From positions 930,001 through 994,000 of the forward strand of contig NZ_CP146606.1 in NCBI RefSeq assembly GCF_032842945.2: a stretch of DNA of 64,000 nucleotides, read 5' to 3'. The stretch's first letter is position 1; the number at the start of each line of letters is the position of its first letter. A program made the position numbers and the translations under genes. Source of the DNA: Roseovarius sp. W115. Its GTDB lineage: Bacteria; Pseudomonadota; Alphaproteobacteria; Rhodobacterales; Rhodobacteraceae. Shown piece by piece: positions 1-64,000 of the stretch. The notes beneath the pieces are model-generated. The model saw nothing but the letters and a program-made list of their open reading frames with translations, was not told where the DNA came from and made no database searches.

Positions 1-164
1 GCGGTTGGATCGGCAAAATCTGCCGTGATATCCTCATGATCAGAGGACCCGCGCTGTGCACAAAAGACCCGTGCGCCACCCTCTGCCAGAAGGGCCGCTG
101 TCGCCGCGCCCATGCCGCTGGATGCCCCTGTAACGAGTGCGGTTTTTCCCTCAAAGCGGCTCAT
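1..164 (-). CDS. Short-chain dehydrogenase/reductase, N-terminal part (cut by window edge)
   Basis: The minus strand from the ATG at 164 encodes MSRFEGKTALVTGASSGMGA, the start of a classical SDR with the TGxxxGxG dinucleotide-binding motif, followed by the first beta-alpha-beta unit. Only 54 codons are visible before the left edge. The ATG overlaps the stop codon of the preceding SDR as ATGA, so the two are translationally coupled and belong to the same operon as the P450 and the HpbD-like epimerase. The substrate is unknown. By context it may oxidise an alcohol made during betaine or aldehyde breakdown. Confidence 0.8.
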   Translation of the reverse strand, partial: MSRFEGKTALVTGASSGMGAATAALLAEGGARVFCAQRGSSDHEDITADFADPT

Positions 165-891
165 ATCACAGGCTTCCCACCATTGACCTCAACCAACGCG
201 CCACACATGTACCGCGCGGCATCGGAGGCGAGAAAGAGCATCACATCGACGATCTCCTGCGGGCTGGCGATATGGCCCACCGGGACGCTGGCATTGAGCT
301 CGTCAATCGCCTTCTCCGGGTCCAACCCCGGATCGCGAAACCGGTGCGCAACATGGGTGTGTCGACTTCATTTGGACAGACCGCGTTCACACGAATGCCC
401 TGATGCGCGTGGTCCCGGCCCAGGCATTGCGTGAGAGACGCCACCGCCGCTTTGCTCATGACATAAAGTGGGTGGTTGGCCCCGGGGCGCAGGCCCCAGC
501 AGGACGACGTGTTCACAATTGCCCCACCCCCGCGCGCAGTCAGGATCGGCACAGCGGCGCGGCAAATGCGAAACGGCGCCTCGACATTGACACCCATGGT
601 CAAGCTCCAGTCTGCATCGCTTGTCTCGGTTATGTCGCCACGTGTAATGACCCCGGCATTGTTGAAGACCATGTCGAGACCACCAAGGGCCGCCTCGGCC
701 TGTCCCGGCAAGGCATCACAGAACGCCCCATCGAGCAGATCTCCATCGAGATGCGCATCGGCCTCTACCCCGCTACTGTCGCGATCACTTACCGCCACGC
801 GCGCGCCTTCGGCGCGCAAGCTTGCGGCAAGGACCACGCCAATCCCGCCCGCACCTCCGGTGACAAGCGCTGATTTCCCTTCAAATCGCAT
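161..891 (-). pseudogene. Short-chain dehydrogenase/reductase, interrupted by a 1-base frameshift
   Basis: The start is taken at ATG 891, which has GAGGTGG just upstream and lies inside the end of the P450 gene. The N-terminal part shows TGGAGGIG (cofactor binding), NNAG and the catalytic YVMSK. After the conserved VNAVCPNEVDTPM segment the frame runs into unrelated sequence, while the neighbouring frame continues as RGLDPEKAIDEL...FLASDAARYM...VNGGKPVI, a normal SDR C-terminus ending at TGA 161-163. Adding one C to the C4 run at 326-329 restores a 243-residue protein of standard SDR length. It could be a sequencing or assembly error or a real recent mutation. The reaction is probably NAD(P)-dependent oxidation of a hydroxy intermediate in the neighbouring catabolic pathway; the substrate is not identifiable. 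Confidence 0.8.
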
Positions 892-2074
892 GATCCACCT
901 CATATCGAATGGGCAGGCTTAGTGCGCCCGTGTTGCCACTGTCGGGTAGCCACTCTGGCGTGCCGTCGTAGGACACTGTGCGAAACGTCCGGCGCAGCGC
1001 CGCGAGCGCACAGGCCGTGTCGGTGCGTGCCACGAAATGCCCGATGCAATGATGTGCACCGCCGCCAAAGCCAAAGTGCTTGCGACGCTTCGCCTTGATG
1101 TCAAAGGAAGGGTCTTCGCAAATTTCAGGGTCGCGCGCACTGGCGTGAACCAGAAGATGCAGCACCGTGCCTTTGGCGATATGAACGCCGTCGAGATCGA
1201 CATCTTCCATTGCTTCGCGTGTGGCCCAAGTGGTGGTCGGACGGGCGCGGATGAATTCCTCAACGGCGGCAGGGATCAGGGACGCATCGTTCCGCAGCGC
1301 GCGCCATTGATCCGAATTCTCGATAAAAAGCGACAGCCCAAGTCCCAGCAAGGCGCGCGTCGTATCCACCCCTCCAAAGATTGAGATCACGATGGTATTG
1401 AGAAGTTCTTCGTAGCTGCAATCGCCGTTGCGATGAAATTCCGCCACCATGCGCGCCACGTAAGAGCTGCTATCGCGGCCCTTGCGCACCTTGCCGACAA
1501 GTTTGTCGGAAAGATCGAACAACGTCTCGCAGGCCTTGTTGAATCGCGCCTGATACTTGGGCGCCTCAATCCCCATGGCCAGACCGAGATCAGCGGCATT
1601 GTGGGCCACCAGCGGCCAGTCTTGGCGATCCATCCCCAGAAGCGTGGTGATCGCCTGCCCGGCGAAGGGCTCGCAAAAGGCGGTTTGGAATTCACAGTGA
1701 TCCTTTTCGCGCAGAGTTTTGCATAGATCCTGGGCAATCTCATCAAAGGCGGGCTTGAGGCTGCGCACATAGTCTTCTCTTAGCGCCGGGATCGCCAGGG
1801 CGCGCAGTTTTTGGTGCTCTGCACCTTCTCGGCCGATAACCGATGCACGCCAGAAATCGGCAAAGCTGCCTTCGATGCCCACCGTGTCAGGCCAGTTGTG
1901 GCTGCCCTGTCGGAAGCGCCGGTCGCGCAGAATTTTGCCCACCTGCCGATAGCGCAGCACCGCGAGACCAAAGGGCGTCTCGGCGCACCAATGGGTATCG
2001 CGCGCCGCAATAACTTCCGGGCCGCGTGTGGACACTGCCCCGTCCGCTAGATCGAGATATGGCAGCCCACCCAC
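881..2074 (-). CDS. Cytochrome P450
   Basis: A 397-residue soluble bacterial P450. Visible landmarks are the I-helix GGVDTT, the ExxR motif in EEFIR, and the heme-ligand loop FGFGGGAHHCIGH with the proximal cysteine. The start is GTG at 2074, three bases after the stop of the epimerase gene. The end overlaps the following SDR start, so it sits inside a tight operon. No ferredoxin or ferredoxin reductase gene is adjacent, so electron partners must come from elsewhere. P450s can hydroxylate or oxidatively N-demethylate small amines. Next to an HpbD-like epimerase and an MttB-like protein, a role in N-demethylation or ring hydroxylation of a betaine is plausible but is inference. Confidence 0.93.
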   Translation of the reverse strand: MGGLPYLDLADGAVSTRGPEVIAARDTHWCAETPFGLAVLRYRQVGKILRDRRFRQGSHNWPDTVGIEGSFADFWRASVIGREGAEHQKLRALAIPALREDYVRSLKPAFDEIAQDLCKTLREKDHCEFQTAFCEPFAGQAITTLLGMDRQDWPLVAHNAADLGLAMGIEAPKYQARFNKACETLFDLSDKLVGKVRKGRDSSSYVARMVAEFHRNGDCSYEELLNTIVISIFGGVDTTRALLGLGLSLFIENSDQWRALRNDASLIPAAVEEFIRARPTTTWATREAMEDVDLDGVHIAKGTVLHLLVHASARDPEICEDPSFDIKAKRRKHFGFGGGAHHCIGHFVARTDTACALAALRRTFRTVSYDGTPEWLPDSGNTGALSLPIRYEVDHAI

Positions 2075-2077
2075 GGC

Positions 2078-3184
2078 CTATCCCCCAAATGAGGCCGCTG
2101 GCACGCCGAACATATTAGGATCAGGTGTCACGCCAAGTCCCGGCCCCTCTGGCAGGTTGATGTGACCGCCTTCTATCCGTACGCCACCGTTTGGATCATA
2201 ATGCCCGTCTATATAAGGCTGCGCCAGCCACACGCCTTCAAGCAGGTCAGGCCGCACCGTCGCCCCAAGATGTACGCAGGCTGCGTTGACGATATCCCCA
2301 CCCCAGCTGTCCTCACAGGAATGCGCCATACGCCGCACCGCTGCGATATCGCGGAAGGTCGACGCCGGGCGCAGCCCGCCCAAACGCGAGATTTTCATCC
2401 CGAACCCGTCCACCAGGCCGTCCCCCACCAGACGCAGCAGCGTGTTGAGATCGACCATGCTCTCATCAATATGGATCGGGTGGTGCATCATGGGGCGGAT
2501 GCGGGCGATTTCCTCAATGGTATTGCAGGGCTGTTCCAGCACGAAGGGGATATCCTGACACTCCCGCGACAGGCGCAGGGCATCACTGGCACTCATGCCA
2601 CGATTTGGGTCCACAAGCACCCGCGCGCGGTGGCCAATGACTTCATGCACCTTACGCAGAGTGGCGATGTCTTCGGCCACATCACGCCCACCTGCTTTGA
2701 TCTGAATGCGGGGGTACCCCTCATCGACCTTCTCAAGCGCCAAAGCAGCAATCCCTTCCGGCGTGCCAATCCCGGTGGCGTAGTAGGAGGGCAACCGGGT
2801 CTGATAGGCCCCGCCCAGAAGCGTGGCCACTGACACACCGAGCGAACGCCCCAACGCATCATGCACGGCGATATCCACAGCAGAGCGCGCATAGTTACCG
2901 CCCTCAATCATCCCATCAATCGCGGCCTGCACGGCATTGACGGACAGTTCCACTCCGATGAGCCCGGCACCAATGTCGTTGAGCAACGCGCGCACGCCAC
3001 TGGCTTGCACCGGGGCATAGAGCGGACCGATGGGGCACACCTCTCCCCAGCCGTCGACACCTGCCTCTGTGACCAGCTGCACGAGCGTTGTTTCAAGCGA
3101 CCAGACCGGCCCGTGTGACATGGTGTAGGGCCCGTTTTTGACCGGCAGATCGTGGTGATAGATATGGAACTCTTTGATACGCAT
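2078..3184 (-). CDS. hpbD: Enolase-superfamily epimerase, hydroxyproline-betaine/proline-betaine 2-epimerase-like
   Basis: A 368-residue protein of the mandelate racemase/muconate lactonizing enzyme group. It resembles the Pelagibaca HpbD family as I recall it: N-terminal DLPVKNGPYT, WGEVCPIGPLYAP, ALRLSRECQDIPFVLEQPCN and the HSCEDSWGGDI segment. Lys163 (RIQIKAGG) and Lys264 (FGMKISR) lie where the two 1,1-proton-transfer bases are expected. Asp192, Glu217 and Asp240 fit the Mg2+ ligands. HpbD-type enzymes epimerise trans-4-hydroxyproline betaine or racemise proline betaine at C2 as the first catabolic step. The ATG overlaps the mttB-like stop (TGATG), showing coupling. No Rieske demethylase of the classical hpb pathway is present in the window. 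Exact substrate stereochemistry cannot be read from sequence. Confidence 0.85.
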   Translation of the reverse strand: MRIKEFHIYHHDLPVKNGPYTMSHGPVWSLETTLVQLVTEAGVDGWGEVCPIGPLYAPVQASGVRALLNDIGAGLIGVELSVNAVQAAIDGMIEGGNYARSAVDIAVHDALGRSLGVSVATLLGGAYQTRLPSYYATGIGTPEGIAALALEKVDEGYPRIQIKAGGRDVAEDIATLRKVHEVIGHRARVLVDPNRGMSASDALRLSRECQDIPFVLEQPCNTIEEIARIRPMMHHPIHIDESMVDLNTLLRLVGDGLVDGFGMKISRLGGLRPASTFRDIAAVRRMAHSCEDSWGGDIVNAACVHLGATVRPDLLEGVWLAQPYIDGHYDPNGGVRIEGGHINLPEGPGLGVTPDPNMFGVPAASFGG

Positions 3185-4737
3185 CAGTAGTCCTGATTAA
3201 GGGCGTCTGCGGCGGGAATTTCCCGTTCCCGCCGGGCGATATAGTCTAGCAAGGCCTCATTCTTGGCTTCATCAAGCTTGGGCTCTTCGTAGTCGTTCAG
3301 CATCTGACGTGTGTAGTTGAGCGCGCGCTCATTGGCCTCAACCGCGCCCTCGGCTTGCCATTGCTCAATTGAGTTGTTGTCGAAGAGTTCCGGCATGAAG
3401 AACGCCCGCTGGAAATTCTCCAGCGTGTGCGGATGGCCCAGGTAGTGCCCACCTGGACCCACGTCTGTCACCGCAGCAATCGCCTCGTCAAAATCATCCC
3501 AGCGAATACCCTCCGCCATGCGGTAGGCCATCGCACATTGCTCGGCATCAATCACGAACTTGGCCATAGAACAATGCATCCCTGCCTCGTTCCAACCGGC
3601 CGAATGCCACATGTAATTCGTGCCCGCCATCTGTAGCGCCATGAGCGTCGTTGCACTCTCATACCCCGCCTGCGCGTCCAACGTCTTGGCCCCGCCCAGC
3701 GTGTTGGATGACCGCCAAGGCACGCCATAATGCCGCGCCATCTGGCCGATCATCAGGTTCATCAGGCTGATCTCTGGCGTGCCTGCCATTGGGGCACCGG
3801 ATTTCATGCTGACGGTGCTCAGGTAATGCCCATAGATCGCCGGACATCCTTTGCGCACCACTTGCGTGTAGGCCAGCGCACTGAGCGCTTCAGCGTTCAG
3901 CTGCGCCACCGTGGGTGCAACGGACGCAGGCGTGTTGGCCCCGCCCAACACAAAAGGCGAGCACAGCACAGGCTGGTTGCGTTTGTTAAACGCTCGCATC
4001 GCACCCAGCATGGTCTCATCCCAGACCAGCGGCGAGTTCCCGTTGCAATTGCCCGTCACCACCGGATGTGTTTCGATATAGTCCTCACCAAACAGGATCG
4101 CGCACATCTCCATCACATCTTCCGCGTTCTTGGGGCTTGTCGTCATGCCCATGAACGTCTTGTCGGAATGCTTCATCGAGGAATAGGTGATCCGCAAGTG
4201 CCGCTGGCTGATAGGGTGATCATAGGGCTCAACGATATGATGCGCAGAGGAATGCATCGCGGGGAGCATATGGCTCAGCTTGTGGAAATTCGCGAGGTCG
4301 TCGAGCGTCGGATTGCGGCGCACATCGTCAAGATCACGCAGATAAGGCGCGCCGGTCATGGGCACAAAGATCGCATGATCCTTTCCAAACGGGAGCGTAT
4401 TGTTTGGATTGCGCGCGTGGTAAGTGAACGTTTCGGGGATGGAAGCGATCAGCTCCCGCACCAGCCCGCGATCCAGATGCACCCGGTCGCCATCGCGCAC
4501 ATCCGCGCCTGCACTTTTCCAATCGGCGATCGCGATATCATCGCGGAAAACCACGCCGACACTTTCGAGGATATCCATGGAGGCGGCATCAATGCGCTCA
4601 ATCTGTTCGGCATCCATTGGCTCTGTCAGAGGAATGCCCCGCTTGAGCGCGGGCAGCATTGTCACATCCCGAGCCTGTCGCGCCTGCTTGCGCGCGCCGC
4701 GACCGCGGCGGACGGTTCCTACGGCTTCAACGGTCAT
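3184..4737 (-). CDS. MttB-superfamily (trimethylamine methyltransferase-like) corrinoid methyltransferase, pyrrolysine-free
   Basis: A 517-residue uninterrupted reading frame of the MttB/COG5598 family, recognised by the overall barrel sequence (for example DILESVGVVF, HARNPNNTLPFG, GAPYLRDLDDVRR, GTPEISLMNLMIGQMA, DVGPGGHYLGHPHT). There is no in-frame amber codon, so it belongs to the non-pyrrolysine branch. Known members of that branch demethylate quaternary amines such as glycine betaine, proline betaine or carnitine and pass the methyl group to a corrinoid protein. GGAGG lies four bases before the ATG, and the gene overlaps the unknown 125-residue gene upstream. No corrinoid protein, RamA activator or second methyltransferase is in the window, so the acceptor system is unresolved. 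By context the substrate is probably a proline-type betaine. Confidence 0.9.
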   Translation of the reverse strand: MTVEAVGTVRRGRGARKQARQARDVTMLPALKRGIPLTEPMDAEQIERIDAASMDILESVGVVFRDDIAIADWKSAGADVRDGDRVHLDRGLVRELIASIPETFTYHARNPNNTLPFGKDHAIFVPMTGAPYLRDLDDVRRNPTLDDLANFHKLSHMLPAMHSSAHHIVEPYDHPISQRHLRITYSSMKHSDKTFMGMTTSPKNAEDVMEMCAILFGEDYIETHPVVTGNCNGNSPLVWDETMLGAMRAFNKRNQPVLCSPFVLGGANTPASVAPTVAQLNAEALSALAYTQVVRKGCPAIYGHYLSTVSMKSGAPMAGTPEISLMNLMIGQMARHYGVPWRSSNTLGGAKTLDAQAGYESATTLMALQMAGTNYMWHSAGWNEAGMHCSMAKFVIDAEQCAMAYRMAEGIRWDDFDEAIAAVTDVGPGGHYLGHPHTLENFQRAFFMPELFDNNSIEQWQAEGAVEANERALNYTRQMLNDYEEPKLDEAKNEALLDYIARREREIPAADALNQDY

Positions 4738-5104
4738 TTTTGCCTCCGAACATCCTGCCGAAAATTCTGCCCAGAAAATTCTGGCGCCGGGTTGGCTTGA
4801 GGATTCCTAACGAAACTTTTGCGTTCACTACTGCGCCAGGCTGTTTCTCTGCATTAGCATAAATTGCATACAAAGACCCCTCCACGGCTAGGGCCTCGAC
4901 TTCTTCAAGCGAGAAATCCCCTGAATCCAGCAAATCCTGAATTGGTTTGGAAAGTTGTTCGTTGTCGACAAGGTCGATATCTAGCCCGTTAAACTCCAAG
5001 ACTGTGGAGGCAATGGATACTCTTTCTTTGAAAAGAACGTAGGCCGCGATCTCATACCTCGCTGCTGCAAAAAGCTCGTTCATGTCAACTTGAGCTGTCG
5101 TCAT
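4727..5104 (-). CDS. Unknown 125-residue protein between aldehyde dehydrogenase and MttB-like genes
   Basis: I do not recognise a family. The protein is acidic and mostly helical in appearance, then turns basic at the C-terminus (KPTRRQNFLGRIFGRMFGGKNDR-like tail). There is no signal peptide, no clear membrane span, no cysteines and no corrinoid-binding DxHxxG motif. The ATG overlaps the aldehyde dehydrogenase stop as ATGA, and the end overlaps the mttB-like start by 11 bases, so it is translated from the same message. The position suggests an accessory role for the methyltransferase or dehydrogenase, but that is inference. Base composition is somewhat more AT-rich than the flanking genes. 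Confidence 0.75.
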   Translation of the reverse strand: MTTAQVDMNELFAAARYEIAAYVLFKERVSIASTVLEFNGLDIDLVDNEQLSKPIQDLLDSGDFSLEEVEALAVEGSLYAIYANAEKQPGAVVNAKVSLGILKPTRRQNFLGRIFGRMFGGKNDR

Positions 5105-6594
5105 CCCACCAAATCCCCATCCCTGGGATCACTCAGATCGACCCAAATCGTCTTCACTTCTGTAAACTGATCATGCGCATGGATGCCGTTGTCGCGCCCG
5201 CCAAAGCCGGATTGCTTGAAGCCGCCAAAGGGCGTCGCGATATCGCCTTCGCCGTAGCAATTCACCGTGACCGTACCCGCGCGTATGTTTTTCGCAGCAC
5301 TTAAAGCACGGCGAATGTTGCCGGTGAAGACCGACGCCGCCAGCCCATACTCGGTATCATTGGCCAGCTCTATTGCCTCGGCTTCGCTGGCCACCTCGAT
5401 GACACTCAGCACGGGTCCGAAGATCTCTTCCCTGGCGCGCGCGTCGGACTTGTTCACGTCATAAACCGTCGGCACCACAAAGTTACCCTTGGGCTTGGCC
5501 CCGCCAGCCACCGCCTTTCCCTTGAGATACCCCGCCACCTTCTTGCAATGCTCTGCGTCCACAAGCGCCCCAAAGTGGTTGGCCGGGTCCAACGGATCAC
5601 CTGTTTTCCAATCCCGCATGCGGGCCACGATCCTCTCCATCAGCGGCTCTTTGACGGCCTTATGAACGATCAGACGCGAGGTGGCCGAGCAATTCTCTCC
5701 CATATTCCAGAAGGCTGCATTCACCACATGTTCGGCCACATGGTCGAGGTTTTCGGCATCCTCCAGCACCACAGCCGGGTTCTTGCCACCACATTCCAGC
5801 GTGACCTTTTTCATATTGCTATCAGCGGCATAACGCAGGAACCGTTTGCCGGTCTCGGTCGATCCGGTGAAACTCACCATATCCACATCCAAATGCAGAC
5901 CGAGCGGCTCGCCCACGCTTGGCCCATTCCCCGGCAGTACCTGCAAGACCCCGCGCGGGATACCCGCCATATGTGCCACCTCTGCCAAACGCAGCGCCGT
6001 CAGGCTGGTCTGTTCGGCAGGTTTCACAATCACCGAATTGCCCGCCGCTAGGGCCGGGCCAATTTTCCAGGCCATCATCAAAAGCGGGAAATTCCATGGC
6101 AAGACACAGGCCACCACGCCAATCGGCTCGCGCACGATCATGCTCAGCGCATCATCGCCTGAGGGGCCAACCTGATCATAAATCTTGTCAATCAGCTCCC
6201 CATGCCACTTGATCGTGTGGATAGTTTCAGGGATGTCGATCATCTCGCAATCGCGAATGGGTTTGCCACTGTCGAGGCTCTCCATCACAGCTAGCTCATG
6301 CCGCCGCCGCGTGATCAGCTTGCACAGGCGAATGAGCACATCCTTGCGGTCACTGGGATGCGCTTTGGACCACTCACCCCGATCAAACGCCTCGCGCGCT
6401 TTCTGCACCGCAAAATCCACATCCTTCTGTCCGGCGGTGCTAACCTTCGTTAAGACCTTCCCCGTTGCAGGGTTCACTGTCTCCATCATCGGGCCCGCGC
6501 CCTTGCGGAATTTTCCATCCACAAACGGCGCGGCGGGAAAGTCCATCTCCGCGGCAATCGCGCCATATTCATCCCGTGTCAGCAATTCAGTCAT
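5101..6594 (-). CDS. NAD(P)-dependent aldehyde dehydrogenase
   Basis: A 497-residue ALDH superfamily enzyme. PWNF (about 167-170), FTGSTETGKR, catalytic Glu267 in TLECGGKNP and catalytic Cys302 in NMGENCSAT are all present, and the length is standard. The start is ATG 6594, with AAGGGTGAG upstream; a GTG lies one codon earlier. It resembles the PuuC/aminoaldehyde branch of the family. In (hydroxy)proline-betaine pathways the equivalent step oxidises alpha-ketoglutarate semialdehyde to alpha-ketoglutarate. The DHDPS-family lyase directly upstream makes this role attractive, but a betaine- or amino-aldehyde substrate is equally possible. Confidence 0.93.
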   Translation of the reverse strand: MTELLTRDEYGAIAAEMDFPAAPFVDGKFRKGAGPMMETVNPATGKVLTKVSTAGQKDVDFAVQKAREAFDRGEWSKAHPSDRKDVLIRLCKLITRRRHELAVMESLDSGKPIRDCEMIDIPETIHTIKWHGELIDKIYDQVGPSGDDALSMIVREPIGVVACVLPWNFPLLMMAWKIGPALAAGNSVIVKPAEQTSLTALRLAEVAHMAGIPRGVLQVLPGNGPSVGEPLGLHLDVDMVSFTGSTETGKRFLRYAADSNMKKVTLECGGKNPAVVLEDAENLDHVAEHVVNAAFWNMGENCSATSRLIVHKAVKEPLMERIVARMRDWKTGDPLDPANHFGALVDAEHCKKVAGYLKGKAVAGGAKPKGNFVVPTVYDVNKSDARAREEIFGPVLSVIEVASEAEAIELANDTEYGLAASVFTGNIRRALSAAKNIRAGTVTVNCYGEGDIATPFGGFKQSGFGGRDNGIHAHDQFTEVKTIWVDLSDPRDGDLVG

Positions 6595-6622
6595 CACCGC
6601 TCACCCTTCCATCGCTCGCGTT

Positions 6623-6679
6623 CCGGGCTTGACCCGGGACCTCTTGGCCAACGTAGAGATCCCGGCTCTTCGGCCGGGA
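6623..6679. repeat. Pair of GC-rich palindromes between lyase and aldehyde dehydrogenase genes
   Basis: Two inverted repeats sit in the 117-base gap. The first is CCGGGCTTGACCCGGG at 6623-6638 and the second is TCCCGGCTCTTCGGCCGGGA at 6660-6679. A related element lies near 62410. The sequence type resembles dispersed intergenic palindromes common in alphaproteobacteria. They could form RNA hairpins that process or stabilise the operon message. Confidence 0.6.
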
Positions 6680-6711
6680 CGCGACAGCGCAATATGTCAA
6701 ACAAAATTCGC

Positions 6712-7620
6712 TCATATCTTGCCCCCCTCAATGGCCGCAATCGCCGTGTTCATCGTGCGGATCACTTCCTCAAGCGCCCGCCGATCGTCTTTGTTCAAAG
6801 GTTGCAACGGCTTGCGCGGTGGACCCGCTTCAACCCCACGCATGGTTAGCCCATGTTTGATGCACTGAATGAATTTACCGCCTTGCTCCAGCACCCGCAT
6901 CAGCGGCATCATCGCCGACATGATCGCGCGCCCTTTGGTGAAATCGCCTTCCAGCACACAAGCCCGGTAGAGCGCCACGTGCGCTTCAGGTGCAAAGTTT
7001 GACCCCGCGCAAACCCAGCCGCGCGCGCCCCAAGCAAAGAATTCCAGCGCCTGGTCATCCATACCGCAGAGCAGGCCCAAATGCGGATAGTCCCGGCCAA
7101 TCAGATGCAAACGATTGATATCTCCAGAACTTTCCTTGATCCCGCAGAAATTCGGATTGCGCCCCAGCCGGTCCAGCGTCTCTTCATCCATGTTCACACC
7201 CATCCGGCCCGGATAATTGTAAAGCATGACCGGCAGGTTCGCCGCACGGTCAATCGCCAACGCATGCAGCGCAATTTCACGCCCTGTTGGCACCGCGTAG
7301 GGCGGTGTGGCCACCAAGAGTGCATCGGCGCCGATCTCAACGGCGGCCTTGGCGTAGTCAATGCTATCTTCTGTGCGCATCGCCCCGGTGCCCATCACCA
7401 TCGGTACACGGCCCTTGATCAACGCTTTGATCCGGCGCGCCAAATCCACACGCTCCTCAAAGCTCTGCGCGTAATACTCCCCCGTCGTACCCGCCGCGAT
7501 GATGCCATGCACACCACCCGCAATGAGTAATTCAACCGTTTCGGCCAGAGCAACCTCATTGAGCGAGAAATCCGGGTGATACGGCGTCACAATCGGGGTC
7601 CATATGCCCTCAAACTGCAT
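6712..7620 (-). CDS. Dihydrodipicolinate synthase/N-acetylneuraminate lyase family enzyme (HypD-like candidate)
   Basis: A 302-residue class I aldolase-type TIM barrel. It shows the GTTGEYY loop (about 44-50), YNYPGRMGV with the catalytic tyrosine (about 134-142) and the Schiff-base Lys162 in GIKESSGD. GGAGG precedes the ATG, and the start overlaps the GntR gene stop by 11 bases. A true DapA is unlikely because the gene lies in a catabolic operon with a GntR regulator. In hydroxyproline and hydroxyproline-betaine pathways a DHDPS-family protein (HypD) deaminates pyrroline-4-hydroxy-2-carboxylate to alpha-ketoglutarate semialdehyde. The following aldehyde dehydrogenase would complete that route. 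The assignment by context is inference. Confidence 0.9.
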   Translation of the reverse strand: MQFEGIWTPIVTPYHPDFSLNEVALAETVELLIAGGVHGIIAAGTTGEYYAQSFEERVDLARRIKALIKGRVPMVMGTGAMRTEDSIDYAKAAVEIGADALLVATPPYAVPTGREIALHALAIDRAANLPVMLYNYPGRMGVNMDEETLDRLGRNPNFCGIKESSGDINRLHLIGRDYPHLGLLCGMDDQALEFFAWGARGWVCAGSNFAPEAHVALYRACVLEGDFTKGRAIMSAMMPLMRVLEQGGKFIQCIKHGLTMRGVEAGPPRKPLQPLNKDDRRALEEVIRTMNTAIAAIEGGKI

Positions 7621-8314
7621 GCGCGCCTCCTCTTTCGGTCAAAAAATCTATGGGAAGTGGATCAGGGGTGACAAACCGCTCCAGCCGGTCACGCGACAGG
7701 TTCCAGTGATCAATCGTCAGATCCACCGCGCGCTCTGCCTCACGCGCCGCAAAGGCCGCGATCATAGCATCATGCTGGTCGACGGCTTGCGCCACGCGCG
7801 CGGCTTCGTCGTCTGATGCGGGGCGGTAAAATGTCTGGCTGAGCCGCGTGTGATCAATCAACATGCGCTTCAGACTTGGCAGCAGATAGGGATTGCGCGC
7901 CATCTCGCCAATGCACAGATGAAACCGGTGGTTGAGCAACGCGGCCTTCCCGGCATCTCCGGATTCTGTTGCTGTACGAAAATCACCTTGCAGGGCGCGC
8001 AATCTGGCCAGATCCAAGTCCTGCCGGTTTTCCGCCGCAAGCCGCGCCACACTGGCATAGATCACCGGGGCCGTCTGAAAGAACATCCGCATGACAGCCA
8101 AATCCATCGACGCCACTTTCGCACCGCGGTTCTGGGTCAGTTCCACATACCCCTCACCGCCAAGCCGTTGAAAAATCTCGCGCATGGGTGTGCGTGACAT
8201 GCCGTAACGCTCACAGAGCGATGCCTCATCAAGATCACTGCCGGGTGCGATATCCAGCGTCAGGATGCGCATCTTGATGTCTTCCAGACAGTGGGCTTTG
8301 CGATCTTTTGTCAT
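7610..8314 (-). CDS. GntR-family transcriptional regulator, FCD (FadR-type) subgroup
   Basis: 234 residues. The N-terminal winged helix contains the GntR signature region SDLDEASLCERYGMSRTPMRE. The remainder is an all-helical FCD-type ligand domain with metal-ligand-like residues (NHRFH, QHDAM). It is the first gene of the betaine-type operon and is overlapped by the DHDPS-family gene. A perfect ten-base palindrome, ATGTATACAT, lies 24 bases upstream of the start and looks like an operator, so the protein probably autoregulates the operon. The ligand is probably the pathway substrate or an organic-acid intermediate. Confidence 0.92.
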   Translation of the reverse strand: MTKDRKAHCLEDIKMRILTLDIAPGSDLDEASLCERYGMSRTPMREIFQRLGGEGYVELTQNRGAKVASMDLAVMRMFFQTAPVIYASVARLAAENRQDLDLARLRALQGDFRTATESGDAGKAALLNHRFHLCIGEMARNPYLLPSLKRMLIDHTRLSQTFYRPASDDEAARVAQAVDQHDAMIAAFAAREAERAVDLTIDHWNLSRDRLERFVTPDPLPIDFLTERGGAHAV

Positions 8315-8337
8315 GAACGACTCACGTTGAACATGTT

Positions 8338-8347
8338 ATGTATACAT
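8338..8347. promoter_or_regulatory. Candidate operator for the FCD-type GntR regulator
   Basis: The perfect palindrome ATGTATACAT lies in the short AT-rich gap upstream of the GntR start at 8314, with a second half-like TTGTATCC next to it. GTATAC-centred palindromes are typical FCD/GntR sites. This is the only promoter-like stretch before the catabolic operon. Confidence 0.5.
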
Positions 8348-8371
8348 ATTGTATCCAATTTCACCAAACAT

Positions 8372-8397
8372 AAAAAAAGAACCCGAAGGCCCTTCTT
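8372..8397 (-). terminator. Rho-independent terminator of the glnT-glx unit
   Basis: Reading the minus strand, a stem around a TTCG tetraloop (AAGGGCC-TTCG-GGTTCTT, with G-T pairs) is followed by a run of T. It lies about 30 bases after the stop of the 198-residue gene. It separates the glnT-glx unit from the GntR-led unit. Confidence 0.6.
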
Positions 8398-8417
8398 TCA
8401 TTGTTCTCCAAATACTC
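8392..8417. repeat. Copy of a CTTCTTTC-TTGT-AAATAC repeat family (degenerate)
   Basis: The forward strand reads CTTCTTTCATTGTTCTCC followed by AAATACTC. It matches the arms of the long hairpin at 51886-51944 and the single copy at 20912-20935. All three lie just after gene 3' ends. Confidence 0.45.
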
Positions 8418-8429
8418 ACATCCCACGGC

Positions 8430-9026
8430 TCACCGTCGCCCGATCGGTGGGTCAGCGCGGCTTGCGTCCCAATCTGGCTCAAACCCAAGCACCTCAGTCG
8501 CGGGCGGCAAGGTCGGATTGAATAGAATATTATGCGCCATGGTGGCCTGATGCAGAAGGTTATGCGGCGCCAGCCGCCAGATTTTGCATTCCAGATCAAA
8601 CCGTTGACCATAGGCCTCAAAGGTCAGGGTTGCATGCTTTGCCTCATGCAACGTCTTGGCCCCCGGAGATCCAGGTGGAAAGGTCGCGGTCAGGATGTCG
8701 GAAAATTCCTTGGCCTTCTGGTAGTAGGTCGCCGACAGAAACTGCAGCGCGTTTTGCCGCCGCTGGGCCGGGTCATTTGTCTTGGCCGCCATATGCTGTA
8801 ACTCAGGCGTCACCGAATAGCCCGGCGCTTTGTTCATCACCGTGATCACCGCGCCGAGCGGCTCTGCCGCACCCTTTGGCGTGACTTCTGGCATGATCGC
8901 ATCATCGGGGCGACCGTCATTGTTGCGCATGGACAATTGCCGCACATGGCACTGCCATTTCAGAAACGCCAACCGCAGCGGGTTGTCGGAAAAACTCTGG
9001 CCCAACTGGGCAGCAAGAGAGCTCAT
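8430..9026 (-). CDS. Unknown 198-residue protein, last gene of the glnT-glx unit
   Basis: No family recognised. The protein is soluble, with no signal peptide or membrane span. It carries several His and Trp residues in the C-terminal third (LHEAKHATLTFEAYG, KIWRLAPHNLLHQATMAHN), which could be a metal- or cofactor-binding surface, but no known motif is seen. The ATG overlaps the stop of the nitrilase-family gene (ATGA), so it is co-translated. A terminator follows. It belongs functionally with GlnT, GlxBCD and the amidase. Confidence 0.8.
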   Translation of the reverse strand: MSSLAAQLGQSFSDNPLRLAFLKWQCHVRQLSMRNNDGRPDDAIMPEVTPKGAAEPLGAVITVMNKAPGYSVTPELQHMAAKTNDPAQRRQNALQFLSATYYQKAKEFSDILTATFPPGSPGAKTLHEAKHATLTFEAYGQRFDLECKIWRLAPHNLLHQATMAHNILFNPTLPPATEVLGFEPDWDASRADPPIGRR

Positions 9027-9874
9027 GCCACACTCCTTTTTGCGTCCACAGACACAAGCGTGAATTCCTGTTCATTGGCGAGACTTGGAATGCGGGCTTC
9101 TGTTTCCACGACCTGATCCAGATCGATCTGCGCCTGCACCACACCGGGGATTGTGCCGCCATCGGCAATCACTTCGCCCCAGGGATTGATGACCAGAGAA
9201 TGGCCATAGCTTTCGCCACCACCGGGGACCGGACCAATCGCACAGGGAGAGATGACAAAACGCGTGTTTTCAATCGCCCGCGCACGGTTGAGCACATGCC
9301 AATGTGCTTCGCCCGTTTTCTTGGTAAAGGCCGCTGGGCAAATCAAAATCTCCGCGCCCGCCTGCGCAAGACTGCGCCACAGATCGGGAAACCGCAGATC
9401 ATAGCAAATCGTATGACCGATGCGCGCAAAGGGCGTGTCATGGATGACGGCCTCGCAACCCGCTTCGACATGTGCGCTTTCGCGGTAGACTTCCGTCTCG
9501 CTCAGCTGAATGTCGAACATGTTGATCTTGTCATAGCGTCCGCGAATGTGCCCGGCATCGTCGAGCATGATCCCACGGTTGATGATCCGCCCATCCGGGC
9601 CATCCACGGCAATCGAGCCGAGATTGATCCAGACACGCCTGTCGCGTGCTAAAGCCTGCATGGCCTGAAGAAACGGATGAGACGCCTCAGGGGCAGAGGG
9701 CGGTGCCACAGCCGCCCCTTCGGTTTTCAACCCGCCGCAATATTCCGGCAGGAAGAGCATATCCGCGCCCGCTTTGACTGCAGCTTCGGCCAACGGCATC
9801 GCCTCGTCCAGCGCCGACTGAAAGTCGGGCATTGGCCTTGTTTGAAGGCAAGCGATATCAAGCGGGCGCGGCAT
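9023..9874 (-). CDS. Carbon-nitrogen hydrolase (nitrilase superfamily amidase)
   Basis: 283 residues. The catalytic triad of the superfamily is visible: Glu44 (FLPEYCGG), Lys116 (RYDKINMFD) and Cys157 (GHTICYDLRFPDL). The overall form matches the Nit1/Nit2-like branch that hydrolyses small amides such as deaminated glutathione or omega-amides. It lies between two unknown genes in the glnT-glx operon, five bases from the preceding stop and overlapping the next gene. An amidase here could release an amine or ammonia from a gamma-glutamyl or other amide produced by the GlnT-like ligase. The substrate is inference. Confidence 0.93.
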   Translation of the reverse strand: MPRPLDIACLQTRPMPDFQSALDEAMPLAEAAVKAGADMLFLPEYCGGLKTEGAAVAPPSAPEASHPFLQAMQALARDRRVWINLGSIAVDGPDGRIINRGIMLDDAGHIRGRYDKINMFDIQLSETEVYRESAHVEAGCEAVIHDTPFARIGHTICYDLRFPDLWRSLAQAGAEILICPAAFTKKTGEAHWHVLNRARAIENTRFVISPCAIGPVPGGGESYGHSLVINPWGEVIADGGTIPGVVQAQIDLDQVVETEARIPSLANEQEFTLVSVDAKRSVA

Positions 9875-9878
9875 GTTT

Positions 9879-10292
9879 TTAGAACTTCATATACGCCTTG
9901 CGCAGGTTGACCAAAGGATGCCGGTCCGACATCTGGAACTTGATCAAAAGCTCGCGCGCGATCATGTCCCGATCCTGCTGGTTGTCCGGCAGCTCAATGG
10001 TATCCGGCACGCGCACCCAGCCGTTGTTGTTGCGGTCAAACACCGCAGGTGCGCCTTCCTCATAGCCCATGTGAACATCTTCGAGCCAGTTGAGGTCGTC
10101 CCAGCCCATGACCTCCATATACTTGGTCAAAAAGGGCGTGATCCGGTTGTAATCCGGCACAAGGTTCACGTCGTAACGATAGCCAATGTGCTGACCGATT
10201 TCTTTTTCGCGCTCGGACTCAAGCCCATCTGCGTCTTTCAGGAACTGGTCGACATCCTTGATCTCGGAGCCGCGATATTGTGTTCCAGCCAT
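9879..10292 (-). CDS. Unknown 137-residue protein after glxD
   Basis: No family recognised. The sequence is acidic and hydrophilic (for example QYRGSEIKDVDQFLKDADG, WDDLNWLEDVHMGYEEGAP), without signal peptide, membrane span or cysteine. GGAGG lies seven bases before the ATG. It follows glxD after a gap holding two palindromic repeats and is five bases from the amidase gene. The conserved-looking aromatic and acidic composition suggests a small subunit or accessory protein of the neighbouring enzymes, with no direct evidence. Confidence 0.8.
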   Translation of the reverse strand: MAGTQYRGSEIKDVDQFLKDADGLESEREKEIGQHIGYRYDVNLVPDYNRITPFLTKYMEVMGWDDLNWLEDVHMGYEEGAPAVFDRNNNGWVRVPDTIELPDNQQDRDMIARELLIKFQMSDRHPLVNLRKAYMKF

Positions 10293-10309
10293 TTTGTTTT
10301 CCTCCGTTA

Positions 10310-10364
10310 GGTGGGGTGGAACCCCACCCTACGCGTCAATGGTAGGGTGGGTTTTAAACCCACC
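10310..10364. repeat. Two tandem palindromes of the GGTGGGxTxxAACCCACC type
   Basis: The gap between glxD and the 137-residue gene contains two inverted repeats. One (10310-10332) has arms GGTGGGGT/ACCCCACC and the other (10341-10364) has arms GGTGGGTTT/AAACCCACC, each with a TAGGGTGGG-like flank. A third copy is at 62473-62497. They are extragenic palindromes of a kind dispersed in Roseobacter genomes. Here they could form hairpins inside the operon message. Confidence 0.75.
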
Positions 10365-10366
10365 GT

Positions 10367-11731
10367 TTACAGGTGGTGATAATCCTCGACGCCAACCGTG
10401 TGGTTGGTGCCTGCGAGTGGAACACCGGCCATGGCCGACGCTTCCATCGTCAAGGCTGCAAGGTCCTCAGGCTCAAGGCTGTGCAGATATGTTTTGCCGC
10501 AAGCACGGGCAAAGAGCTGCGCCTCGATGGTCAGCGTATGCAGGAAGTTGTACACGCGTTCGGCTGCCTCATCCGGGTCAAGCCGCTCACGCAGCTTGGG
10601 GTCTTGCGTGGCCACACCCACCGGGCAACGGCCCGTGTGACAGTGGTAGCAATAGCCCGGCTCAGACCCGATTTCCTCGGGATAGTTCGCCTCGGGTATG
10701 TCCTTGTTGCAGTTCAGCGCCATCATGGCCGAGTGACCGATGGCAATCGCATCCGCGCCCAGCGCGATGGCCTTGGCCACATCCGCACCGTTCCGGATAC
10801 CGCCCGCATAAACAAGGCTGATCTCACCGCGTTTGCCCAGATCGTCAATCGCCTTCCGCGCCTGACGGATTGCGGCCATGCCCGGCACACCAGTGTCTTC
10901 GGTCGCAAGGTGCGGGCCCGCGCCCGTGCCGCCTTCCATACCATCGATATAGATACTGTCGGGGTCACATTTCACGGCCATCCGCACGTCGTCATAGACA
11001 CGGGACGCACCCAGCTTGAGCTGGATCGGGATTTGCCAGTCTGTGGCTTCGCGGATCTCCTGAATTTTCAGCGCAAGGTCGTCGGGACCCAGCCAGTCAG
11101 GGTGACGCGCGGGCGAGCGTTGGTCGATCCCGGCAGGAAGCGACCGCATCTCGGCAACCTGGTCGGTCACTTTCTGACCCATCAAGTGGCCACCCAGACC
11201 AACCTTACAGCCTTGGCCAATGAAGAACTCACAGCCATCCGCCAGAACAAGGTGATTGGGGTTAAAGCCATAGCGTGACTGGATGCACTGATAGAACCAC
11301 TTGGAGCTATAGCGCCGCTCATCGGGGATCATGCCCCCTTCGCCTGAACAGGTCGCCGTGCCTGCCATGGTCGCCCCACGGGCCAGAGCCGTCTTCGCCT
11401 CATAGGACAAAGCACCAAAGCTCATGCCAGTGATGTAGACTGGGATGTCCAGCTCCAGCGGCACTTTTGCGCGGGGGCCGATCACGGTCTTGGTTTCACA
11501 TTTCTCACGATAGCCTTCGATCACAAAGCGTGTGAGTGTCCCCGGCAGAAATGTCAGGTCATCCCAGTGCGGAATCTTCTTGAAGAGCGAGAAACCCCGC
11601 ATCCGGTAGCGTCCCAGCTCGGATTTGATGTGGATATCATCCATCACCCGTGGTGGGAAAATAAAGCTGTCACCGATACGGTTTACGTCGCGGTCCAGCG
11701 CCTTTTTTGTCGGCAGATCTCCGTCAGCCAT
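10367..11731 (-). CDS. glxD: Glutamate-synthase-like FMN/Fe-S protein (GlxD)
   Basis: A 454-residue homologue of the central FMN-binding region of the glutamate synthase large subunit. SFGALSYEAKTALARG, GEGGMIPDERRYSS, DGMEGGTGAGP and the cysteine cluster CYHCHTGRCPVGV (an iron-sulfur ligand site) are present. With GlxB (amidotransferase domain) and GlxC (GXGXG domain) it reconstitutes a split GltB. The homologous MgsABC set makes N-methylglutamate in methylamine-using bacteria. No mgdABCD dehydrogenase genes are nearby, so the exact product is uncertain. The start has AAAGGA upstream and lies 58 bases after glxC. Confidence 0.93.
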   Translation of the reverse strand: MADGDLPTKKALDRDVNRIGDSFIFPPRVMDDIHIKSELGRYRMRGFSLFKKIPHWDDLTFLPGTLTRFVIEGYREKCETKTVIGPRAKVPLELDIPVYITGMSFGALSYEAKTALARGATMAGTATCSGEGGMIPDERRYSSKWFYQCIQSRYGFNPNHLVLADGCEFFIGQGCKVGLGGHLMGQKVTDQVAEMRSLPAGIDQRSPARHPDWLGPDDLALKIQEIREATDWQIPIQLKLGASRVYDDVRMAVKCDPDSIYIDGMEGGTGAGPHLATEDTGVPGMAAIRQARKAIDDLGKRGEISLVYAGGIRNGADVAKAIALGADAIAIGHSAMMALNCNKDIPEANYPEEIGSEPGYCYHCHTGRCPVGVATQDPKLRERLDPDEAAERVYNFLHTLTIEAQLFARACGKTYLHSLEPEDLAALTMEASAMAGVPLAGTNHTVGVEDYHHL

Positions 11732-11789
11732 ATGTCATATCCTTTCCTAGATGGAATGGCACAGCCCGGTTGCCCGGGCCGGGGCCGAA

Positions 11790-12659
11790 TTACAGAATGA
11801 GCTTCTTCTCGGTGGGCTCAAGATTGTCGTAGTTCCACAGCATCTTGCCCGCGACGATCTTGGTGAAATGATCCACGCCTTTGTCGGGCATCAGGCCGTA
11901 TTGCGTGAGCTTGCGTGTGAGCCAGGCCTTGTCGAGATCGGTCAGCTCAGCTTCAACCGCGTCCACACCCAATGACTTGATTTCACCCCCGACAAAGATC
12001 GTGCCGTCATACATCGAGTCGCCCAGGTTCTTGCCTGCGTTGCCGCAGACCACCATGCGGCCCCGCTGCATCATGAAGCCCGAAAGCGCACCGGTGTCGC
12101 CACCCACGATAATCGTGCCGCCCTTCTGGTCGATGCCCGTCCGAGATCCAACCGAGCCACGGCAAACCAAGTCACCGCCACGAATGGCCGCGCCAAAAGT
12201 CGAGCCGGCATTCTTCTCGATCATGATCGTGCCGGACATCATGTTCTCACCGCAGGACCAGCCAACCCGGCCATTGATGCGCACATTCGGCCCGTCAATC
12301 AGACCAACCGCAAAGTAGCCCGTAGACCCTTCGATGATCAGGTTCAGTTTGCTGAGGATGCCCACACCAAGCGAATGCATGCCGCGCGGGTTCTTAAGCA
12401 CCACCGTGCCGTAGCCCTGCGCCATCAGATCACGAATGCCGGAATTCACTTCCGTTGTGGTCATCCCATCGCAATCCATCTCGGTGCGCTTGTTGAAATC
12501 AACATCAGGTGCCCAAGGATAGGTGAAGCGCTCTTCGGCATCGGGGTCAAACTCTACATAGAGCGATTTGCCCGTCAGCGCTTCGGTGCGCATCCCCAGA
12601 GCGGTCACCCGCTCTTCCTGGGTCATTTCCTTCAGTTCTGCGTCTGTTACGCCTGCCAT
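11790..12659 (-). CDS. glxC: Glutamate-synthase GXGXG-domain protein (GlxC)
   Basis: 289 residues dominated by the right-handed beta-helix repeats typical of the C-terminal GltB domain (GYGTVVLKNPRG, GRVGWSCGENMMSG, GGTIIVGGDTGALSG, GTIFVGGEIKSLG). It is a stand-alone version of that domain and should act as the structural subunit joining GlxB and GlxD. The start overlaps the glxB end by 13 bases and has GAGG upstream. Confidence 0.93.
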   Translation of the reverse strand: MAGVTDAELKEMTQEERVTALGMRTEALTGKSLYVEFDPDAEERFTYPWAPDVDFNKRTEMDCDGMTTTEVNSGIRDLMAQGYGTVVLKNPRGMHSLGVGILSKLNLIIEGSTGYFAVGLIDGPNVRINGRVGWSCGENMMSGTIMIEKNAGSTFGAAIRGGDLVCRGSVGSRTGIDQKGGTIIVGGDTGALSGFMMQRGRMVVCGNAGKNLGDSMYDGTIFVGGEIKSLGVDAVEAELTDLDKAWLTRKLTQYGLMPDKGVDHFTKIVAGKMLWNYDNLEPTEKKLIL

Positions 12660-13582
12660 ACCCGGACCTCCTCGTCATATGGGTCATACGTGTCGATCTC
12701 TTCGGGAAGGATCGCGCGGATTGCCACCTCTTCTGAGGCCATCGCAATCAGGTCATCACTTTCGTAAAGAACCAGTGGTTTTGCCGCCATTGTGTCCTTG
12801 GCCATGCCAAGCTGATCTTTGGTCGCCACCAGATAGGTAAACACGCCATCAATCTCTTCGATCGACTGGCGCAGGCTGTCCTCAAGCGACACACCATTGG
12901 CAAGGTTGTGCGCAGTGTAGACGGCCAGAAGCTCGGAGTCGCAGTTGGACATGAACCGGTGGCCCTTGCGCTCCATCTCGCGGCGCATGATCCAGTAGTT
13001 GGTGATCTGGCCGTTATGCACAACGCTGACGTCGTTGTAAGGGAACGCCCAGTATGGGTGCGCCGATTTGATGTCCACGTCCGACTCGGTGGCCATGCGG
13101 GTGTGACCAATTGCATGGGTGCCTTGAAAATCATTCAGGCCATAAGCTTCTGACACAACCGTCGCGTCGCCAAGGTCTTTGATCAACTCAAGGCCATTGC
13201 CCATCGAAAGGATCTCAACACCATCGGTCTCTTCGATATGCTCAGCCATCTCGCCGGTGTCACCATCATGGCTGATGACGTAGCGCAGAGAATATTCCCG
13301 AGGGGCATCCTTGGATTTCACCTTGGCGCCATGCTCTTTGAGAATGGCTTCAACCTCGGTGATGCGGTCGGCGATCACCTGATGGATGCCGCGGCCCTTT
13401 TCCATGTCCTCGGCTTCGGCCACCTTCAAGCGCATGATATAGTCGCCCTTGGTGGGGTTGCCGTAGACGGCATAACCGGTGCTGTCAGGCCCCCGGTGTT
13501 TGAGCGCCTGCAACATGGCGGTCATTTCCGACCCGACCGAGCTGCTTTTGCCCTTGTGAATTAGTCCAGCAATTCCACACAT
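12647..13582 (-). CDS. glxB: Class II glutamine amidotransferase domain protein (GlxB)
   Basis: 311 residues. It begins MCGIAGLI, so Cys2 becomes the N-terminal nucleophile after removal of Met. GHTRMATES and the later NCDSELLAVY segment are typical of class II (Ntn) glutaminase domains such as GltB, PurF and GlmS. It should release ammonia, or in the Mgs variant handle an amine, for use by GlxD. It follows glnT by about 80 bases and overlaps glxC. Confidence 0.93.
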   Translation of the reverse strand: MCGIAGLIHKGKSSSVGSEMTAMLQALKHRGPDSTGYAVYGNPTKGDYIMRLKVAEAEDMEKGRGIHQVIADRITEVEAILKEHGAKVKSKDAPREYSLRYVISHDGDTGEMAEHIEETDGVEILSMGNGLELIKDLGDATVVSEAYGLNDFQGTHAIGHTRMATESDVDIKSAHPYWAFPYNDVSVVHNGQITNYWIMRREMERKGHRFMSNCDSELLAVYTAHNLANGVSLEDSLRQSIEEIDGVFTYLVATKDQLGMAKDTMAAKPLVLYESDDLIAMASEEVAIRAILPEEIDTYDPYDEEVRVWQA

Positions 13583-13663
13583 CTGGAAGCGCCTCCTCTG
13601 GGTTGCGTGTTCGTGTAAGGTGGCGGCGAGTTCCTCAACCCGCTGCCAAAAGCATGGTCTGCC

Positions 13664-15142
13664 TCAGGGAAGACATTCCATGTAAGTTTCACTGTCCCAA
13701 TCGGTGACGGTTGCGTTGAAGCGCGCAAATTCGTCATACTTGTATTCATGGAACAGGCGGTACATCTCGCCGGGCAGACCGCGCTGCACGACAGGGCTGT
13801 TTTCGAGGAAATCAAGGGCCTCGCCTAGCGACATTGGCAGTTTCTTAACCTGCTTGCCGGCTTTGATCGCCTCGTAGATGTTACGCTCTTCAGGTTCACC
13901 AGGATCAAGCTTGTTGTCGATACCATCATCCATGGCCGCCAAGAGGCAAGAGCCCATCAGATATGGGTTCACCATCGAGTCAACAGAGCGGTATTCAAAG
14001 CGCCCCGGGGCCGAAACCCGAAGACCTGTCGTGCGGTTCTGAAAGCCCCAATCGGCGAAGATAGGCGCCCAGAAACCGGTATCCCAAAGACGGCGGTAGG
14101 AGTTTACAGTAGAAGATCCGATGGCCGTCAGGGCCTGCAGATGGTGCACCACACCACCGATCGCCTCGAGCCCTTCTTTTCCAGGCATTTGCGGGTCATC
14201 ATCGTCGGGCATGAAGGTGTTTTCACCACCTTTGACATACATGTAGTTCTCGGCCATGCCCGGCAGGTCATCGGGGTTGTTGCCGCATTTTACGAACTGA
14301 TCCTCACCCCCGCGCCACAGGCTCATGTTGTGGTGACACCCCGACGCCGATACGCCCATGAAAGGCTTGGTCATGAAGCAGGCGAAAATGCCGTGCTCGC
14401 GCGCCACCTGCGCACAGATCTGGCGATAGGTGGTCAGACGGTCCGCATTGCGCAGCACATCGTCGAACATCCAGTTCAGCTCCAACTGACCCGGTGCATC
14501 CTCGTGGTCACCCTGGATCATATCCAGACCCATCTGGCGCGCGTATTTGATCACCTGCATGGATACCGGACGCAGGCTTTCGAACTGGTCGATGTGATAG
14601 CAGTAGGGCTTGGAGAACCCGTCTTTGGGCTTGCCATTCTCATCGAACTTGAGCCACATCATTTCCGGCTCTGTGCCGATGCGCAGGCTGCGACCGTGCT
14701 TTTTCTGAAAATCCTCATGCATCCGGCGCAGGTTGCCCCGGCAATCTGATGTCAGGTAGCCGCCCGGATTTTCCTTTTCTTCCCGGTTGCGGAAGAGCGT
14801 GCAGTAGAATCGACCAATCTGCGGCGCCCAGGGCAGCTGCATAAAGGTTTCAGGCTCTGGAATGCCGACCAGCTCAGCAGCCTCAGGGCCATAGCCCAGA
14901 TAGTTGCCCGCACGGTCGGTAAAGAGGTTCACCGTGGCGCCGTAAACCAGCTGGAAGCCTTTCATGGCAACGCTTTCCCAGTGATCGGCGGGAATGCCCT
15001 TGCCCATGATTTTGCCGGTTACCGAAACGAATTGCAGGTACAGATATTCAATGCCCTTGGCATCAATCATCTTCCGCACTTCTTTGATTTTCTCGGCGCG
15101 ACCCGGCGCCTCTACAAATCTTTCGAGATCAGTTTCAGCCAC
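13664..15142 (-). CDS. glnT: Type III glutamine synthetase-like ligase (GlnT/GmaS family)
   Basis: The GTG at 15142 is chosen as start because AGGGAG lies seven bases upstream, giving 492 residues. An in-frame start at 15283 would add an unlikely 47 residues. Glutamine synthetase features include the N-terminal beta-grasp region, HEDAPGQLELNWMF, SASGCHHNMSLW and the late NRTTGLRVSAPGRFEYRSVD motif (substrate arginines). The protein is longer than the roughly 435-445 residues I recall for GlnT/GmaS. Family members make glutamine or gamma-glutamylmethylamide. It leads the glxBCD operon, divergent from a FadR-type regulator. Whether it acts on ammonia, methylamine or another amine cannot be decided from sequence. 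Confidence 0.9.
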   Translation of the reverse strand: MAETDLERFVEAPGRAEKIKEVRKMIDAKGIEYLYLQFVSVTGKIMGKGIPADHWESVAMKGFQLVYGATVNLFTDRAGNYLGYGPEAAELVGIPEPETFMQLPWAPQIGRFYCTLFRNREEKENPGGYLTSDCRGNLRRMHEDFQKKHGRSLRIGTEPEMMWLKFDENGKPKDGFSKPYCYHIDQFESLRPVSMQVIKYARQMGLDMIQGDHEDAPGQLELNWMFDDVLRNADRLTTYRQICAQVAREHGIFACFMTKPFMGVSASGCHHNMSLWRGGEDQFVKCGNNPDDLPGMAENYMYVKGGENTFMPDDDDPQMPGKEGLEAIGGVVHHLQALTAIGSSTVNSYRRLWDTGFWAPIFADWGFQNRTTGLRVSAPGRFEYRSVDSMVNPYLMGSCLLAAMDDGIDNKLDPGEPEERNIYEAIKAGKQVKKLPMSLGEALDFLENSPVVQRGLPGEMYRLFHEYKYDEFARFNATVTDWDSETYMECLP

Positions 15143-15318
15143 AATATAACTCCCTGATGTTATGCAAGCCTCCGATGGTTCGCCGGCGCTTGCGAATTTT
15201 TGTTTGGTGGCAGGGGGCGAAAAAGCTCCCCTATCATTAACAATTCCCAGAGCCGGTCCAAAAGTCAACCGATTTTGATCCAAATTCGATAATTTTGCTG
15301 GAATACCCCGAAAAATGG

Positions 15319-15335
15319 TTTAGTATTGGTCTAAA
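15319..15335. promoter_or_regulatory. Candidate operator upstream of the divergent GntR regulator
   Basis: TTTAG (15319-15323) and CTAAA (15331-15335) form an interrupted inverted repeat containing TATTGGT. It lies 15 bases upstream of the regulator start, in the AT-rich gap shared with glnT. TTGGT-type sites are typical for FCD/GntR proteins such as PdhR. Confidence 0.4.
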
Positions 15336-15349
15336 TTTAGGGGATTCTG

Positions 15350-16033
15350 ATGGCAGACGCACAGAGAATGGGCGCGGCGGACATAGCTGCTTTGGTCAGA
15401 CGCGAGATTGCAAAGGGAACCTTGCAGCAACATGACCGCCTTCCGCCAGAACGCGTGATGTCTGACACCTATGGGGCGGCACGCGGCACCGTGCGTAAGG
15501 CTCTGCTGCAACTCGAAGAAGAGGGCTTTGTCGAAACCCGTCCCGGCAGTGGCACATATGTGGTCCACAAGTCCGAAACCATCTCGGCCAGCGAAATCGA
15601 AAACGCCACGCCGTTGGAACTCATGGATGCCCGCTTTGCACTTGAGCCGCATATCTGTCGCCTTGCGGTGCTGCACGGTCGGCGCGCCGATTTTGATCAA
15701 ATGGAGATCCTGTGCGCCCGAATGGAGGCAAGCATGGAAGACCCGGTTGCCTTTTCCGAGGCAGACACGGCCTTTCACCGCGCTCTGGCGGAAAGCACAC
15801 GCAATGGTCTTTTGGTTTGGATCATGAACCAGATCGCCAACGTCCGCGGACAGGATGACTGGACCCGCATGCGCCGCCTAACGCTCGATCTGCAGACGAT
15901 CAATCTTTACAACGCGCAGCATCGTCAAATTCTCAACGCCCTGCGAACACGCGAGCCAGAGCGCGCCGCGAACGTGATGAAAGAGCACTTGGAAACAGCA
16001 CGGCTGTCGCTGACACGGGCCTCAGAGACATGA
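15350..16033 (+). CDS. GntR-family transcriptional regulator, FCD subgroup
   Basis: 227 residues. The winged-helix region contains LPPERVMSDTYGAARGTVRKALLQLEEEGFVETRPGSGTYV-type GntR sequence, followed by an FCD helical domain (DTAFHRALAE, QHRQILNALR, MKEHLETA). AGGGG precedes the ATG. It is divergent from glnT with about 200 bases between the two starts, so it probably controls the glnT-glxBCD operon and itself. Confidence 0.92.
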   Translation: MADAQRMGAADIAALVRREIAKGTLQQHDRLPPERVMSDTYGAARGTVRKALLQLEEEGFVETRPGSGTYVVHKSETISASEIENATPLELMDARFALEPHICRLAVLHGRRADFDQMEILCARMEASMEDPVAFSEADTAFHRALAESTRNGLLVWIMNQIANVRGQDDWTRMRRLTLDLQTINLYNAQHRQILNALRTREPERAANVMKEHLETARLSLTRASET

Positions 16034-16079
16034 GTTGAAGTAACAATTCTAGTAGCGGCCAAATACAGACTACCAGACC

Positions 16080-16955
16080 TTGCCCCATTGCTGCTATGGC
16101 ACTTTCCATATCTGGAAGGTTGGGCATTTGTTCAGGACCACTCGTAAACATTCACCGGCCGTACAAAATCAAGTTCTGGATCGTGTCGTAGCAACCTTCA
16201 CCAAGCCGGAACCGCTTGAATTGTTTGCGGAAGAAGGCAATCGCGCGGCCTGTTTCGGGGAAGCATTGCACGCAATCTCTACCCATGTCGGCGAAGATAT
16301 GGTGTCTCCCCCGGATCAAGCGATTCTCAGGCCTTTGGAAGTCGCGTACCGGAAAATGAAAACAGTTTGGGGGGATTTTAGCCCTCAGGACTTTACGCTT
16401 TACGCCATGTCACTTCTTCTCGCGCAATTGGAAGACAAGGACGAAATACGCCGCTTCAGGCGTGGCGCGGCGAAGTATCTGTTGGAAACAAAGTCTCAGA
16501 TCGCACCAGAATTTCAGAAGCTGACTCTCAATGCTGAGATCCTTCTGAAATCTATGCCCGCTGCGCCCAAGAGCCCGTGGGAGCTTATTGTGTCAGGGAC
16601 TCAGGCGACCCCTCCAATTTGCAAGGATTTGGACAGGTCCGCGGTGCAACTCAAAGGCTCTGATTCTGCTCTGCGAGAACCGAAGAGACCCGCAGCAGCA
16701 CGGACAGACAACAACATATACAGACGGTCCACAATTGTTCACAAACGAAACCACCTGCGTGTCGTGCAGCAAGATGCAGCGCCGGCCGGCGCGGGTTTAG
16801 CAAATGACACAGCAGACCATCCCCGCGCGTCCGTGGCGCTCGACAAGAGCGAAAACAAAGCCATCTTAGTCACCACTACTCTCGCTTTGCTCGTTTTCGC
16901 GGCGCTTATTCTTGCTGTGTTGTTTTTCGTAGAGATACCATCGCCCACAGGTTGA
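16080..16955 (+). CDS. Possible tail-anchored protein of unknown function
   Basis: An open frame of 291 codons with a strongly hydrophobic segment near the C-terminus (about residues 263-286: TTTLALLVFAALILAVLFFV) preceded by a charged region, giving a single C-terminal membrane anchor. The middle is helical and charged. No family recognised. The start is doubtful: the only upstream start codon in frame is TTG at 16080 without a convincing ribosome site, and no ATG or GTG occurs for about 70 codons. A frameshift near the 5' end or a much later start is possible. Confidence 0.4.
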   Translation: MPHCCYGTFHIWKVGHLFRTTRKHSPAVQNQVLDRVVATFTKPEPLELFAEEGNRAACFGEALHAISTHVGEDMVSPPDQAILRPLEVAYRKMKTVWGDFSPQDFTLYAMSLLLAQLEDKDEIRRFRRGAAKYLLETKSQIAPEFQKLTLNAEILLKSMPAAPKSPWELIVSGTQATPPICKDLDRSAVQLKGSDSALREPKRPAAARTDNNIYRRSTIVHKRNHLRVVQQDAAPAGAGLANDTADHPRASVALDKSENKAILVTTTLALLVFAALILAVLFFVEIPSPTG

Positions 16956-17135
16956 TAGGCCTTTTGAGCGAGTTCCTTCCTGACCGCACACGTCACCTTT
17001 GCGATACAGTTTTCCAATTCACGATATTCGGTACTCTGCGCTTTGAATGAACACGTCTCCATCTTTCCGCCCCTTGCCCCGCCCTGTCCTGCCCCGTATC
17101 TAGAACCCAACCGCAGTCAAACCTCGGAGACCGAT

Positions 17136-17480
17136 ATGTTCAAAGGATTGGGCCAAATGGGCGACATGGCCAAGATGATGAAGGCCGCTCAGGAAATGCA
17201 GCAGAAGATGGCGTCGCTGCAGGAAGACATGCACAATCTGATGGTCACCGGCGAATCCGGAGCGGGTCTGGTCAAAGCCACCTGCACGGCAAAGGGTGAA
17301 CTCAAGGGTCTGGATATCGACCCGTCAATCTTCAATTCCGACGATAAGGAAGTTGTGGAGGATCTGATCCTTGCCGCCATAAAGGATGCCCAGACCAAGG
17401 CAACAAAGAAGGCTCAGGAAGAGATGGGAAAGATTACCGAAGGTATGGGGCTTCCCAAGGATATGAAGCTTCCATTCTAG
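17136..17480 (+). CDS. YbaB/EbfC family nucleoid-associated protein
   Basis: 114 residues starting MFKGLGQMGDMAKMMKAAQEMQ; CGGAGA lies upstream of this ATG, which is preferred over an earlier in-frame ATG at 17043. The N-terminal coiled helix followed by ESGAGLVKATCTAKGELKGLDIDPS is typical of YbaB. The family forms DNA-binding dimers. The gene lies just before recR, the usual bacterial arrangement (dnaX-ybaB-recR), although dnaX here is about 40 kb away. Confidence 0.95.
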   Translation: MFKGLGQMGDMAKMMKAAQEMQQKMASLQEDMHNLMVTGESGAGLVKATCTAKGELKGLDIDPSIFNSDDKEVVEDLILAAIKDAQTKATKKAQEEMGKITEGMGLPKDMKLPF

Positions 17481-17496
17481 GGCGCTCTGACTGGGC

Positions 17497-18090
17497 ATGA
17501 ATTCCACGCGCGATCTGGAAGCTCTCATTGAGATGATGGCCAAACTTCCCGGGCTGGGTCCGCGTTCGGCCCGCCGCGCCGTGCTTCATATGATCCGCAA
17601 ACGTGAACTTTTGCTGACGCCTCTGGCAGATCTTATGCAACAGGTTGCTGTCACGGCTCGTGAATGCCTCAACTGCGGCAATATCGGCACCACGGATATT
17701 TGCGACATCTGCGCCTCTGAGAAACGAGCGAACGGTTTGATCTGTGTGGTTGAAGATGTCGCCGACCTGTGGGCCATGGAACGCACAGCCATGTTCAAGG
17801 GACGTTACCATGTGCTGGGCGGAACGCTTTCAGCCTTGGACCAGATCGGCCCGGAACAGCTTCGTATTCCAAAGCTCTTGGACCGGGTGCAAAGCGAGAA
17901 TATCTCAGAGGTCATTTTAGCTCTCAACGCCACAGTTGATGGTCAAACAACGGCACATTACATCGCCGACCAATTGGAAGACCGCGTAACGCTCACCTCG
18001 CTGGCGCAAGGTGTGCCAATCGGAGGAGAACTAGACTACTTGGATGACGGCACGATTTCTGCTGCTCTCAATGCGAGGAAAGCTCTTTAA
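17497..18090 (+). CDS. recR: Recombination mediator protein RecR
   Basis: 197 residues, standard length. The helix-hairpin-helix ([20 protein letters not shown]), the four-cysteine zinc site ([16 protein letters not shown]) and a Toprim domain ([14 protein letters not shown]) are in the normal order. It loads RecA at gaps with RecF/RecO. It follows ybaB by 16 bases. The stop codon runs directly into a palindromic repeat shared with other gene ends in this window. Confidence 0.98.
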
Positions 18091-18091
18091 A

Positions 18092-18133
18092 GCGTTCGAC
18101 CTAAAACCTGACTCACAGCTTTGGGTCGAATGC
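18092..18133. repeat. Palindromic repeat (CGTTTCG...CCTGAGACATC...CGAAACG family), copy 1
   Basis: Arms GCGTTCGACCTAAA (18092-18105) and TTTGGGTCGAATGC (18120-18133) pair at 12 of 14 positions around a CCTGACTCA loop. It begins one base after the recR stop. It belongs to the same family as the elements at 18157, 28416 and 54258, which share the CCTGAGACATC loop. Probable terminator or REP-like element. Confidence 0.7.
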
Positions 18134-18156
18134 AGCGCAAGGTATGCGTGTTGCTT

Positions 18157-18199
18157 GCGCCGTGCCTTTGTTTGATGTCTCAGGTTAAAGGCCGGACGC
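18157..18199. repeat. Palindromic repeat family, copy 2 (inverted)
   Basis: Reading the minus strand, GCGTCCGGCCTTTAACC then TGAGACATC then CAAAGGCACGGCGC. The left arm supplies the last codons and stop of the convergent oxidoreductase gene. With copy 1 it fills the gap between recR and that gene. Confidence 0.65.
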
Positions 18200-19339
18200 T
18201 TTTGGTCTGGCAACATCAACCCAGACAGGCAGGTCATGTCCAAGTGCTATCACCGCCCCCAAACGCCCCAGCTCATCACTGCATTTCGCACCGCGCCCAC
18301 ACCCTGCTGTCGCGACGCTCACTCGATCACTCAGACGTTTCAGGATCGGTCGCTGATCCTCGCTGAAGGTTGTGACACATGACGCAATATAGCGCGACCC
18401 CAGCTTGGCTGAGGGCATGAGAGTTGTCAGGATTTCATCCAGGGTTCCGCCTACTGCGCCATCACCGCCTTGCCGAAACCATTTCTTAATTTGGCCGATA
18501 TCCCCCAACACGACATCGCTGGGGTCTCCTCCCAGTTTGATGTAATACCGCCCATCGGGATACTTGATCGGTGGCAATAAATACATATCCGTGCCATCTC
18601 CGAAATACTGTATCACAGGCGGCAACCCGGTTAGCCGCTCGGCTTCACGTTCCTCGACCTCCACCATCAGGATGGTGCGCGCCATGACTGTGATGGGCAG
18701 TGGCTCTGACAAGACCATGTTCGAGAAACCACCCGCAGCTACCAGAACCTGGTCAGCCGTAAATTGCCTGTCTTCTGTTTCGATTTCGACGCCGGACGCT
18801 GTCTCCCGAACACCGTTCGCAATCTGGAGAGCACGTGTTGCTCCGGCGTTCTGCGCAATGGCAATCTGTGCCGCGACCAGAGCCCGAGGATCGATGTAGC
18901 CCGCGCCTTTAGGCTCAAAGAGGGCATGCGTCGAAGCATCAAAGGAGAAATCAGGGAATCTGGATGACAGCGCACCAGCAGAATAGCTTTGAAACTCATA
19001 GCTTTCCTGTATCGCCAGCGCCTGGGTTTTCGTTATAGCCGGATGACCCGAAGGCCCGGCCATCAACAATCCACATTCTGTGTAAAAAGGAATACCGCTT
19101 TCGGCCTGGATGTCGCCGTATCGTGCAATACTGTCCGCGCTTGCTCGTGCCCAGAACGGATCCGGGTCAAGCGTGCGCGTGATCCGACCAGCGTCATAAT
19201 GTGACGCAAACACACCCTTATGGTGCTTCTTCTCGCGCGGTTCGTCTGGACCAATCAGGCACACCTCATGGCCAAGCTTTGACAAATGACGGGCGGCGGC
19301 AGATCCGATCATGCCTGCCCCAATGACTGCGACTTTCAC
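18185..19339 (-). CDS. FAD-dependent oxidoreductase, DAO/glycine oxidase family
   Basis: The GTG at 19339 gives MKVAVIGAGMIGSAAARHL, the Rossmann FAD-binding start; the longer open frame would add 70 unlikely residues. The protein is 384 residues with the usual family landmarks, including a late RPILKRLSDRVSVATAGCGRGAK segment. Family members oxidise amines or D-amino acids such as sarcosine, glycine and D-proline. It lies 46 bases after trcR on the same strand. It could serve the proline-betaine-type pathway at 1-8 kb, whose amine oxidase step is missing there, but it is 10 kb away and the link is speculative. Confidence 0.88.
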   Translation of the reverse strand: MKVAVIGAGMIGSAAARHLSKLGHEVCLIGPDEPREKKHHKGVFASHYDAGRITRTLDPDPFWARASADSIARYGDIQAESGIPFYTECGLLMAGPSGHPAITKTQALAIQESYEFQSYSAGALSSRFPDFSFDASTHALFEPKGAGYIDPRALVAAQIAIAQNAGATRALQIANGVRETASGVEIETEDRQFTADQVLVAAGGFSNMVLSEPLPITVMARTILMVEVEEREAERLTGLPPVIQYFGDGTDMYLLPPIKYPDGRYYIKLGGDPSDVVLGDIGQIKKWFRQGGDGAVGGTLDEILTTLMPSAKLGSRYIASCVTTFSEDQRPILKRLSDRVSVATAGCGRGAKCSDELGRLGAVIALGHDLPVWVDVARPKASGL

Positions 19340-19385
19340 GGCACGCCCCCGTTCCACCTGGCAGTTTAGTTGGCGCGAGAATGCG

Positions 19386-20135
19386 TCAAGCTTCGTCTTT
19401 GTCCTCTTCGTCACCGTCACCGGACGGCAAGTTAAAGAAGCTGTCCGCGTCGATTTCCTTCTCAGGCTCTTCGGGCTCGTCGTTACCAAGGCTGAACGTC
19501 TCAAGCCCTTCAATCGCTGTCGGAATGCGCGGCTCTGCATCGGCCTCAAGACTTTGCTCGGTACTCAGAAGCTTGCGACGCTCGTCATCATCCATGGGCG
19601 CGCCTTCCTTGGCCTTTTTGGCAGCGGCCTTTTGTACAACCGCGTCAAGTTCGCTTTGCTTACATAGTCCAAGCGCCACCGGATCCACCGGCTCCATGCT
19701 CGAGATGTTCCAATGCGTGCGCTCACGAATTGACTGGATCGTGGGCTTGGTGGTGCCGACAAGTTTGGCAATCTGGCTGTCTACCAGCTCTGGGTGAAAC
19801 TTCACCAACCACAGGATCGCATTTGGGCGGTCCTGACGTTTCGACAAAGGCGTATACCGTGGACCGCGTCGCTTTTCCTCGCCCACGGCCGCTGGGTTAA
19901 ACTTCAAAGTCAGCTTATGCAGCGGGTCTTTCTCGGCCTTTTCAACTTCTTCCTGCGTCAATTGATTGTTGGCAATCGGGTCGAACCCTTTGACACCAGT
20001 CGCCACATCCCCATCGGCTATGCCTTGCACTTCCAATTCATGTAGGCCAACGAAATCGGCAATCTGCTTGAAGCTGATTGTTGTGTTGTCCACCAGCCAA
20101 ACAGCGGTGGCTTTGGTCATCAATGGCTTTGACAT
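19386..20135 (-). CDS. trcR: Cell cycle transcriptional regulator TrcR (DUF1013)
   Basis: 249 residues starting MSKPLMTKATAVWLVDNTT, with AAGGAG eight bases before the ATG. The conserved DUF1013 region covers an HTH-like N-terminus (ISFKQIADFVGLHELEVQGIADG) and GPRYTPLSKRQDRPNAILWLVK, QIAKLVGTTKPTIQSIRERTHWN. The C-terminal 50 residues are acidic (EPEEPEKEIDAD, GDGDEEDKDEA). The family is conserved in alphaproteobacteria and linked to cell-cycle transcription. Confidence 0.93.
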   Translation of the reverse strand: MSKPLMTKATAVWLVDNTTISFKQIADFVGLHELEVQGIADGDVATGVKGFDPIANNQLTQEEVEKAEKDPLHKLTLKFNPAAVGEEKRRGPRYTPLSKRQDRPNAILWLVKFHPELVDSQIAKLVGTTKPTIQSIRERTHWNISSMEPVDPVALGLCKQSELDAVVQKAAAKKAKEGAPMDDDERRKLLSTEQSLEADAEPRIPTAIEGLETFSLGNDEPEEPEKEIDADSFFNLPSGDGDEEDKDEA

Positions 20136-20270
20136 CGCGGCATCTCCTTGGCGCAAATCTGTCCCGTCGCCTGGAAAAGGCGGTCCTGAGGGTCTTCAGG
20201 ACGGGTTTCCGTTGTCGGGGAACTTGGCGCGTATATAGTCGGGACAAATCCAAAAAGAAAGAGCGATCTG

Positions 20271-20900
20271 TTGCGTGCGTTTCTCGTTTTTCTGTTCACG
20301 GCGTCATCGGCCATGGCCGACGCAGACAAGCCCGGTGTGTTCGACTATTATGTGCTATCTCTCAGTTGGTCGCCCAACTGGTGTGCGCTCGAAGGCGATG
20401 CGCGCGACGCTCCACAATGCGATGTGTCACAGGATTATGGCTGGGTGCTTCATGGACTGTGGCCTCAGTATCACCGCGGCTGGCCCGCCCATTGCCAAAC
20501 CGCCGAACGCCCTCCCTCGCGCAGGATGACGCGCGAGATGACGGACATCATGGGAAGCGCGGGTTTGGCCTGGTATCAATGGCGCAAGCATGGATCCTGC
20601 TCGGGCCTCTCTGCACCGGACTACTACGCGCTTAGCCGTGAGGCCTATGAGCAGATTGAACGCCCCGAGGTTTTTCGCAAACTGAACAAACCCGTAGAAC
20701 TGCCAGCCTCTGTTGTGGAAGACGCGTTTCTCAAGGCCAATCCGAACCTGACCCGGGACATGGTCACCGTCACCTGCCGCGCGGATCATATTCAAGAGGT
20801 TCGGATATGCCTGTCGAAAGACCTCGACCCAGTGCCCTGTGGGCGCGACGTGATCCGAGATTGCACACTTAAGGATGCACAGTTTGAGCCAATCCGATAA
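20271..20900 (+). CDS. Secreted ribonuclease T2 family protein
   Basis: 209 residues from a TTG start at 20271. A signal peptide (LRAFLVFLFTASSAMADA) is visible. Both active-site motifs are present: CAS I WVLHGLWPQY and CAS II WYQWRKHGSC. Several cysteines could form disulfides. It should degrade extracellular or periplasmic RNA via 2',3'-cyclic phosphate intermediates. It is divergent from trcR. A copy of the CTTCTTTCTTGT repeat follows its stop. Confidence 0.93.
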   Translation: MRAFLVFLFTASSAMADADKPGVFDYYVLSLSWSPNWCALEGDARDAPQCDVSQDYGWVLHGLWPQYHRGWPAHCQTAERPPSRRMTREMTDIMGSAGLAWYQWRKHGSCSGLSAPDYYALSREAYEQIERPEVFRKLNKPVELPASVVEDAFLKANPNLTRDMVTVTCRADHIQEVRICLSKDLDPVPCGRDVIRDCTLKDAQFEPIR

Positions 20901-20911
20901 AAGGCATTCTT

Positions 20912-20935
20912 GCTTCTTTCTTGTCCGAAATACCC
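20912..20935. repeat. Copy of the CTTCTTTCTTGT-GAAATACCC repeat family
   Basis: GCTTCTTTCTTGTCCGAAAT followed by ACCC. It lies 11 bases after the RNase T2 stop and equals one arm of the hairpin at 51886-51944. Confidence 0.55.
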
Positions 20936-20954
20936 TATTGCGCGGCCCACAGTC

Positions 20955-21506
20955 CTAGATCAGCTGGGTGAGAAGCACGACCGCTGCCACCGGCCAGAGC
21001 ACCACATGCAGCACATGGTCCAGCCAGTTGCTACTGCCCCAGCCAAGCGTCCAGATACCTTGCGCGAGGACAGCCACAGTCGCCAGAAACCAGTTGCCGG
21101 TTAGAAGGGCATAGGCACAGACCACCAGCACCATGATCGCCACGGGCTTTGGCGCGTAGCCATAGCGGTAGAGATCAAGTGGCAGCTTGCCGAAAGCGGC
21201 CAGCAGAAACCCGGTGTAGAGCAGTAAGAACACCCCTATTTCGAACGCGGCAAAGCCGGGAATGGGTATGCCAAACGCCACGGCAACATCGCGCAGCGCC
21301 AAGGCGGGCAACATAACGCCAAACGGCGCCAACAGCGCGACAAAACCGTTTATGCCAATGGTTTTTCGCAAAATGGTCGCGCAAGCGCCACCTGCCCCCA
21401 CGGCACAGATCAAAGCCAACCATGCAGGCAACACCAGACCGGTCACCGCAAAGGCCACCCAGCCCAGCAAAATGGCGATGCATGCCTTTGCCCCGAGCTC
21501 TGTCAT
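20955..21506 (-). CDS. Multi-pass membrane protein of unknown function next to the sialidase-like gene
   Basis: 183 residues from ATG 21506, which overlaps the stop of the sialidase-like gene (ATGA). It is almost entirely hydrophobic, with about six membrane segments (ACIAILLGWVAFAVTGLVLP, GVFLLLYTGFLLAAFG, IMVLVVCAYALLTGNW and others). No signature motif. The coupling suggests it works with the sialidase-like protein in or across the cytoplasmic membrane. Confidence 0.8.
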   Translation of the reverse strand: MTELGAKACIAILLGWVAFAVTGLVLPAWLALICAVGAGGACATILRKTIGINGFVALLAPFGVMLPALALRDVAVAFGIPIPGFAAFEIGVFLLLYTGFLLAAFGKLPLDLYRYGYAPKPVAIMVLVVCAYALLTGNWFLATVAVLAQGIWTLGWGSSNWLDHVLHVVLWPVAAVVLLTQLI

Positions 21507-22621
21507 TGCACCGCCACCCAATCCGAATTGAACGCCAGGACCCTCAGGCCTTTCTTATTGCCCACCGAATACGTCAGCAGAATCGTCCCGTCGGGGAGCG
21601 TGCGCAGCATCGGATACCGGGCTCCAGCCCCTTGCGATGCAACTTCTTTCAGAAAATGAAACGTCTCGCCTTCGTCCTGTGACAAAAGCAGGCTAAGACG
21701 ATCATCCGGAGTGGTTGCATCATTGGCCGCCATCAAGATCAGCCCATGCCCCAGCGAGAGTGCCGCGACCGGCGCGCTGGGATTGGCCATATCGATCGGC
21801 ACCGCATCCGTCCAGGTTTGCCCACCATCCGGCGTCTCGCATTTCAGGACGTGCCCGGAGGGGTCAAAATCGCGCAGGAAGGCCACCGCGTGTGTCTCAG
21901 TCAAAGGCACGACCATCGGCTGGATGGGTTTGCCCTCTCCGCTCATCCGTGCCGTGTCGCGCACACGGCCATCCTTGGCGAACCGAACAAACGTACCATG
22001 CGTGGCCCCAAGCTCGAAATAGGCGGGCAAGCCGTGGCTGCCGTCGGCGAATTTCACCATCGGGGATTTCACCAGATGCGAGCGATTGAGAAACGGCGAC
22101 AGGTTCAGCTTGCGCGCCCAGACCGGACCTTGCGGTCCCATTTGAACATCTGCAACCGACGCCATGGCCCAGCCCCCGACCGAGACCACCGTCGCAAAGA
22201 CATGTCCGGGGCGGGCGTCGTTCTCCACCGTGTTGCCAAGCGTGACCACAAGCTGTTCCGGCTCCATTGCAGCGCCCAGATCGGCGCGGCCGATACGTGT
22301 CCCCTGATCCGTCTTGACCCATCCTTCACCAGACCGCTCAAACCGTGCAAAATAAATGTCCACATCCGCCTGCGCCTCGGCTGAGCCTTCGAACCATAGA
22401 AGCTCAAAACCTTTGTCCGTGACGACCAGAGAGGGCGCGTGTGCCTGGCCCTCGGTGATATCATATTCAAACACCGTCTCAAATCTGGGCGTGCCTTGTG
22501 ACGGAACCTCATCGGGCGGTGCGAACCGCCAGACAGGCGCTTTGTCACGCCGCATAGCCACAGCGCTGAGCAAAAGGCTGAGGCCTGCCAGACACAAGAT
22601 GACCGCCTGTGCCGTGCCCAT
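21503..22621 (-). CDS. Sialidase-like (exo-alpha-sialidase/COG4692-type) beta-propeller protein
   Basis: 372 residues. An N-terminal hydrophobic stretch (AVILCLAGLSLLLSAVAM) serves as signal or anchor. The remainder shows beta-propeller features with Asp-box-like motifs (TPDGGQTWTD, SQDEGETFHF) and the family stretch AMEPEQLVVTLGN, NRSHLVKSPMV, GARYPMLRTLPDGTILLTYS. The substrate may be an extracellular glycan. It starts four bases after the quinone oxidoreductase stop and is coupled to the membrane protein gene. Confidence 0.82.
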   Translation of the reverse strand: MGTAQAVILCLAGLSLLLSAVAMRRDKAPVWRFAPPDEVPSQGTPRFETVFEYDITEGQAHAPSLVVTDKGFELLWFEGSAEAQADVDIYFARFERSGEGWVKTDQGTRIGRADLGAAMEPEQLVVTLGNTVENDARPGHVFATVVSVGGWAMASVADVQMGPQGPVWARKLNLSPFLNRSHLVKSPMVKFADGSHGLPAYFELGATHGTFVRFAKDGRVRDTARMSGEGKPIQPMVVPLTETHAVAFLRDFDPSGHVLKCETPDGGQTWTDAVPIDMANPSAPVAALSLGHGLILMAANDATTPDDRLSLLLSQDEGETFHFLKEVASQGAGARYPMLRTLPDGTILLTYSVGNKKGLRVLAFNSDWVAVQ

Positions 22622-22624
22622 GTC

Positions 22625-23608
22625 TCAACCCACCTTCAGAACGATTTTGCCAATGTGATCAGAGCTCTCCATGCGGGCGTGCGCCTTGGCGGCATCCATC
22701 AGCGGAAACTCTGAATCCATCACTGGTGCGACGCGCCCGGCCTCCAACAACGGCCAAACGTGGCGGCGCAAATCCTCGGCGATGCGCGCCTTGGCAAGGG
22801 TCGATTGAGGCCGCAGGGTTGAACCGGTGACGGTCAAGCGCCGGGTCATAACCTGTGTAAAGTTAACATCAACCCGCGGTCCTTGCAGGAAGGCGATCTG
22901 CACCAGGCGTCCCTCATCGGCCAGCGCATCCAGGTTTCGTGCAAGATAGGCCCCGCCAACCATGTCGAGGATCAGGTTTGCGCCCCCGGCCTTCTGCAAC
23001 ACAGTGACGAAATCTTCCGTGCGATAGTTGATCGCCTGCTCTGCCCCAAGCTTCAGGCATTGCGCGCATTTGGCATCGGATCCGGCGGTGGCAAACACCC
23101 GTGCGCCATAGGCATGGGCCAGTTGAATGGCCGTTGTCCCAATGCCGCTTGATCCGCCATGCACAAGAAAACGCTCGCCCGTCCGCAGACGTCCGCGTTG
23201 AAACACATTGGTCCAAACGGTGAAAAACGTCTCAGGCAGACACGCTGCCTGTTTCAGGGTGAGACCTTTGGGAACGGGAAGGCAATGCGCCGCCGCAGTG
23301 ACCACATATTCGGCGTAGCCGCCGCCGGGCAACAGAGCACAGACCCGATCCCCCAAAGCCACATCCGCGACGCCGGGCCCGAGGGCCACGACCTCTCCTG
23401 CGCCTTCCAGACCGGGAAGGTCGCTAGCGCCTTTCGGGGGATCGTAGAGCCCTGCGCGCTGCAAGGCATCGGGCCGATTTACACCCGCATAGGCCAGCTT
23501 GATCACCACCTCGCCATGGCGCGGCACTGGAATGGCCCGTGTCGATGGCACCAGAACCTCTGGCCCACCGGGTTTGGTGATCTCAACGACACGCATTGTC
23601 TGAGGCAA
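22625..23608 (-). CDS. NAD(P)H:quinone oxidoreductase (zinc-free MDR, PIG3/Qor type)
   Basis: About 327 residues of the medium-chain dehydrogenase family: VNRPDALQRAGLYDPP, LPGLEGAGEVVALG, HGGSSGIGTTAIQLAHAYGARV (Rossmann motif) and DMVGG. The TTG at 23608 has GGAGGG six bases upstream. The ATG at 23596 (MRVVEITKPGGPE) is the alternative and matches most homologues. It should reduce quinones or enones with NADPH. It is followed directly by the sialidase-like gene. Confidence 0.92.
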   Translation of the reverse strand: MPQTMRVVEITKPGGPEVLVPSTRAIPVPRHGEVVIKLAYAGVNRPDALQRAGLYDPPKGASDLPGLEGAGEVVALGPGVADVALGDRVCALLPGGGYAEYVVTAAAHCLPVPKGLTLKQAACLPETFFTVWTNVFQRGRLRTGERFLVHGGSSGIGTTAIQLAHAYGARVFATAGSDAKCAQCLKLGAEQAINYRTEDFVTVLQKAGGANLILDMVGGAYLARNLDALADEGRLVQIAFLQGPRVDVNFTQVMTRRLTVTGSTLRPQSTLAKARIAEDLRRHVWPLLEAGRVAPVMDSEFPLMDAAKAHARMESSDHIGKIVLKVG

Positions 23609-23670
23609 GTATCCACCCTCCACGAGGAAAGGTGGTATCAGCCTCGATCAGAATTGCAAAGAACCGGTGA

Positions 23671-24354
23671 TCAGCGACTCCAGCGGCCCGGCATACCGGT
23701 ATGAGGCCTGCCAGACGGAGCTTTGATCCGGTTGAGGAAGGAGAATGGACCTTTCATAAGGCCATCGACCAGCTTGCTCTCGCGCGCCTTGGCTTTGACT
23801 TTCTCAAACTGCATCACATCCTCAATCCGCCGGTCAAGAAACGCCCAGGTTTTTTCATGCCCTTCGCTCTGATCACCCAGCCAGTAGAGAACGGTTGACG
23901 AATAGACACCCGACAGCGTGGCACGCTTGGTGTACCAGTTCACATCGTCCGACGTGTCCCCCAAAGCGGTCCAGATATGATCGCAGGTCTTCCAGATCGC
24001 CTGCGCCCCCTCAAAAGCGTAGTGCGGCAAGGCAAAAAGCGTCATGCCCCGGCGCACCAGTTCCTTGTCCTCCACCGCTTCCAGACGAAACCGAACCGCC
24101 GCCGTCACCTTGTCGCGAAACCGCATCTGGTTAAGGTCCGCATCATTCAGACTGGCCAGCATGGCTTGGTCGCCCTCCTCATGATACGCCATCGCCAGAT
24201 CAACCGCCCCGCGCGGACAGACCGCCGCAGCAAGGCCCGGGCTCACCCCGGAATCCGCTTGCGCCGCTTTGAACGTCGCCTCGCTCCAACCGTCGAACGG
24301 CACGTGCGGTTTCGCCGCTTGCAGCAGCGCGTCTTTCACGTCTGTGTCGGCCAT
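23671..24354 (-). CDS. COQ9 family protein (ubiquinone biosynthesis accessory)
   Basis: 227 residues. ATG 24354 has TGGAGA upstream and is preferred over the ATG four codons earlier. The COQ9 family sequence is seen in FDGWSEATFKAA, CPRGAVDLAMAYH, RRGMTLFALPHYAFEGA and KTCDHIWTALGDTSDDVNWYTKRATLSGVYSST-type text, which forms the lipid-binding TetR-like fold. In eukaryotes COQ9 aids COQ7 hydroxylation of ubiquinone precursors. Confidence 0.92.
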   Translation of the reverse strand: MADTDVKDALLQAAKPHVPFDGWSEATFKAAQADSGVSPGLAAAVCPRGAVDLAMAYHEEGDQAMLASLNDADLNQMRFRDKVTAAVRFRLEAVEDKELVRRGMTLFALPHYAFEGAQAIWKTCDHIWTALGDTSDDVNWYTKRATLSGVYSSTVLYWLGDQSEGHEKTWAFLDRRIEDVMQFEKVKAKARESKLVDGLMKGPFSFLNRIKAPSGRPHTGMPGRWSR

Positions 24355-24466
24355 CGGTGTCTCCATCGTGATCAGGTGTTGCCCTAGACAAGCTAGAACG
24401 CCTTTGCTATACGGCCACTTCCTGCAATCTTATGCAACTTTAACCTAGAAAGGTGGTGACAACCAC

Positions 24467-24673
24467 ATGCAGGTCAGTGTTCGCGACAACAACGTCGATC
24501 AGGCGCTTCGTGCCCTGAAAAAGAAACTGCAGCGTGAGGGCGTGTTCCGCGAGATGAAGCTTCGGCAACATTTCGAGAAACCCTCCGAGAAGAAAGCGCG
24601 CGAGAAGGCCGAGGCCATCCGCCGCGCCCGCAAACTCGCACGCAAAAAAGCCCAGCGCGAAGGTTTGCTCTAA
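24467..24673 (+). CDS. rpsU: 30S ribosomal protein S21
   Basis: 68 residues, [20 protein letters not shown], with the basic helical C-terminus ([15 protein letters not shown]) typical of S21. AGAAAGG upstream provides the ribosome site. It is monocistronic with a strong terminator 30 bases downstream. Confidence 0.98.
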
Positions 24674-24702
24674 GGAGCTATCTCGCAAGGCTGAGTAAGA
24701 TG

Positions 24703-24738
24703 ACCCCCGGGCAGACGCTTCGGGGGTTTGTCTTTTTT
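24703..24738 (+). terminator. Rho-independent terminator of rpsU
   Basis: Stem ACCCCCG paired with CGGGGGT around GGCAGACGCTT, followed by TTGTCTTTTTT. Confidence 0.85.
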
Positions 24739-24801
24739 GGGGGACATAAGTCTGGTTTAGTTTCAAGTACTGTGCATGATGTCGGCTTTGAGCCCAAAGT
24801 G

Positions 24802-25203
24802 TTAACCAAATAGCGTCGATGACAAGCTCGCTCCATCGGTCACAACAACCGGAATTCCGAATGCCTCAATAACATTCTCCGGCAAGTGTTCGGGCATATC
24901 TGATCGCGCAACAACAGGAACAATGCGTCCTTCTGGCGAAAAGAGCATATAGGGTCCGCGTTTTAACAATTCAAAAAGCAACTCATACAACGAATGGTGA
25001 CCATAGGGTCTATCAATTGAGATAACAGTAGCAGCGTTGTTTTCTTGAGTTATGGAGTATTCGCAATAGGTTTTTTCGTCGTGGGCCAGAACACCTTCAA
25101 GATCATTATTTGGCGATTTCCCGAATAGTTCAAGCACCTCCGATGTGGGCATGCCGCCTTCTTTTTGGTTCCAATATCCGAGTATGATGATTGAAATGCT
25201 CAT
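24802..25203 (-). CDS. Unknown 133-residue protein, AT-rich
   Basis: No family recognised. The protein is soluble, with possible strand-helix alternation (ATVISIDRPYGHHSLYELLFELLKRGPYMLFSP, then NVIEAFGIPVVVTDG). The start may be the ATG at 25203 or the internal one at 25152 (MPTSEVLELFG). Base composition is visibly lower in GC than rpsU and ilvD on either side, and it stands alone between oppositely oriented genes, which suggests recent acquisition. It has the size of immunity-type proteins, but no toxin gene is adjacent. Confidence 0.65.
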   Translation of the reverse strand: MSISIIILGYWNQKEGGMPTSEVLELFGKSPNNDLEGVLAHDEKTYCEYSITQENNAATVISIDRPYGHHSLYELLFELLKRGPYMLFSPEGRIVPVVARSDMPEHLPENVIEAFGIPVVVTDGASLSSTLFG

Positions 25204-25378
25204 GTGACTAGGCTCTCACTCGATTGTCAAAGTTCAATACCTATATGAAAATCGGTTAACAAGAATGTCCGTTTTGTCCGCAAACCAGCCATCGCCTGAG
25301 TCTATTTTTCCGCCCCCAGACTTGCCCCTTCCGCCCCTCTGGCCTAGACCATCCACAACACACGCCAGGGAGGCCCCA

Positions 25379-27106
25379 ATGACCAAGTTTGATAAGAAAA
25401 TCCTGCCCAGCCGTCATGTGACCGAGGGTCCGGCTCGTGCGCCGCATCGGTCGTATATGTACGCCATGGGGCTCTCGGAGGATGAGATTCACCAACCTCT
25501 CATCGGTGTGGCCACCTGCTGGAACGAGGCGGCGCCGTGTAATATCGCGCTCAACCGTCAGGCGCAGTCGGTCAAGATGGGGGTTAAAGAAGCCGGCGGC
25601 ACGCCGCGGGAATTTACCACCATCACCGTCACAGACGGTATCGCCATGGGGCATGAGGGCATGCGCTCCTCTCTGGCCAGCCGCGAGGCGATTGCCGACA
25701 CGGTTGAGCTGACCATGCGCGGGCATTGCTATGACGCGATTGTGGGGCTTGCGGGCTGCGACAAATCCCTTCCGGGCATGATGATGGCGATGGTGCGCCT
25801 CAACGTACCGTCCGTGTTCATCTATGGCGGTTCCATCCTTCCGGGTCGGTTCCAGGGCAAGGACGTCACCGTTCAGGATGTGTTTGAGGCAGTGGGCCGG
25901 CATCAGGCCGGGGCCAATTCGGACGAGGAGTTGACGGCGTTGGAAAAAGTCGCTTGTCCGTCCGCAGGGGCCTGTGGCGGACAGTTCACAGCCAATACCA
26001 TGGCCTGTGTTTCTGAGGCGGTGGGTTTGGCACTGCCGAACTCTTCTGGTGCGCCTGCGCCTTACGAGTCGCGCGATGCCTATGGCACTGCTTCGGGCGA
26101 GGCAGTCATGAACCTGCTCGAAAAGCGCATTCGCGCGCGGGATGTGGTCACGCTCAAGAGCCTGGAGAATGCCGCACGCGTGGTGGCCTGCACAGGGGGG
26201 TCCACCAATGCCGGCTTGCACCTGCCTGCGATTGCGCATGAGGCTGGGCTTGAGTTTTTCCTCGATGACGTCTGCGAGATTTTCAAGGACACGCCTTATT
26301 TCGTCGATCTCAAACCCGGCGGACAGTATGTGGCCAAGGACCTCTACGAGGTGGGCGGCGTGCCGGTGGTCATGAAAGAACTGCGTAAAATCGGCATGAT
26401 CCATGAGGATTGCATCACCGCAACCGGGCGCAGCATGGGCGAAGAACTGGACTTGATCGAACGTGAAGCCGACGGCCAAGTGATTTATCCCGCCGCGTCA
26501 CCCATCACCAAGACCGGTGGTGTCGTTGGCCTCAAGGGCAACCTTGCCCCGCAAGGCGCCATCGTGAAGGTCGCAGGCATGAGCGAAGAAGAGCAGGTCT
26601 TCTCCGGTCCTGCGCGTGTCTTTGAGAACGAGGAAGAGGCATTCGAGGCCGTGAAGATGCGATCCTACAAGGAAGGCGAAGTGATCGTCATCCGCAACGA
26701 AGGTCCCGCGGGCGGGCCGGGCATGCGCGAAATGCTGGCAACCACAGCCGCCCTTTCGGGCCAAGGCATGGGCAAGAAAGTCGCGCTCATCACAGATGGG
26801 CGCTTTTCGGGTGCGACACGTGGCTTCTGCGTCGGCCATGTTGGCCCAGAGGCAGCACATGGCGGGCCGATTGCGCTTATTCAGGATGGCGATGTCATTA
26901 CCATCAATGCCATCACCGGTGAATTGAGTGTTGATCTGAGCGATGATGACTTGGCCAAGCGCAAAGACGCCTGGGCCGGGCCGCGCGAGACGATCTACGC
27001 CTCAGGCGCGCTATGGAAATACGCGCAGCTTGTGGGGGAGACGTATAAAGGCGCTGTCACACATCCCGGCGCCGAGGCTGAGCGGCACGTTTACGCAGAT
27101 CTGTAG
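25379..27106 (+). CDS. ilvD: Dihydroxy-acid dehydratase
   Basis: 575 residues from ATG 25379 ([17 protein letters not shown]) with GGGAGG upstream. Iron-sulfur cysteines are visible in [19 protein letters not shown] and [17 protein letters not shown]. The C-terminal [20 protein letters not shown] is diagnostic. It dehydrates 2,3-dihydroxy-3-methylvalerate and -isovalerate in isoleucine, valine and pantothenate synthesis. Confidence 0.98.
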
Positions 27107-27243
27107 CCAGATAAAGGCCGCACGGCGGCACCGTGCATTGATTGACCCGGAATGGATTGTTTCCAAATCCGGGTTAATGCTATGCAAAGAGACGTGGGGC
27201 ATTTTACAGCGGTCTCGAAACAAATGGATCGGGCATACAACCG

Positions 27244-28008
27244 ATGAAACGTTCGCTTGTGGATTGGGTCGCGGCGCGACGCGGCGTGCAGAAATGGCGC
27301 AACACGGCGGCCAAGGCCTCTGATTTGCGTCTGTCTGAATTGCGCCGTGAACGGTCTCGTGCGCAGGAACTCCGGTATTTTCTGAACGAGTTTATTTCTC
27401 AGGCGGATCAAAGGCTGGCCTTGCCGATGATCGGATCCAGTACTTTTCCAAAGCCACATGGAACAGATTGGTCCTGGCGGCCTGCCGTCTGGCGCGAACC
27501 TTTGGCTGTACCGGGGCGCTCCTCGGTGCAGAGCAAGACACAGCTTGGCGATGAACTGACACTGTTTCATGATTGTCGGCATTCGGAATTAACTCTAAGG
27601 CAACTGCGTAACACACGTGAAGCCGATCTTGCGCCCTTTGGTCTACGCATGGATGTGTTCAGCTTTGATGGCTCCTTCCTCTCTCTGGTGCTGGATTTGC
27701 CCGATGAGGCCATTGTCGGGCTGCAACGTCGCCATCTCATTCGGATGGACACAATTGTGGAGATGGAGAAGCCGCTGGAAATCTTTGCCCGGCTCAACGT
27801 CAAGCATGGGCCGAACACTGAGCAAATCGTACGTGAGTTGCCGCTGCACGAAGAAGAGATCATGGTCGAATTCGACCTAGCCTATACCAAACTCAATGAA
27901 AAGCGCATTGAACGCGCCTGGATCGACCTGATTTTTGAGAACCCACAGATGAGTCAGGTGATCCTGCGAGACCTTACATTTAGCCGACGCCCCCGGGCGG
28001 AATTATAG
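27244..28008 (+). CDS. DUF6478-like protein of Rhodobacterales
   Basis: 254 residues. It is cytoplasmic, starting MKRSLVDWVAARRGVQKWRN. The central part (WSWRPAVWREPLAVPG, KTQLGDELTLFHDC, FSFDGSFLSLVLDLPDEAI) fits a beta-rich fold. I believe it matches a Rhodobacterales family of unknown function (DUF6478). It lies 15 bases upstream of the next small gene and probably forms an operon with it. Confidence 0.75.
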   Translation: MKRSLVDWVAARRGVQKWRNTAAKASDLRLSELRRERSRAQELRYFLNEFISQADQRLALPMIGSSTFPKPHGTDWSWRPAVWREPLAVPGRSSVQSKTQLGDELTLFHDCRHSELTLRQLRNTREADLAPFGLRMDVFSFDGSFLSLVLDLPDEAIVGLQRRHLIRMDTIVEMEKPLEIFARLNVKHGPNTEQIVRELPLHEEEIMVEFDLAYTKLNEKRIERAWIDLIFENPQMSQVILRDLTFSRRPRAEL

Positions 28009-28023
28009 ACGCAGGAGCATGGC

Positions 28024-28401
28024 ATGACAGCATGGACATTGACCAAGACGCGGCTCTTTGAAGGTGTCTGGGAAGGCGTTTTGACCAACGAAGGTGTTGA
28101 CGCGAAGGTTCCCGAAATTGTCGTGACGCATTTGCAGGAACCTGTGCCCAATGTCGACCTGCGGGAAAACAAGGAAGAGGCCTGCTGGGTTTTGCGCGTG
28201 CCAATCCCCGTGGACCGGATTTCAGATGGTCTGCAAACCTTTGTAATTTCTGATGCAGGCACGGAAGAGACGCTGGGGAGTTTTGCCCTCATGTCAGGAG
28301 ATGCGCTTAGCTATGATATTCGTGCAGAGATGACACTTTTGCGCGAAGAGCTTGATATGCTCAAACGTGCGTTTCGACGTCATTGCCTTGAGACGATGTA
28401 G
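28024..28401 (+). CDS. Unknown 125-residue protein, partner of the DUF6478-like gene
   Basis: Starts MTAWTLTKTRLFEGVWEGVL; beta-rich N-terminal two thirds and a C-terminal amphipathic helix (EMTLLREELDMLKRAFRRH) suitable for oligomerisation. No signal peptide. Function unknown. Tight spacing after the DUF6478-like gene implies joint expression. It ends at a palindromic repeat shared with other gene ends. Confidence 0.78.
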   Translation: MTAWTLTKTRLFEGVWEGVLTNEGVDAKVPEIVVTHLQEPVPNVDLRENKEEACWVLRVPIPVDRISDGLQTFVISDAGTEETLGSFALMSGDALSYDIRAEMTLLREELDMLKRAFRRHCLETM

Positions 28402-28415
28402 TTTGGCCGCCTCAA

Positions 28416-28458
28416 GCGTTTCGCTTTTGACCTGAGACATCAGCCAAAGGCGAAACGC
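28416..28458. repeat. Palindromic repeat family (CCTGAGACATC loop), copy 3
   Basis: Arms GCGTTTCGCTTTTG and CAAAGGCGAAACGC pair at 13 of 14 positions around the loop ACCTGAGACATCAGC. It lies in the gap between two convergent genes, so it may be a bidirectional terminator. Confidence 0.75.
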
Positions 28459-28524
28459 GTTCAACGATTGAGTGTCTCGCGGCGTTTCGCGATCATCTGC
28501 GGGTCAAGTTTATCGCGAAACGCT

Positions 28525-30483
28525 TTATTCCAGCGGAATTTCCAATCGCAGGAACCCACGTTCCGTTTGATCCAGGGCCCTGGCTGAGAGTGACTCCATG
28601 TCATTGTGGTGTTTTGTGACACCTGGGCCAGTCTCCAAGCAAACCGAGGCGTTTTCAACAGGTAAGAAAGCCCACGACGGCGTTTCCCGATTAGCGAAAT
28701 CACAACCGTTTTTCTTAATATACTGCATAAGCAAGTCGCGGATGAGCGTCTGACCAGTGTACACCAAGCGGTCCTGGTCGGAATAGGCAACCATCCCAGA
28801 GCTGAACGCCCGGAAGCTTTTGAGGGCCAAAATAAAGTCATCGTCTTCCGATACGGGCCGTCCCTGATGGCGCAGATCGCCAATGCGGCATGCCTTCGGA
28901 TTGGTGATTGCTCCGCTTTCATTGTAGCGCGCGGGTTGGGTCAGGTTTATGTTGTATGTTAGCCCGCAGATCGTATCAAAAGTGTGTCCAGCAAAATCTG
29001 GATTCCAAAGGTGCTGGCGCATTTTCCCTGGAACGACCTGTTGGAAACACGAAACCGCGCGCTCCAGCCATGCAACGATCTGAGCGCCCTGCACGCGGAT
29101 GCCGACCAAGGTGTTCGGGAACGGGTAGATATCGGCAATGTCGCGGACAAAAATGTCACCAGCGGCGATGTCGGTGTAGTACCCCGGCCCTCCCGCTCCT
29201 CCGGTTTTATAAGGTGCGCTCACCGACAAGATCGGAACACCGGCAAATGGGGTGTCAGCCAAAGCGTCCGCCAACGCATCGCGTTTACAGGCCATGATCA
29301 GGTATTGCCCCAAATCAGGGCGAAACTGGCTCAGATAGCTGTGAATGGGTTTGCAAGTCCGGCTGATCACTTTCGAAGTGTAGGCGAGCGTCACCTGATG
29401 TGCCTCATCGACGAGCCGCGAAACAGTTTTGTCCGGCTCAATTCCCGCTCGGTCAACGGGCCGGACCTCTGCAAAGTGATCGGTGATCCGCCAGCCATCT
29501 TTTTGAGGGGCGAGTTTGAGGTCGATCACGCCTAAATGAGAGCCCCGAAAGCCCGCCATGATCGAAGGAACATCTGCAAGTGCGCCATTTTCTACAGAAA
29601 TTGCGGGATGGTGCGGCGAGTCTGCGGGATCAGGAAAAATATTGTGTGTGTGCCCCGTCAGGATCGCATCAACTCCGGGCACATGTGCCAAAGCCAGGCC
29701 AACGTTTTCCTGGTCTGGCTCCGTAACGCCCTCGCCGATCCCAGTATGGGCGAGTACGACCACAATTTGCGCCCCTTTGCTGCGCAGCAAGGGCACGTAA
29801 ACCTTCAGCGTTTCCACCATGTCGCGGACTTCAAGACGGCCGGCCAAATGATCTTGGTCCCAAAGCAGAATTTGCGGAGGGACCAAACCGATCACACCGA
29901 TTTTCAGCTTGTGTGGATGTCCGGAATTATCGTGGACCTCACGGTTGAGCAAAATGAATGGCGGCAAGAGGTGTTGGTCTTTTTCTGGGTTGCTTGGATG
30001 CCGGACATGAACCGCGTTGGCACAGACAAGCGGAAAATTTGCACCTTTGAGAGTCCGGGTCAGCCAATCCAGACCAAAGTTGAATTCATGGTTGCCAAGC
30101 GTCGCCGCGTCATAGGTCACATGGTTCATGGCATTGATGACAGGATTGCTCTTAGTCCAGCCGTTTTCAGGTCGCGCGCCGATGTCCGTTAAGGCCGAGC
30201 CTTGCAAGAAATCACCATTGTCAAAAAGAAGCGTGTTTTGAGCCTCTGCGCGCGCCTTATGAATTTGCGTCACAACACGGGCAAATCCAAAGTCTTCAAC
30301 GGGCGCATCTTTGGCATAATCATAAGACAGGATGTGGCCATGGAGATCAGTGGTTCCGAGAATCCGAACCCAGATATGTTGATCTGGCTCTTGTACAGCG
30401 CCAACGCAAACTCTGCCGCTGGTGTCACATCGCCATGGCCAAGTTACTGTATCAGAATATGCAAGCGTGTTCGTTCTTTTCAC
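28525..30483 (-). CDS. 5'-nucleotidase / 2',3'-cyclic-nucleotide phosphodiesterase family protein
   Basis: 652 residues. The N-terminal calcineurin-like metallophosphatase domain has TTDLHGHILSYDY, DNGDFLQGSA, LGNHEFNFGLDWL and LTGHTHNIF metal-site motifs. The C-terminal 5'-nucleotidase domain contains SVSAPYKTGGAGGPGYYTDI, ADIYPFPNTLVGIRV and FDTICGLTYNINL. The arrangement matches CpdB/UshA enzymes, which are normally periplasmic, but no convincing signal peptide is seen at the chosen start. The reaction is hydrolysis of 2',3'-cyclic or 5'/3' nucleotides for phosphate and nucleoside recovery. Confidence 0.9.
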   Translation of the reverse strand: MKRTNTLAYSDTVTWPWRCDTSGRVCVGAVQEPDQHIWVRILGTTDLHGHILSYDYAKDAPVEDFGFARVVTQIHKARAEAQNTLLFDNGDFLQGSALTDIGARPENGWTKSNPVINAMNHVTYDAATLGNHEFNFGLDWLTRTLKGANFPLVCANAVHVRHPSNPEKDQHLLPPFILLNREVHDNSGHPHKLKIGVIGLVPPQILLWDQDHLAGRLEVRDMVETLKVYVPLLRSKGAQIVVVLAHTGIGEGVTEPDQENVGLALAHVPGVDAILTGHTHNIFPDPADSPHHPAISVENGALADVPSIMAGFRGSHLGVIDLKLAPQKDGWRITDHFAEVRPVDRAGIEPDKTVSRLVDEAHQVTLAYTSKVISRTCKPIHSYLSQFRPDLGQYLIMACKRDALADALADTPFAGVPILSVSAPYKTGGAGGPGYYTDIAAGDIFVRDIADIYPFPNTLVGIRVQGAQIVAWLERAVSCFQQVVPGKMRQHLWNPDFAGHTFDTICGLTYNINLTQPARYNESGAITNPKACRIGDLRHQGRPVSEDDDFILALKSFRAFSSGMVAYSDQDRLVYTGQTLIRDLLMQYIKKNGCDFANRETPSWAFLPVENASVCLETGPGVTKHHNDMESLSARALDQTERGFLRLEIPLE

Positions 30484-30641
30484 CTAAATCTCGGTAATCA
30501 ATAACGGATTTCCCATGACCCATACGTATTCCAATATACCTTAGGTTGCAATAAAAATTGAGTTAACGCATTTAACGGGAGAGCGGAAAGCTCTTGCCCC
30601 AAATCAGTGATCATGGCACCTGCAAGTGCGGAGGTCACGTT

Positions 30642-31610
30642 ATGCGTCATGCCGAAACAGTCACATTCGGAGGTTCTGGCCTTGATCGCTGCGCGGAGCT
30701 TCGGTTACGTCCTGATGAGATTCAGAAACTGGTTCGTGAAGGCCGGGCGTCTGCCGTAGTGCAATGGCGCGGCAAACCCTTGGTGGAAGCACCAGATCTT
30801 GACAAGCTCACACGCCTCCCCGCCGATCATCCGTTGATGTCTAAGGATGTTGAGGGCCCGATCTTGTTGGGCCGGGAGGAAGATGGCCGGGTCGTTCTGG
30901 CTTATGAGTTGAAAGACTGGGCGCCGGACGATCTTGACGCGGAAAGCCTCGGTGGTTTTGTCGACCAAAGCGAGCAAACCCATCCTGATCTACCCCAAAC
31001 ACAGGTGTTTGCCGAACTGCGTCGCATCATGACACGCCTTTCACCCCGCGATGCGGAATTGGCAGCGTCGGCCAAAGCCGTCCTGGGCTGGCATGCAACG
31101 CATCGGTTTTGCGCCAGATGCGGGTCCGCAACTCAGATCACACAATTCGGCTGGCAGCGCATTTGCCCGGACTGCAGCGGCCAGCATTTTCCCCGCACAG
31201 ACCCGGTTGTCATCATGTTGATCACCCATGGGAACCGTGTCCTGATGGGGCGGTCGCATGGCTGGCCCGAGGGGATGTATTCCCTGCTTGCAGGGTTCAT
31301 TGACTCCGGGGAAACGATGGAAGCTGCGGTGCGCCGAGAAGTGATGGAAGAAGCCGGTATTCGCGTGGGCGAGGTTGGATATCTCGCCAGCCAGCCCTGG
31401 CCCTTCCCGGCGTCCTTAATGTTTGGATGCTGGGGGCAGGCCCTCTCAGAAGAGATCCGCGTAGACCCCACAGAAATCGAAGATGCCATCTGGGTGACCC
31501 GCGAAGATATTGCGCGTGCTTTTGCGGGCGAAAACCCTGACATTCTGCCGGCCCGAAAAGGGGCCATCGCACATTTTTTGCTGCGCAACTGGCTTGCCGA
31601 TACGCTATAA
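30642..31610 (+). CDS. nudC: NAD+ diphosphatase / RNA deNADding enzyme NudC
   Basis: 322 residues from ATG 30642, which has GGAGG seven bases upstream; an earlier in-frame start at 30594 is less likely. The zinc ribbon (CARCGSATQ...CPDC), the Nudix box GFIDSGETMEAAVRREVMEE and the NudC hallmark SQPWPFPASLM are all present. It cleaves NAD(H) to NMN and AMP and can remove NAD caps from RNA. Confidence 0.97.
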   Translation: MRHAETVTFGGSGLDRCAELRLRPDEIQKLVREGRASAVVQWRGKPLVEAPDLDKLTRLPADHPLMSKDVEGPILLGREEDGRVVLAYELKDWAPDDLDAESLGGFVDQSEQTHPDLPQTQVFAELRRIMTRLSPRDAELAASAKAVLGWHATHRFCARCGSATQITQFGWQRICPDCSGQHFPRTDPVVIMLITHGNRVLMGRSHGWPEGMYSLLAGFIDSGETMEAAVRREVMEEAGIRVGEVGYLASQPWPFPASLMFGCWGQALSEEIRVDPTEIEDAIWVTREDIARAFAGENPDILPARKGAIAHFLLRNWLADTL

Positions 31611-31665
31611 AAAGGTAAACAGGGAAAAAGACCAACCCAAAAGGGTTAACAAAAGAGGCCAGCAG

Positions 31666-32133
31666 ATGAAGTTCGTAGAGCGCGAAGATATCGAAGCGCC
31701 CATCGAATACGTATTTTCCCAGATTTCAGATTTTCCGGCGCTGGAGCGATCTGCCATGCGGCGCGGCGCCGAGGTTCAACGTGTGGACAATCTGGGTCAA
31801 AACGGTATCGGCATGGCATGGGACACGTCTTTCATGCTCCGCGGCAAACGGCGTGATATGCATTTGGAAATGACGGATTATGATGAGCCTAATTGTCTTG
31901 CCATTGAATCGAACTCCGCCAACCTGGCGGGTTACATGATGATTGACCTTGTTGCGCTATCGCGCCGCAGAACACGGCTAACAGTCGAAGTTTCGGTCAA
32001 GCCCAAGACACTGACTGCGCGGCTTTTACTGCAATCGCTGAAGCTTGCGCGCACCAACATGACGCGGCGATTTGCGCTTCGCGTGGCGGAATACGCCAAG
32101 GATGTTGAGGATCGCTTCAAGGCAACTGCATAA
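31666..32133 (+). CDS. SRPBCC (START/polyketide cyclase-like) family protein
   Basis: 155 residues from ATG 31666 (MKFVEREDIEAPIEYVFSQI). The N-terminal strand-helix pattern with DIEAPIEYVF and DFPALERSAMRRGAEV is typical of the hydrophobic-ligand-binding SRPBCC fold. No catalytic function can be assigned. It follows nudC by 55 bases and is followed by a terminator. Confidence 0.82.
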   Translation: MKFVEREDIEAPIEYVFSQISDFPALERSAMRRGAEVQRVDNLGQNGIGMAWDTSFMLRGKRRDMHLEMTDYDEPNCLAIESNSANLAGYMMIDLVALSRRRTRLTVEVSVKPKTLTARLLLQSLKLARTNMTRRFALRVAEYAKDVEDRFKATA

Positions 32134-32140
32134 ACAAAAA

Positions 32141-32175
32141 GGGCCACCCGCAGATGGCCCCCTTAGTTCTTTTTT
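32141..32175. terminator. Bidirectional-type terminator between SRPBCC gene and small secreted protein gene
   Basis: GGGCCA (32141-32146) pairs with TGGCCC (32155-32160). A T-rich tract TTCTTTTTT follows on the plus strand, and a run of A (T on the minus strand) precedes it. Confidence 0.75.
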
Positions 32176-32193
32176 ACCCGTGAGTGGATAACG

Positions 32194-32412
32194 TTAACCG
32201 ATCTGCGTATTTCGCACGGTGTCGAACAAAGGCGCGCGCCCTTTCTTCGATTTAGAGCCACCCCTACTCTTCAGCTTGGAAAACTGGTCTTCACGTTCCT
32301 GAACGCTCAGTTCGCTCCCTGGGGTGGAGTCGGTCATTACTTTTACGATCGACAAAGCTGCTGCTGGTGTGGCGAGGACGGCTGTTAGAACAATAGCGGT
32401 TAGGGTTCGCAT
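32194..32412 (-). CDS. Small secreted protein of unknown function
   Basis: 72 residues: a clear signal peptide (MRTLTAIVLTAVLATPAAA) and a short, polar, basic mature part (LKSRGGSKSKKGRAP). AGGAGCA lies upstream of the ATG. It is convergent with the SRPBCC gene and separated by a terminator, so it is an independent unit. Function unknown. Confidence 0.75.
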   Translation of the reverse strand: MRTLTAIVLTAVLATPAAALSIVKVMTDSTPGSELSVQEREDQFSKLKSRGGSKSKKGRAPLFDTVRNTQIG

Positions 32413-32740
32413 GGTATGCTCCTGTTCCTATCTGTTGAGACGGATTTGGTCCGTCGACCATGGACATGAAATGGAGGTTTAAGCGGGGCGGCGTTAGAGG
32501 CTGTCCGGTCTTCGTGAACCGCCAATCACGGCAATGCACAGCGCCGTGACCATCGCAGACAGATCACTCACACCTCTACGATCTGATCGCGCTAAAATAA
32601 GGCTAAATATCTGAAAAATATCACTTAAAATTGTTATACAACTTGCAGAGCCACGACATTGGAAAACCGCACCATGTCCGAAGAGCTTGTAACAAAAGGC
32701 ACAATGCGGAGTGGCCCCAGTATATCTCTTACGCCAAGTA
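32413..32740. other. Noncoding gap of about 330 bases
   Basis: No supported gene. The stretch around 32590-32645 is AT-rich (AAATATCACTTAAAATTGTT and similar) and probably carries the promoter of the small secreted protein gene; short open frames here lack ribosome sites and family resemblance. The 3' end of pheA borders it. Confidence 0.5.
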
Positions 32741-33574
32741 TCAGTGTCGGCGCGGATCTGCGGGATAAACCCCCAGCATGACCACCTCGGACGTGAAATA
32801 TTCCAATTCTTCCAAAGCGCGCTTGACCTCTGGATCCTCCGGGTGCCCTTCGATATCCGCATAGAACTGCGTCGCAGAAAAACTGCCTCCGACCATATAG
32901 CTTTCCAGTTTGGTCATGTTGACGCCATTCGTGGCAAACCCGCCCATCGCCTTGTAAAGCGCGGCGGGGATGTTGCGCACCTGAAAGACAAAGCTCGTCA
33001 TCATGCCATCAGACCCGCGGCGCGACAGATCAGGGTCGCGAGACATCACCAAAAACCGAGTCGTGTTGTTGCCTTCATCCTCAATATGACGCGCCAGCAC
33101 GTCGAGACCGTAAATCTCGCCTGCCAGTTCACTGGCCAAGGCCGCCATTTCCGGATCGCCCGACTGCGATACCTCTCTGGCAGACCCTGCGGTATCCGCC
33201 CCAGTGACACGTTGAATGGCGTTCTGCGCAAGAAAGTCACGGCATTGTCCCAACAACATCGTGTGGCTTTTGGCGCGTTTGATCTTTTCGAGCGGCGTAC
33301 CGGGCAAAGCGAGCAGATTGATGTGAACCCGTACAAACGCCTCATCAATGATATGCAAACCCGAAAATGGAAGCAGGTGGTGAATGTCCGCCACACGCCC
33401 GAAAGTGGAATTTTCTACCGGCAACATGGCCAATTCTGCATGGCCTGTTCGCACCGCCTCTATCGCATCCTCAAAGGTGCGGCATGCATGGGGCTCCATG
33501 TCTGGATAAGTCTCTTTACAAGCCTGGTGCGAATATGCGCCTGGCTCGCCCTGAAAAGCGATGCGATTGGTCAT
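32741..33574 (-). CDS. pheA: Prephenate dehydratase
   Basis: 277 residues from ATG 33574 (MTNRIAFQGEPGAYSHQAC) with AAGAGAAG upstream. GEPGAYSHQA, VENSTFGRVADIHHLL and the catalytic NNTTRFLVM motif define the dehydratase domain. A C-terminal ACT domain (FQVRNIPAALYKAMGGFATNGVNMTKLES) supplies phenylalanine feedback. No chorismate mutase domain is fused. It converts prephenate to phenylpyruvate. It is divergent from the cytochrome c gene, about 110 bases apart. Confidence 0.97.
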   Translation of the reverse strand: MTNRIAFQGEPGAYSHQACKETYPDMEPHACRTFEDAIEAVRTGHAELAMLPVENSTFGRVADIHHLLPFSGLHIIDEAFVRVHINLLALPGTPLEKIKRAKSHTMLLGQCRDFLAQNAIQRVTGADTAGSAREVSQSGDPEMAALASELAGEIYGLDVLARHIEDEGNNTTRFLVMSRDPDLSRRGSDGMMTSFVFQVRNIPAALYKAMGGFATNGVNMTKLESYMVGGSFSATQFYADIEGHPEDPEVKRALEELEYFTSEVVMLGVYPADPRRH

Positions 33575-33681
33575 CTTCTCTTGCCTGTTCTGTCCCATGC
33601 CGAAATGCGGTCGATTGGTCGCGGAAACTACACCTTGCGCCCTTCAAGGGGAAGCGGATAGATACGCGACGAGAGATTCAC

Positions 33682-34782
33682 ATGGAAAACGGGCCAATGC
33701 TTGACACAATGACGTTTACAAAGATCCTTGGCGGCTTTTGCGGCGCGCTGCTGATCTTTCTTTTGGGCAAATGGGTGGCGGAAGAAATGTACGCCATGGG
33801 GGGCGGTCATGGGGATGACCATGGCCCGGCCTATGTCATCGACACCGGCGATGGCGGCGCCGAGACCGCCGAAGTAGAGGAAGGCCCAAGTTTTGCGGAA
33901 CTTTACGCGTCAGCAGATATCGCGGCTGGCGAAAAAGTGTTTGGCAAATGTAAAGCATGTCACGCTGTGGACGGTTCCGACAAGACTGGACCGCATCTTG
34001 ATGGCGTGGTTGGCCGTGACGTAGACGCGGTGGCAGGGTTTGGCTATTCCGGCGCGCTGAGCGCCGTTGTGGCAAACTGGTCGCCTGAAGAACTGAACGC
34101 GTTCATCGAAAACCCAAAAGGCTATGCACCGGGCACAACAATGGGGTTTGCGGGTCTGAAAAAAATTCAGGACCGTGTGAACGTGATTGCCTATCTCGAC
34201 AACACGGACGGTTCCATGACCGAATTGGTGGTACCTGCTGCCGCCGAGGAAGAAGCGGCGGCGGAAGAAGCCGTTGAGGAACCGGCAGCCGAAGAGGCAG
34301 CGACCGAAGAAACAACTGAAGAAGCTGCGACCGAAGAGGCAACCGAGGAACCCGCAGAGGAAGAAGCCGCTCCTGAGGCAACCGAAGAAGAAGCCGCGGC
34401 TGAAGAACCTGCCGCGGAAGAAGCAACCGAAGAGGCAGCAGCCGGTGACACCGGCTTTGCTGCCCTGGTCGCTGCAGCCGACATTGACGCAGGCGCTAAG
34501 TCGTTCAAGAAATGCGCGGCCTGCCATGTTGCCGACAAAGAGCAAAACCGCGTCGGACCTCATCTTGTTGGTATCGTTGACCGCGAGGTGGCATCGGTAG
34601 AAGGCTTCAAGTATTCTGGAGCGATGACTGAAGTAGGCGGCGTCTGGGACCTGGACCGCCTGAGTGCCTGGCTGGAGAACCCACGTGAATTCGCGCCTGG
34701 CAACAAGATGAGCTTTCGTGGTGTCTCAGACGAGGCGGAGCGCGCCAACGTCATTGGCTACCTTCGATCACTCAGCCAGTAA
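33682..34782 (+). CDS. Membrane-anchored tandem (diheme) cytochrome c with Glu/Ala/Pro-rich linker
   Basis: 366 residues from ATG 33682 (a second ATG lies five codons on). A membrane anchor covers about 11-30. The first class I cytochrome c domain has CKACH at 90-94 and Met ligand region GTTMGFAG. A low-complexity linker of about 70 residues (186-255) made almost only of E, A, T and P follows. The second domain has CAACH at 278-282 and GNKMSFRG. Single-domain homologues such as CycM/c552 carry electrons from the bc1 complex to cytochrome oxidase. Here two such domains are joined, giving a long tethered electron shuttle on the periplasmic side. Confidence 0.92.
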   Translation: MENGPMLDTMTFTKILGGFCGALLIFLLGKWVAEEMYAMGGGHGDDHGPAYVIDTGDGGAETAEVEEGPSFAELYASADIAAGEKVFGKCKACHAVDGSDKTGPHLDGVVGRDVDAVAGFGYSGALSAVVANWSPEELNAFIENPKGYAPGTTMGFAGLKKIQDRVNVIAYLDNTDGSMTELVVPAAAEEEAAAEEAVEEPAAEEAATEETTEEAATEEATEEPAEEEAAPEATEEEAAAEEPAAEEATEEAAAGDTGFAALVAAADIDAGAKSFKKCAACHVADKEQNRVGPHLVGIVDREVASVEGFKYSGAMTEVGGVWDLDRLSAWLENPREFAPGNKMSFRGVSDEAERANVIGYLRSLSQ

Positions 34783-34810
34783 ACGTTACTCTCACTAGCA
34801 AAAAGTTGAA

Positions 34811-34849
34811 CCGCTCGTTCCTGACGGCACGGGCGGTTTTCTTTTGTTT
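34811..34849 (+). terminator. Rho-independent terminator of the cytochrome c gene
   Basis: ACCGCTCG and CGGGCGGT form the stem around TTCCTGACGGCA, followed by TTTCTTTTGTTT. Confidence 0.8.
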
Positions 34850-34964
34850 GATAGGGCCGCAGCCTCACAGCGGATGATCTGCGCTTGAATCCCGGCATGG
34901 CCCTCCGTTAGCTTGCCAGAGGCGAATAAAATCCCACATCAGGGTGAGTATAAGGAGAATGCGC

Positions 34965-36902
34965 ATGACCCGATCCCGCAGCCGGGCCAAGTCCCGAGCG
35001 CTTGACGGCCAAAAACCTCGCTTCGTTGCGACAACCCTGATGGTCCTGTCCATCCTGATCCTCAGCGCATGGACGGCATTTGCCGAAGACCAGAAGATCA
35101 TCAAAAGCCACGGCTATTCATTCTTTGGCGACCTGAACTACCCCGAGGATTACACGCATTTTGACTATGTGAACCCTGACGCGCCAAAGGGTGGCGAGAT
35201 TTCCATAGCACTCGCGGGCAGTTTTGACTCCATGAACCCCTACACGCGGAATGGGCGTGCCTCAGCACTTTCCACGGTGATGTATGAAAGCCTTTTGGGC
35301 GAGATACTTGCCGGCGCAGGCAGCCTGCCCTCGGATGATTACGACGAAGGGTACGGTCTTTTGGCGCATACGGTCGAATATCCAGAAGACAAGTCCTGGG
35401 TCATTTTCCACATGCGCCCAGAAGCTCGGTTTTCCGATGGAACCCCGGTCACAGCGCATGATGTTGCTTTCTCTCACAACCTGCTTCTAGATCAGGGCCT
35501 CAAAAGTTATGCCGAAGCGGTGCGCAAGCGCATTCCAAGTGTCGAGGTGATCGACGATCACACCATCAAGTTTACATTCGCTGACGGCATCTCCCGCCGT
35601 AGCCTCATTGACCAGGTCGGTGGCGTGCCGGTCTGGTCCAAAAAATGGTACGAAGAGACAGGCGCACGGCTGGACGAACCACGGCTTGAGATTTCGCCGG
35701 GATCTGGCCCGTACATTTTGCAAGAAGTAGAGCCAAACCGACGGGTGGTTTTCAAACGAAACCCTGACTACTGGGGTTGGGATTTGCCCATCAACAAAGG
35801 GCGGCACAATTTCGATACGATCCGACTTGAGTATTTTGCCGATTCCACGGCCGCCTTTGAAGCCTTCAAGGCCGGAGAAGTAACGTACCGGACGGAGTCT
35901 GATCCAAAACTCTGGGCCAGTTCTTATGATTTCCCCGCGGTTCAGCGCGGCTGGGTCAAGTTGGAAGAACTTGCCGACGGCGCGCCGCCTGCAATGTCGG
36001 GCATCGTATTCAACCTTGGCTCGGAACCGCTCAAGGACAAGCGGGTGCGCGAGGCTGTTGCACTCTTGTTCAATTTTGAATGGACAAACAAATCACTCCT
36101 TTACGGTCTCTATGAGCAACAACGTTCCTTCTCGACAGGCACAGAGTTAGAAGCAACAGGCACACCTGAAGGCCCTGAACTGGAATTTTTGCAGTCCTTG
36201 GGAGACTTGGTACCTGCTGAAGTTCTGGAAACAGAGCCGTGGGTACCACATGTAAGTGACGAAGACCGCCTCATCACACGCAAGAACAAGCGCAAAGCGC
36301 TGAAACTGCTGGAAGAGGCGGGCTATACTGTCGATGATGCGGGCAAAGTTCGGTCTCAAGACGGAAAGCAGCTGAGCCTCAATTTCTTGCTGAATTCATC
36401 TGGCTCACCTACAAACCGCGCAGTTGCCGAAAACTTTGTCTCCAGCCTGAAAGACGCAGGCATCGACGCGACGGTCGAGTCTGTCGACAGCGCCCAATAC
36501 ACGGACCGAGAGCGCGACAGGGATTATGATCTGGTGTTCGATGGCTATCCGTCTTTGCTGGGCACCGGCACGGGTCTGGCACAGCGTTTTGGCTCAGAGG
36601 CCGCTGAATTCAGCCTCTTTAATCCTGCGGGGCTTGCCAGCCCTATGGTGGACGAAATCATTGCCAAATCCCTGCTGACCGAAAGCAAAGAAGAAGAAAA
36701 CATGACAATACGGGCCTTGGACCGGGCATTGCGCCATGAATTCTTCCTCATTCCCGATGGCTACGCCCCCAATCATTGGGTCGCCTATTGGGATCAATAT
36801 GCCCATCCTGAAGAAATACCGCCTTTTGCGCTGGGGACACTGGATTTCTGGTGGTATGACGCAGATAAGGCACAAAAGCTGAAGGAGGCGGGCGCGCAGT
36901 GA
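34965..36902 (+). CDS. yejA: ABC transporter substrate-binding protein, YejA type (family 5)
   Basis: 645 residues from ATG 34965, which is seven bases after AAGGAGA. A signal peptide with hydrophobic core (FVATTLMVLSILILSAWTAFA) precedes the mature start EDQKIIKSHGYSFFGDLNYP. YejA-specific text includes HFDYVNPDAPKGGEI, GSFDSMNPY, SPGSGPY and the late FLIPDGYAPNHWVAYWDQYAHPEE. It binds peptides (in E. coli also microcin C) for import by YejBEF, encoded next. Confidence 0.95.
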   Translation: MTRSRSRAKSRALDGQKPRFVATTLMVLSILILSAWTAFAEDQKIIKSHGYSFFGDLNYPEDYTHFDYVNPDAPKGGEISIALAGSFDSMNPYTRNGRASALSTVMYESLLGEILAGAGSLPSDDYDEGYGLLAHTVEYPEDKSWVIFHMRPEARFSDGTPVTAHDVAFSHNLLLDQGLKSYAEAVRKRIPSVEVIDDHTIKFTFADGISRRSLIDQVGGVPVWSKKWYEETGARLDEPRLEISPGSGPYILQEVEPNRRVVFKRNPDYWGWDLPINKGRHNFDTIRLEYFADSTAAFEAFKAGEVTYRTESDPKLWASSYDFPAVQRGWVKLEELADGAPPAMSGIVFNLGSEPLKDKRVREAVALLFNFEWTNKSLLYGLYEQQRSFSTGTELEATGTPEGPELEFLQSLGDLVPAEVLETEPWVPHVSDEDRLITRKNKRKALKLLEEAGYTVDDAGKVRSQDGKQLSLNFLLNSSGSPTNRAVAENFVSSLKDAGIDATVESVDSAQYTDRERDRDYDLVFDGYPSLLGTGTGLAQRFGSEAAEFSLFNPAGLASPMVDEIIAKSLLTESKEEENMTIRALDRALRHEFFLIPDGYAPNHWVAYWDQYAHPEEIPPFALGTLDFWWYDADKAQKLKEAGAQ

Positions 36903-36970
36903 GCCAGCACGGGGGCGACAGCACAGGGCCACGTATTTTGCGTGCCTCTCAGAGAGGCGCGTAGCACCGC

Positions 36971-38053
36971 ATGGGCGCCTATATCCTCAGACGTCTGCTC
37001 TTGGTGATCCCGACGCTCATTGGGATCATGATCATCAATTTTGCTTTGGTGCAGTTCCTGCCCGGTGGCCCGGTGGAGCAGGCGATTGCCGAAATTCAAG
37101 GGCAAGGCGACGTCTTTGGCGGTTTCGCCGGGGCCGAGGATGATGGCGGGTTAGGCACAGATGAGGTCGAGGGTTATGTCGGCGCGCGCGGTCTGCCGCC
37201 AGAATTCATTGCTGAGCTTGAACAGCAATTTGGCCTCGATAAACCGCCCCTCGAACGCTTTCTCAATATGCTCTGGAACTACGCGCGGTTTGACTTTGGC
37301 GAGAGTTACTTCCGCAAAACCGAGGTCGTGGACCTTGTGCTCGACAAGATGCCGGTCAGTATCACACTGGGCGTCTGGACCCTGCTGATCTCTTACCTCA
37401 TCTCGATCCCCCTAGGCATCCGCAAGGCGATGCGCGACGGCACGCCGTTTGACACATGGACGAGCGGCATCATCATCGCCGCCTATGCCATCCCCGCCTT
37501 CCTCTTTGCCATCATGCTCCTGGTGCTTTTCGCAGGCGGTTCTTACTATCAGATCTTCCCGCTGCGGGGCCTGACCTCGGATGGGTGGGAGGACTTCACC
37601 CTTATCGGAAAGGTGCTCGACTATCTTTGGCATATCATCCTGCCCATCACGGCGCTGTCCATTGGCAGCTTCGCGACGCTCACCTTGCTGACCAAGAACT
37701 CGTTTCTCGATGAGATCAAGAAACACTATGTCATGACCGCCCGCGCCAAGGGTTTGTCCGAACGCAAAGTGCTGTATGGGCATGTTTTCCGCAACGCGAT
37801 GCTGATCGTCATTGCCGGTTTCCCGGGTGTTTTCATCGGTGTCTTCTTCACCGGCAGTCTGCTCATCGAGACGATCTTTTCGCTCGATGGTCTGGGGCGG
37901 CTCTTCTTTGAGGCGGCGATTGGCCGGGATTACCCCGTGATGTTCGCCACGCTCTACCTCACCACACTGATCGGACTTGTCGTCGCGATCCTTGGGGACC
38001 TGATGTATGTCTTCATCGACCCCCGGATCGACTTTGAGAAGAGGGCCGGGTAG
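36971..38053 (+). CDS. yejB: ABC transporter permease YejB
   Basis: 360 residues. [20 protein letters not shown] is the usual DppB/OppB-type first membrane helix. The periplasmic insert and five further helices follow, with the ATPase-coupling loop ([26 protein letters not shown]). It lies 68 bases after yejA and two bases before yejE. Confidence 0.96.
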
Positions 38054-38055
38054 CC

Positions 38056-39164
38056 ATGCCAAGCCTTTCGCCCCTCAACCAGCGCCGCTGGCGCAACTTC
38101 AAGCGCAACCGTCGGGCCTATTGGTCTCTGATCCTGTTTTCGATCCTGTTTCTGATCACCCTGCCTGCTGAATTCATCGCAAATGACAAGCCCCTGCTGG
38201 TGCAATACCGGGGCGAATACTACACACCGATCCTGAAGTTTTACCCTGAGACCGCGTTTGGCGGCGATTTCCGCACCGAGGCACCTTATGGCGACCCCGA
38301 AGTGGAATGCCTGATTGTCTCGGGCGGATTGGAAGACTGTTTTGACGATCCCGAGGGCATCATTGAGGATGCGCAGGACGGCGAGGTGAATGGCGAGGCC
38401 ATCGCCAAAGGTTGGACCTTCTGGCCCCCTGTTCGCTACAGCTATGACACACCCGTAGATCGTCCCGGCGCAGCCCCCTGCCCCCTAATGAACAAAACCT
38501 CTTGGGCACGGATGGCACAAAGCGCGATGTCCTGGCGCGCGTGATATACGGGTTCCGGCTTTCGGTGCTCTTCGCCCTGATCGTGACGGCACTCTCGTCA
38601 GTTATCGGTGTATTTGCTGGCGCCATTCAGGGCTATTTCGGGGGCAAGACCGACCTGATCTTTCAACGCGTCATCGAAATATGGGCCTCCACACCCCAGC
38701 TCTATGTGATCATCATCCTCTTCGCGATCCTGCCGCGAAGTTTCTGGCTTCTGGTCGCCATAACGGTCGCCTTCGGGTGGATGGGACTTGTGGGCGTGGT
38801 GCGTGCCGAATTCCTGCGCGCGCGCAACTTCGAATATGTGCGCGCCGCCAAGGCGCTTGGCGTGAGCAACATGACCATCATGTTCCGCCATATGTTGCCC
38901 AATGCGATGGTAGCCACGCTCACCTTCCTGCCGTTCATCATCACCGGCACAATCGGCCTTCTGGCCACGCTCGATTTCCTTGGCTTCGGTCTTCCGGCCT
39001 CGGCCCCCTCGCTGGGCGAACTCACGCTACAGGCCAAGAACAATCTGCAGGCGCCGTGGCTGGCCTTCACCGCGTTCTTCACCTTTGCCATCATGCTGTC
39101 GCTTCTGGTCTTCATCTTTGAGGGGGTACGCGACGCCTTTGACCCAAGGAAGACCTTCGAATGA
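38056..39164 (+). pseudogene. yejE: ABC transporter permease YejE, interrupted by a 1-base frameshift
   Basis: The first frame (38056 on) encodes PSLSPLNQRRWRNFKRNRRAYWS and the YejE periplasmic domain as far as VDRPGAAP. It then loses homology, while the next frame continues with NLLGTDGTKRDVLARVIYGFR and the remaining membrane helices including the coupling loop ARNFEYVRAAKALGVSNMTI. One missing C in the C5 runs at 38474-38478 or 38481-38485 explains the break. Repair gives 369 residues, the normal length, ending at the ATGA overlap with yejF. Since yejA, yejB and yejF are intact, an undercalled homopolymer is more likely than loss of the transporter. Confidence 0.9.
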
Positions 39165-40750
39165 GCCTTCTGGACGTCAAAGACCTGCGCATCAGTTTCC
39201 GTCAGGATGGCGAGGTAAAACCATGCGTGCATGGCGTCTCCTTCACCGTAGACCGTGGAGAAACAGTTGCTCTTGTGGGTGAGTCCGGAAGTGGTAAGTC
39301 CATCACCGCACTCAGCACGGTTTCTTTGCTCGGCGGTTCCGCCATGGTCGAAGGCAGTGTGACCTATGACGGCCAGGAAATGATCGGTGCTGATGAAAAA
39401 CGCCTGATGACTGTGCGCGGCAACGACATTTCCTTCATTTTTCAGGAACCAATGACCTCGCTCAATCCGCTGCACACACTGGAAAAGCAGCTGCGCGAGA
39501 GCATTGAGCTGCATCAGGGTCTGACCGGCAACGCGGTCCGCACGCGCATTCTGGAGCTTCTGACACGCGTTGGCATTCGAGACCCCGAAACCCGATTGGG
39601 CGCTTATCCGCATCAGCTTTCCGGTGGGCAAAGACAGCGCGTTATGATCGCCATGGCCCTGTCAAACAAGCCCGATATTCTAATCGCGGATGAACCGACC
39701 ACCGCGCTTGACGTCACCATTCAGGCGCAAATCCTAGAGCTATTGGCCGAGCTGAAGCGCGAAGAGCAGATGGGACTCCTGTTCATCACCCATGATCTGG
39801 CCGTCGTGGAAAAAATCGCTGACCGGGTTTGCGTGATGAAAGATGGTCTTATCGTTGAGACAGGCCCGACCAAGGACATTTTCGCCAACCCCCAGCATGA
39901 CTATACCAAGAAACTGCTGAGCGCGGCCCCGTCCGGCGCGCCTGATCCGGTAGAGGAAAAGGCGCCGGTTCTAGTAGAGACCGACAAGCTGAAAATCTGG
40001 TTTCCCATTCAAAAGGGATTTCTCAAACGCACCGTCGGGCATGTAAAGGCCGTCAATGAGGCGACAATCTCGGTGCGTGCTGGCGAGACGCTGGGCATTG
40101 TTGGCGAAAGCGGATCAGGCAAGACCACATTGGCGCTGGCACTCATGCGGCTCATCGAATCTGAGGGCGTGATGCGTTTTGACGGGCAAGACATGCGCGA
40201 CTGGTCCACCAAGGAACTGCGCCGCCGCCGCTCGGACATTCAGATCGTCTTTCAGGACCCATTTGGAAGCCTCAGTCCGCGCATGACCTGTGAACAGATC
40301 ATTGCCGAGGGGCTGAGCGTACATGGCAATCCTGATGGCCGCCCGGTACGTGAACTTGTGGCCGAAGTGCTTGGGGAGGTCGATCTGGACCCTGACATGA
40401 TGGACCGCTACCCGCATGAATTTTCCGGCGGACAGCGTCAGCGTATCGCAATTGCCCGCGCCATGATCCTACGCCCCAAACTGGTGGTTCTGGACGAACC
40501 GACCTCTGCCCTTGATATGACGGTGCAGGTTCAGATCGTAGACCTGCTGCGCCGCCTGCAGGTCAAATACGGGCTGGCATATCTTTTCATAAGCCACGAC
40601 CTCGCTGTGGTGCGCGCCATGAGTCATAAGGTCATTGTCATGAAACAGGGCGATATTGTCGAATACGGCTCGGCGCAGGATATCTTTAACAACCCGCAAA
40701 CCGAATATGCCAAGACACTTTTGAGTGCGGCCTTGGATCTGGCGGTTTAA
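39161..40750 (+). CDS. yejF: ABC transporter ATP-binding protein YejF (two ATPase domains)
   Basis: 529 residues with two nucleotide-binding domains. Domain 1 has [23 protein letters not shown] and [11 protein letters not shown]; domain 2 has [23 protein letters not shown] and [11 protein letters not shown]. This fused DppDF-like form is typical of YejF. It powers the YejABE peptide importer. The start overlaps the yejE stop. Confidence 0.96.
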
Positions 40751-40820
40751 CCCACCCAACATTTCTGAACACAGCTGTATTGATCTGCGTTAGGCTGCGA
40801 CTCTGACAAAGGAGAGGGCG

Positions 40821-41171
40821 ATGTCTAACGCTTTGAATGGATTTTTCGACGCATGGTCAGAAACTGACCCGGCAGGGCAACTCATCTTGATTGCCAAGGC
40901 CGTTGCCAAAAATGCACGCTATGCCGATCCCAGAACCGATGGCGTTGAAGGCGTGGAAGACATCGCTGCCTATGTGGCGCAGTTTGCACAGATGGCTCCG
41001 GGAGCAACGGCCGAGGTGATCGCCTCAGAAACACGTGACGGCGTTACGCGCGCCACAGTGCGGTTCGCCATGCCCGGAGGCATGGAACAGCTGGGCCAAT
41101 ATTTCGCAGAAACGGACGCAGCGCGCCTGTTGACCCGGATTGTGGGCTTCAAGGGGACCGGCGGCGAGTGA
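40821..41171 (+). CDS. NTF2-like/SnoaL-type small protein
   Basis: 116 residues, MSNALNGFFDAWSETDPAGQ. Short helices followed by beta strands (ARYADPRTDGVEGVEDIAAYV, GVTRATVRFAMPGG) fit the cone-shaped SnoaL/NTF2 fold, often used for small-molecule isomerases or ligand binding. AAAGGAGAG precedes the ATG. It is coupled to the LysE-type gene by overlap. Function unknown. Confidence 0.75.
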   Translation: MSNALNGFFDAWSETDPAGQLILIAKAVAKNARYADPRTDGVEGVEDIAAYVAQFAQMAPGATAEVIASETRDGVTRATVRFAMPGGMEQLGQYFAETDAARLLTRIVGFKGTGGE

Positions 41172-41803
41172 CGGATCTTCTTGTCTATCTGCCTGGCATT
41201 CTGGCGGCCTATGCCATTCTGGTGGTTGGTGCGTCCTCTCCGGGGCCATCCGTCGCCTTACTGATCGGTATCGCGACATCACAAGGCCGCGCCCCGGCCA
41301 TGGTCGCCACACTTGGAATTGCGACGGGCAGCATGGCGATCAATCTGCTGACGATGCTCGGGGTTGGATTGCTCATCTCCCAAGCGGCATGGGCCATGAC
41401 AGTGTTGCGCATCGTGGGTGCCACCTACCTGCTTTATCTGGCCTATGGCGCATTCCGAAAGGCGCTTGACCCACCAACTCTGACGTCCATGGAAACGCAA
41501 GCCAAGTCGATGAGACGACACTTCGTAACCGGCTTCCTGTTGCAGGTGACCAATCCCAAGGCCATTGCCTTCTGGCTGTCTATTGCCTCAATCGGCGCAG
41601 TTGAGGGGGCAACCCTCGATGTCGTGACGCTCTTTGTATTGGGCGCTTTCACGATTTCCTTTACCTGCCACGGGGCCTGGGCGCTGGCGATGTCAACCCG
41701 TCATATCCGGGCAGCCTATGCCAAAGGGCGGCGCTGGATCGAAGCGGGGCTTGGCGTTTTCTTTGTCTTTGCGGCATGGAAACTGGCCAGTTCAGAGCGG
41801 TGA
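41168..41803 (+). CDS. LysE/RhtB family amino-acid exporter
   Basis: 211 residues from GTG 41168, overlapping the preceding stop. The GASSPGPSVALLIGIATSQGR motif is the family signature, with six hydrophobic segments and LQVTNPKAIAFWLS near the middle. It probably exports a neutral or basic amino acid or derivative. Confidence 0.92.
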   Translation: MTDLLVYLPGILAAYAILVVGASSPGPSVALLIGIATSQGRAPAMVATLGIATGSMAINLLTMLGVGLLISQAAWAMTVLRIVGATYLLYLAYGAFRKALDPPTLTSMETQAKSMRRHFVTGFLLQVTNPKAIAFWLSIASIGAVEGATLDVVTLFVLGAFTISFTCHGAWALAMSTRHIRAAYAKGRRWIEAGLGVFFVFAAWKLASSER

Positions 41804-41933
41804 CAACACCTCCAACCGGTACAGCCAACCAATCACGCGCTGTAAGACCAGTTCACATAAATTGATCAGGCCTGACGCGATCTAGGCGTTTGCTTGGGTT
41901 GATTATCCCAAAGGCACAGGTCTATGACGTGCC

Positions 41934-42847
41934 ATGCAAATCTACCTTCCCATCGCCGAGGTTTCGGTTAACGCGTTTCTCCTGCTTGGACTGGGTGGGT
42001 TGGTTGGCGTGTTATCAGGCATGTTCGGCGTCGGTGGCGGCTTTCTCATGACGCCGCTTTTGTTCTTTATCGGCATCCCCCCGCTGTTGCCGTGGCCACC
42101 GAGGCCAATCAGATCGTGGCTTCCTCTTTTTCAGGTGTCCTGGCACATCTGCGGCGAAAGACGGTGGATCTCCGAATGGGCACGGTCCTTCTGATTGGCG
42201 GCCTCATCGGTGCCGCCCTTGGGGTTGTGGTCTTTAACTATTTGAAATCCCTCGGGCAAGTCGATCTGCTGGTCAAGCTTTGCTATGTGGTTTTCCTCGG
42301 CATCATCGGTGCGATGATGTTCGTCGAAAGCCTCAACGCCATTCGGCGCAGCAAGTCGGGCACGCCCCCCAAGCGCAAGAAACACAACTGGATTCACAAG
42401 CTGCCCTTCAAGATGCGCTTCCGCACATCGGGTCTCTATATCAGTGTCATTCCCCCCGTTATCGTCGGTATTTGCGTCGGTATCCTTGCCGCGATCATGG
42501 GGGTTGGTGGCGGGTTCATCATGGTCCCGGCTATGATCTACCTGCTGGGCATGCCAACCAAGGTTGTTGTGGGCACGTCGCTTTTCCAGATCATCTTTGT
42601 GACAGGCTTCACCACCTTGCTGCACGCAACAACAAACTTCACGGTCGATGTCGCGCTTGCGGTTCTGTTGCTGGTGGGCGGCGTCATTGGCGCGCAGATC
42701 GGCACGACAATCGGCACCAAGCTGAAGGCCGAACAGCTTCGTATTCTGCTGGCCATCATGGTGCTGGCAGTGTGCTTTAAACTAGCGCTCGACCTTCTGA
42801 TCATGCCCTCCGAGCTCTACTCTATTGGCGCAGTGGAGGGGCATTGA
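41934..42847 (+). pseudogene. TauE/SafE family sulfite-type exporter, interrupted by a 1-base frameshift
   Basis: The first frame starts MQIYLPIAEVSVNAFLLLGLG and contains GVLSGMFGVGGGFLMTPLL, the family repeat motif. It breaks at FFIGIPP, and the next frame resumes exactly with AVATEANQIVASSFSGVLAH and a second copy of the motif (ILAAIMGVGGGFIMVPAMIY). Adding one C to the C6 run at 42077-42082 yields a normal 304-residue permease. The family exports sulfite, sulfoacetate or related anions. The stop overlaps the TIGR02186 gene, a common pairing in alphaproteobacteria. Confidence 0.9.
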
Positions 42848-43605
42848 TGCGCAGGCTGATGACCCTTCTTTTCCTGGTGCTTGCGCTGCCTGCTACAAGC
42901 GAAGAAGTGGTGCTTGGCCTCAGCAAAGACAAGGTGGCCATCACCGCCACGTTTGATGGCTCAGAGATCCTCGTCTTTGGCGCTGTAAAGCGCGAGGCCC
43001 CGATCTCCGAGGAGCCGCTTGATGTCATCGTCGCCATTGCCGGGCCAACCGAACCTGTGGTCGTTCGCCGCAAGGAAAAGCGGTTCGGTATTTGGGTCAA
43101 TACAGAGGCTCTTGAGGTGGATGAAGCCCCAAGTTTTTATGCGATTGCGACCACCGGGCCCTTGGATCAGGTGCTGTCGAATGTTGAGGATTTGCGGCAC
43201 AAGGTGACGATCCCGCGGGCTATCCGGTCGGTGGGGGCACCCAGAAGCGTGGCGGATGCGCAATCCTTTACCGACGCGATCATTCGTATCCGATCCGACA
43301 ATGGGACTTACGCACTTCAAGAAGGGTCCGTGGCGCTTGACGAGCAGACGTTGTTTCGCACGTCCATCAAACTTCCGTCTAACCTGACCGAGGGGATCTA
43401 TCCGACGCGTATCTTTCTGACTCGACAGGGAAAGGTGGTCTCTCTCTTCGAGACCACGATTGACGTGCAGAAAGTCGGGCTGGAGCGCTGGCTTTATAAT
43501 CTCTCGCGTGAAATGCCTTTGATCTACGGCTTGATGTCCCTGGCCATCGCCATTGCCGCAGGTTGGGGCGCGTCGGCGGCGTTTCAGGTTTTGAGACAGC
43601 GCTGA
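42847..43605 (+). CDS. TIGR02186 family membrane protein (Alph_Pro_TM)
   Basis: 252 residues from ATG 42847. A signal peptide (RLMTLLFLVLALPATS) precedes a large periplasmic beta-rich domain (EEVVLGLSKDKVAITATFDGSEILVFGAVKRE), and a single C-terminal membrane helix (LIYGLMSLAIAIAAGWGASAAF) closes it. Members accompany TauE-type permeases. The role is unknown, perhaps a periplasmic partner of the exporter. Confidence 0.88.
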   Translation: MRRLMTLLFLVLALPATSEEVVLGLSKDKVAITATFDGSEILVFGAVKREAPISEEPLDVIVAIAGPTEPVVVRRKEKRFGIWVNTEALEVDEAPSFYAIATTGPLDQVLSNVEDLRHKVTIPRAIRSVGAPRSVADAQSFTDAIIRIRSDNGTYALQEGSVALDEQTLFRTSIKLPSNLTEGIYPTRIFLTRQGKVVSLFETTIDVQKVGLERWLYNLSREMPLIYGLMSLAIAIAAGWGASAAFQVLRQR

Positions 43606-43737
43606 ACAAAGACCGCCGCGTCCGAACTTCTTCAAGTTACAGCCTCTCTTGAGATAAGCGTGATCCCGCAGTCTTTTTGACCTTTTCAAGCAACTCATTG
43701 ACTCAAATCTCAAAACTCGAACCGATATGCGGACGTT

Positions 43738-44436
43738 TTGGGCAAGAGAAAGCAACGTGTGGACTACGAAATACTCCGAGCACTGAATGCGTGGGCGGCT
43801 TCGAATTCAGGCGTGTCATGGACCTTCTTCCTGTTCACACGTGAAGTGCTCAAGAACCTTCTGCCGATCGTGCTGTTCTGGGGACTTTGGTTTTCCTTTG
43901 ACGCCGAGACGCGCCAGACCGCGCGTGAGAAACTGGTAGGTGTCCTGCTCATCGGGGCAATTGCCATTGGAGTGGCACGTGGGCTGGCGACGGTTCTGCC
44001 CTTTCGCACCCGGCCCATGCATGACCCGGAGGCTGGCATTTCGATCATGGGATGGCTCAACACCAGCTTGCTGGAAGAATGGAGCGCTTTTCCATCGGAT
44101 CATGCCGTACTGTTCTTTGCCCTTGCCGTTGGGTTATTCCAGGTCTCGAAGCGTGCAGGTGTTGTGGCGCTTTTGCATGCGGGGTTGATCGTGTGCCTGC
44201 CAAGGGTCGCGGTGGGCCTGCACTGGCCTAGCGACATTGCTGTTGGCATTCTGATTGGTATTGCCCTGTCAGTTCTGTTGTTTCGTCCTGTGCAAGCGTT
44301 GGTCCACAAATCGGGACTTGTCCCGTTCTTTGAAGCGCGCGAGGCAATTGGGTATCCGCTTTTGTTTCTGGCCACCTATGAACTGTCACGGATGTTTCAT
44401 TCCGTGCGGCAGGTGATGCAATTTGTCTGGGAGTAA
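43738..44436 (+). CDS. PAP2-family (phosphatidic acid phosphatase type 2) membrane protein
   Basis: About 225-232 residues; the start is either TTG 43738 or GTG 43759 (VDYEILRALNAW). Membrane segments alternate with the PAP2 active-site signature: a KxxxxxxRP-like region (ATVLPFRTRPMH), SAFPSDHAVLFFALAVG, and RVAVGLHWPSDIAVG carrying the catalytic SGH/SRxxxxxHxxxD-type residues (here PSDHA and RVAVGLHWPSD). It probably dephosphorylates lipid pyrophosphates or other membrane phospholipids. Confidence 0.88.
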   Translation: MGKRKQRVDYEILRALNAWAASNSGVSWTFFLFTREVLKNLLPIVLFWGLWFSFDAETRQTAREKLVGVLLIGAIAIGVARGLATVLPFRTRPMHDPEAGISIMGWLNTSLLEEWSAFPSDHAVLFFALAVGLFQVSKRAGVVALLHAGLIVCLPRVAVGLHWPSDIAVGILIGIALSVLLFRPVQALVHKSGLVPFFEAREAIGYPLLFLATYELSRMFHSVRQVMQFVWE

Positions 44437-44473
44437 GGCGGGATTTCACTCGCCCGGTCTTGCGCCATGCGGC

Positions 44474-44907
44474 TCAGTAATTTCGAATGAACGCAGTGCC
44501 CATCTCGCAGGCCTTTTTACAATCTGTAGCATCGCGGCCAAGTTCATCAGGCAGCATAACAGAGTCTGTCCCAGGACCTTCAAATCGCGGGTCGTCGCAG
44601 GTGCCGTCCCGTGCATAGTCTGATGTGTCGTTGCCATAGCTAATGGCACTGCACTGGGTCGCGGCGCTTGCTTTGGACTGGTTCCACAGCTTTATCGTTC
44701 CAAGTTCATAGGCATGGCGGCAATCGGTTGCATCGTGACCGGCATCGTCCCAATCAAGACCGGTTGCCATGCCGTTGCCTACAAATCGCCGGTCATCGCA
44801 TTCAAAATCGTTGGCATATTCCGAACTGTCGTCGCCGAAATCGATAGATTGCGCCATGGCCGGGGAGATAAAACGAGTGCAAGGAAAAGACAGCACTGCA
44901 TCTTCAT
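44474..44907 (-). pseudogene. Secreted Cys-rich tandem-repeat protein, frameshifted after its signal peptide
   Basis: The ATG at 44907 (GGGGAA upstream) encodes a signal peptide, MKMQCCLFLALVLS. The mature part AMAQSIDFGDDSSEYANDFE lies in the next frame. One base missing from the G4 run at 44862-44865 explains this, and repair gives 144 residues with an AMA cleavage site. The mature protein is two copies of a roughly 55-residue unit with the pattern (F/Y)G(D/N)D(S/T)S(D/E)YA-D--CDDPRF--G----...--D-GRDATDC---(Y/C)E-GT. Its conserved Asp and Cys residues suggest a calcium-binding, disulfide-linked fold. Function unknown; similar units are often found appended to other secreted or caspase-like proteins. 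Confidence 0.75.
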
Positions 44908-44947
44908 TAGGTGTTCCCCTCTCGTCGGCTTTGTGGCCCAGGTTGAC

Positions 44948-44974
44948 CACCCAGCGATGTTACATCGCTGGGTG
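44948..44974 (-). terminator. Perfect hairpin after acnA, likely terminator
   Basis: CACCCAGCGATGT and ACATCGCTGGGTG form a perfect 13-base inverted repeat with a one-base centre, ten bases past the acnA stop. No long T run follows, so termination by the hairpin alone is uncertain. Confidence 0.6.
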
Positions 44975-44984
44975 TCACATTGTC

Positions 44985-47672
<2,688 letters not shown>

Positions 47673-47892
47673 AGGGCGATCCTTTCGCTAGCGGTGCAGT
47701 CGTGGTTTGAAATTCTTCTGAACCAAAAGAAACATGCGTTCAAGAGTGGCGATGCAATATTTGTATACCGTTGTACACAAAATTTCAATGTAACGAAGTT
47801 CACATATTTCTCTCAATTCGTTGATTGGTTATTTTGATCGTTTCGTCTTAGATGGGGTTTAGGGTGACAATCTAAACCTTTGAGGTAGACAG

Positions 47893-48591
47893 ATGCGTCG
47901 TATCATAGCTTTTGCAATTGCGGTTGGTCTATGGGCCGTTCCAGCGTTTTCGCAGTCCAAGGCCGTTGTTGTGGAACTGTTCACGTCGCAAGGTTGTTCG
48001 TCTTGTCCGCCAGCTGATGAATTCTTGCATGAACTCGCAAAAAGAGATGATGTTGTCGCTCTCGCTTTGCATGTTGATTACTGGGATTATATCGGCTGGA
48101 AAGACAGTTTTGCCCATCCCGGGCACGCAGATCGACAGCGCGCCTATGCCGCGGAAAACGGACGTCGCATGATCTACACACCTCAGATGGTGATCAACGG
48201 ACGTGAACATGTGGTTGGCAATAGCCCCATAGACGTGAGCGACATGATCAACCGGCACCTGCAAACGCCGTCGACGGTTCATATAGATCTGAGCCGCGTT
48301 GGTGATGATGTGCTGATCGAGGCAGAGCCTATGACACAGTTCGAGGAACCATTGGCGGTGCGCGTGGTGCGCTACATGCCTGAGAGCTCCGTGAACATCA
48401 CGCGTGGCGAAAATGCGGGCCACACGATCAACTACGCCAATGTGGTGACCGACATGGCGCAAGTCGGAAGTTGGACCGGTGAAGAAGCGCTTCGCCTGAC
48501 TGTGCCCGCTCAGGGCGATCAGCCAATCGTTGTTGTCTTGCAACGGCGAGACGGTATCGGCCTTGTTGAGGCGGCGGCACAGCTCAAGTAG
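47893..48591 (+). CDS. Secreted DUF1223 thioredoxin-like protein
   Basis: 232 residues. A signal peptide ([20 protein letters not shown]) is followed by [20 protein letters not shown], the DUF1223 signature with a CxxC redox-type motif, and [26 protein letters not shown]. Function not established; probably periplasmic and redox-related. GAGGTAG precedes the ATG. Divergent from acnA over a 220-base gap. Confidence 0.92.
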
Positions 48592-48761
48592 CTTACCTGC
48601 AAGACATCATTCGCGACCAATCGGACGTTTTGCACAGCCACGACAGGCAAGAATCGGCGACTTGCGGTCGATTCAACGACCTGCGCCCCTTTTCACACGC
48701 TCTGCGAAAGTTATATACCTGCTGCACGAGCGTGCTGTCACAGCGTAGGTTAACGGGATCA

Positions 48762-49103
48762 ATGACGGATCTGGTCATCATGGCTGGGCCAGGGGATGAG
48801 GACGACGGTACAGACGCTGCCGTGGTTGTTGACACCAAGCCCAAAACAAAGCGGCCACCTTTGTACAAGGTGCTGCTTTTGAATGATGACTATACACCTA
48901 TGGAATTTGTTGTCGCAGTGCTGGAGCGGTTCTTTGGCATGTCGCACAGCCAGGCCTTTGAGATCATGCTGACCGTGCACAAGAAAGGCGTCGCAGTTGT
49001 TGGCGTCTTCAGCCACGAGATCGCCGAAACCAAAGTGGCGCAGGTGATGGATTTCGCCCGCCGCCACCAGCACCCGCTGCAATGCACAATGGAAAAAGAA
49101 TAG
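48762..49103 (+). CDS. clpS: ATP-dependent Clp protease adaptor ClpS
   Basis: 113 residues from ATG 48762; a second ATG lies six codons on. The adaptor core [20 protein letters not shown] with the N-degron-binding NDD and downstream TVHKKG histidine is intact. It delivers N-end-rule substrates to ClpAP. It sits two bases before the methyltransferase gene. Confidence 0.96.
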
Positions 49104-49104
49104 C

Positions 49105-50096
49105 GTGAGCACGACCTCGCGGCTGTCTCTGGTGCTGTCTTCGGGCGACCTGCCATGGCCTGACACAGGACGAATTGCTGTCTTTCGCCCCACTCGGGAT
49201 ACCGATCTGTCCGCTTTGGATCGTGACAGATGTCATGTACTCACGGGGTTCCGACCAGCCTTTGACGCATTCGATGCGCTTGGGTTTGACTGTGGCACAG
49301 AACCCAACGGGCCCTATGCCGCAGCCATTGTGTTCGCCGCCCGCGCCAAACCACTCACATTGGCCCTGATCGCGCAGGCCTCATCCCTCACCGATGGACC
49401 GGTGGTCGTAGATGGGGCCAAAACGGACGGCATTGAATCAGTGCTCAAGCTTTGTCGTGCACGGTGCGAGGTGTCTCCAGCCTTGTCAAAATCCCATGGC
49501 AAACTTTTCTGGTTCCATGGTGGTCTGGAGTTGACCGACTGGCAATTGGACGACCAAACGCAAATTGAGGGCGGCTTTGTCACGGCACCGGGAGTCTTTT
49601 CCGCCGATGGGATTGATCCCGGCTCACAGTTTCTGGCGGATCACTTGCCGCAAAAACTCGGGGCAGTGCTGGCCGACCTGGGCGCGGGCTGGGGGTATCT
49701 CAGCGCCGAAGCGCTTCAACGGGACGCCATCACACGCCTTCATCTTGTAGAGGCCGAGAAATCCGCACTGGACTGCGCGCGAACCAATGTCACCGACACA
49801 CGCGCCGCGTTTCACTGGTCTGATGCAACGCGCTGGCAGTCGCCCGAGCCGCTCGATGCGGTGATCATGAACCCCCTTTTCATACCGGCCGGGCCAGTGA
49901 CCCGGACCTTGGCCGCGCGTTCATTCGCGCCGCCGCAGCAGCACTCAAACCAAAGGGCCAGCTTTGGATGGTGGCCAACCGTCACCTGCCCTATGAAGCA
50001 GAACTCGGCGTCAACTTTCGCGATGTGAAAACGCATGCAAGCGACAATCGGTTCAAAATCCTATGGGCATCAAATCCGGCTCGAAAAGGCAGATAA
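49105..50096 (+). pseudogene. rsmC: RsmC-like 16S rRNA guanine-N2 methyltransferase, interrupted by a 1-base frameshift
   Basis: GTG start two bases after clpS. The N-terminal region and the SAM-binding motif (GAVLADLGAGWGYLSAEAL) are in the first frame up to AVIMNP. There the catalytic NPPFH motif is broken: the given frame reads NPLFIPAG, while the next frame reads FHTGRASDPDLGRAFIRAAA and continues through ALKPKGQLWMVANRHLPYE to a stop at 50094-50096. Adding one C to the C5 run at 49872-49876 restores NPPFHTG and a 330-residue protein. RsmC-type enzymes methylate G1207 of 16S rRNA. Confidence 0.87.
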
Positions 50097-50160
50097 GTTG
50101 AATTAGGCTGCGCAGAATGCGATCTGAGATGCGCAGGCCATAACGGGAGAGACAGGTCAG

Positions 50161-50961
50161 ATGTCATTTTCCATTTCCGGTAAGACCGCCATTGTCACCG
50201 GGGGGGCCAACGGCGTTGGCCTCGCCATCGGGCGGCATTTTGTCGACAAGGGCGCGAACGTGATGTTCGCCGATATGGACGAAAAACAGCTTGCGCATGA
50301 GTTGGGCGATAACGAGGATGGCAGCGCGCAACGGTATTTTGCTGGGGATTTGCGCGAAAAGCTGACCTTGGCCAACCTTCTTTCCGCAACGATCGATGCC
50401 TTTGAGCAGGTTGATATCTTGGTCAATGCCTCGCGTCAGGTGGTGCCGTCCGATCCGCTCAATCCGGATGATGACGCGGTGGAGTTGTCGCTCAATCAGA
50501 ACCTTCTGACCCCTCTGCGCCTGAGCCAGCTTGTGGCCAAGCGGATGATCAAACAGGCCGATGGCGATGAAGACGGAACAGTGGGCACCATTGTGAACCT
50601 ATCCTCGATTGCCGCACGGCGTACACATCCCGACTTGCTGGGCTATTCGGTGTCGACGGCAGCTCTCGATCAGATGACACGGAACCTGGCGGTGTCGCTG
50701 GCCCCACATCGGATCCGGGTCAACGGTGTGGCCATCGGATCCGTTATGAGCGCCTCATTGCAGAACACATTGCGCGACAACACCGACTACCGCGCCGACA
50801 TTGAAGATCACACACCGCTTGGCCGGATTGCTTCGGCCAGCGAGCTTGTCTCGGCGGTGCAATATCTGTCGAGCGAGGCGTCTGGTTTTATGACCGGGCA
50901 GATCATGACCATCGATGGCGGCCGAACACTGCTTGACCCTGTCGCCGCACCTGCGCATTGA
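50161..50961 (+). CDS. Short-chain dehydrogenase-like protein lacking the catalytic lysine
   Basis: 266 residues with TGGANGVG (cofactor loop), NAS in place of NNAG, VNLSSIAARR (Ser), and a C-terminal SSEASGFMTGQIMTIDGG. The active-site stretch reads YSVSTAALDQ, so the Lys of YxxxK is Thr. The fold should be intact, but normal SDR catalysis is doubtful. GGAGAGACAGGTCAG precedes the ATG. It ends seven bases before hemF, suggesting co-expression. Confidence 0.88.
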   Translation: MSFSISGKTAIVTGGANGVGLAIGRHFVDKGANVMFADMDEKQLAHELGDNEDGSAQRYFAGDLREKLTLANLLSATIDAFEQVDILVNASRQVVPSDPLNPDDDAVELSLNQNLLTPLRLSQLVAKRMIKQADGDEDGTVGTIVNLSSIAARRTHPDLLGYSVSTAALDQMTRNLAVSLAPHRIRVNGVAIGSVMSASLQNTLRDNTDYRADIEDHTPLGRIASASELVSAVQYLSSEASGFMTGQIMTIDGGRTLLDPVAAPAH

Positions 50962-50968
50962 TGGGCGC

Positions 50969-51856
50969 ATGAGCAAGATGCAAGACGAAAAATCCCGCGC
51001 GGCGAGTTGGTTCCGGCAGCTGCGCGACGATATTGTAGCCGCCTTTGAGGGGCTCGAAGACAGTCATGACAACGGGCCGATGGCTGACGCCGCACCGGGC
51101 CGGTTTGACGTCTCGGAAACCAAACGCGCCAGCGATGATGGCTCTGACGCAGGCGGCGGCTTGATGAGTGTCATGCGCGGCGGCCGTGTCTTTGAAAAGG
51201 TCGGCGTCAATGTCTCAGAAGTCTATGGCAGCCTCGGTGTCCAAGCCCAGAAAGCCATGGCTGCACGCGGCGTGCCTGGCATGGAAGATGACCCGCGCTT
51301 TTGGGCTTCAGGCATCAGCCTCGTGGCGCATATGCAAAACCCGCATGTGCCGGCAGTGCATATGAACACACGCATGTTCTGGACGCCGGGGGCCTGGTGG
51401 TTTGGCGGCGGCTCAGATCTCAATCCTTGCATTGAGTATGACGAGGACACAGCGCATTTCCACGCCACGCAAAAGGCCCATCTCGATCCGCATGGGACCG
51501 ACCATTATCCGCATCTCAAGAAATGGGCGGATGAGTATTTCTACATCCCGCACCGCCACCGCGCACGCGGCGTGGGCGGCATCTTCATGGATGACCAGAA
51601 TTCCGGCGACTGGGAAGCCGATTTTGCCCTGACACAGGATATTGGCCGCGCGTTTCTCAAAGCCTATGTGCCGCTGGTCGAAAAACGCCGGGGGCAGAAT
51701 TGGTCTGACGCGGACAAGGAAACCCAACTTGTGCATCGCGGTCTCTATGCCGAATACAACCTCGTTTATGATCGCGGCACCAAGTTTGGCCTGGCGACAG
51801 GACATGACGCCGATGCGGTGTTGATGAGCCTGCCTCCGGTCGCGAAATGGACCTGA
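50969..51856 (+). CDS. hemF: Oxygen-dependent coproporphyrinogen III oxidase
   Basis: 295 residues from ATG 50969 (MSKMQDEKSRAASWFRQLRD). Family motifs are complete: SVMRGGRVFEKVGVNVSEVYG, NTRMFWTPGAWWFGGGSDLNP, and GVGGIFMDDQNSGDWEADFA, RGLYAEYNLVYDRGTKFGL. It oxidatively decarboxylates coproporphyrinogen III to protoporphyrinogen IX in aerobic heme and bacteriochlorophyll synthesis. Confidence 0.97.
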   Translation: MSKMQDEKSRAASWFRQLRDDIVAAFEGLEDSHDNGPMADAAPGRFDVSETKRASDDGSDAGGGLMSVMRGGRVFEKVGVNVSEVYGSLGVQAQKAMAARGVPGMEDDPRFWASGISLVAHMQNPHVPAVHMNTRMFWTPGAWWFGGGSDLNPCIEYDEDTAHFHATQKAHLDPHGTDHYPHLKKWADEYFYIPHRHRARGVGGIFMDDQNSGDWEADFALTQDIGRAFLKAYVPLVEKRRGQNWSDADKETQLVHRGLYAEYNLVYDRGTKFGLATGHDADAVLMSLPPVAKWT

Positions 51857-51885
51857 TGTAGCCCACCATGTGACCCGGCGGGCAT

Positions 51886-51944
51886 GGGTATTTGCAACAA
51901 GAAAGAAGCAGGTGCGTCCAGCTTCTTTCTTGTCAGAAATACCC
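51886..51944. terminator. Long hairpin between convergent hemF and acyltransferase genes
   Basis: Two 24-base arms (51886-51909 and 51921-51944; first arm starts GGGTATTTG, second starts GCTTCTTTCTTGT) pair with about three mismatches around an 11-base loop. The position between two converging genes suits a bidirectional terminator. Single arms of the same sequence occur at 8392 and 20912. Confidence 0.8.
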
Positions 51945-51955
51945 AAATAAACCTG

Positions 51956-52894
51956 TCAGACGTTTTCTTCCATGTCTGCCAAAACCTTGGCGCCACGATC
52001 CGCCAAGGCACCGGTACCATCCTTCCAGCGGCGGTGAATCCAGAACCATTGATGCATGTTCTCGCGAATGGAGGCCTCCAGACGCGCATTGAACTCGCGG
52101 GTCATGGTGACCGGGTCGGAATGGGCAATGGGCGTCTCGGTGTGGATGGTGAAATGCAGGCCATCGGGATCACGCAGACCCCAGACCGGCACCAAAAGGG
52201 CGTCAAACTTGAGCGCCATCTCGGCAGTGGCAAGCGAGGTCAGCGCGGGATGACCAAAGAACTCAAGCGGCACGCCGTCATGGGCGTTAAGATCATTTAG
52301 GATCGCGAGCACACCCCCGGAGCGCAGGTGTTTGACCATCTGGATCATGCCTTTGCGCCCTTGTTCGAACATCGGCTCAGACAAGGATGCCATGGCCTTG
52401 ACGTAATGTTCGTTAAAGGGACGATTGGCCATCGGGCGATAAAACACGCCCATGTTGAAGCCTTGCTCCATCATTGCCAGACGCGCAGCATTGAACGAGC
52501 CAAAATGGCCGGTCACAAAGATCACCGGGCGCCCGGCTTCTCGCGCAGCACGGACATCGGGAAGACCGGGGCCAATTACGGGCGACTTGCGCGCATAGTC
52601 CGCGAACTCGGGTGAATAGAGTTCGACCATATTTCGCCCTGCATTGTCAGGCACACGGCGCATAAGGTCGCGCACGGTCTCTTCGTCCAGGTCAGGCCTG
52701 GCGAATGCGAGATTCTCGCGTACGCGGCGACGGTATCCAGCCAGCGTGCCAAAGAGCCGGGATGCGGCCCAACCTACGAAAGGTACACGCATGCGGTAAG
52801 GTAACAGCCGCGACAGCCGGATGGGCGCCACAAGCAATGCGCCAATCAGACGTTCGGTCAGAGGAATGGTTTCAGTTTTCTGCTCGTCGCTCAT
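51956..52894 (-). CDS. Lipid A biosynthesis acyltransferase (LpxL/HtrB family)
   Basis: 312 residues. Family text includes RRVRENLAFARPDLDEETVRDL, GRNMVELY, FVTGHFGSFNAARLAMM, VFYRPMANRPFNEHYV and GVLAILNDLNAHDGVPLEFFG. It should add a secondary acyl chain to lipid A at the inner membrane. The catalytic HX4(D/E) dyad here reads HFGSFN, with Asn instead of the acid, which is unusual. It is convergent with hemF and separated by a large hairpin. Confidence 0.9.
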   Translation of the reverse strand: MSDEQKTETIPLTERLIGALLVAPIRLSRLLPYRMRVPFVGWAASRLFGTLAGYRRRVRENLAFARPDLDEETVRDLMRRVPDNAGRNMVELYSPEFADYARKSPVIGPGLPDVRAAREAGRPVIFVTGHFGSFNAARLAMMEQGFNMGVFYRPMANRPFNEHYVKAMASLSEPMFEQGRKGMIQMVKHLRSGGVLAILNDLNAHDGVPLEFFGHPALTSLATAEMALKFDALLVPVWGLRDPDGLHFTIHTETPIAHSDPVTMTREFNARLEASIRENMHQWFWIHRRWKDGTGALADRGAKVLADMEENV

Positions 52895-52952
52895 GCGCGG
52901 CCTTTCTAGAGAGACCTCTGACGACCAGCATTACGCATTCGTCCTTGCGATC

Positions 52953-53603
52953 TCAAGCCACCCCAGGGGCGCGCGCCAGCCCGGTTCCGATCATGGAATC
53001 GCGTGTGACAAGTTTGGCAAGCGTCGCCTCGTTCATTCCCTCTGTTCCATCAGGGCGTGCCGGAATGACTACATAACGCATATCAGCGGTGCTGTCATGG
53101 ACGCGGATTTGGCTGGTGTCTGGCAGGTCCACACCGAACTCCCGCAGAACCTTGCGGGGCTCTTTCACCGCCCGCGAGCGATAGGCGCGGGTTTTGTACC
53201 AATCAGGCGGTAGTCCCAGAAGGTTGCGCGGATAGCACGAGCACAGCGTGCAGACGATGAGGTTGTGAACTGTGGCGGTATTCTCCACCGCAATCAGGTT
53301 GAGCGGGCCAATGTCAAAGCCCATCTCGCGTGTCGCGGCGGCGGCATTGTCCAAAAGCCGCGACTTGAACTCAGGATCAACCCAGGCACGTGCCACGACG
53401 GCCGCGCCGTCAGCAGGGCTGCGCGCATCCATGGCCTCAATCTGAGCATTGATCTCAACAGGCGTCAGGTGGCCTTTTTCCACCAACAATTCGCGCACGG
53501 CGATCTCCATCTGCTGCCAATACGTGAGGGCTGTGTCATTGTCGGCGCGAAACGGATGGCCTGAAGGGCTAAGGTGATCATGATCGTGATGGTCATGCGG
53601 CAT
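52953..53603 (-). CDS. nthA: Nitrile hydratase alpha subunit, cobalt type
   Basis: 216 residues from ATG 53603 with GGAGGTCTGAT upstream. The metal-binding loop VCTLCSCYPR has Thr at the second position, which marks the cobalt (not iron) class. The N-terminus is rich in His and Asp (MPHDHHDHDH), possibly aiding metal loading. It hydrates nitriles to amides. It is the last gene of a three-gene set in which the beta subunit is split. Confidence 0.95.
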   Translation of the reverse strand: MPHDHHDHDHLSPSGHPFRADNDTALTYWQQMEIAVRELLVEKGHLTPVEINAQIEAMDARSPADGAAVVARAWVDPEFKSRLLDNAAAATREMGFDIGPLNLIAVENTATVHNLIVCTLCSCYPRNLLGLPPDWYKTRAYRSRAVKEPRKVLREFGVDLPDTSQIRVHDSTADMRYVVIPARPDGTEGMNEATLAKLVTRDSMIGTGLARAPGVA

Positions 53604-53604
53604 A

Positions 53605-53864
53605 TCAGACCTCCTCCAGCCAATGAGCGTAGACCTCGACATCGACGGTGTCGGTCGGGTTTTCTGCGGTCTCTCCCCAAAGCTCTTGCATGGAAAAGCG
53701 CACGCGGTAGAGCGTTTTCTTTTCTGCTGTCAACCCATAGGCGAGCTGTTCAGGGTTGCCAAACGGGCCGATTTCGCGCTCGACTTCTCCGGTTTTGCCA
53801 CGCACGTAGAAGGGCGCGCGCACGTGTCCGGGGGGAACATGGATTTGACACGTACCCTAGTCAC
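53605..53864 (-). pseudogene. Nitrile hydratase beta subunit, C-terminal (SH3-like) part, with a 1-base frameshift
   Basis: The likely start is GTG 53864, which overlaps the stop of the beta-N gene and follows GAGGCGCAAG. It encodes MTRVRVKSMFPP, then the frame breaks; the next frame continues as GHVRAPFYVRGKTGEVEREI to the stop at 53605. Adding one G to the G6 run at 53830-53835 gives an 86-residue SH3-like beta-C subunit with the expected FPPGHVRxPFYVRGKTG motif. It ends two bases before nthA. Confidence 0.85.
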
Positions 53865-54195
53865 CTTGCGCCTCGCCATAGGTCGGGCCGCGGGCGGCGA
53901 TCTCTTCCATGCGCTGACCGAGTTCTTCCAGCGTGTAGACGCCTGCCTCAATCAGGTTCTGATTGGTGGCTGCAATCCAGCGTTCGTAATAGCTGTATTT
54001 TTCAAACGCCTCTTCGCCCATATCCTCCAGGGCACGTCGCAAGCCATCGACGGTAAACAACCCCTTGCCGCCACACAGAACCATCAGCGCATCGATGCGT
54101 TTCTCCCAAAGGGCAAAGTCATGCCCCTCCATCGGAACAGGCCCTGCAGCCTGCCCGCCCATATCATGCCAACGGCGTTGTGGTGTATCGGTCAT
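53857..54195 (-). CDS. Nitrile hydratase beta subunit, N-terminal part (separate gene)
   Basis: 112 residues starting MTDTPQRRWHDMGGQAAGPV, with the beta-N/accessory-type helices (DFALWEKRIDALMVLCG, SYYERWIAATNQNLIEAGVYTLEELG). It stops with TAG exactly overlapping the beta-C GTG, so the split looks designed rather than accidental. Three-gene organisation (beta-N, beta-C, alpha) is known for some nitrile hydratases and for thiocyanate hydrolase. Confidence 0.9.
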   Translation of the reverse strand: MTDTPQRRWHDMGGQAAGPVPMEGHDFALWEKRIDALMVLCGGKGLFTVDGLRRALEDMGEEAFEKYSYYERWIAATNQNLIEAGVYTLEELGQRMEEIAARGPTYGEAQGD

Positions 54196-54257
54196 GCCGC
54201 AAGGTTAGGATGAGGCAGCGTGAGAGGCAATGGGGTTTGGGAGCGTGCTGAAAGAGT

Positions 54258-54308
54258 TAGAGCGTTTCGCCTTTCACGGATGTCTCAGGCTAAAGTCGAA
54301 ACGCTCTA
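54258..54308. repeat. Palindromic repeat family (CCTGAGACATC loop), copy 4 (inverted)
   Basis: Arms TAGAGCGTTTCGCCTTT (54258-54274) and AAAGTCGAAACGCTCTA (54292-54308) pair at 16 of 17 positions. The right arm includes the stop codon of the Hint-domain gene. Probable terminator. Confidence 0.75.
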
Positions 54309-55370
54309 GTAAAAGAGTGGTTTTTTGTTTTTCAAATGCCGCTCCACAAGCTGTTTCTGAAGCTTTCCTGTCGGTATGTGACGCGCAGGATCGGGCGTGT
54401 ATTTCAGATTGGCCAGCTCGGGGAAAATCGTCAGGATCTCCTCACGCGCCTCGGAGCTGATTGATTTGAGGGTTTCAGGCCCAGTATAGAGGCTTTCGGT
54501 CGGCGCATCTTCTGCATAAATCACCTCATGTTGATCAAACAGAAGATGGTAGTAGGACACGTGGTCAATCTCTTCATCGACAAAGATACCGGGCAACGCA
54601 GTCAGTTTAATCGCTGGCACCAGAACTTCGTCTACGCCAAACATACGTTGGACAATTTTTGAGCGCACCAGCATGCGGTGCTGGCGTGACACGAGAAGAT
54701 CACGTTTGGGCAATCCACCCCCCAGAGCGTGTGCCATAATGCGCACCGGACGCAGCTTGGGATTTGCAGTGATCTCAGAGGCCGTCAGCTTGCGGCAGAA
54801 CACGCGTAAAATAGTTGCAAACTGTGGAGTACTATCGCTTGGCGCATAACGCAAAAGCGTATCTCCTGGCACAAGGTCATCCACACATTTGTCACCGTTT
54901 TGCGTTACCAACTTAGTGCCATTCACAAAACAAGGCACAAAGCTTGAGACCGGCAGCCCGTCCGTCGGATCGGCAAAGGCACCATCTCCCAGGCTGGTTA
55001 TTGTCAGCGTGGTATTGAGCGGTGGCACGTCTCCGATAAAACCAAGGAAAAACCCCTGTTCGCCGCCAAGCTCGAAGGCTGTATTGCCGCTCAGATCATA
55101 GTCAAACACGCCAATTGTGTAGGTGTTGGTGCCGTCCGTTACATTGTAGTTGTAATCCCAGGCAATTGCTTCTCCCAAAAAGGTCTGAGTTGAATCATCC
55201 GGATTTTCATTTGTGACCAAATCGCCTGTGATCGTGTCAGTGTCGGCTCCAAGATCGATATCAATTGTACTGAACGCGGAGATCTCAAACGAGGTTCCTA
55301 CACCACCAAACGCGGCCTGACCCGCTGTCAGTGTGGTATCTGATCTGAAGGCACCGAATACTCTGGCCAT
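54306..55370 (-). CDS. Hint (Hedgehog/intein-type) domain protein
   Basis: 354 residues. The N-terminal 150 residues form a beta-rich domain without recognised function. The Hint domain begins near 153 with CFVNGTKLVTQNGDKCVDDL, contains GDTLLRYA and the block-B-type SRQHRMLV, and continues to the C-terminal helix. Roseobacter genomes carry many such proteins, often next to RTX-like secreted proteins. Whether it self-processes is unknown; a typical C-terminal His-Asn splice junction is not seen. Single-gene unit. Confidence 0.85.
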   Translation of the reverse strand: MARVFGAFRSDTTLTAGQAAFGGVGTSFEISAFSTIDIDLGADTDTITGDLVTNENPDDSTQTFLGEAIAWDYNYNVTDGTNTYTIGVFDYDLSGNTAFELGGEQGFFLGFIGDVPPLNTTLTITSLGDGAFADPTDGLPVSSFVPCFVNGTKLVTQNGDKCVDDLVPGDTLLRYAPSDSTPQFATILRVFCRKLTASEITANPKLRPVRIMAHALGGGLPKRDLLVSRQHRMLVRSKIVQRMFGVDEVLVPAIKLTALPGIFVDEEIDHVSYYHLLFDQHEVIYAEDAPTESLYTGPETLKSISSEAREEILTIFPELANLKYTPDPARHIPTGKLQKQLVERHLKNKKPLFY

Positions 55371-55746
55371 AACCCGCTCTCCTTATCAGTCGAGCTGGGC
55401 AGCGGGACAAACATTCCTGACACAACGTTAGACATGATTATCATGTGTGTTCAGCCAGTTGCGCGAACAACTGGGACTTTCCTGCCTGACCTCAACTCGT
55501 GTCTGCGCTTCGAGCGCGCAAACTTATCATTGCTGCGACGATAGCAGATTTGCCACAACTCCGCCACATTGTTCCGTGGAAAGGTTTGGGATTTGGCGCA
55601 ACTTCACGTGATATTGATCTGTATTCAAACAAACCAACCGTGCAGGGCGCGTCCGGCTTTCTGGTTTGCGCTCTGGGATAAACCATCAGGGCGGGGGTGC
55701 CTTTGACACGCCCGCCCGGTGCACCATCGCAATGGATTGCTACGCT
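55371..55746. other. Noncoding gap of about 375 bases
   Basis: No supported gene. A 60-codon open frame at 55499-55681 has neither ribosome site nor recognisable family. The promoter of the Hint-domain gene must lie in its left part, which includes the short palindromic CATGATTATCATG at 55431-55443. Confidence 0.5.
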
Positions 55747-56619
55747 TTATCTGGCCAGCACTCTGACGCTGTTTAATCCATCCGCTTCCGTCACCGAACA
55801 GCAAATGCTCTTCAAGGTCCGCGGTTCCTCGTAATTCCATGGCCTGCCGCGATGCAGAACCGCGCGCTCGTCCCAGATGAGCACATCGCCAGGGGTCCAG
55901 TCATGCGTATAGACGTATTCCTCCTGCGTGCAGAAGGCGATGGCACTGTCAATCAGATCCTGCGCTTGCGCACCGCCCATGCCCTCAATCGCAAAGGAAT
56001 GCGAGGCGATGTAAAGCGCCTCTTCCCCGGTCACAGGGTTGGGCCAGATGGCGCGCCAGGGGCGGTCAGGCCAGCGGGTCATTTTCGGCTGTTGCGCCAG
56101 TTCCGCCGAGAGCCGTGCGCGGGAATGCGAGAGCCTGTGCCAGATGATGGCGTTTTGCAAAGGCGCGCGTAGGTCTTCCGGCATGTCCGCCCATGCGGCT
56201 CGGGTGGAGGCCAGTTCGGTCTCACCCCCGCTTAAAGGCACAATGCGCGCTGTCAGAATGTTGATAAGCGCCGGGGTGGGCAGGAACGTGCTGTCCGTGT
56301 GCCAGAGCATGTTGGCTTGCAAATCCAGCGTATGAAGGCTCTTGGCGTCGGCGACACCATCTTTGGTCTCATTGGAGACAGCCGAGACTTTGAAATCCGC
56401 ATCGTGACCGGCCATCGCCTCACGATTTTCCAGCGGACCAAAGAGCTCAGCCAGACGCGTATGCGCCGCATCGTCAAGCTCTTGCGCCGGAAAGAGCAAG
56501 GCAGAATGGCGCTCAAAAGCATCACGGATTTCGGGATATAGATGCGTGGCTGTGACGTCGCGCAGGTCCACGTTGTCGATGATCTGGCCGAAGCGGGGGT
56601 GCAGGGGTTTGGTGCGCAT
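55747..56619 (-). CDS. TauD/TfdA-family Fe(II)/alpha-ketoglutarate dioxygenase
   Basis: 290 residues. The first metal-binding segment is WHTDSTFLPTPA (HxD at about 120-122 region), followed by NILTARIVPLSGGETELAS; the second His is in DVLIWDERAVLHRGRPWNYEEPRTLKS, with the alpha-ketoglutarate Arg following. It resembles the 2,4-D/alpha-ketoglutarate or taurine dioxygenase group. The substrate is unknown. The start overlaps the stop of the upstream membrane protein gene. Confidence 0.92.
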   Translation of the reverse strand: MRTKPLHPRFGQIIDNVDLRDVTATHLYPEIRDAFERHSALLFPAQELDDAAHTRLAELFGPLENREAMAGHDADFKVSAVSNETKDGVADAKSLHTLDLQANMLWHTDSTFLPTPALINILTARIVPLSGGETELASTRAAWADMPEDLRAPLQNAIIWHRLSHSRARLSAELAQQPKMTRWPDRPWRAIWPNPVTGEEALYIASHSFAIEGMGGAQAQDLIDSAIAFCTQEEYVYTHDWTPGDVLIWDERAVLHRGRPWNYEEPRTLKSICCSVTEADGLNSVRVLAR

Positions 56620-57035
56620 TAGCTTGCTCCGTTTTCGCCTTCGGCATCTGGTTTGCCAGTGTAGAGCAAAAGCCCAACGGAGATCACAAGCACAACCGCG
56701 ACAAAGAGGGACGGTGATCCGATGCAGCCCTCAGCCGTGGCTTGGGCACGTTGCCCGCCGGTGGGGTCCCAGAAGGTAAAAGCGCCGACAAGAAAGCTCC
56801 ACCCGACAAAAACCGCCAACGCGCCCCAGCTGTTTTTAAACCGCCACACAAGAGCCGAGCAGAAAAGCAGAAAGAGCGCCGCGGGGCTGCCGAAAAGCCA
56901 GAGTGTTTCCTGCCAGATGCTGACAGGCGCGCCATCCCAGCCCGGCCGCACCTTGTCGCAGACCTCTGCCAAGGCGGGCAGTGGCAGGCACGTCAGCGCA
57001 AGGAAAAAGATCAGTCCTCTTCGAAAGGATCCCAT
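56619..57035 (-). CDS. Membrane protein of unknown function
   Basis: 138 residues. A signal-like N-terminus (LIFFLALTCLPLPALA) and three further hydrophobic segments (LFGSPAALFLLFCSALVW, WGALAVFVGWSFLVGAFTF, SLFVAVVLVISVGLLLY) with a conserved-looking CDKVRPGWDG. The start overlaps the end of dnaX by 25 bases. No family recognised. Confidence 0.78.
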   Translation of the reverse strand: MGSFRRGLIFFLALTCLPLPALAEVCDKVRPGWDGAPVSIWQETLWLFGSPAALFLLFCSALVWRFKNSWGALAVFVGWSFLVGAFTFWDPTGGQRAQATAEGCIGSPSLFVAVVLVISVGLLLYTGKPDAEGENGAS

Positions 57036-58792
57036 TCGTCTTCCACTTCGGGCAAGGCATCAACTTGCGCATCCTGCGCGATGTCTTCCAGCGTCTTGAT
57101 TGATTTGATTTCCGCCTCAGGAAAGGCGTCGAACACAGCCTGCACCAGCGGGTGCTGGCGCGCCTCGGCTTCCAGTGCGTTTTGCGCAGCGTCGCGGCGT
57201 TCGGCGATGGTCTCTGCCCCGCCTTCGTTCACGACCGAGACGGCCCAGCGGTTGCCGGTCCAGCTTTGCAGCCGCGCGCCGAGGCGTTGCGCGAAATCAT
57301 TCGGCGCGGCCTCCGTGGGCACGAATTCGATGCGCCCCGGCTGATAGGCCGCCAGACGCAGGCAGGTTTCCACCTCGACCAGCAGCTTCACGTCGCGATG
57401 CACACGGATGAGTTCGACCACATGGTCAAATGTTGGGTAATGCGCCAATGCCGTCTCGGACTGCGTGGCAAGCGCTGTGGTGGCCCCGGAAGGCTGCATC
57501 TGTCCCTGAGTCACTGGCGCCTTGGTCTGCGGTGCCGCTGCCGGGCTTGCTGGTGCGGATGCCACGGGCGCAGAGGATCTCGCGTGACCGCCCCCGTTTG
57601 GCCCGCCTGGCGCTGCACCGGCGGGTGGCGCGTCACGCAGCTTGCGAACCAGCTCTTCGGGGCTGGGCAGGTCGGCCACGTGGGTGAGCCGAATGACAGC
57701 CATCTCTGCGGCCATCATGGAATTGGGCGCGCTGGCCACTTCTTCCAGCGCTTTCAAGAGCATCTGCCACATGCGGGTCAGCACACGCATTGGCAAGGCT
57801 TCGGCCATCGCCGCGCCGCGCGTGCGTTCATCGGGGCTTATCGTGGGATCCTCAGTGGCTTCCGGCGTGATTTTGACCACGCTGACCCAATGGGTGATCT
57901 CAGCCAGATCGCGCAGCACGGCCATAGGATCGGCCCCTTCGGCATATTGTGCCGACAACTCCGTGAGCGCGCCCGCCGCGTCGCCTTTCATGATCAAATC
58001 AAAGAGGTCCATCACCCGACCCCGGTCGGCCAAACCGAGCATGGCGCGCACCTGGGTGGCGGTGGTCTCTCCCGCCCCATGGCTGATCGCCTGGTCCAGA
58101 AGCGAGGTGGCGTCGCGTGCAGAGCCTTCGGCAGCGCGGGTGATCAAAGCCAGCGCGTCTTCGGCAATTTCCGCCTTTTCCGCATCAGCAATCTTACGCA
58201 GAAGTGCGATCATCACTTCCGGTTCAATCCGGCGCAGATCGAACCGCTGACAACGGCTCAGGACCGTGACAGGAACCTTGCGGATTTCCGTGGTCGCAAA
58301 GATGAATTTCACATGCGCCGGTGGCTCTTCAAGCGTCTTCAGAAGTGCGTTGAAGGCGCTGGTCGAGAGCATGTGTACTTCGTCGATGATGTAAATCTTG
58401 TAGCGTGCCGAGGCGGCGCGGTAATGCACGCTGTCGATGATTTCGCGAATGTCATTCACACCCGTCCGGCTCGCGGCGTCCATTTCCAGCACATCGACAT
58501 GACGGCCTTCCATGATCGCCGTGCAATGCTCGCACTGACCACAAGGATCCGTCGTCGGGCCGCCCTGCCCATCCGGCCCGATGCAGTTCATCCCCTTGGC
58601 AATGATCCGCGCCGTTGTGGTTTTGCCGGTGCCGCGAATGCCCGTCATGATAAAGGCCTGCGCGATACGGTCGGCCTCAAACGCGTTGCGCAACGTGCGC
58701 ACCATGGCGTCCTGCCCCACCAGATCGGCAAAGGTTTCAGGCCGGTATTTCCTGGCCAGAACCTGATAGGTGGTGTCGGGGGTTTCGGTCAT
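57011..58792 (-). CDS. dnaX: DNA polymerase III subunit gamma/tau
   Basis: 593 residues. The AAA+ clamp-loader region has GIRGTGKTTTARIIAKG (Walker A), a zinc site (CGQCEHC), IIDEVHMLSTSAFNALLKTLEEPP (Walker B) and ATTEIRKVPVTVLSRCQRFDLRR (arginine finger region). The variable linker, rich in A, P and G, spans about 390-440, and the tau C-terminal domain follows. There is no sign of the slippery sequence used in E. coli to make gamma. Confidence 0.97.
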   Translation of the reverse strand: MTETPDTTYQVLARKYRPETFADLVGQDAMVRTLRNAFEADRIAQAFIMTGIRGTGKTTTARIIAKGMNCIGPDGQGGPTTDPCGQCEHCTAIMEGRHVDVLEMDAASRTGVNDIREIIDSVHYRAASARYKIYIIDEVHMLSTSAFNALLKTLEEPPAHVKFIFATTEIRKVPVTVLSRCQRFDLRRIEPEVMIALLRKIADAEKAEIAEDALALITRAAEGSARDATSLLDQAISHGAGETTATQVRAMLGLADRGRVMDLFDLIMKGDAAGALTELSAQYAEGADPMAVLRDLAEITHWVSVVKITPEATEDPTISPDERTRGAAMAEALPMRVLTRMWQMLLKALEEVASAPNSMMAAEMAVIRLTHVADLPSPEELVRKLRDAPPAGAAPGGPNGGGHARSSAPVASAPASPAAAPQTKAPVTQGQMQPSGATTALATQSETALAHYPTFDHVVELIRVHRDVKLLVEVETCLRLAAYQPGRIEFVPTEAAPNDFAQRLGARLQSWTGNRWAVSVVNEGGAETIAERRDAAQNALEAEARQHPLVQAVFDAFPEAEIKSIKTLEDIAQDAQVDALPEVEDEWDPFEED

Positions 58793-58865
58793 GATGTATC
58801 TTTAACGGATTCGGTCGAGTGCCAGCCTAGAATGCGCGCCGATGATGGTCCACCGTCGAAGTCCT

Positions 58866-59237
58866 TCAAAGACTCCAAAGTATGGCCCCGGTGGCGAGCG
58901 TGGCGATGGTCATCACCGTTGCAAGTAACGTGAAATTGCGAACAGGCATCGGTTCGGCGTCTTTTTCCTTCAACCGCATCAAGGTTTTCCGGGCCTGAGT
59001 GCGTGCGGACCAGTAGATCAGGATGGCGATCAGCAAAAACAGCGATGCCACCATTTTGGCCGCCCAGGTCGGTTCGAACGCACCAAAGACCGCCTTAAGA
59101 CCAATTGCCACGCCAACCGCGCCAAGGCCGGTGCCCATCCAGGCACTGAACGTCCGTTCATTTGCCATAATCGTACGATCAGCAGCCCATTCCGTGCGGA
59201 CCCTGGCCTTTTCTTCTGGTTCACTGTCTTCTGCCAT
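58866..59237 (-). CDS. DUF202 family membrane protein
   Basis: 123 residues from ATG 59237 (MAEDSEPEEKARVRTEWAAD). The DUF202 start DRTIMANERTFSAWMGTGLGAVGVAIGL and three hydrophobic segments are clear. Function unknown. Confidence 0.9.
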   Translation of the reverse strand: MAEDSEPEEKARVRTEWAADRTIMANERTFSAWMGTGLGAVGVAIGLKAVFGAFEPTWAAKMVASLFLLIAILIYWSARTQARKTLMRLKEKDAEPMPVRNFTLLATVMTIATLATGAILWSL

Positions 59238-59347
59238 GCAGCCAGCGTACAGCCTCCAAGACACCGCTGCGCGGGCTGATTTCTTTCTCTAGGCAGGTCC
59301 GTTCTGACCTGTTTTAATGATCCCAGCATTTGTAGGGGGATGTTGGA

Positions 59348-60190
59348 ATGCGGTTACGAGGGATCAGGCGCAGTCGCAATGTGGAAGATCGAAGACGGTC
59401 AGGTGGAGCGCGACGCGGTGCTGGTGTCGGCGGTATTGGATTGTTGGTGATTGTGGCCGTGGCTTATTTTGCCGGTGTCGATGTTACACCGCTATTGCAA
59501 AACGGTGGCTTGCAGCAAGAAAGCTCTGAACCACGTCAGCTGAGCGCTGAAGAAGAGCGAGCGGCTGAATTTACCTCGCAAGTTCTGGCGACGACAGAAG
59601 ACGTCTGGTCGCAGATCTTTCCCGCTCAGGTGGGGCGTGACTATGCCCCGCCGGTGCTGGTGCTGTACTCGGGTGTCACCCAAAGCCCTTGCGGCGGCGC
59701 GTCTGGGGCAACCGGTCCATTCTATTGCCCTGCGGATCGCAAGGCTTATCTGGACACTGAATTTTTCACGACAATGTCGCGGCAACTGGGCGCCTCAGGC
59801 GATTTTGCCGCCGCTTATGTGATTGCCCATGAGGTGGCACATCATGTGCAGAATGAGCTTGGCATCCTGCCTGAGGTGAACCGTGCCCGGCAAGCGGCGG
59901 GCCAGACCGAAGCCAATGCGCTGACCGTGCGGCTTGAGCTGCAGGCGGATTGCCTGTCCGGCATCTGGGCCAAGGCGGTTGGGGGGTTGATGGAGCCCGG
60001 TGATCTGGAGGAGGCGCTCAATGCGGCGCGGATGATCGGAGATGACCACCTGCAGAAACGTGCAGGCAAGGTGCCCCAGCCGCATACGTTCACCCATGGC
60101 ACGTCTGAACAACGCTCGCGCTGGTTTGCAACGGGGTTTCAGACAGGCGACATGCGCAGCTGCGATACGTTTTCCACTGACCGGCTCTGA
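59348..60190 (+). CDS. Neutral zinc metallopeptidase (YpfJ family)
   Basis: 280 residues. N-terminal RLRGIRRSRNVEDRR is the family start, followed by one membrane anchor (GVGGIGLLVIVAVAYFAGV). The catalytic VIAHEVAHHVQNELGI (HExxH) and downstream ELQADCLSGIWAK supply zinc ligands. QSPCGGASGATGPFYCPADRK is diagnostic. Probably periplasmic. Confidence 0.94.
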   Translation: MRLRGIRRSRNVEDRRRSGGARRGAGVGGIGLLVIVAVAYFAGVDVTPLLQNGGLQQESSEPRQLSAEEERAAEFTSQVLATTEDVWSQIFPAQVGRDYAPPVLVLYSGVTQSPCGGASGATGPFYCPADRKAYLDTEFFTTMSRQLGASGDFAAAYVIAHEVAHHVQNELGILPEVNRARQAAGQTEANALTVRLELQADCLSGIWAKAVGGLMEPGDLEEALNAARMIGDDHLQKRAGKVPQPHTFTHGTSEQRSRWFATGFQTGDMRSCDTFSTDRL

Positions 60191-60200
60191 GTGCTACCAA

Positions 60201-60686
60201 GTGTCTGACTTTGTCATATATGCCTTGCCGGTTGCTGGTGGTATCCTGGGTATTGCACCCTTGCCGGGGCGGAGTGGACGGTGGACCGATGATCTGGCCC
60301 ATCTGAGGGATTGGAAACCGGCGCTTGTGATCACGATGACCACACCCTCGGAGCAGGTCAGTCATGGTTTGGGCGACATGGGCGTGGATATCCAGGATTC
60401 CGGCACACGCTGGATTCACTTCCCGGTCGAGGACCTGAGCATACCTGCGCCGGAACAGATCGAAGACTGGCACGTGGCCAGCAAGACGGCCTTGTCAGCG
60501 TTGCAGGGCGGCGGTCGCGTTCTGATCCATTGCTTTGGCGGATGTGGACGCTCCGGAATGGCCGCACTCAGATTGATGATCGAGGCCGGAGATGCCGCGG
60601 AAGACGCGCTCAATCGGCTGCGCGCGGTGCGGTCCTGCGCGGTGGAGACAGATGAGCAAATGGCGTGGGCGCTTGAGGGGGTATGA
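60201..60686 (+). CDS. Tyrosine/dual-specificity phosphatase-like protein
   Basis: 161 residues from GTG 60201 (VSDFVIYALPVAGGILGIAP). The active-site loop HCFGGCGRSG fits HCxxGxxR, with the general-acid region TRWIHFPVEDLSIPAPE upstream. It resembles the CDKN3-like phosphatase group. It lies ten bases after the peptidase gene. The substrate is unknown. Confidence 0.88.
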   Translation: MSDFVIYALPVAGGILGIAPLPGRSGRWTDDLAHLRDWKPALVITMTTPSEQVSHGLGDMGVDIQDSGTRWIHFPVEDLSIPAPEQIEDWHVASKTALSALQGGGRVLIHCFGGCGRSGMAALRLMIEAGDAAEDALNRLRAVRSCAVETDEQMAWALEGV

Positions 60687-60953
60687 CCCCCTAAATGCTC
60701 CGCGCACGAAACGCTTTAACGACTTGGTAAGGTCTTCTTTTTTGCCCCGATTTTGCTAAATTGATGCCTAGAAAAGCGGTCTTCATTCCCGTGTCGCACC
60801 GCGTTGCGACGGTAGGTTACCCACAGGACAGTGCGTCCAAGTCACCTTTGCAAACAGGGCGCACGCGCCCGCGACGCCAAAAACAGGAGTTGAGGAGGAC
60901 ATCTTCCTGCAAACAATCGGCGCAGACCCCACAGCAGCCCCCCGAGACTTGCG

Positions 60954-62324
60954 ATGATTCAAATAAAGCGGCAATTGAAGGATTTTGCACAATCGGGCCT
61001 TGAGCTGTTTTGGCAGCGGCAGGCAACTCTTGCCGGTGCGACTCTTCTTGCCGCTTATTACATCAATATCCGCTCCGCTCTGATCTGCTACGCCCTATGC
61101 CAGATATGCGAGTTTCTGGATTACAGCGTGGCCAGACGGGTTCTGAAATGGGACGGCAAGAACAGGGGCGACGCGGTCCAGTATCTGCACAAGCTCTCCA
61201 TCACGTCTGCGCTATGTGCATCGTCGATTGTCCTCTACATTGTCCTGATGGCGCTCGCAGAAGGTCCCTCCTTGCATACGGGGCCCTTGTTCTTTCTGTT
61301 TGCAGCCGCGCTCTATTCGGCGATGAACACCTGTCAGATCCCAAGAATTCTGATCATCCGGCTATGCGTGTTTTCAGCCGCGTTTGTGTTCATTCCTGTT
61401 TACGATATCTGGGTCGTTCGTCCGCCCTTGGACTCAGATCTTTGGAAGCAACTCGGTATTGTCCTGTTCGTGCTCTACTTTCTGATCGAATGCTCGCGAA
61501 AGTTTCTCGAAAACTACATGACACGTCTAAAGCATCTTCGAGAGCTACGTATTGAGCGTGACCGGGTGACAGATGCCTATAAAGTGCAATCGCAGTTCAT
61601 TGCGATTGTCAGCCATGAGCTGCGGACGCCGCTGACATCCGTCAAAGCCTCGCTTGATCTGCTGAACAACGAAAAACTGGGCCGCCTTCCAGGTGAGCTG
61701 AAGTCGATTGCCAAGCTTGGGCAGGCGGGCGGCAACCGTCTGGCTGTGCTGATCAATGACCTTCTGTATTTCCAGGCTTTGAAATCCGGAGAAGTGTCTC
61801 TGGACCTTTCGCAGATCGAACTTGGTCAATTCGTGCGCACCGCCGTGGCAGAACATAGCGCCCTCGGGGACGATCGGGATGTTTCTGTCAGGGCAGACAC
61901 GGCTGATACCGCGGTGATCGTGGAAGGCGATGCGCGCCGACTGATGCAGGTGATGTCCAATGTTTTGTCAAATGCGATCAAGTTCTCGTCCGACGGTGGC
62001 GTGGTAGATGTGCGCATCGAGACATCGGAGACCAAAGCGAAAGTTCTCATCCGGGACAGCGGTATTGGCATTCCCGAAAACTCCAAGACCATCGTCTTCG
62101 CCCCTTTTCAGCAAGTCGCCTGCCCCGACAAACGCGACCATGGCGGCACGGGCCTTGGCATGAGCATCTCCAAAAAGATCCTGGAAGCCCATGGTGGAAC
62201 GATTGACTACACAAGTAAGGTGGGCGTTGGGACCACGTTCACGATTGAATTGAACCGGCTTGCAGTCAACACCACAACGCAGCCATTGATACCCAATAAG
62301 TCGATGAGCCACGCGGCGGAATAG
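60954..62324 (+). CDS. Membrane-bound sensor histidine kinase
   Basis: 456 residues. About five or six hydrophobic segments fill residues 25-180 with no extracytoplasmic sensor domain of note. A short coiled coil (about 185-212) leads to the dimerisation box FIAIVSHELRTPLTSV (His221), and the ATPase domain has MQVMSNVLSNAIKFS (N box), IRDSGIGIPE (G1) and GGTGLGMSISKKI (G2). No response regulator is adjacent, so it is an orphan kinase. The sensor may be the membrane domain itself. Confidence 0.93.
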   Translation: MIQIKRQLKDFAQSGLELFWQRQATLAGATLLAAYYINIRSALICYALCQICEFLDYSVARRVLKWDGKNRGDAVQYLHKLSITSALCASSIVLYIVLMALAEGPSLHTGPLFFLFAAALYSAMNTCQIPRILIIRLCVFSAAFVFIPVYDIWVVRPPLDSDLWKQLGIVLFVLYFLIECSRKFLENYMTRLKHLRELRIERDRVTDAYKVQSQFIAIVSHELRTPLTSVKASLDLLNNEKLGRLPGELKSIAKLGQAGGNRLAVLINDLLYFQALKSGEVSLDLSQIELGQFVRTAVAEHSALGDDRDVSVRADTADTAVIVEGDARRLMQVMSNVLSNAIKFSSDGGVVDVRIETSETKAKVLIRDSGIGIPENSKTIVFAPFQQVACPDKRDHGGTGLGMSISKKILEAHGGTIDYTSKVGVGTTFTIELNRLAVNTTTQPLIPNKSMSHAAE

Positions 62325-62340
62325 GCGTTGGCATGGCTCA

Positions 62341-62362
62341 AATGTTTCGCGCGCGAAACATT
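62341..62362. terminator. Perfect 22-base palindrome after the histidine kinase gene
   Basis: AATGTTTCG-CGCG-CGAAACATT is an exact palindrome 16 bases past the kinase stop, followed by TCTATTT. As RNA it forms a nine-pair stem with a CGCG loop, consistent with a terminator. A degenerate form (ATGCTCCGCGCACGAAACGC) follows the phosphatase gene at about 60695. Confidence 0.6.
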
Positions 62363-62409
62363 CTATTTAACAACGGGTTAACAAGGGTAAACACCTGTTT
62401 GACCGGGAG

Positions 62410-62497
62410 GTCCCGGAGCGGGTCCGGGACTGCGGACACCCCGCGCCGCGCTACACAACGCATTTCCGACATGGCGGGGTGAAACCCCGCCCTACGG
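62410..62497. repeat. Intergenic palindromes of two dispersed families
   Basis: GTCCCGGAGCGGGTCCGGGA at 62410-62429 resembles the CCCGGG palindromes near 6623-6679. At 62473-62497 the arms GGCGGGGT/ACCCCGCC with a CCTACGG flank match the repeats at 10310-10364. Confidence 0.65.
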
Positions 62498-62521
62498 CGT
62501 GCATCAAAGTCGTGAGAGGTG

Positions 62522-62621
62522 AGAGGCTGGACAACGACCCAAGCGGGGCTCGTTACGGCTGCTTCCTTCCGGACCTGACCGGGTTGGCGAGGCGCTCGCC
62601 CGCGCCAACCTCTCGGGCCTT
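62522..62621 (-). ncRNA. ffs: Signal recognition particle RNA (small 4.5S type)
   Basis: On the minus strand the conserved SRP tip GGTCAGGTCCGGAAGGAAGC is present in full (around 62562-62585), flanked by sequences that pair to form the long hairpin (left side GGTTGGCGCGGGCGAGC, right side toward CCAGCCTCTC). The length is about 100 bases. It binds Ffh for membrane protein targeting. Ends are approximate. Confidence 0.95.
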
Positions 62622-62651
62622 ATCTAGGCGGTCAGGACGAGATTCGCAAGA

Positions 62652-63821
62652 TCAGCTGTCTTTGGTGAGTTTGACCACCGTTTCATCGGTGTCCGGAGCC
62701 AGTTCCTCAAAATCAAAGTTATCCAAGCGGCGGGCGCGGCGTCCGGCTTTGTCGGCGGAAATCTTGATGTCCGAGATATCCTTGGCCGCCTGCCCGAAAT
62801 GCCGGTCGAGGTTTTCCACCCGCGTACCCAGTCGTTCGACATCCGCAAAGAGCAGGCCCAGTTCACGGCGGATGGCCCCAGCCTGTTCGCGCATGCGGGC
62901 ATCCTTGAGGATGGCGCGCATGGTGTTCAATGTGGCCATGCAGGTGGTGGGCGAGACGATCCAGACGCGCGCGGCAAAGCCTTCGCGCACAAGATCGGGG
63001 AAGTTGGCGTGCAGCTCGGCATAGACCGCCTCCGAGGGCAGGAACATCAGCGCGCCATCCGCAGTTTCGCCATCGAGGATGTATTTCTCGGAAATGTCCT
63101 TGATGTGCTTTTTGACGGAGGTGCGCAGGAACTTGGCGGCCTCGTTGACCTCCCAGTCATTGGTAGCATTGCGCAGGGCCTCGTAGGCCTCCAATGGGAA
63201 CTTGCTGTCGACACAGATTGGCCCGGGGGGATTGGGCAGATGGATGAGGCAGTCGGCCCGCTTGCCGTTTGAGAGCGTGGCCTGCAGCGTGTAGCTGTCC
63301 TTGGGCAATGCTTTGGAGACAATGTCGGTGAGTTGGATTTCCCCAAACGCCCCCCGCGTTTGCTTGTTCGACAGGATGTCCTGCAGGGTGAGCACATCAC
63401 CCGAGAGCTTGGTGATGTTGTCCTGCGCTTTGTCGATGGCGGTGAGGCGCTGTTGCAGCTCGCCCAAGGTTTGCGCCGTGCGCCGGGCGGAGCCTTGCAA
63501 GTTCTCGTTCATCTGCCCCGAAACCTCGGACAGGCGTTTTTCCATCAGTTGCAGCATGGCTGTCTGGCTTTGGGCCTGCGCCTCAGAGACGTGATGCAGA
63601 CCCCCGGCGAGACGTTCCTGCCCGTCGCCAAGGCTTTGGACGCGCTGGCCGAGTTGGCCCATCTGCATCGCCAGTGGGGCCATAGCGCGGGCGGATCGTC
63701 CGGCTGCGCGGGCCGACAGGAATAGAAGAATGAGCATCAAGAGCACCACGGCCAGCCCCCCCAGAGCGGCCAGGACGAGCGGATCGTTTAACGCATAAGG
63801 GGTGCCCCCGATGGTGATCAT
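62652..63821 (-). CDS. rmuC: DNA recombination protein RmuC
   Basis: 389 residues. One N-terminal membrane segment ([20 protein letters not shown]), a long coiled coil (about 45-150) and the RmuC core: [86 protein letters not shown]. It is nuclease-related and limits inversion recombination. The start overlaps the mutL stop (ATGA). Confidence 0.95.
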
Positions 63822-64000
63822 GTGCGTCCAAACAGGCGTTCAATGTCGCTGAGTTTCAGCTCGATATAGGTGGGGCGGCCATGGTTGCATTGCCCGGAAT
63901 GAGGTGTGGCCTCCATCTCGCGCAGAAGGGCGTTCATCTCGTCGGCCTGCATGCGGCGGCCCGCGCGGACCGAGCCGTGACAGGCCACACGGCTGAGGAT
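63818..64000 (-). CDS. mutL: DNA mismatch repair protein MutL, C-terminal end (cut by window edge)
   Basis: Sixty residues are visible: [20 protein letters not shown], then [20 protein letters not shown] and a stop at 63818. [12 protein letters not shown] and [11 protein letters not shown] are hallmarks of the MutL dimerisation domain. The gene continues beyond the right edge. Confidence 0.95.

Follow-up and report, generated by a model that had tools for sequence, protein, structure and literature searches.

A Roseovarius operon joining an MttB-superfamily methyltransferase with an HpbD-like epimerase: a candidate module for proline-type betaine catabolism

A pathway for trans-4-hydroxyproline betaine involving the epimerase HpbD was reportedly worked out by Zhao in 2013 and Kumar in 2014. 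Breakdown of cis-4-hydroxy-D-proline, as far as the accessible text of PMC4113996 goes, rests on a trio of enzymes from the DAO, DHDPS and ALDH superfamilies. Aerobic demethylation of glycine betaine by MtgBCD was published in 2025 for Ruegeria pomeroyi DSS-3 (PMC12478193); the accessible part of that paper counts as many as seven PF06253 genes in a single genome, and its authors suggest further substrates. In the anaerobic acetogen Eubacterium limosum, MtpB is described, in the excerpt at hand, as a proline betaine:corrinoid methyltransferase (PMC8604678).

The window, a stretch of 64,000 nucleotides from Roseovarius sp. W115 (NZ_CP146606.1, positions 930,001 to 994,000), holds an operon that reaches past its left edge (Table 1). 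Like the system of R. pomeroyi, where according to the accessible text MtgC, MtgD, RamA and DUF1638 are encoded apart, it contains a PF06253 methyltransferase, and homologues of these partners are found in its own genome. It differs in that MttB shares the operon with an HpbD-like epimerase and DAO, DHDPS and ALDH members, a combination that suggests a proline-type betaine in place of glycine betaine. This pairing is not described in the accessible part of PMC12478193, and no paper among the matches listed from the open-licence PMC literature joined HpbD with MttB. With the HpbD pathway the operon shares an epimerase 58% identical to the annotated hpbD of Paracoccus pantotrophus (pPAN2 cluster), betaine transporters near many relatives and members of all three superfamilies of the DAO, DHDPS and ALDH trio. 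In contrast to that pathway, it encodes MttB, and clusters of its type add two SDRs and sometimes a P450. With MtpB it would share a non-pyrrolysine MttB-superfamily enzyme that demethylates a proline-type betaine and hands the methyl to a common corrinoid protein, whereas the host of MtpB is an anaerobic acetogen. The operon is best read as a putative variant of aerobic MtgBCD demethylation acting on a second substrate. We hold with moderate confidence that it would serve the catabolism of a proline-type betaine, 4-hydroxyproline betaine being the likeliest, combining B12-dependent demethylation with subsequent oxidation to 2-oxoglutarate.

Table 1. Genes of the operon, from the regulator onwards (window positions, or genome coordinates where a contig label is given)
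Feature	Position	Strand	Domain or remark
GntR/FCD-family regulator, heading the operon	7610..8314	-	Pfam GntR 4e-11, FCD 6e-19
DHDPS-family lyase, candidate 1-pyrroline-4-hydroxy-2-carboxylate deaminase	6712..7620	-	PF00701
Aldehyde dehydrogenase (ALDH), candidate 2-oxoglutarate semialdehyde dehydrogenase	5101..6597	-	PF00171
Orphan ORF, 125 aa, between ALDH and MttB	4727..5104	-	strain-specific insert
Non-pyrrolysine MttB-superfamily methyltransferase, proposed betaine:corrinoid methyltransferase	3184..4737	-	PF06253, 713 bits
HpbD-like (4-hydroxyproline betaine 2-epimerase-like) MLE-subgroup enzyme	2078..3184	-	MR_MLE_N + MR_MLE_C
Cytochrome P450, few relatives	881..2074	-	PF00067
SDR1, C-terminal part out of frame versus relatives	241..903	-	PF00106 (adh_short)
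SDR2, start in the window	1..164; full gene G000:C1:929433-930164	-	PF13561
DAO-family FAD oxidoreductase, after SDR2, left of the window	G000:C1:928105-929436		PF01266

All genes named initially in this minus-strand operon were present as ORFs with the expected Pfam domains, and neighbours were separated by -11, 114, -4, -11, -1, 3 and -23 nt. The operon extends past the left edge of the window: of the two SDRs, both of them real, SDR2 straddles base 1 and is followed by the DAO-type oxidoreductase, for which a PDB search returned no relative at E<=0.001. The DHDPS member has both the lysine in GIKESSG and the YNYP motif, the ALDH carries GENCSA and LECGGK, and the regulator is kept beside the core in other genomes. 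The gene first labelled unknown does exist as an ORF and proved to be an insertion private to the source strain as far as searched: its 125-aa product had no homologue except itself (0 in the 389 further genomes sampled from the order), and it is missing from the relatives L110 and L111. Only this ORF is private within the search scope; the notion of a strain-private operon was rejected.

The nearest solved chains of the epimerase were 4e8g/4izg/4j1o (481 bits) and 2pmq/4h2h (427 and 426 bits), which we take to be HpbD structures, and the next match fell to 209 bits. Grouping with muconate or dipeptide epimerases had been named beforehand as what would refute the proposed betaine route; the scores were far from both (481/427 versus 209 bits), and this identity was rejected. 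The residues K163, K264, D192, E217, D240 and W319, presumably the catalytic lysine pair, metal ligands and active-site tryptophan, are invariant between the enzyme and annotated hpbD, and the tests for both MR_MLE domains passed. Assignment as cis-3-hydroxy-L-proline dehydratase (NF043002) was rejected at 241 bits against a cut-off of 500, annotated hpbD scoring similarly (243). These properties support the HpbD-like assignment, with 2-epimerisation of 4-hydroxyproline or proline betaine as the predicted activity. In a tree that took in HpbD-like rows only (7 of 105 were identical and dropped), Rieske-tagged epimerases were interspersed among MttB-tagged ones. The clade of the window enzyme is divergent, with 57-59% identity to hpbD (49% in L059), and sits on a long branch.

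Epimerase homologues occurred in 17 of the 295 family genomes, 16 of them MttB-positive, whereas the overall share of MttB-positive genomes was 76 of 295 (Fisher 1.4e-9, without phylogenetic correction). Among 103 epimerase loci, the window not included, 84 had at least 7 kb on either side; strict grading gave 61 with MttB only, 4 with both, 5 with a Rieske enzyme only and 14 with neither. These figures are a hand regrading of 55 MttB only, 10 both, 7 Rieske only and 12 neither, in which Rieske matches of 24-29% (six 'both' loci, two Rieske-only) were put aside as another type; loci L044-L060 partly duplicate others, and the duplicates are still contained in the interchange, P450, core-neighbour and transporter counts. 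The reverse arrangement was found in Paracoccus onubensis (L188), where a Rieske enzyme and reductase accompany epimerase-SDR1-SDR2-DAO-ALDH-DHDPS and no MttB lies in the 21.1 kb covered. At the source operon, tblastn at E<=1e-5 (four queries for the Rieske enzyme) covered the window and L009, a 13-kb piece that overlaps it and reaches to its left, and detected nothing resembling a Rieske enzyme, a reductase, fdhA or HpbA; the lack of a Rieske demethylase pointed out initially thus holds for the operon neighbourhood. This context supports the view that, near epimerases, MttB would mostly stand in for the Rieske oxygenase.

MttB itself was correctly recognized as pyrrolysine-free, since its frame has no internal stop (no in-frame amber codon) and it scored 281 bits with the Pyl-MttB model TIGR02369, under the cut-off of 525. 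Its nearest solved chains were 4yyc, 2qne and 9yce. Orthologues, 76-89% identical across genera, were present in 76 of 295 family genomes: the source genome, 11 with MttB in an epimerase locus, 60 with loci examined outside known epimerase loci, and G041, G078, G115 and G180. DAO, ALDH and DHDPS all lay near MttB in 49 of these 60 loci and an epimerase in none (0/60). The conserved core is MttB-DAO-ALDH-DHDPS; no locus of this set carries the epimerase, which is therefore an addition to the core, in most cases together with the SDR pair. The operon is no local invention but represents a module spread widely among Rhodobacteraceae; the core of this module is mostly without the epimerase, and the DAO of the source strain lies outside the window.

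Betaine transporter families were found near 28 of 64 named loci with both MttB and epimerase versus 2 of 60 epimerase-less MttB loci, which, together with the missing epimerase, indicates that the core substrate need not be L-hydroxyproline betaine. Around the source operon, no ProW-, ProX-, BCCT- or GlxA-type stretch was detected in the window or L009, and two ProV-type matches lay about 30 kb away. The core might degrade a different, non-proline quaternary amine, with epimerase and SDR pair recruited for its stereocentre. Besides the 60 epimerase-less loci, the divergence of window-type epimerases would fit this, as would the DHDPS member, whose subfamily differs from that of its counterpart in the uncharacterised Pseudomonas citri HpbD/Rieske cluster (29% identity, compared to 59% for ALDH and 44% for DAO). 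Among its 60 PDB matches listed, the Pseudomonas DHDPS found generic DHDPS-family chains. However, of the 70 epimerase rows tagged with MttB, 60 share at least 67% identity with annotated hpbD, L188 has the same core with a Rieske enzyme, and proline-racemase-superfamily genes occur in or beside some MttB clusters (L057, L167, L168, L244, L247, L052/L175). We consider a non-proline substrate rather unlikely. The possibly corrinoid-dependent aerobic route for a proline-type betaine put forward initially is supported in part, by the epimerase type, the MttB/Rieske interchange, the corrinoid genes and the DAO/DHDPS/ALDH trio.

No corrinoid protein gene is present in the operon. The genome search suggested at the outset did reveal MtgC-, MtgE-, MtgD- and RamA-like genes as well as DUF1638 elsewhere, with MtgC-like, DUF1638 and S-methyl_trans genes grouped in L061; a second Pterin_bind gene is probably MtgD-like. 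Such partners discriminate weakly because they are near-universal in the family, with MtgC-like genes in 273 and RamA-like genes in 280 of 295 genomes; only 3 of the 76 MttB-positive genomes had no MtgC-like and 1 no RamA-like match. Two genomes without a row in the MtgC-like survey are taken to be G236 and G273.

From the gene content, conservation, co-occurrence and interchange observed here we infer the substrates and all reaction steps. MttB would take one methyl off the quaternary ammonium and load it onto MtgC, the shared corrinoid protein whose gene lies elsewhere, and the MtgD-like protein would hand it on to tetrahydrofolate, RamA and DUF1638 holding cobalamin in the reduced state; unlike the Rieske route, demethylation in this way would neither consume O2 nor set formaldehyde free. 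The remaining N-methyl may be taken by a second enzyme: the DAO-family oxidoreductase is one candidate, an HpbA-like flavoenzyme another in clusters that have it, and in a few relatives of Roseovarius type it may be the P450. By superfamily analogy, oxidation would yield a pyrroline, which the DHDPS-family enzyme would deaminate and dehydrate before ALDH oxidizes 2-oxoglutarate semialdehyde. Epimerase and SDR pair would be an add-on admitting more stereoisomers, by inversion at C2 (epimerase) and perhaps of the C4 hydroxyl (SDRs).

The P450 passed all motif tests (heme motif FGFGGGAHHCIG at residue 334, ExxR, I-helix motif GGVDTT). The initial annotation had placed MttB and P450 where the Rieske enzyme would be and called for a search for epimerase, MttB and P450 as one set: the first two recur together, but a P450 lay near only 8 of the 103 other epimerase loci, and the three were discarded as a conserved unit. 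Genomes with a homologue of at least 49% identity, a threshold picked after the list was seen, were MttB-positive in 9 of 9 cases (own included) and those below it in 0 of 8; more distant homologues lay away from MttB in the stretches examined. In Roseovarius albus (L119) an OYE-type gene, 47% identical to HpbA (annotated as N-methyl-L-proline N-demethylase), sits between epimerase and SDR1; the P450 of the source operon takes this position, and no HpbA-like stretch is found in the window or L009. A bolder proposal would be an aerobic B12 route for 4-hydroxyproline betaine: MttB would have replaced the Rieske enzyme repeatedly, in some Roseovarius a P450 would do the work of the HpbA-type flavoenzyme and take the second N-methyl, and inversion of the C4 hydroxyl by the SDR pair would bring every betaine stereoisomer into one route; as a whole, this is unlikely.

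Close to the C-terminus, the reading frame of SDR1 is off by one base against L110 and L111 (three-frame reading and alignment); in L112 and L119 the gene reads full-length. Together with the long branches of the epimerase clade, extreme in L059 at 1.35 changes per column, this might hint at an epimerase/SDR branch decaying in the source strain, the core alone working. Yet the epimerase retains its lysine pair and metal ligands and is 97% identical to its L110 counterpart, and the base missing from SDR1 falls within a G run, in our view a common place for assembly errors; decay appears quite improbable. That MttB is one further glycine betaine or general methyltransferase lying by chance in this operon, and that the proline-type betaine is demethylated by the P450, by the DAO or by a Rieske enzyme encoded at a distance, is more doubtful still: aerobic MttB-family demethylation has been demonstrated only for glycine betaine, going by the accessible text of PMC12478193, and MttB-family matches occur at 8 places in the genome, operon copy included, but the nearest paralogue is only 41% identical and the clade, conserved across genera, keeps the same DAO-ALDH-DHDPS partners.

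A B12-dependent module for a proline-type betaine, its MttB clade present in 76 of 295 family genomes, would be a concrete and widespread candidate for extending aerobic MttB demethylation to a further class of substrates. It would explain the 75 of 84 HpbD-like epimerase loci without a close Rieske enzyme (strict grading) and would couple the turnover of proline-type betaines to vitamin B12 and folate C1 metabolism rather than to oxygenases: in this marine bacterium, a salt-protecting betaine of hydroxyproline would lose a methyl to a B12 protein, not via oxygen. Homarine breakdown may be another function; no description of genes for it was found in open-licence PMC papers, and a 2026 homarine paper is cited in the accessible part of PMC13390433. 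The MttB cluster is also present on plasmid pB of Cereibacter sphaeroides 2.4.1, a laboratory strain.

The genomic context of the operon supports well the reading that it would encode an aerobic, corrinoid-type route for demethylating a proline-type betaine. This route would join two known systems, the HpbD pathways and aerobic demethylation of the MtgBCD type; no paper joining the two was found in the literature searched, which included few subscription papers. The gene list, order and strand of the initial annotation were borne out by the open reading frames and their matching Pfam domains, with gaps of -11, 114, -4, -11, -1, 3 and -23 nt between successive genes. The window corresponds to G000:C1:930001-994000. 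SDR2 straddles its left edge and is followed, in the own-genome stretch L009, by a DAO-family FAD oxidoreductase (Pfam DAO), whose closest NCBIfam models, L-pipecolate oxidase AmaA and a putative aminophosphonate oxidoreductase, both scored far below cut-off.

Among solved chains, the epimerase matched 4e8g/4izg/4j1o with 481 bits and 2pmq/4h2h with 427 and 426 bits, the next score being 209 bits. The structure search table labels these chains as mandelate racemase/muconate lactonizing enzymes; we take them to be HpbD structures from Paracoccus and Pelagibaca. The protein retains K163, K264, D192, E217, D240 and W319 and shares 58% identity with the annotated hpbD of P. pantotrophus pPAN2; its closest named relatives, at 97% and 89%, are from uncultured Roseovarius. 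A tree of 98 HpbD-like rows placed it in a supported long-branch clade with L110, L111, L112 and L059 (100/100), and the P450 is present in all five members. Four other P450-bearing loci (L113, L114, L122, L152) grouped elsewhere, with L119 of Roseovarius albus (100/99). Identity to the annotated hpbD was at least 67% in 60 of the 70 MttB-tagged rows, 65-66% in five and 49-59% in the five rows of the window's clade, so that epimerases of MttB clusters generally resemble hpbD more closely than the window's epimerase does.

MttB orthologues were found in 76 of 295 family genomes (E<=1e-190; 76-89% identity) and epimerase homologues in 17 (E<=1e-80), 16 of them MttB-positive. This co-occurrence gave a Fisher value of 1.4e-9 (4.9e-9 once the own genome is excluded), uncorrected for phylogeny at about one genome per genus. 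The initial annotation had suggested looking for the set of epimerase, MttB and P450 genes in Rhodobacterales genomes: the pairing of the first two held, with MttB at 64 of 80 named epimerase loci, and the P450 dropped out as a member, being present at only seven of these 64. The same 64 loci carried the three core enzymes DAO, ALDH and DHDPS in 53 cases, the SDR pair in 59 and a betaine transporter family in 28. At 60 further MttB loci the three enzymes were all nearby in 49, the SDR pair in 13, a betaine transporter family in two and the epimerase in none. By these counts MttB-DAO-ALDH-DHDPS forms the core, and the epimerase and SDR pair form an add-on that tends to accompany a betaine transporter. 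By annotation, plasmid pB of the laboratory strain Cereibacter sphaeroides 2.4.1 (L266) carries an MttB-epimerase-SDR-SDR / DAO-ALDH-DHDPS-GntR / ProVWX / GlxA cluster, in which the MttB gene has the locus tag DQL45_RS21315. A pyrroline-5-carboxylate-reductase-like gene (best NCBIfam match PRK06476, below cut-off) lies in or beside the MttB operon at 10 loci, between ALDH and MttB in L112, L191, L194, L201, L203, L212 and L216. Two further MttB homologues of the own genome gave split matches, one with an internal TGA, and may thus be broken.

The relation between MttB and the Rieske demethylase was examined at 84 epimerase loci for which 7 kb or more of sequence was available on both sides. 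As first computed, 55 carried MttB only, 10 both, seven Rieske only and 12 neither; after Rieske matches of 24-29% were set aside as another type, the numbers were 61, 4, 5 and 14. In Paracoccus onubensis (L188), a Rieske protein and reductase stand alongside epimerase, SDR1, SDR2, DAO, ALDH and DHDPS, and MttB is absent from the 21.1 kb covered; Paracoccus sp. MA (L270) likewise has Rieske, reductase, epimerase and SDRs together. Rieske-tagged rows fell among MttB-tagged rows in the epimerase tree; examples are L188_R1, which groups with L186_M (99/85), and L142_R, one of four rows in a group that includes L132_M and L151_M (98/90). A formaldehyde dehydrogenase like that beside P. pantotrophus hpbD was found near none of 66 MttB-only loci, as expected if the methyl group passes to folate; this argument is weak since P. 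pantotrophus is the sole locus with that gene.

Candidates for the corrinoid protein and RamA, for which the initial annotation had suggested a search of the remaining genome, were found there: locus L061 encodes an MtgC-like protein with B12-binding domains, together with DUF1638 and an S-methyl_trans protein, and a RamA-like protein (RACo_C_ter) is present as well. Of two Pterin_bind genes, the stronger (284 bits) is taken to be FolP, and the weaker, at 94 bits, MtgD-like. MtgC-like proteins occurred in 273 and RamA-like proteins in 280 of the 295 family genomes, and in 73 and 75 of the 76 MttB-positive ones; the 11 genomes with neither were all MttB-negative (one-sided Fisher 0.035). PMC12478193 describes the aerobic R. 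pomeroyi system as functioning with MtgC and MtgD encoded away from MtgB, and PMC8604678 describes one E. limosum corrinoid protein shared by several homologues of MttB, among them MtpB, which acts on proline betaine.

The window P450 is intact with the usual motifs. In L119 its slot between epimerase and SDR1 is occupied by a flavoenzyme resembling HpbA (47% identity to the annotated protein), which makes a role of the P450 as second demethylase attractive. Against this, L112 has both enzymes in that slot, and hydroxylation of proline betaine is an equally open alternative. With the cut-off at 49% identity, chosen after the listing was inspected, nine genomes (own included) have a P450 homologue, and all are MttB-positive; the eight genomes with weaker homologues were all MttB-negative. 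In L256, L257 and L259, homologues of about 50% identity are convergent to what resembles a cluster for TMAO use: each of the three loci encodes a ProV-like ATPase and a DMGDH-like protein, joined in L256 and L257 by a ProW-like one. L259 additionally carries a GlxD-UNK137-CNHYD-UNK198 block.

As for the later steps, PMC4113996 assigns those after 4HypE in 4-hydroxyproline breakdown to DAO, DHDPS and ALDH superfamily enzymes. Identities to the proteins of the Pseudomonas citri HpbD/Rieske cluster were 59% for ALDH, 44% for DAO and 29% for DHDPS, the last being at most a candidate orthologue at this level. Genes of the proline-racemase superfamily were seen within or beside MttB clusters in L057, L167, L168, L244, L247 and L052/L175; L052 and L175 are on equally long contigs and probably represent one genome. 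At the second active-site position the encoded proteins have Thr in L057, L167 and L244, and Cys in L168, L247, L052 and L175; the eLife text associates Thr with t3HypD, and pairs of Cys with 4HypE/ProR.

Coordinates of additional features in and beyond the window
Feature	Position	Strand	Remark
SDR1	window 241-903	-	one base short in G run compared with L110 and L111
125-aa ORF	window 4727-5104	-	exactly in ALDH/MttB stop-start overlap
GlnT-like ligase, GlxB/C/D-like proteins, carbon-nitrogen hydrolase, two unknowns	window 8430-15283	-	
Further MttB homologue	G000:C1:1243940-1245444		
Further MttB homologue	G000:C1:1257157-1258649		

The missing base puts the C-terminal part of SDR1 out of frame, reflecting either decay or an assembly error. 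The 125-aa ORF had no homologue except itself among 5.8 billion proteins or in the order sample with its 389 other genomes, and is absent from the relatives L110 and L111; it is flanked on both sides by ATGAC, has a GC content of 0.48 versus 0.59 and is coupled to both neighbours. The block containing the GlnT-like ligase, in which the gln_synth_III match was below cut-off, is possibly gmaS-mgsABC of methylamine use, and parts of it are found next to the epimerase operon of L110, L111, L114 and L122.
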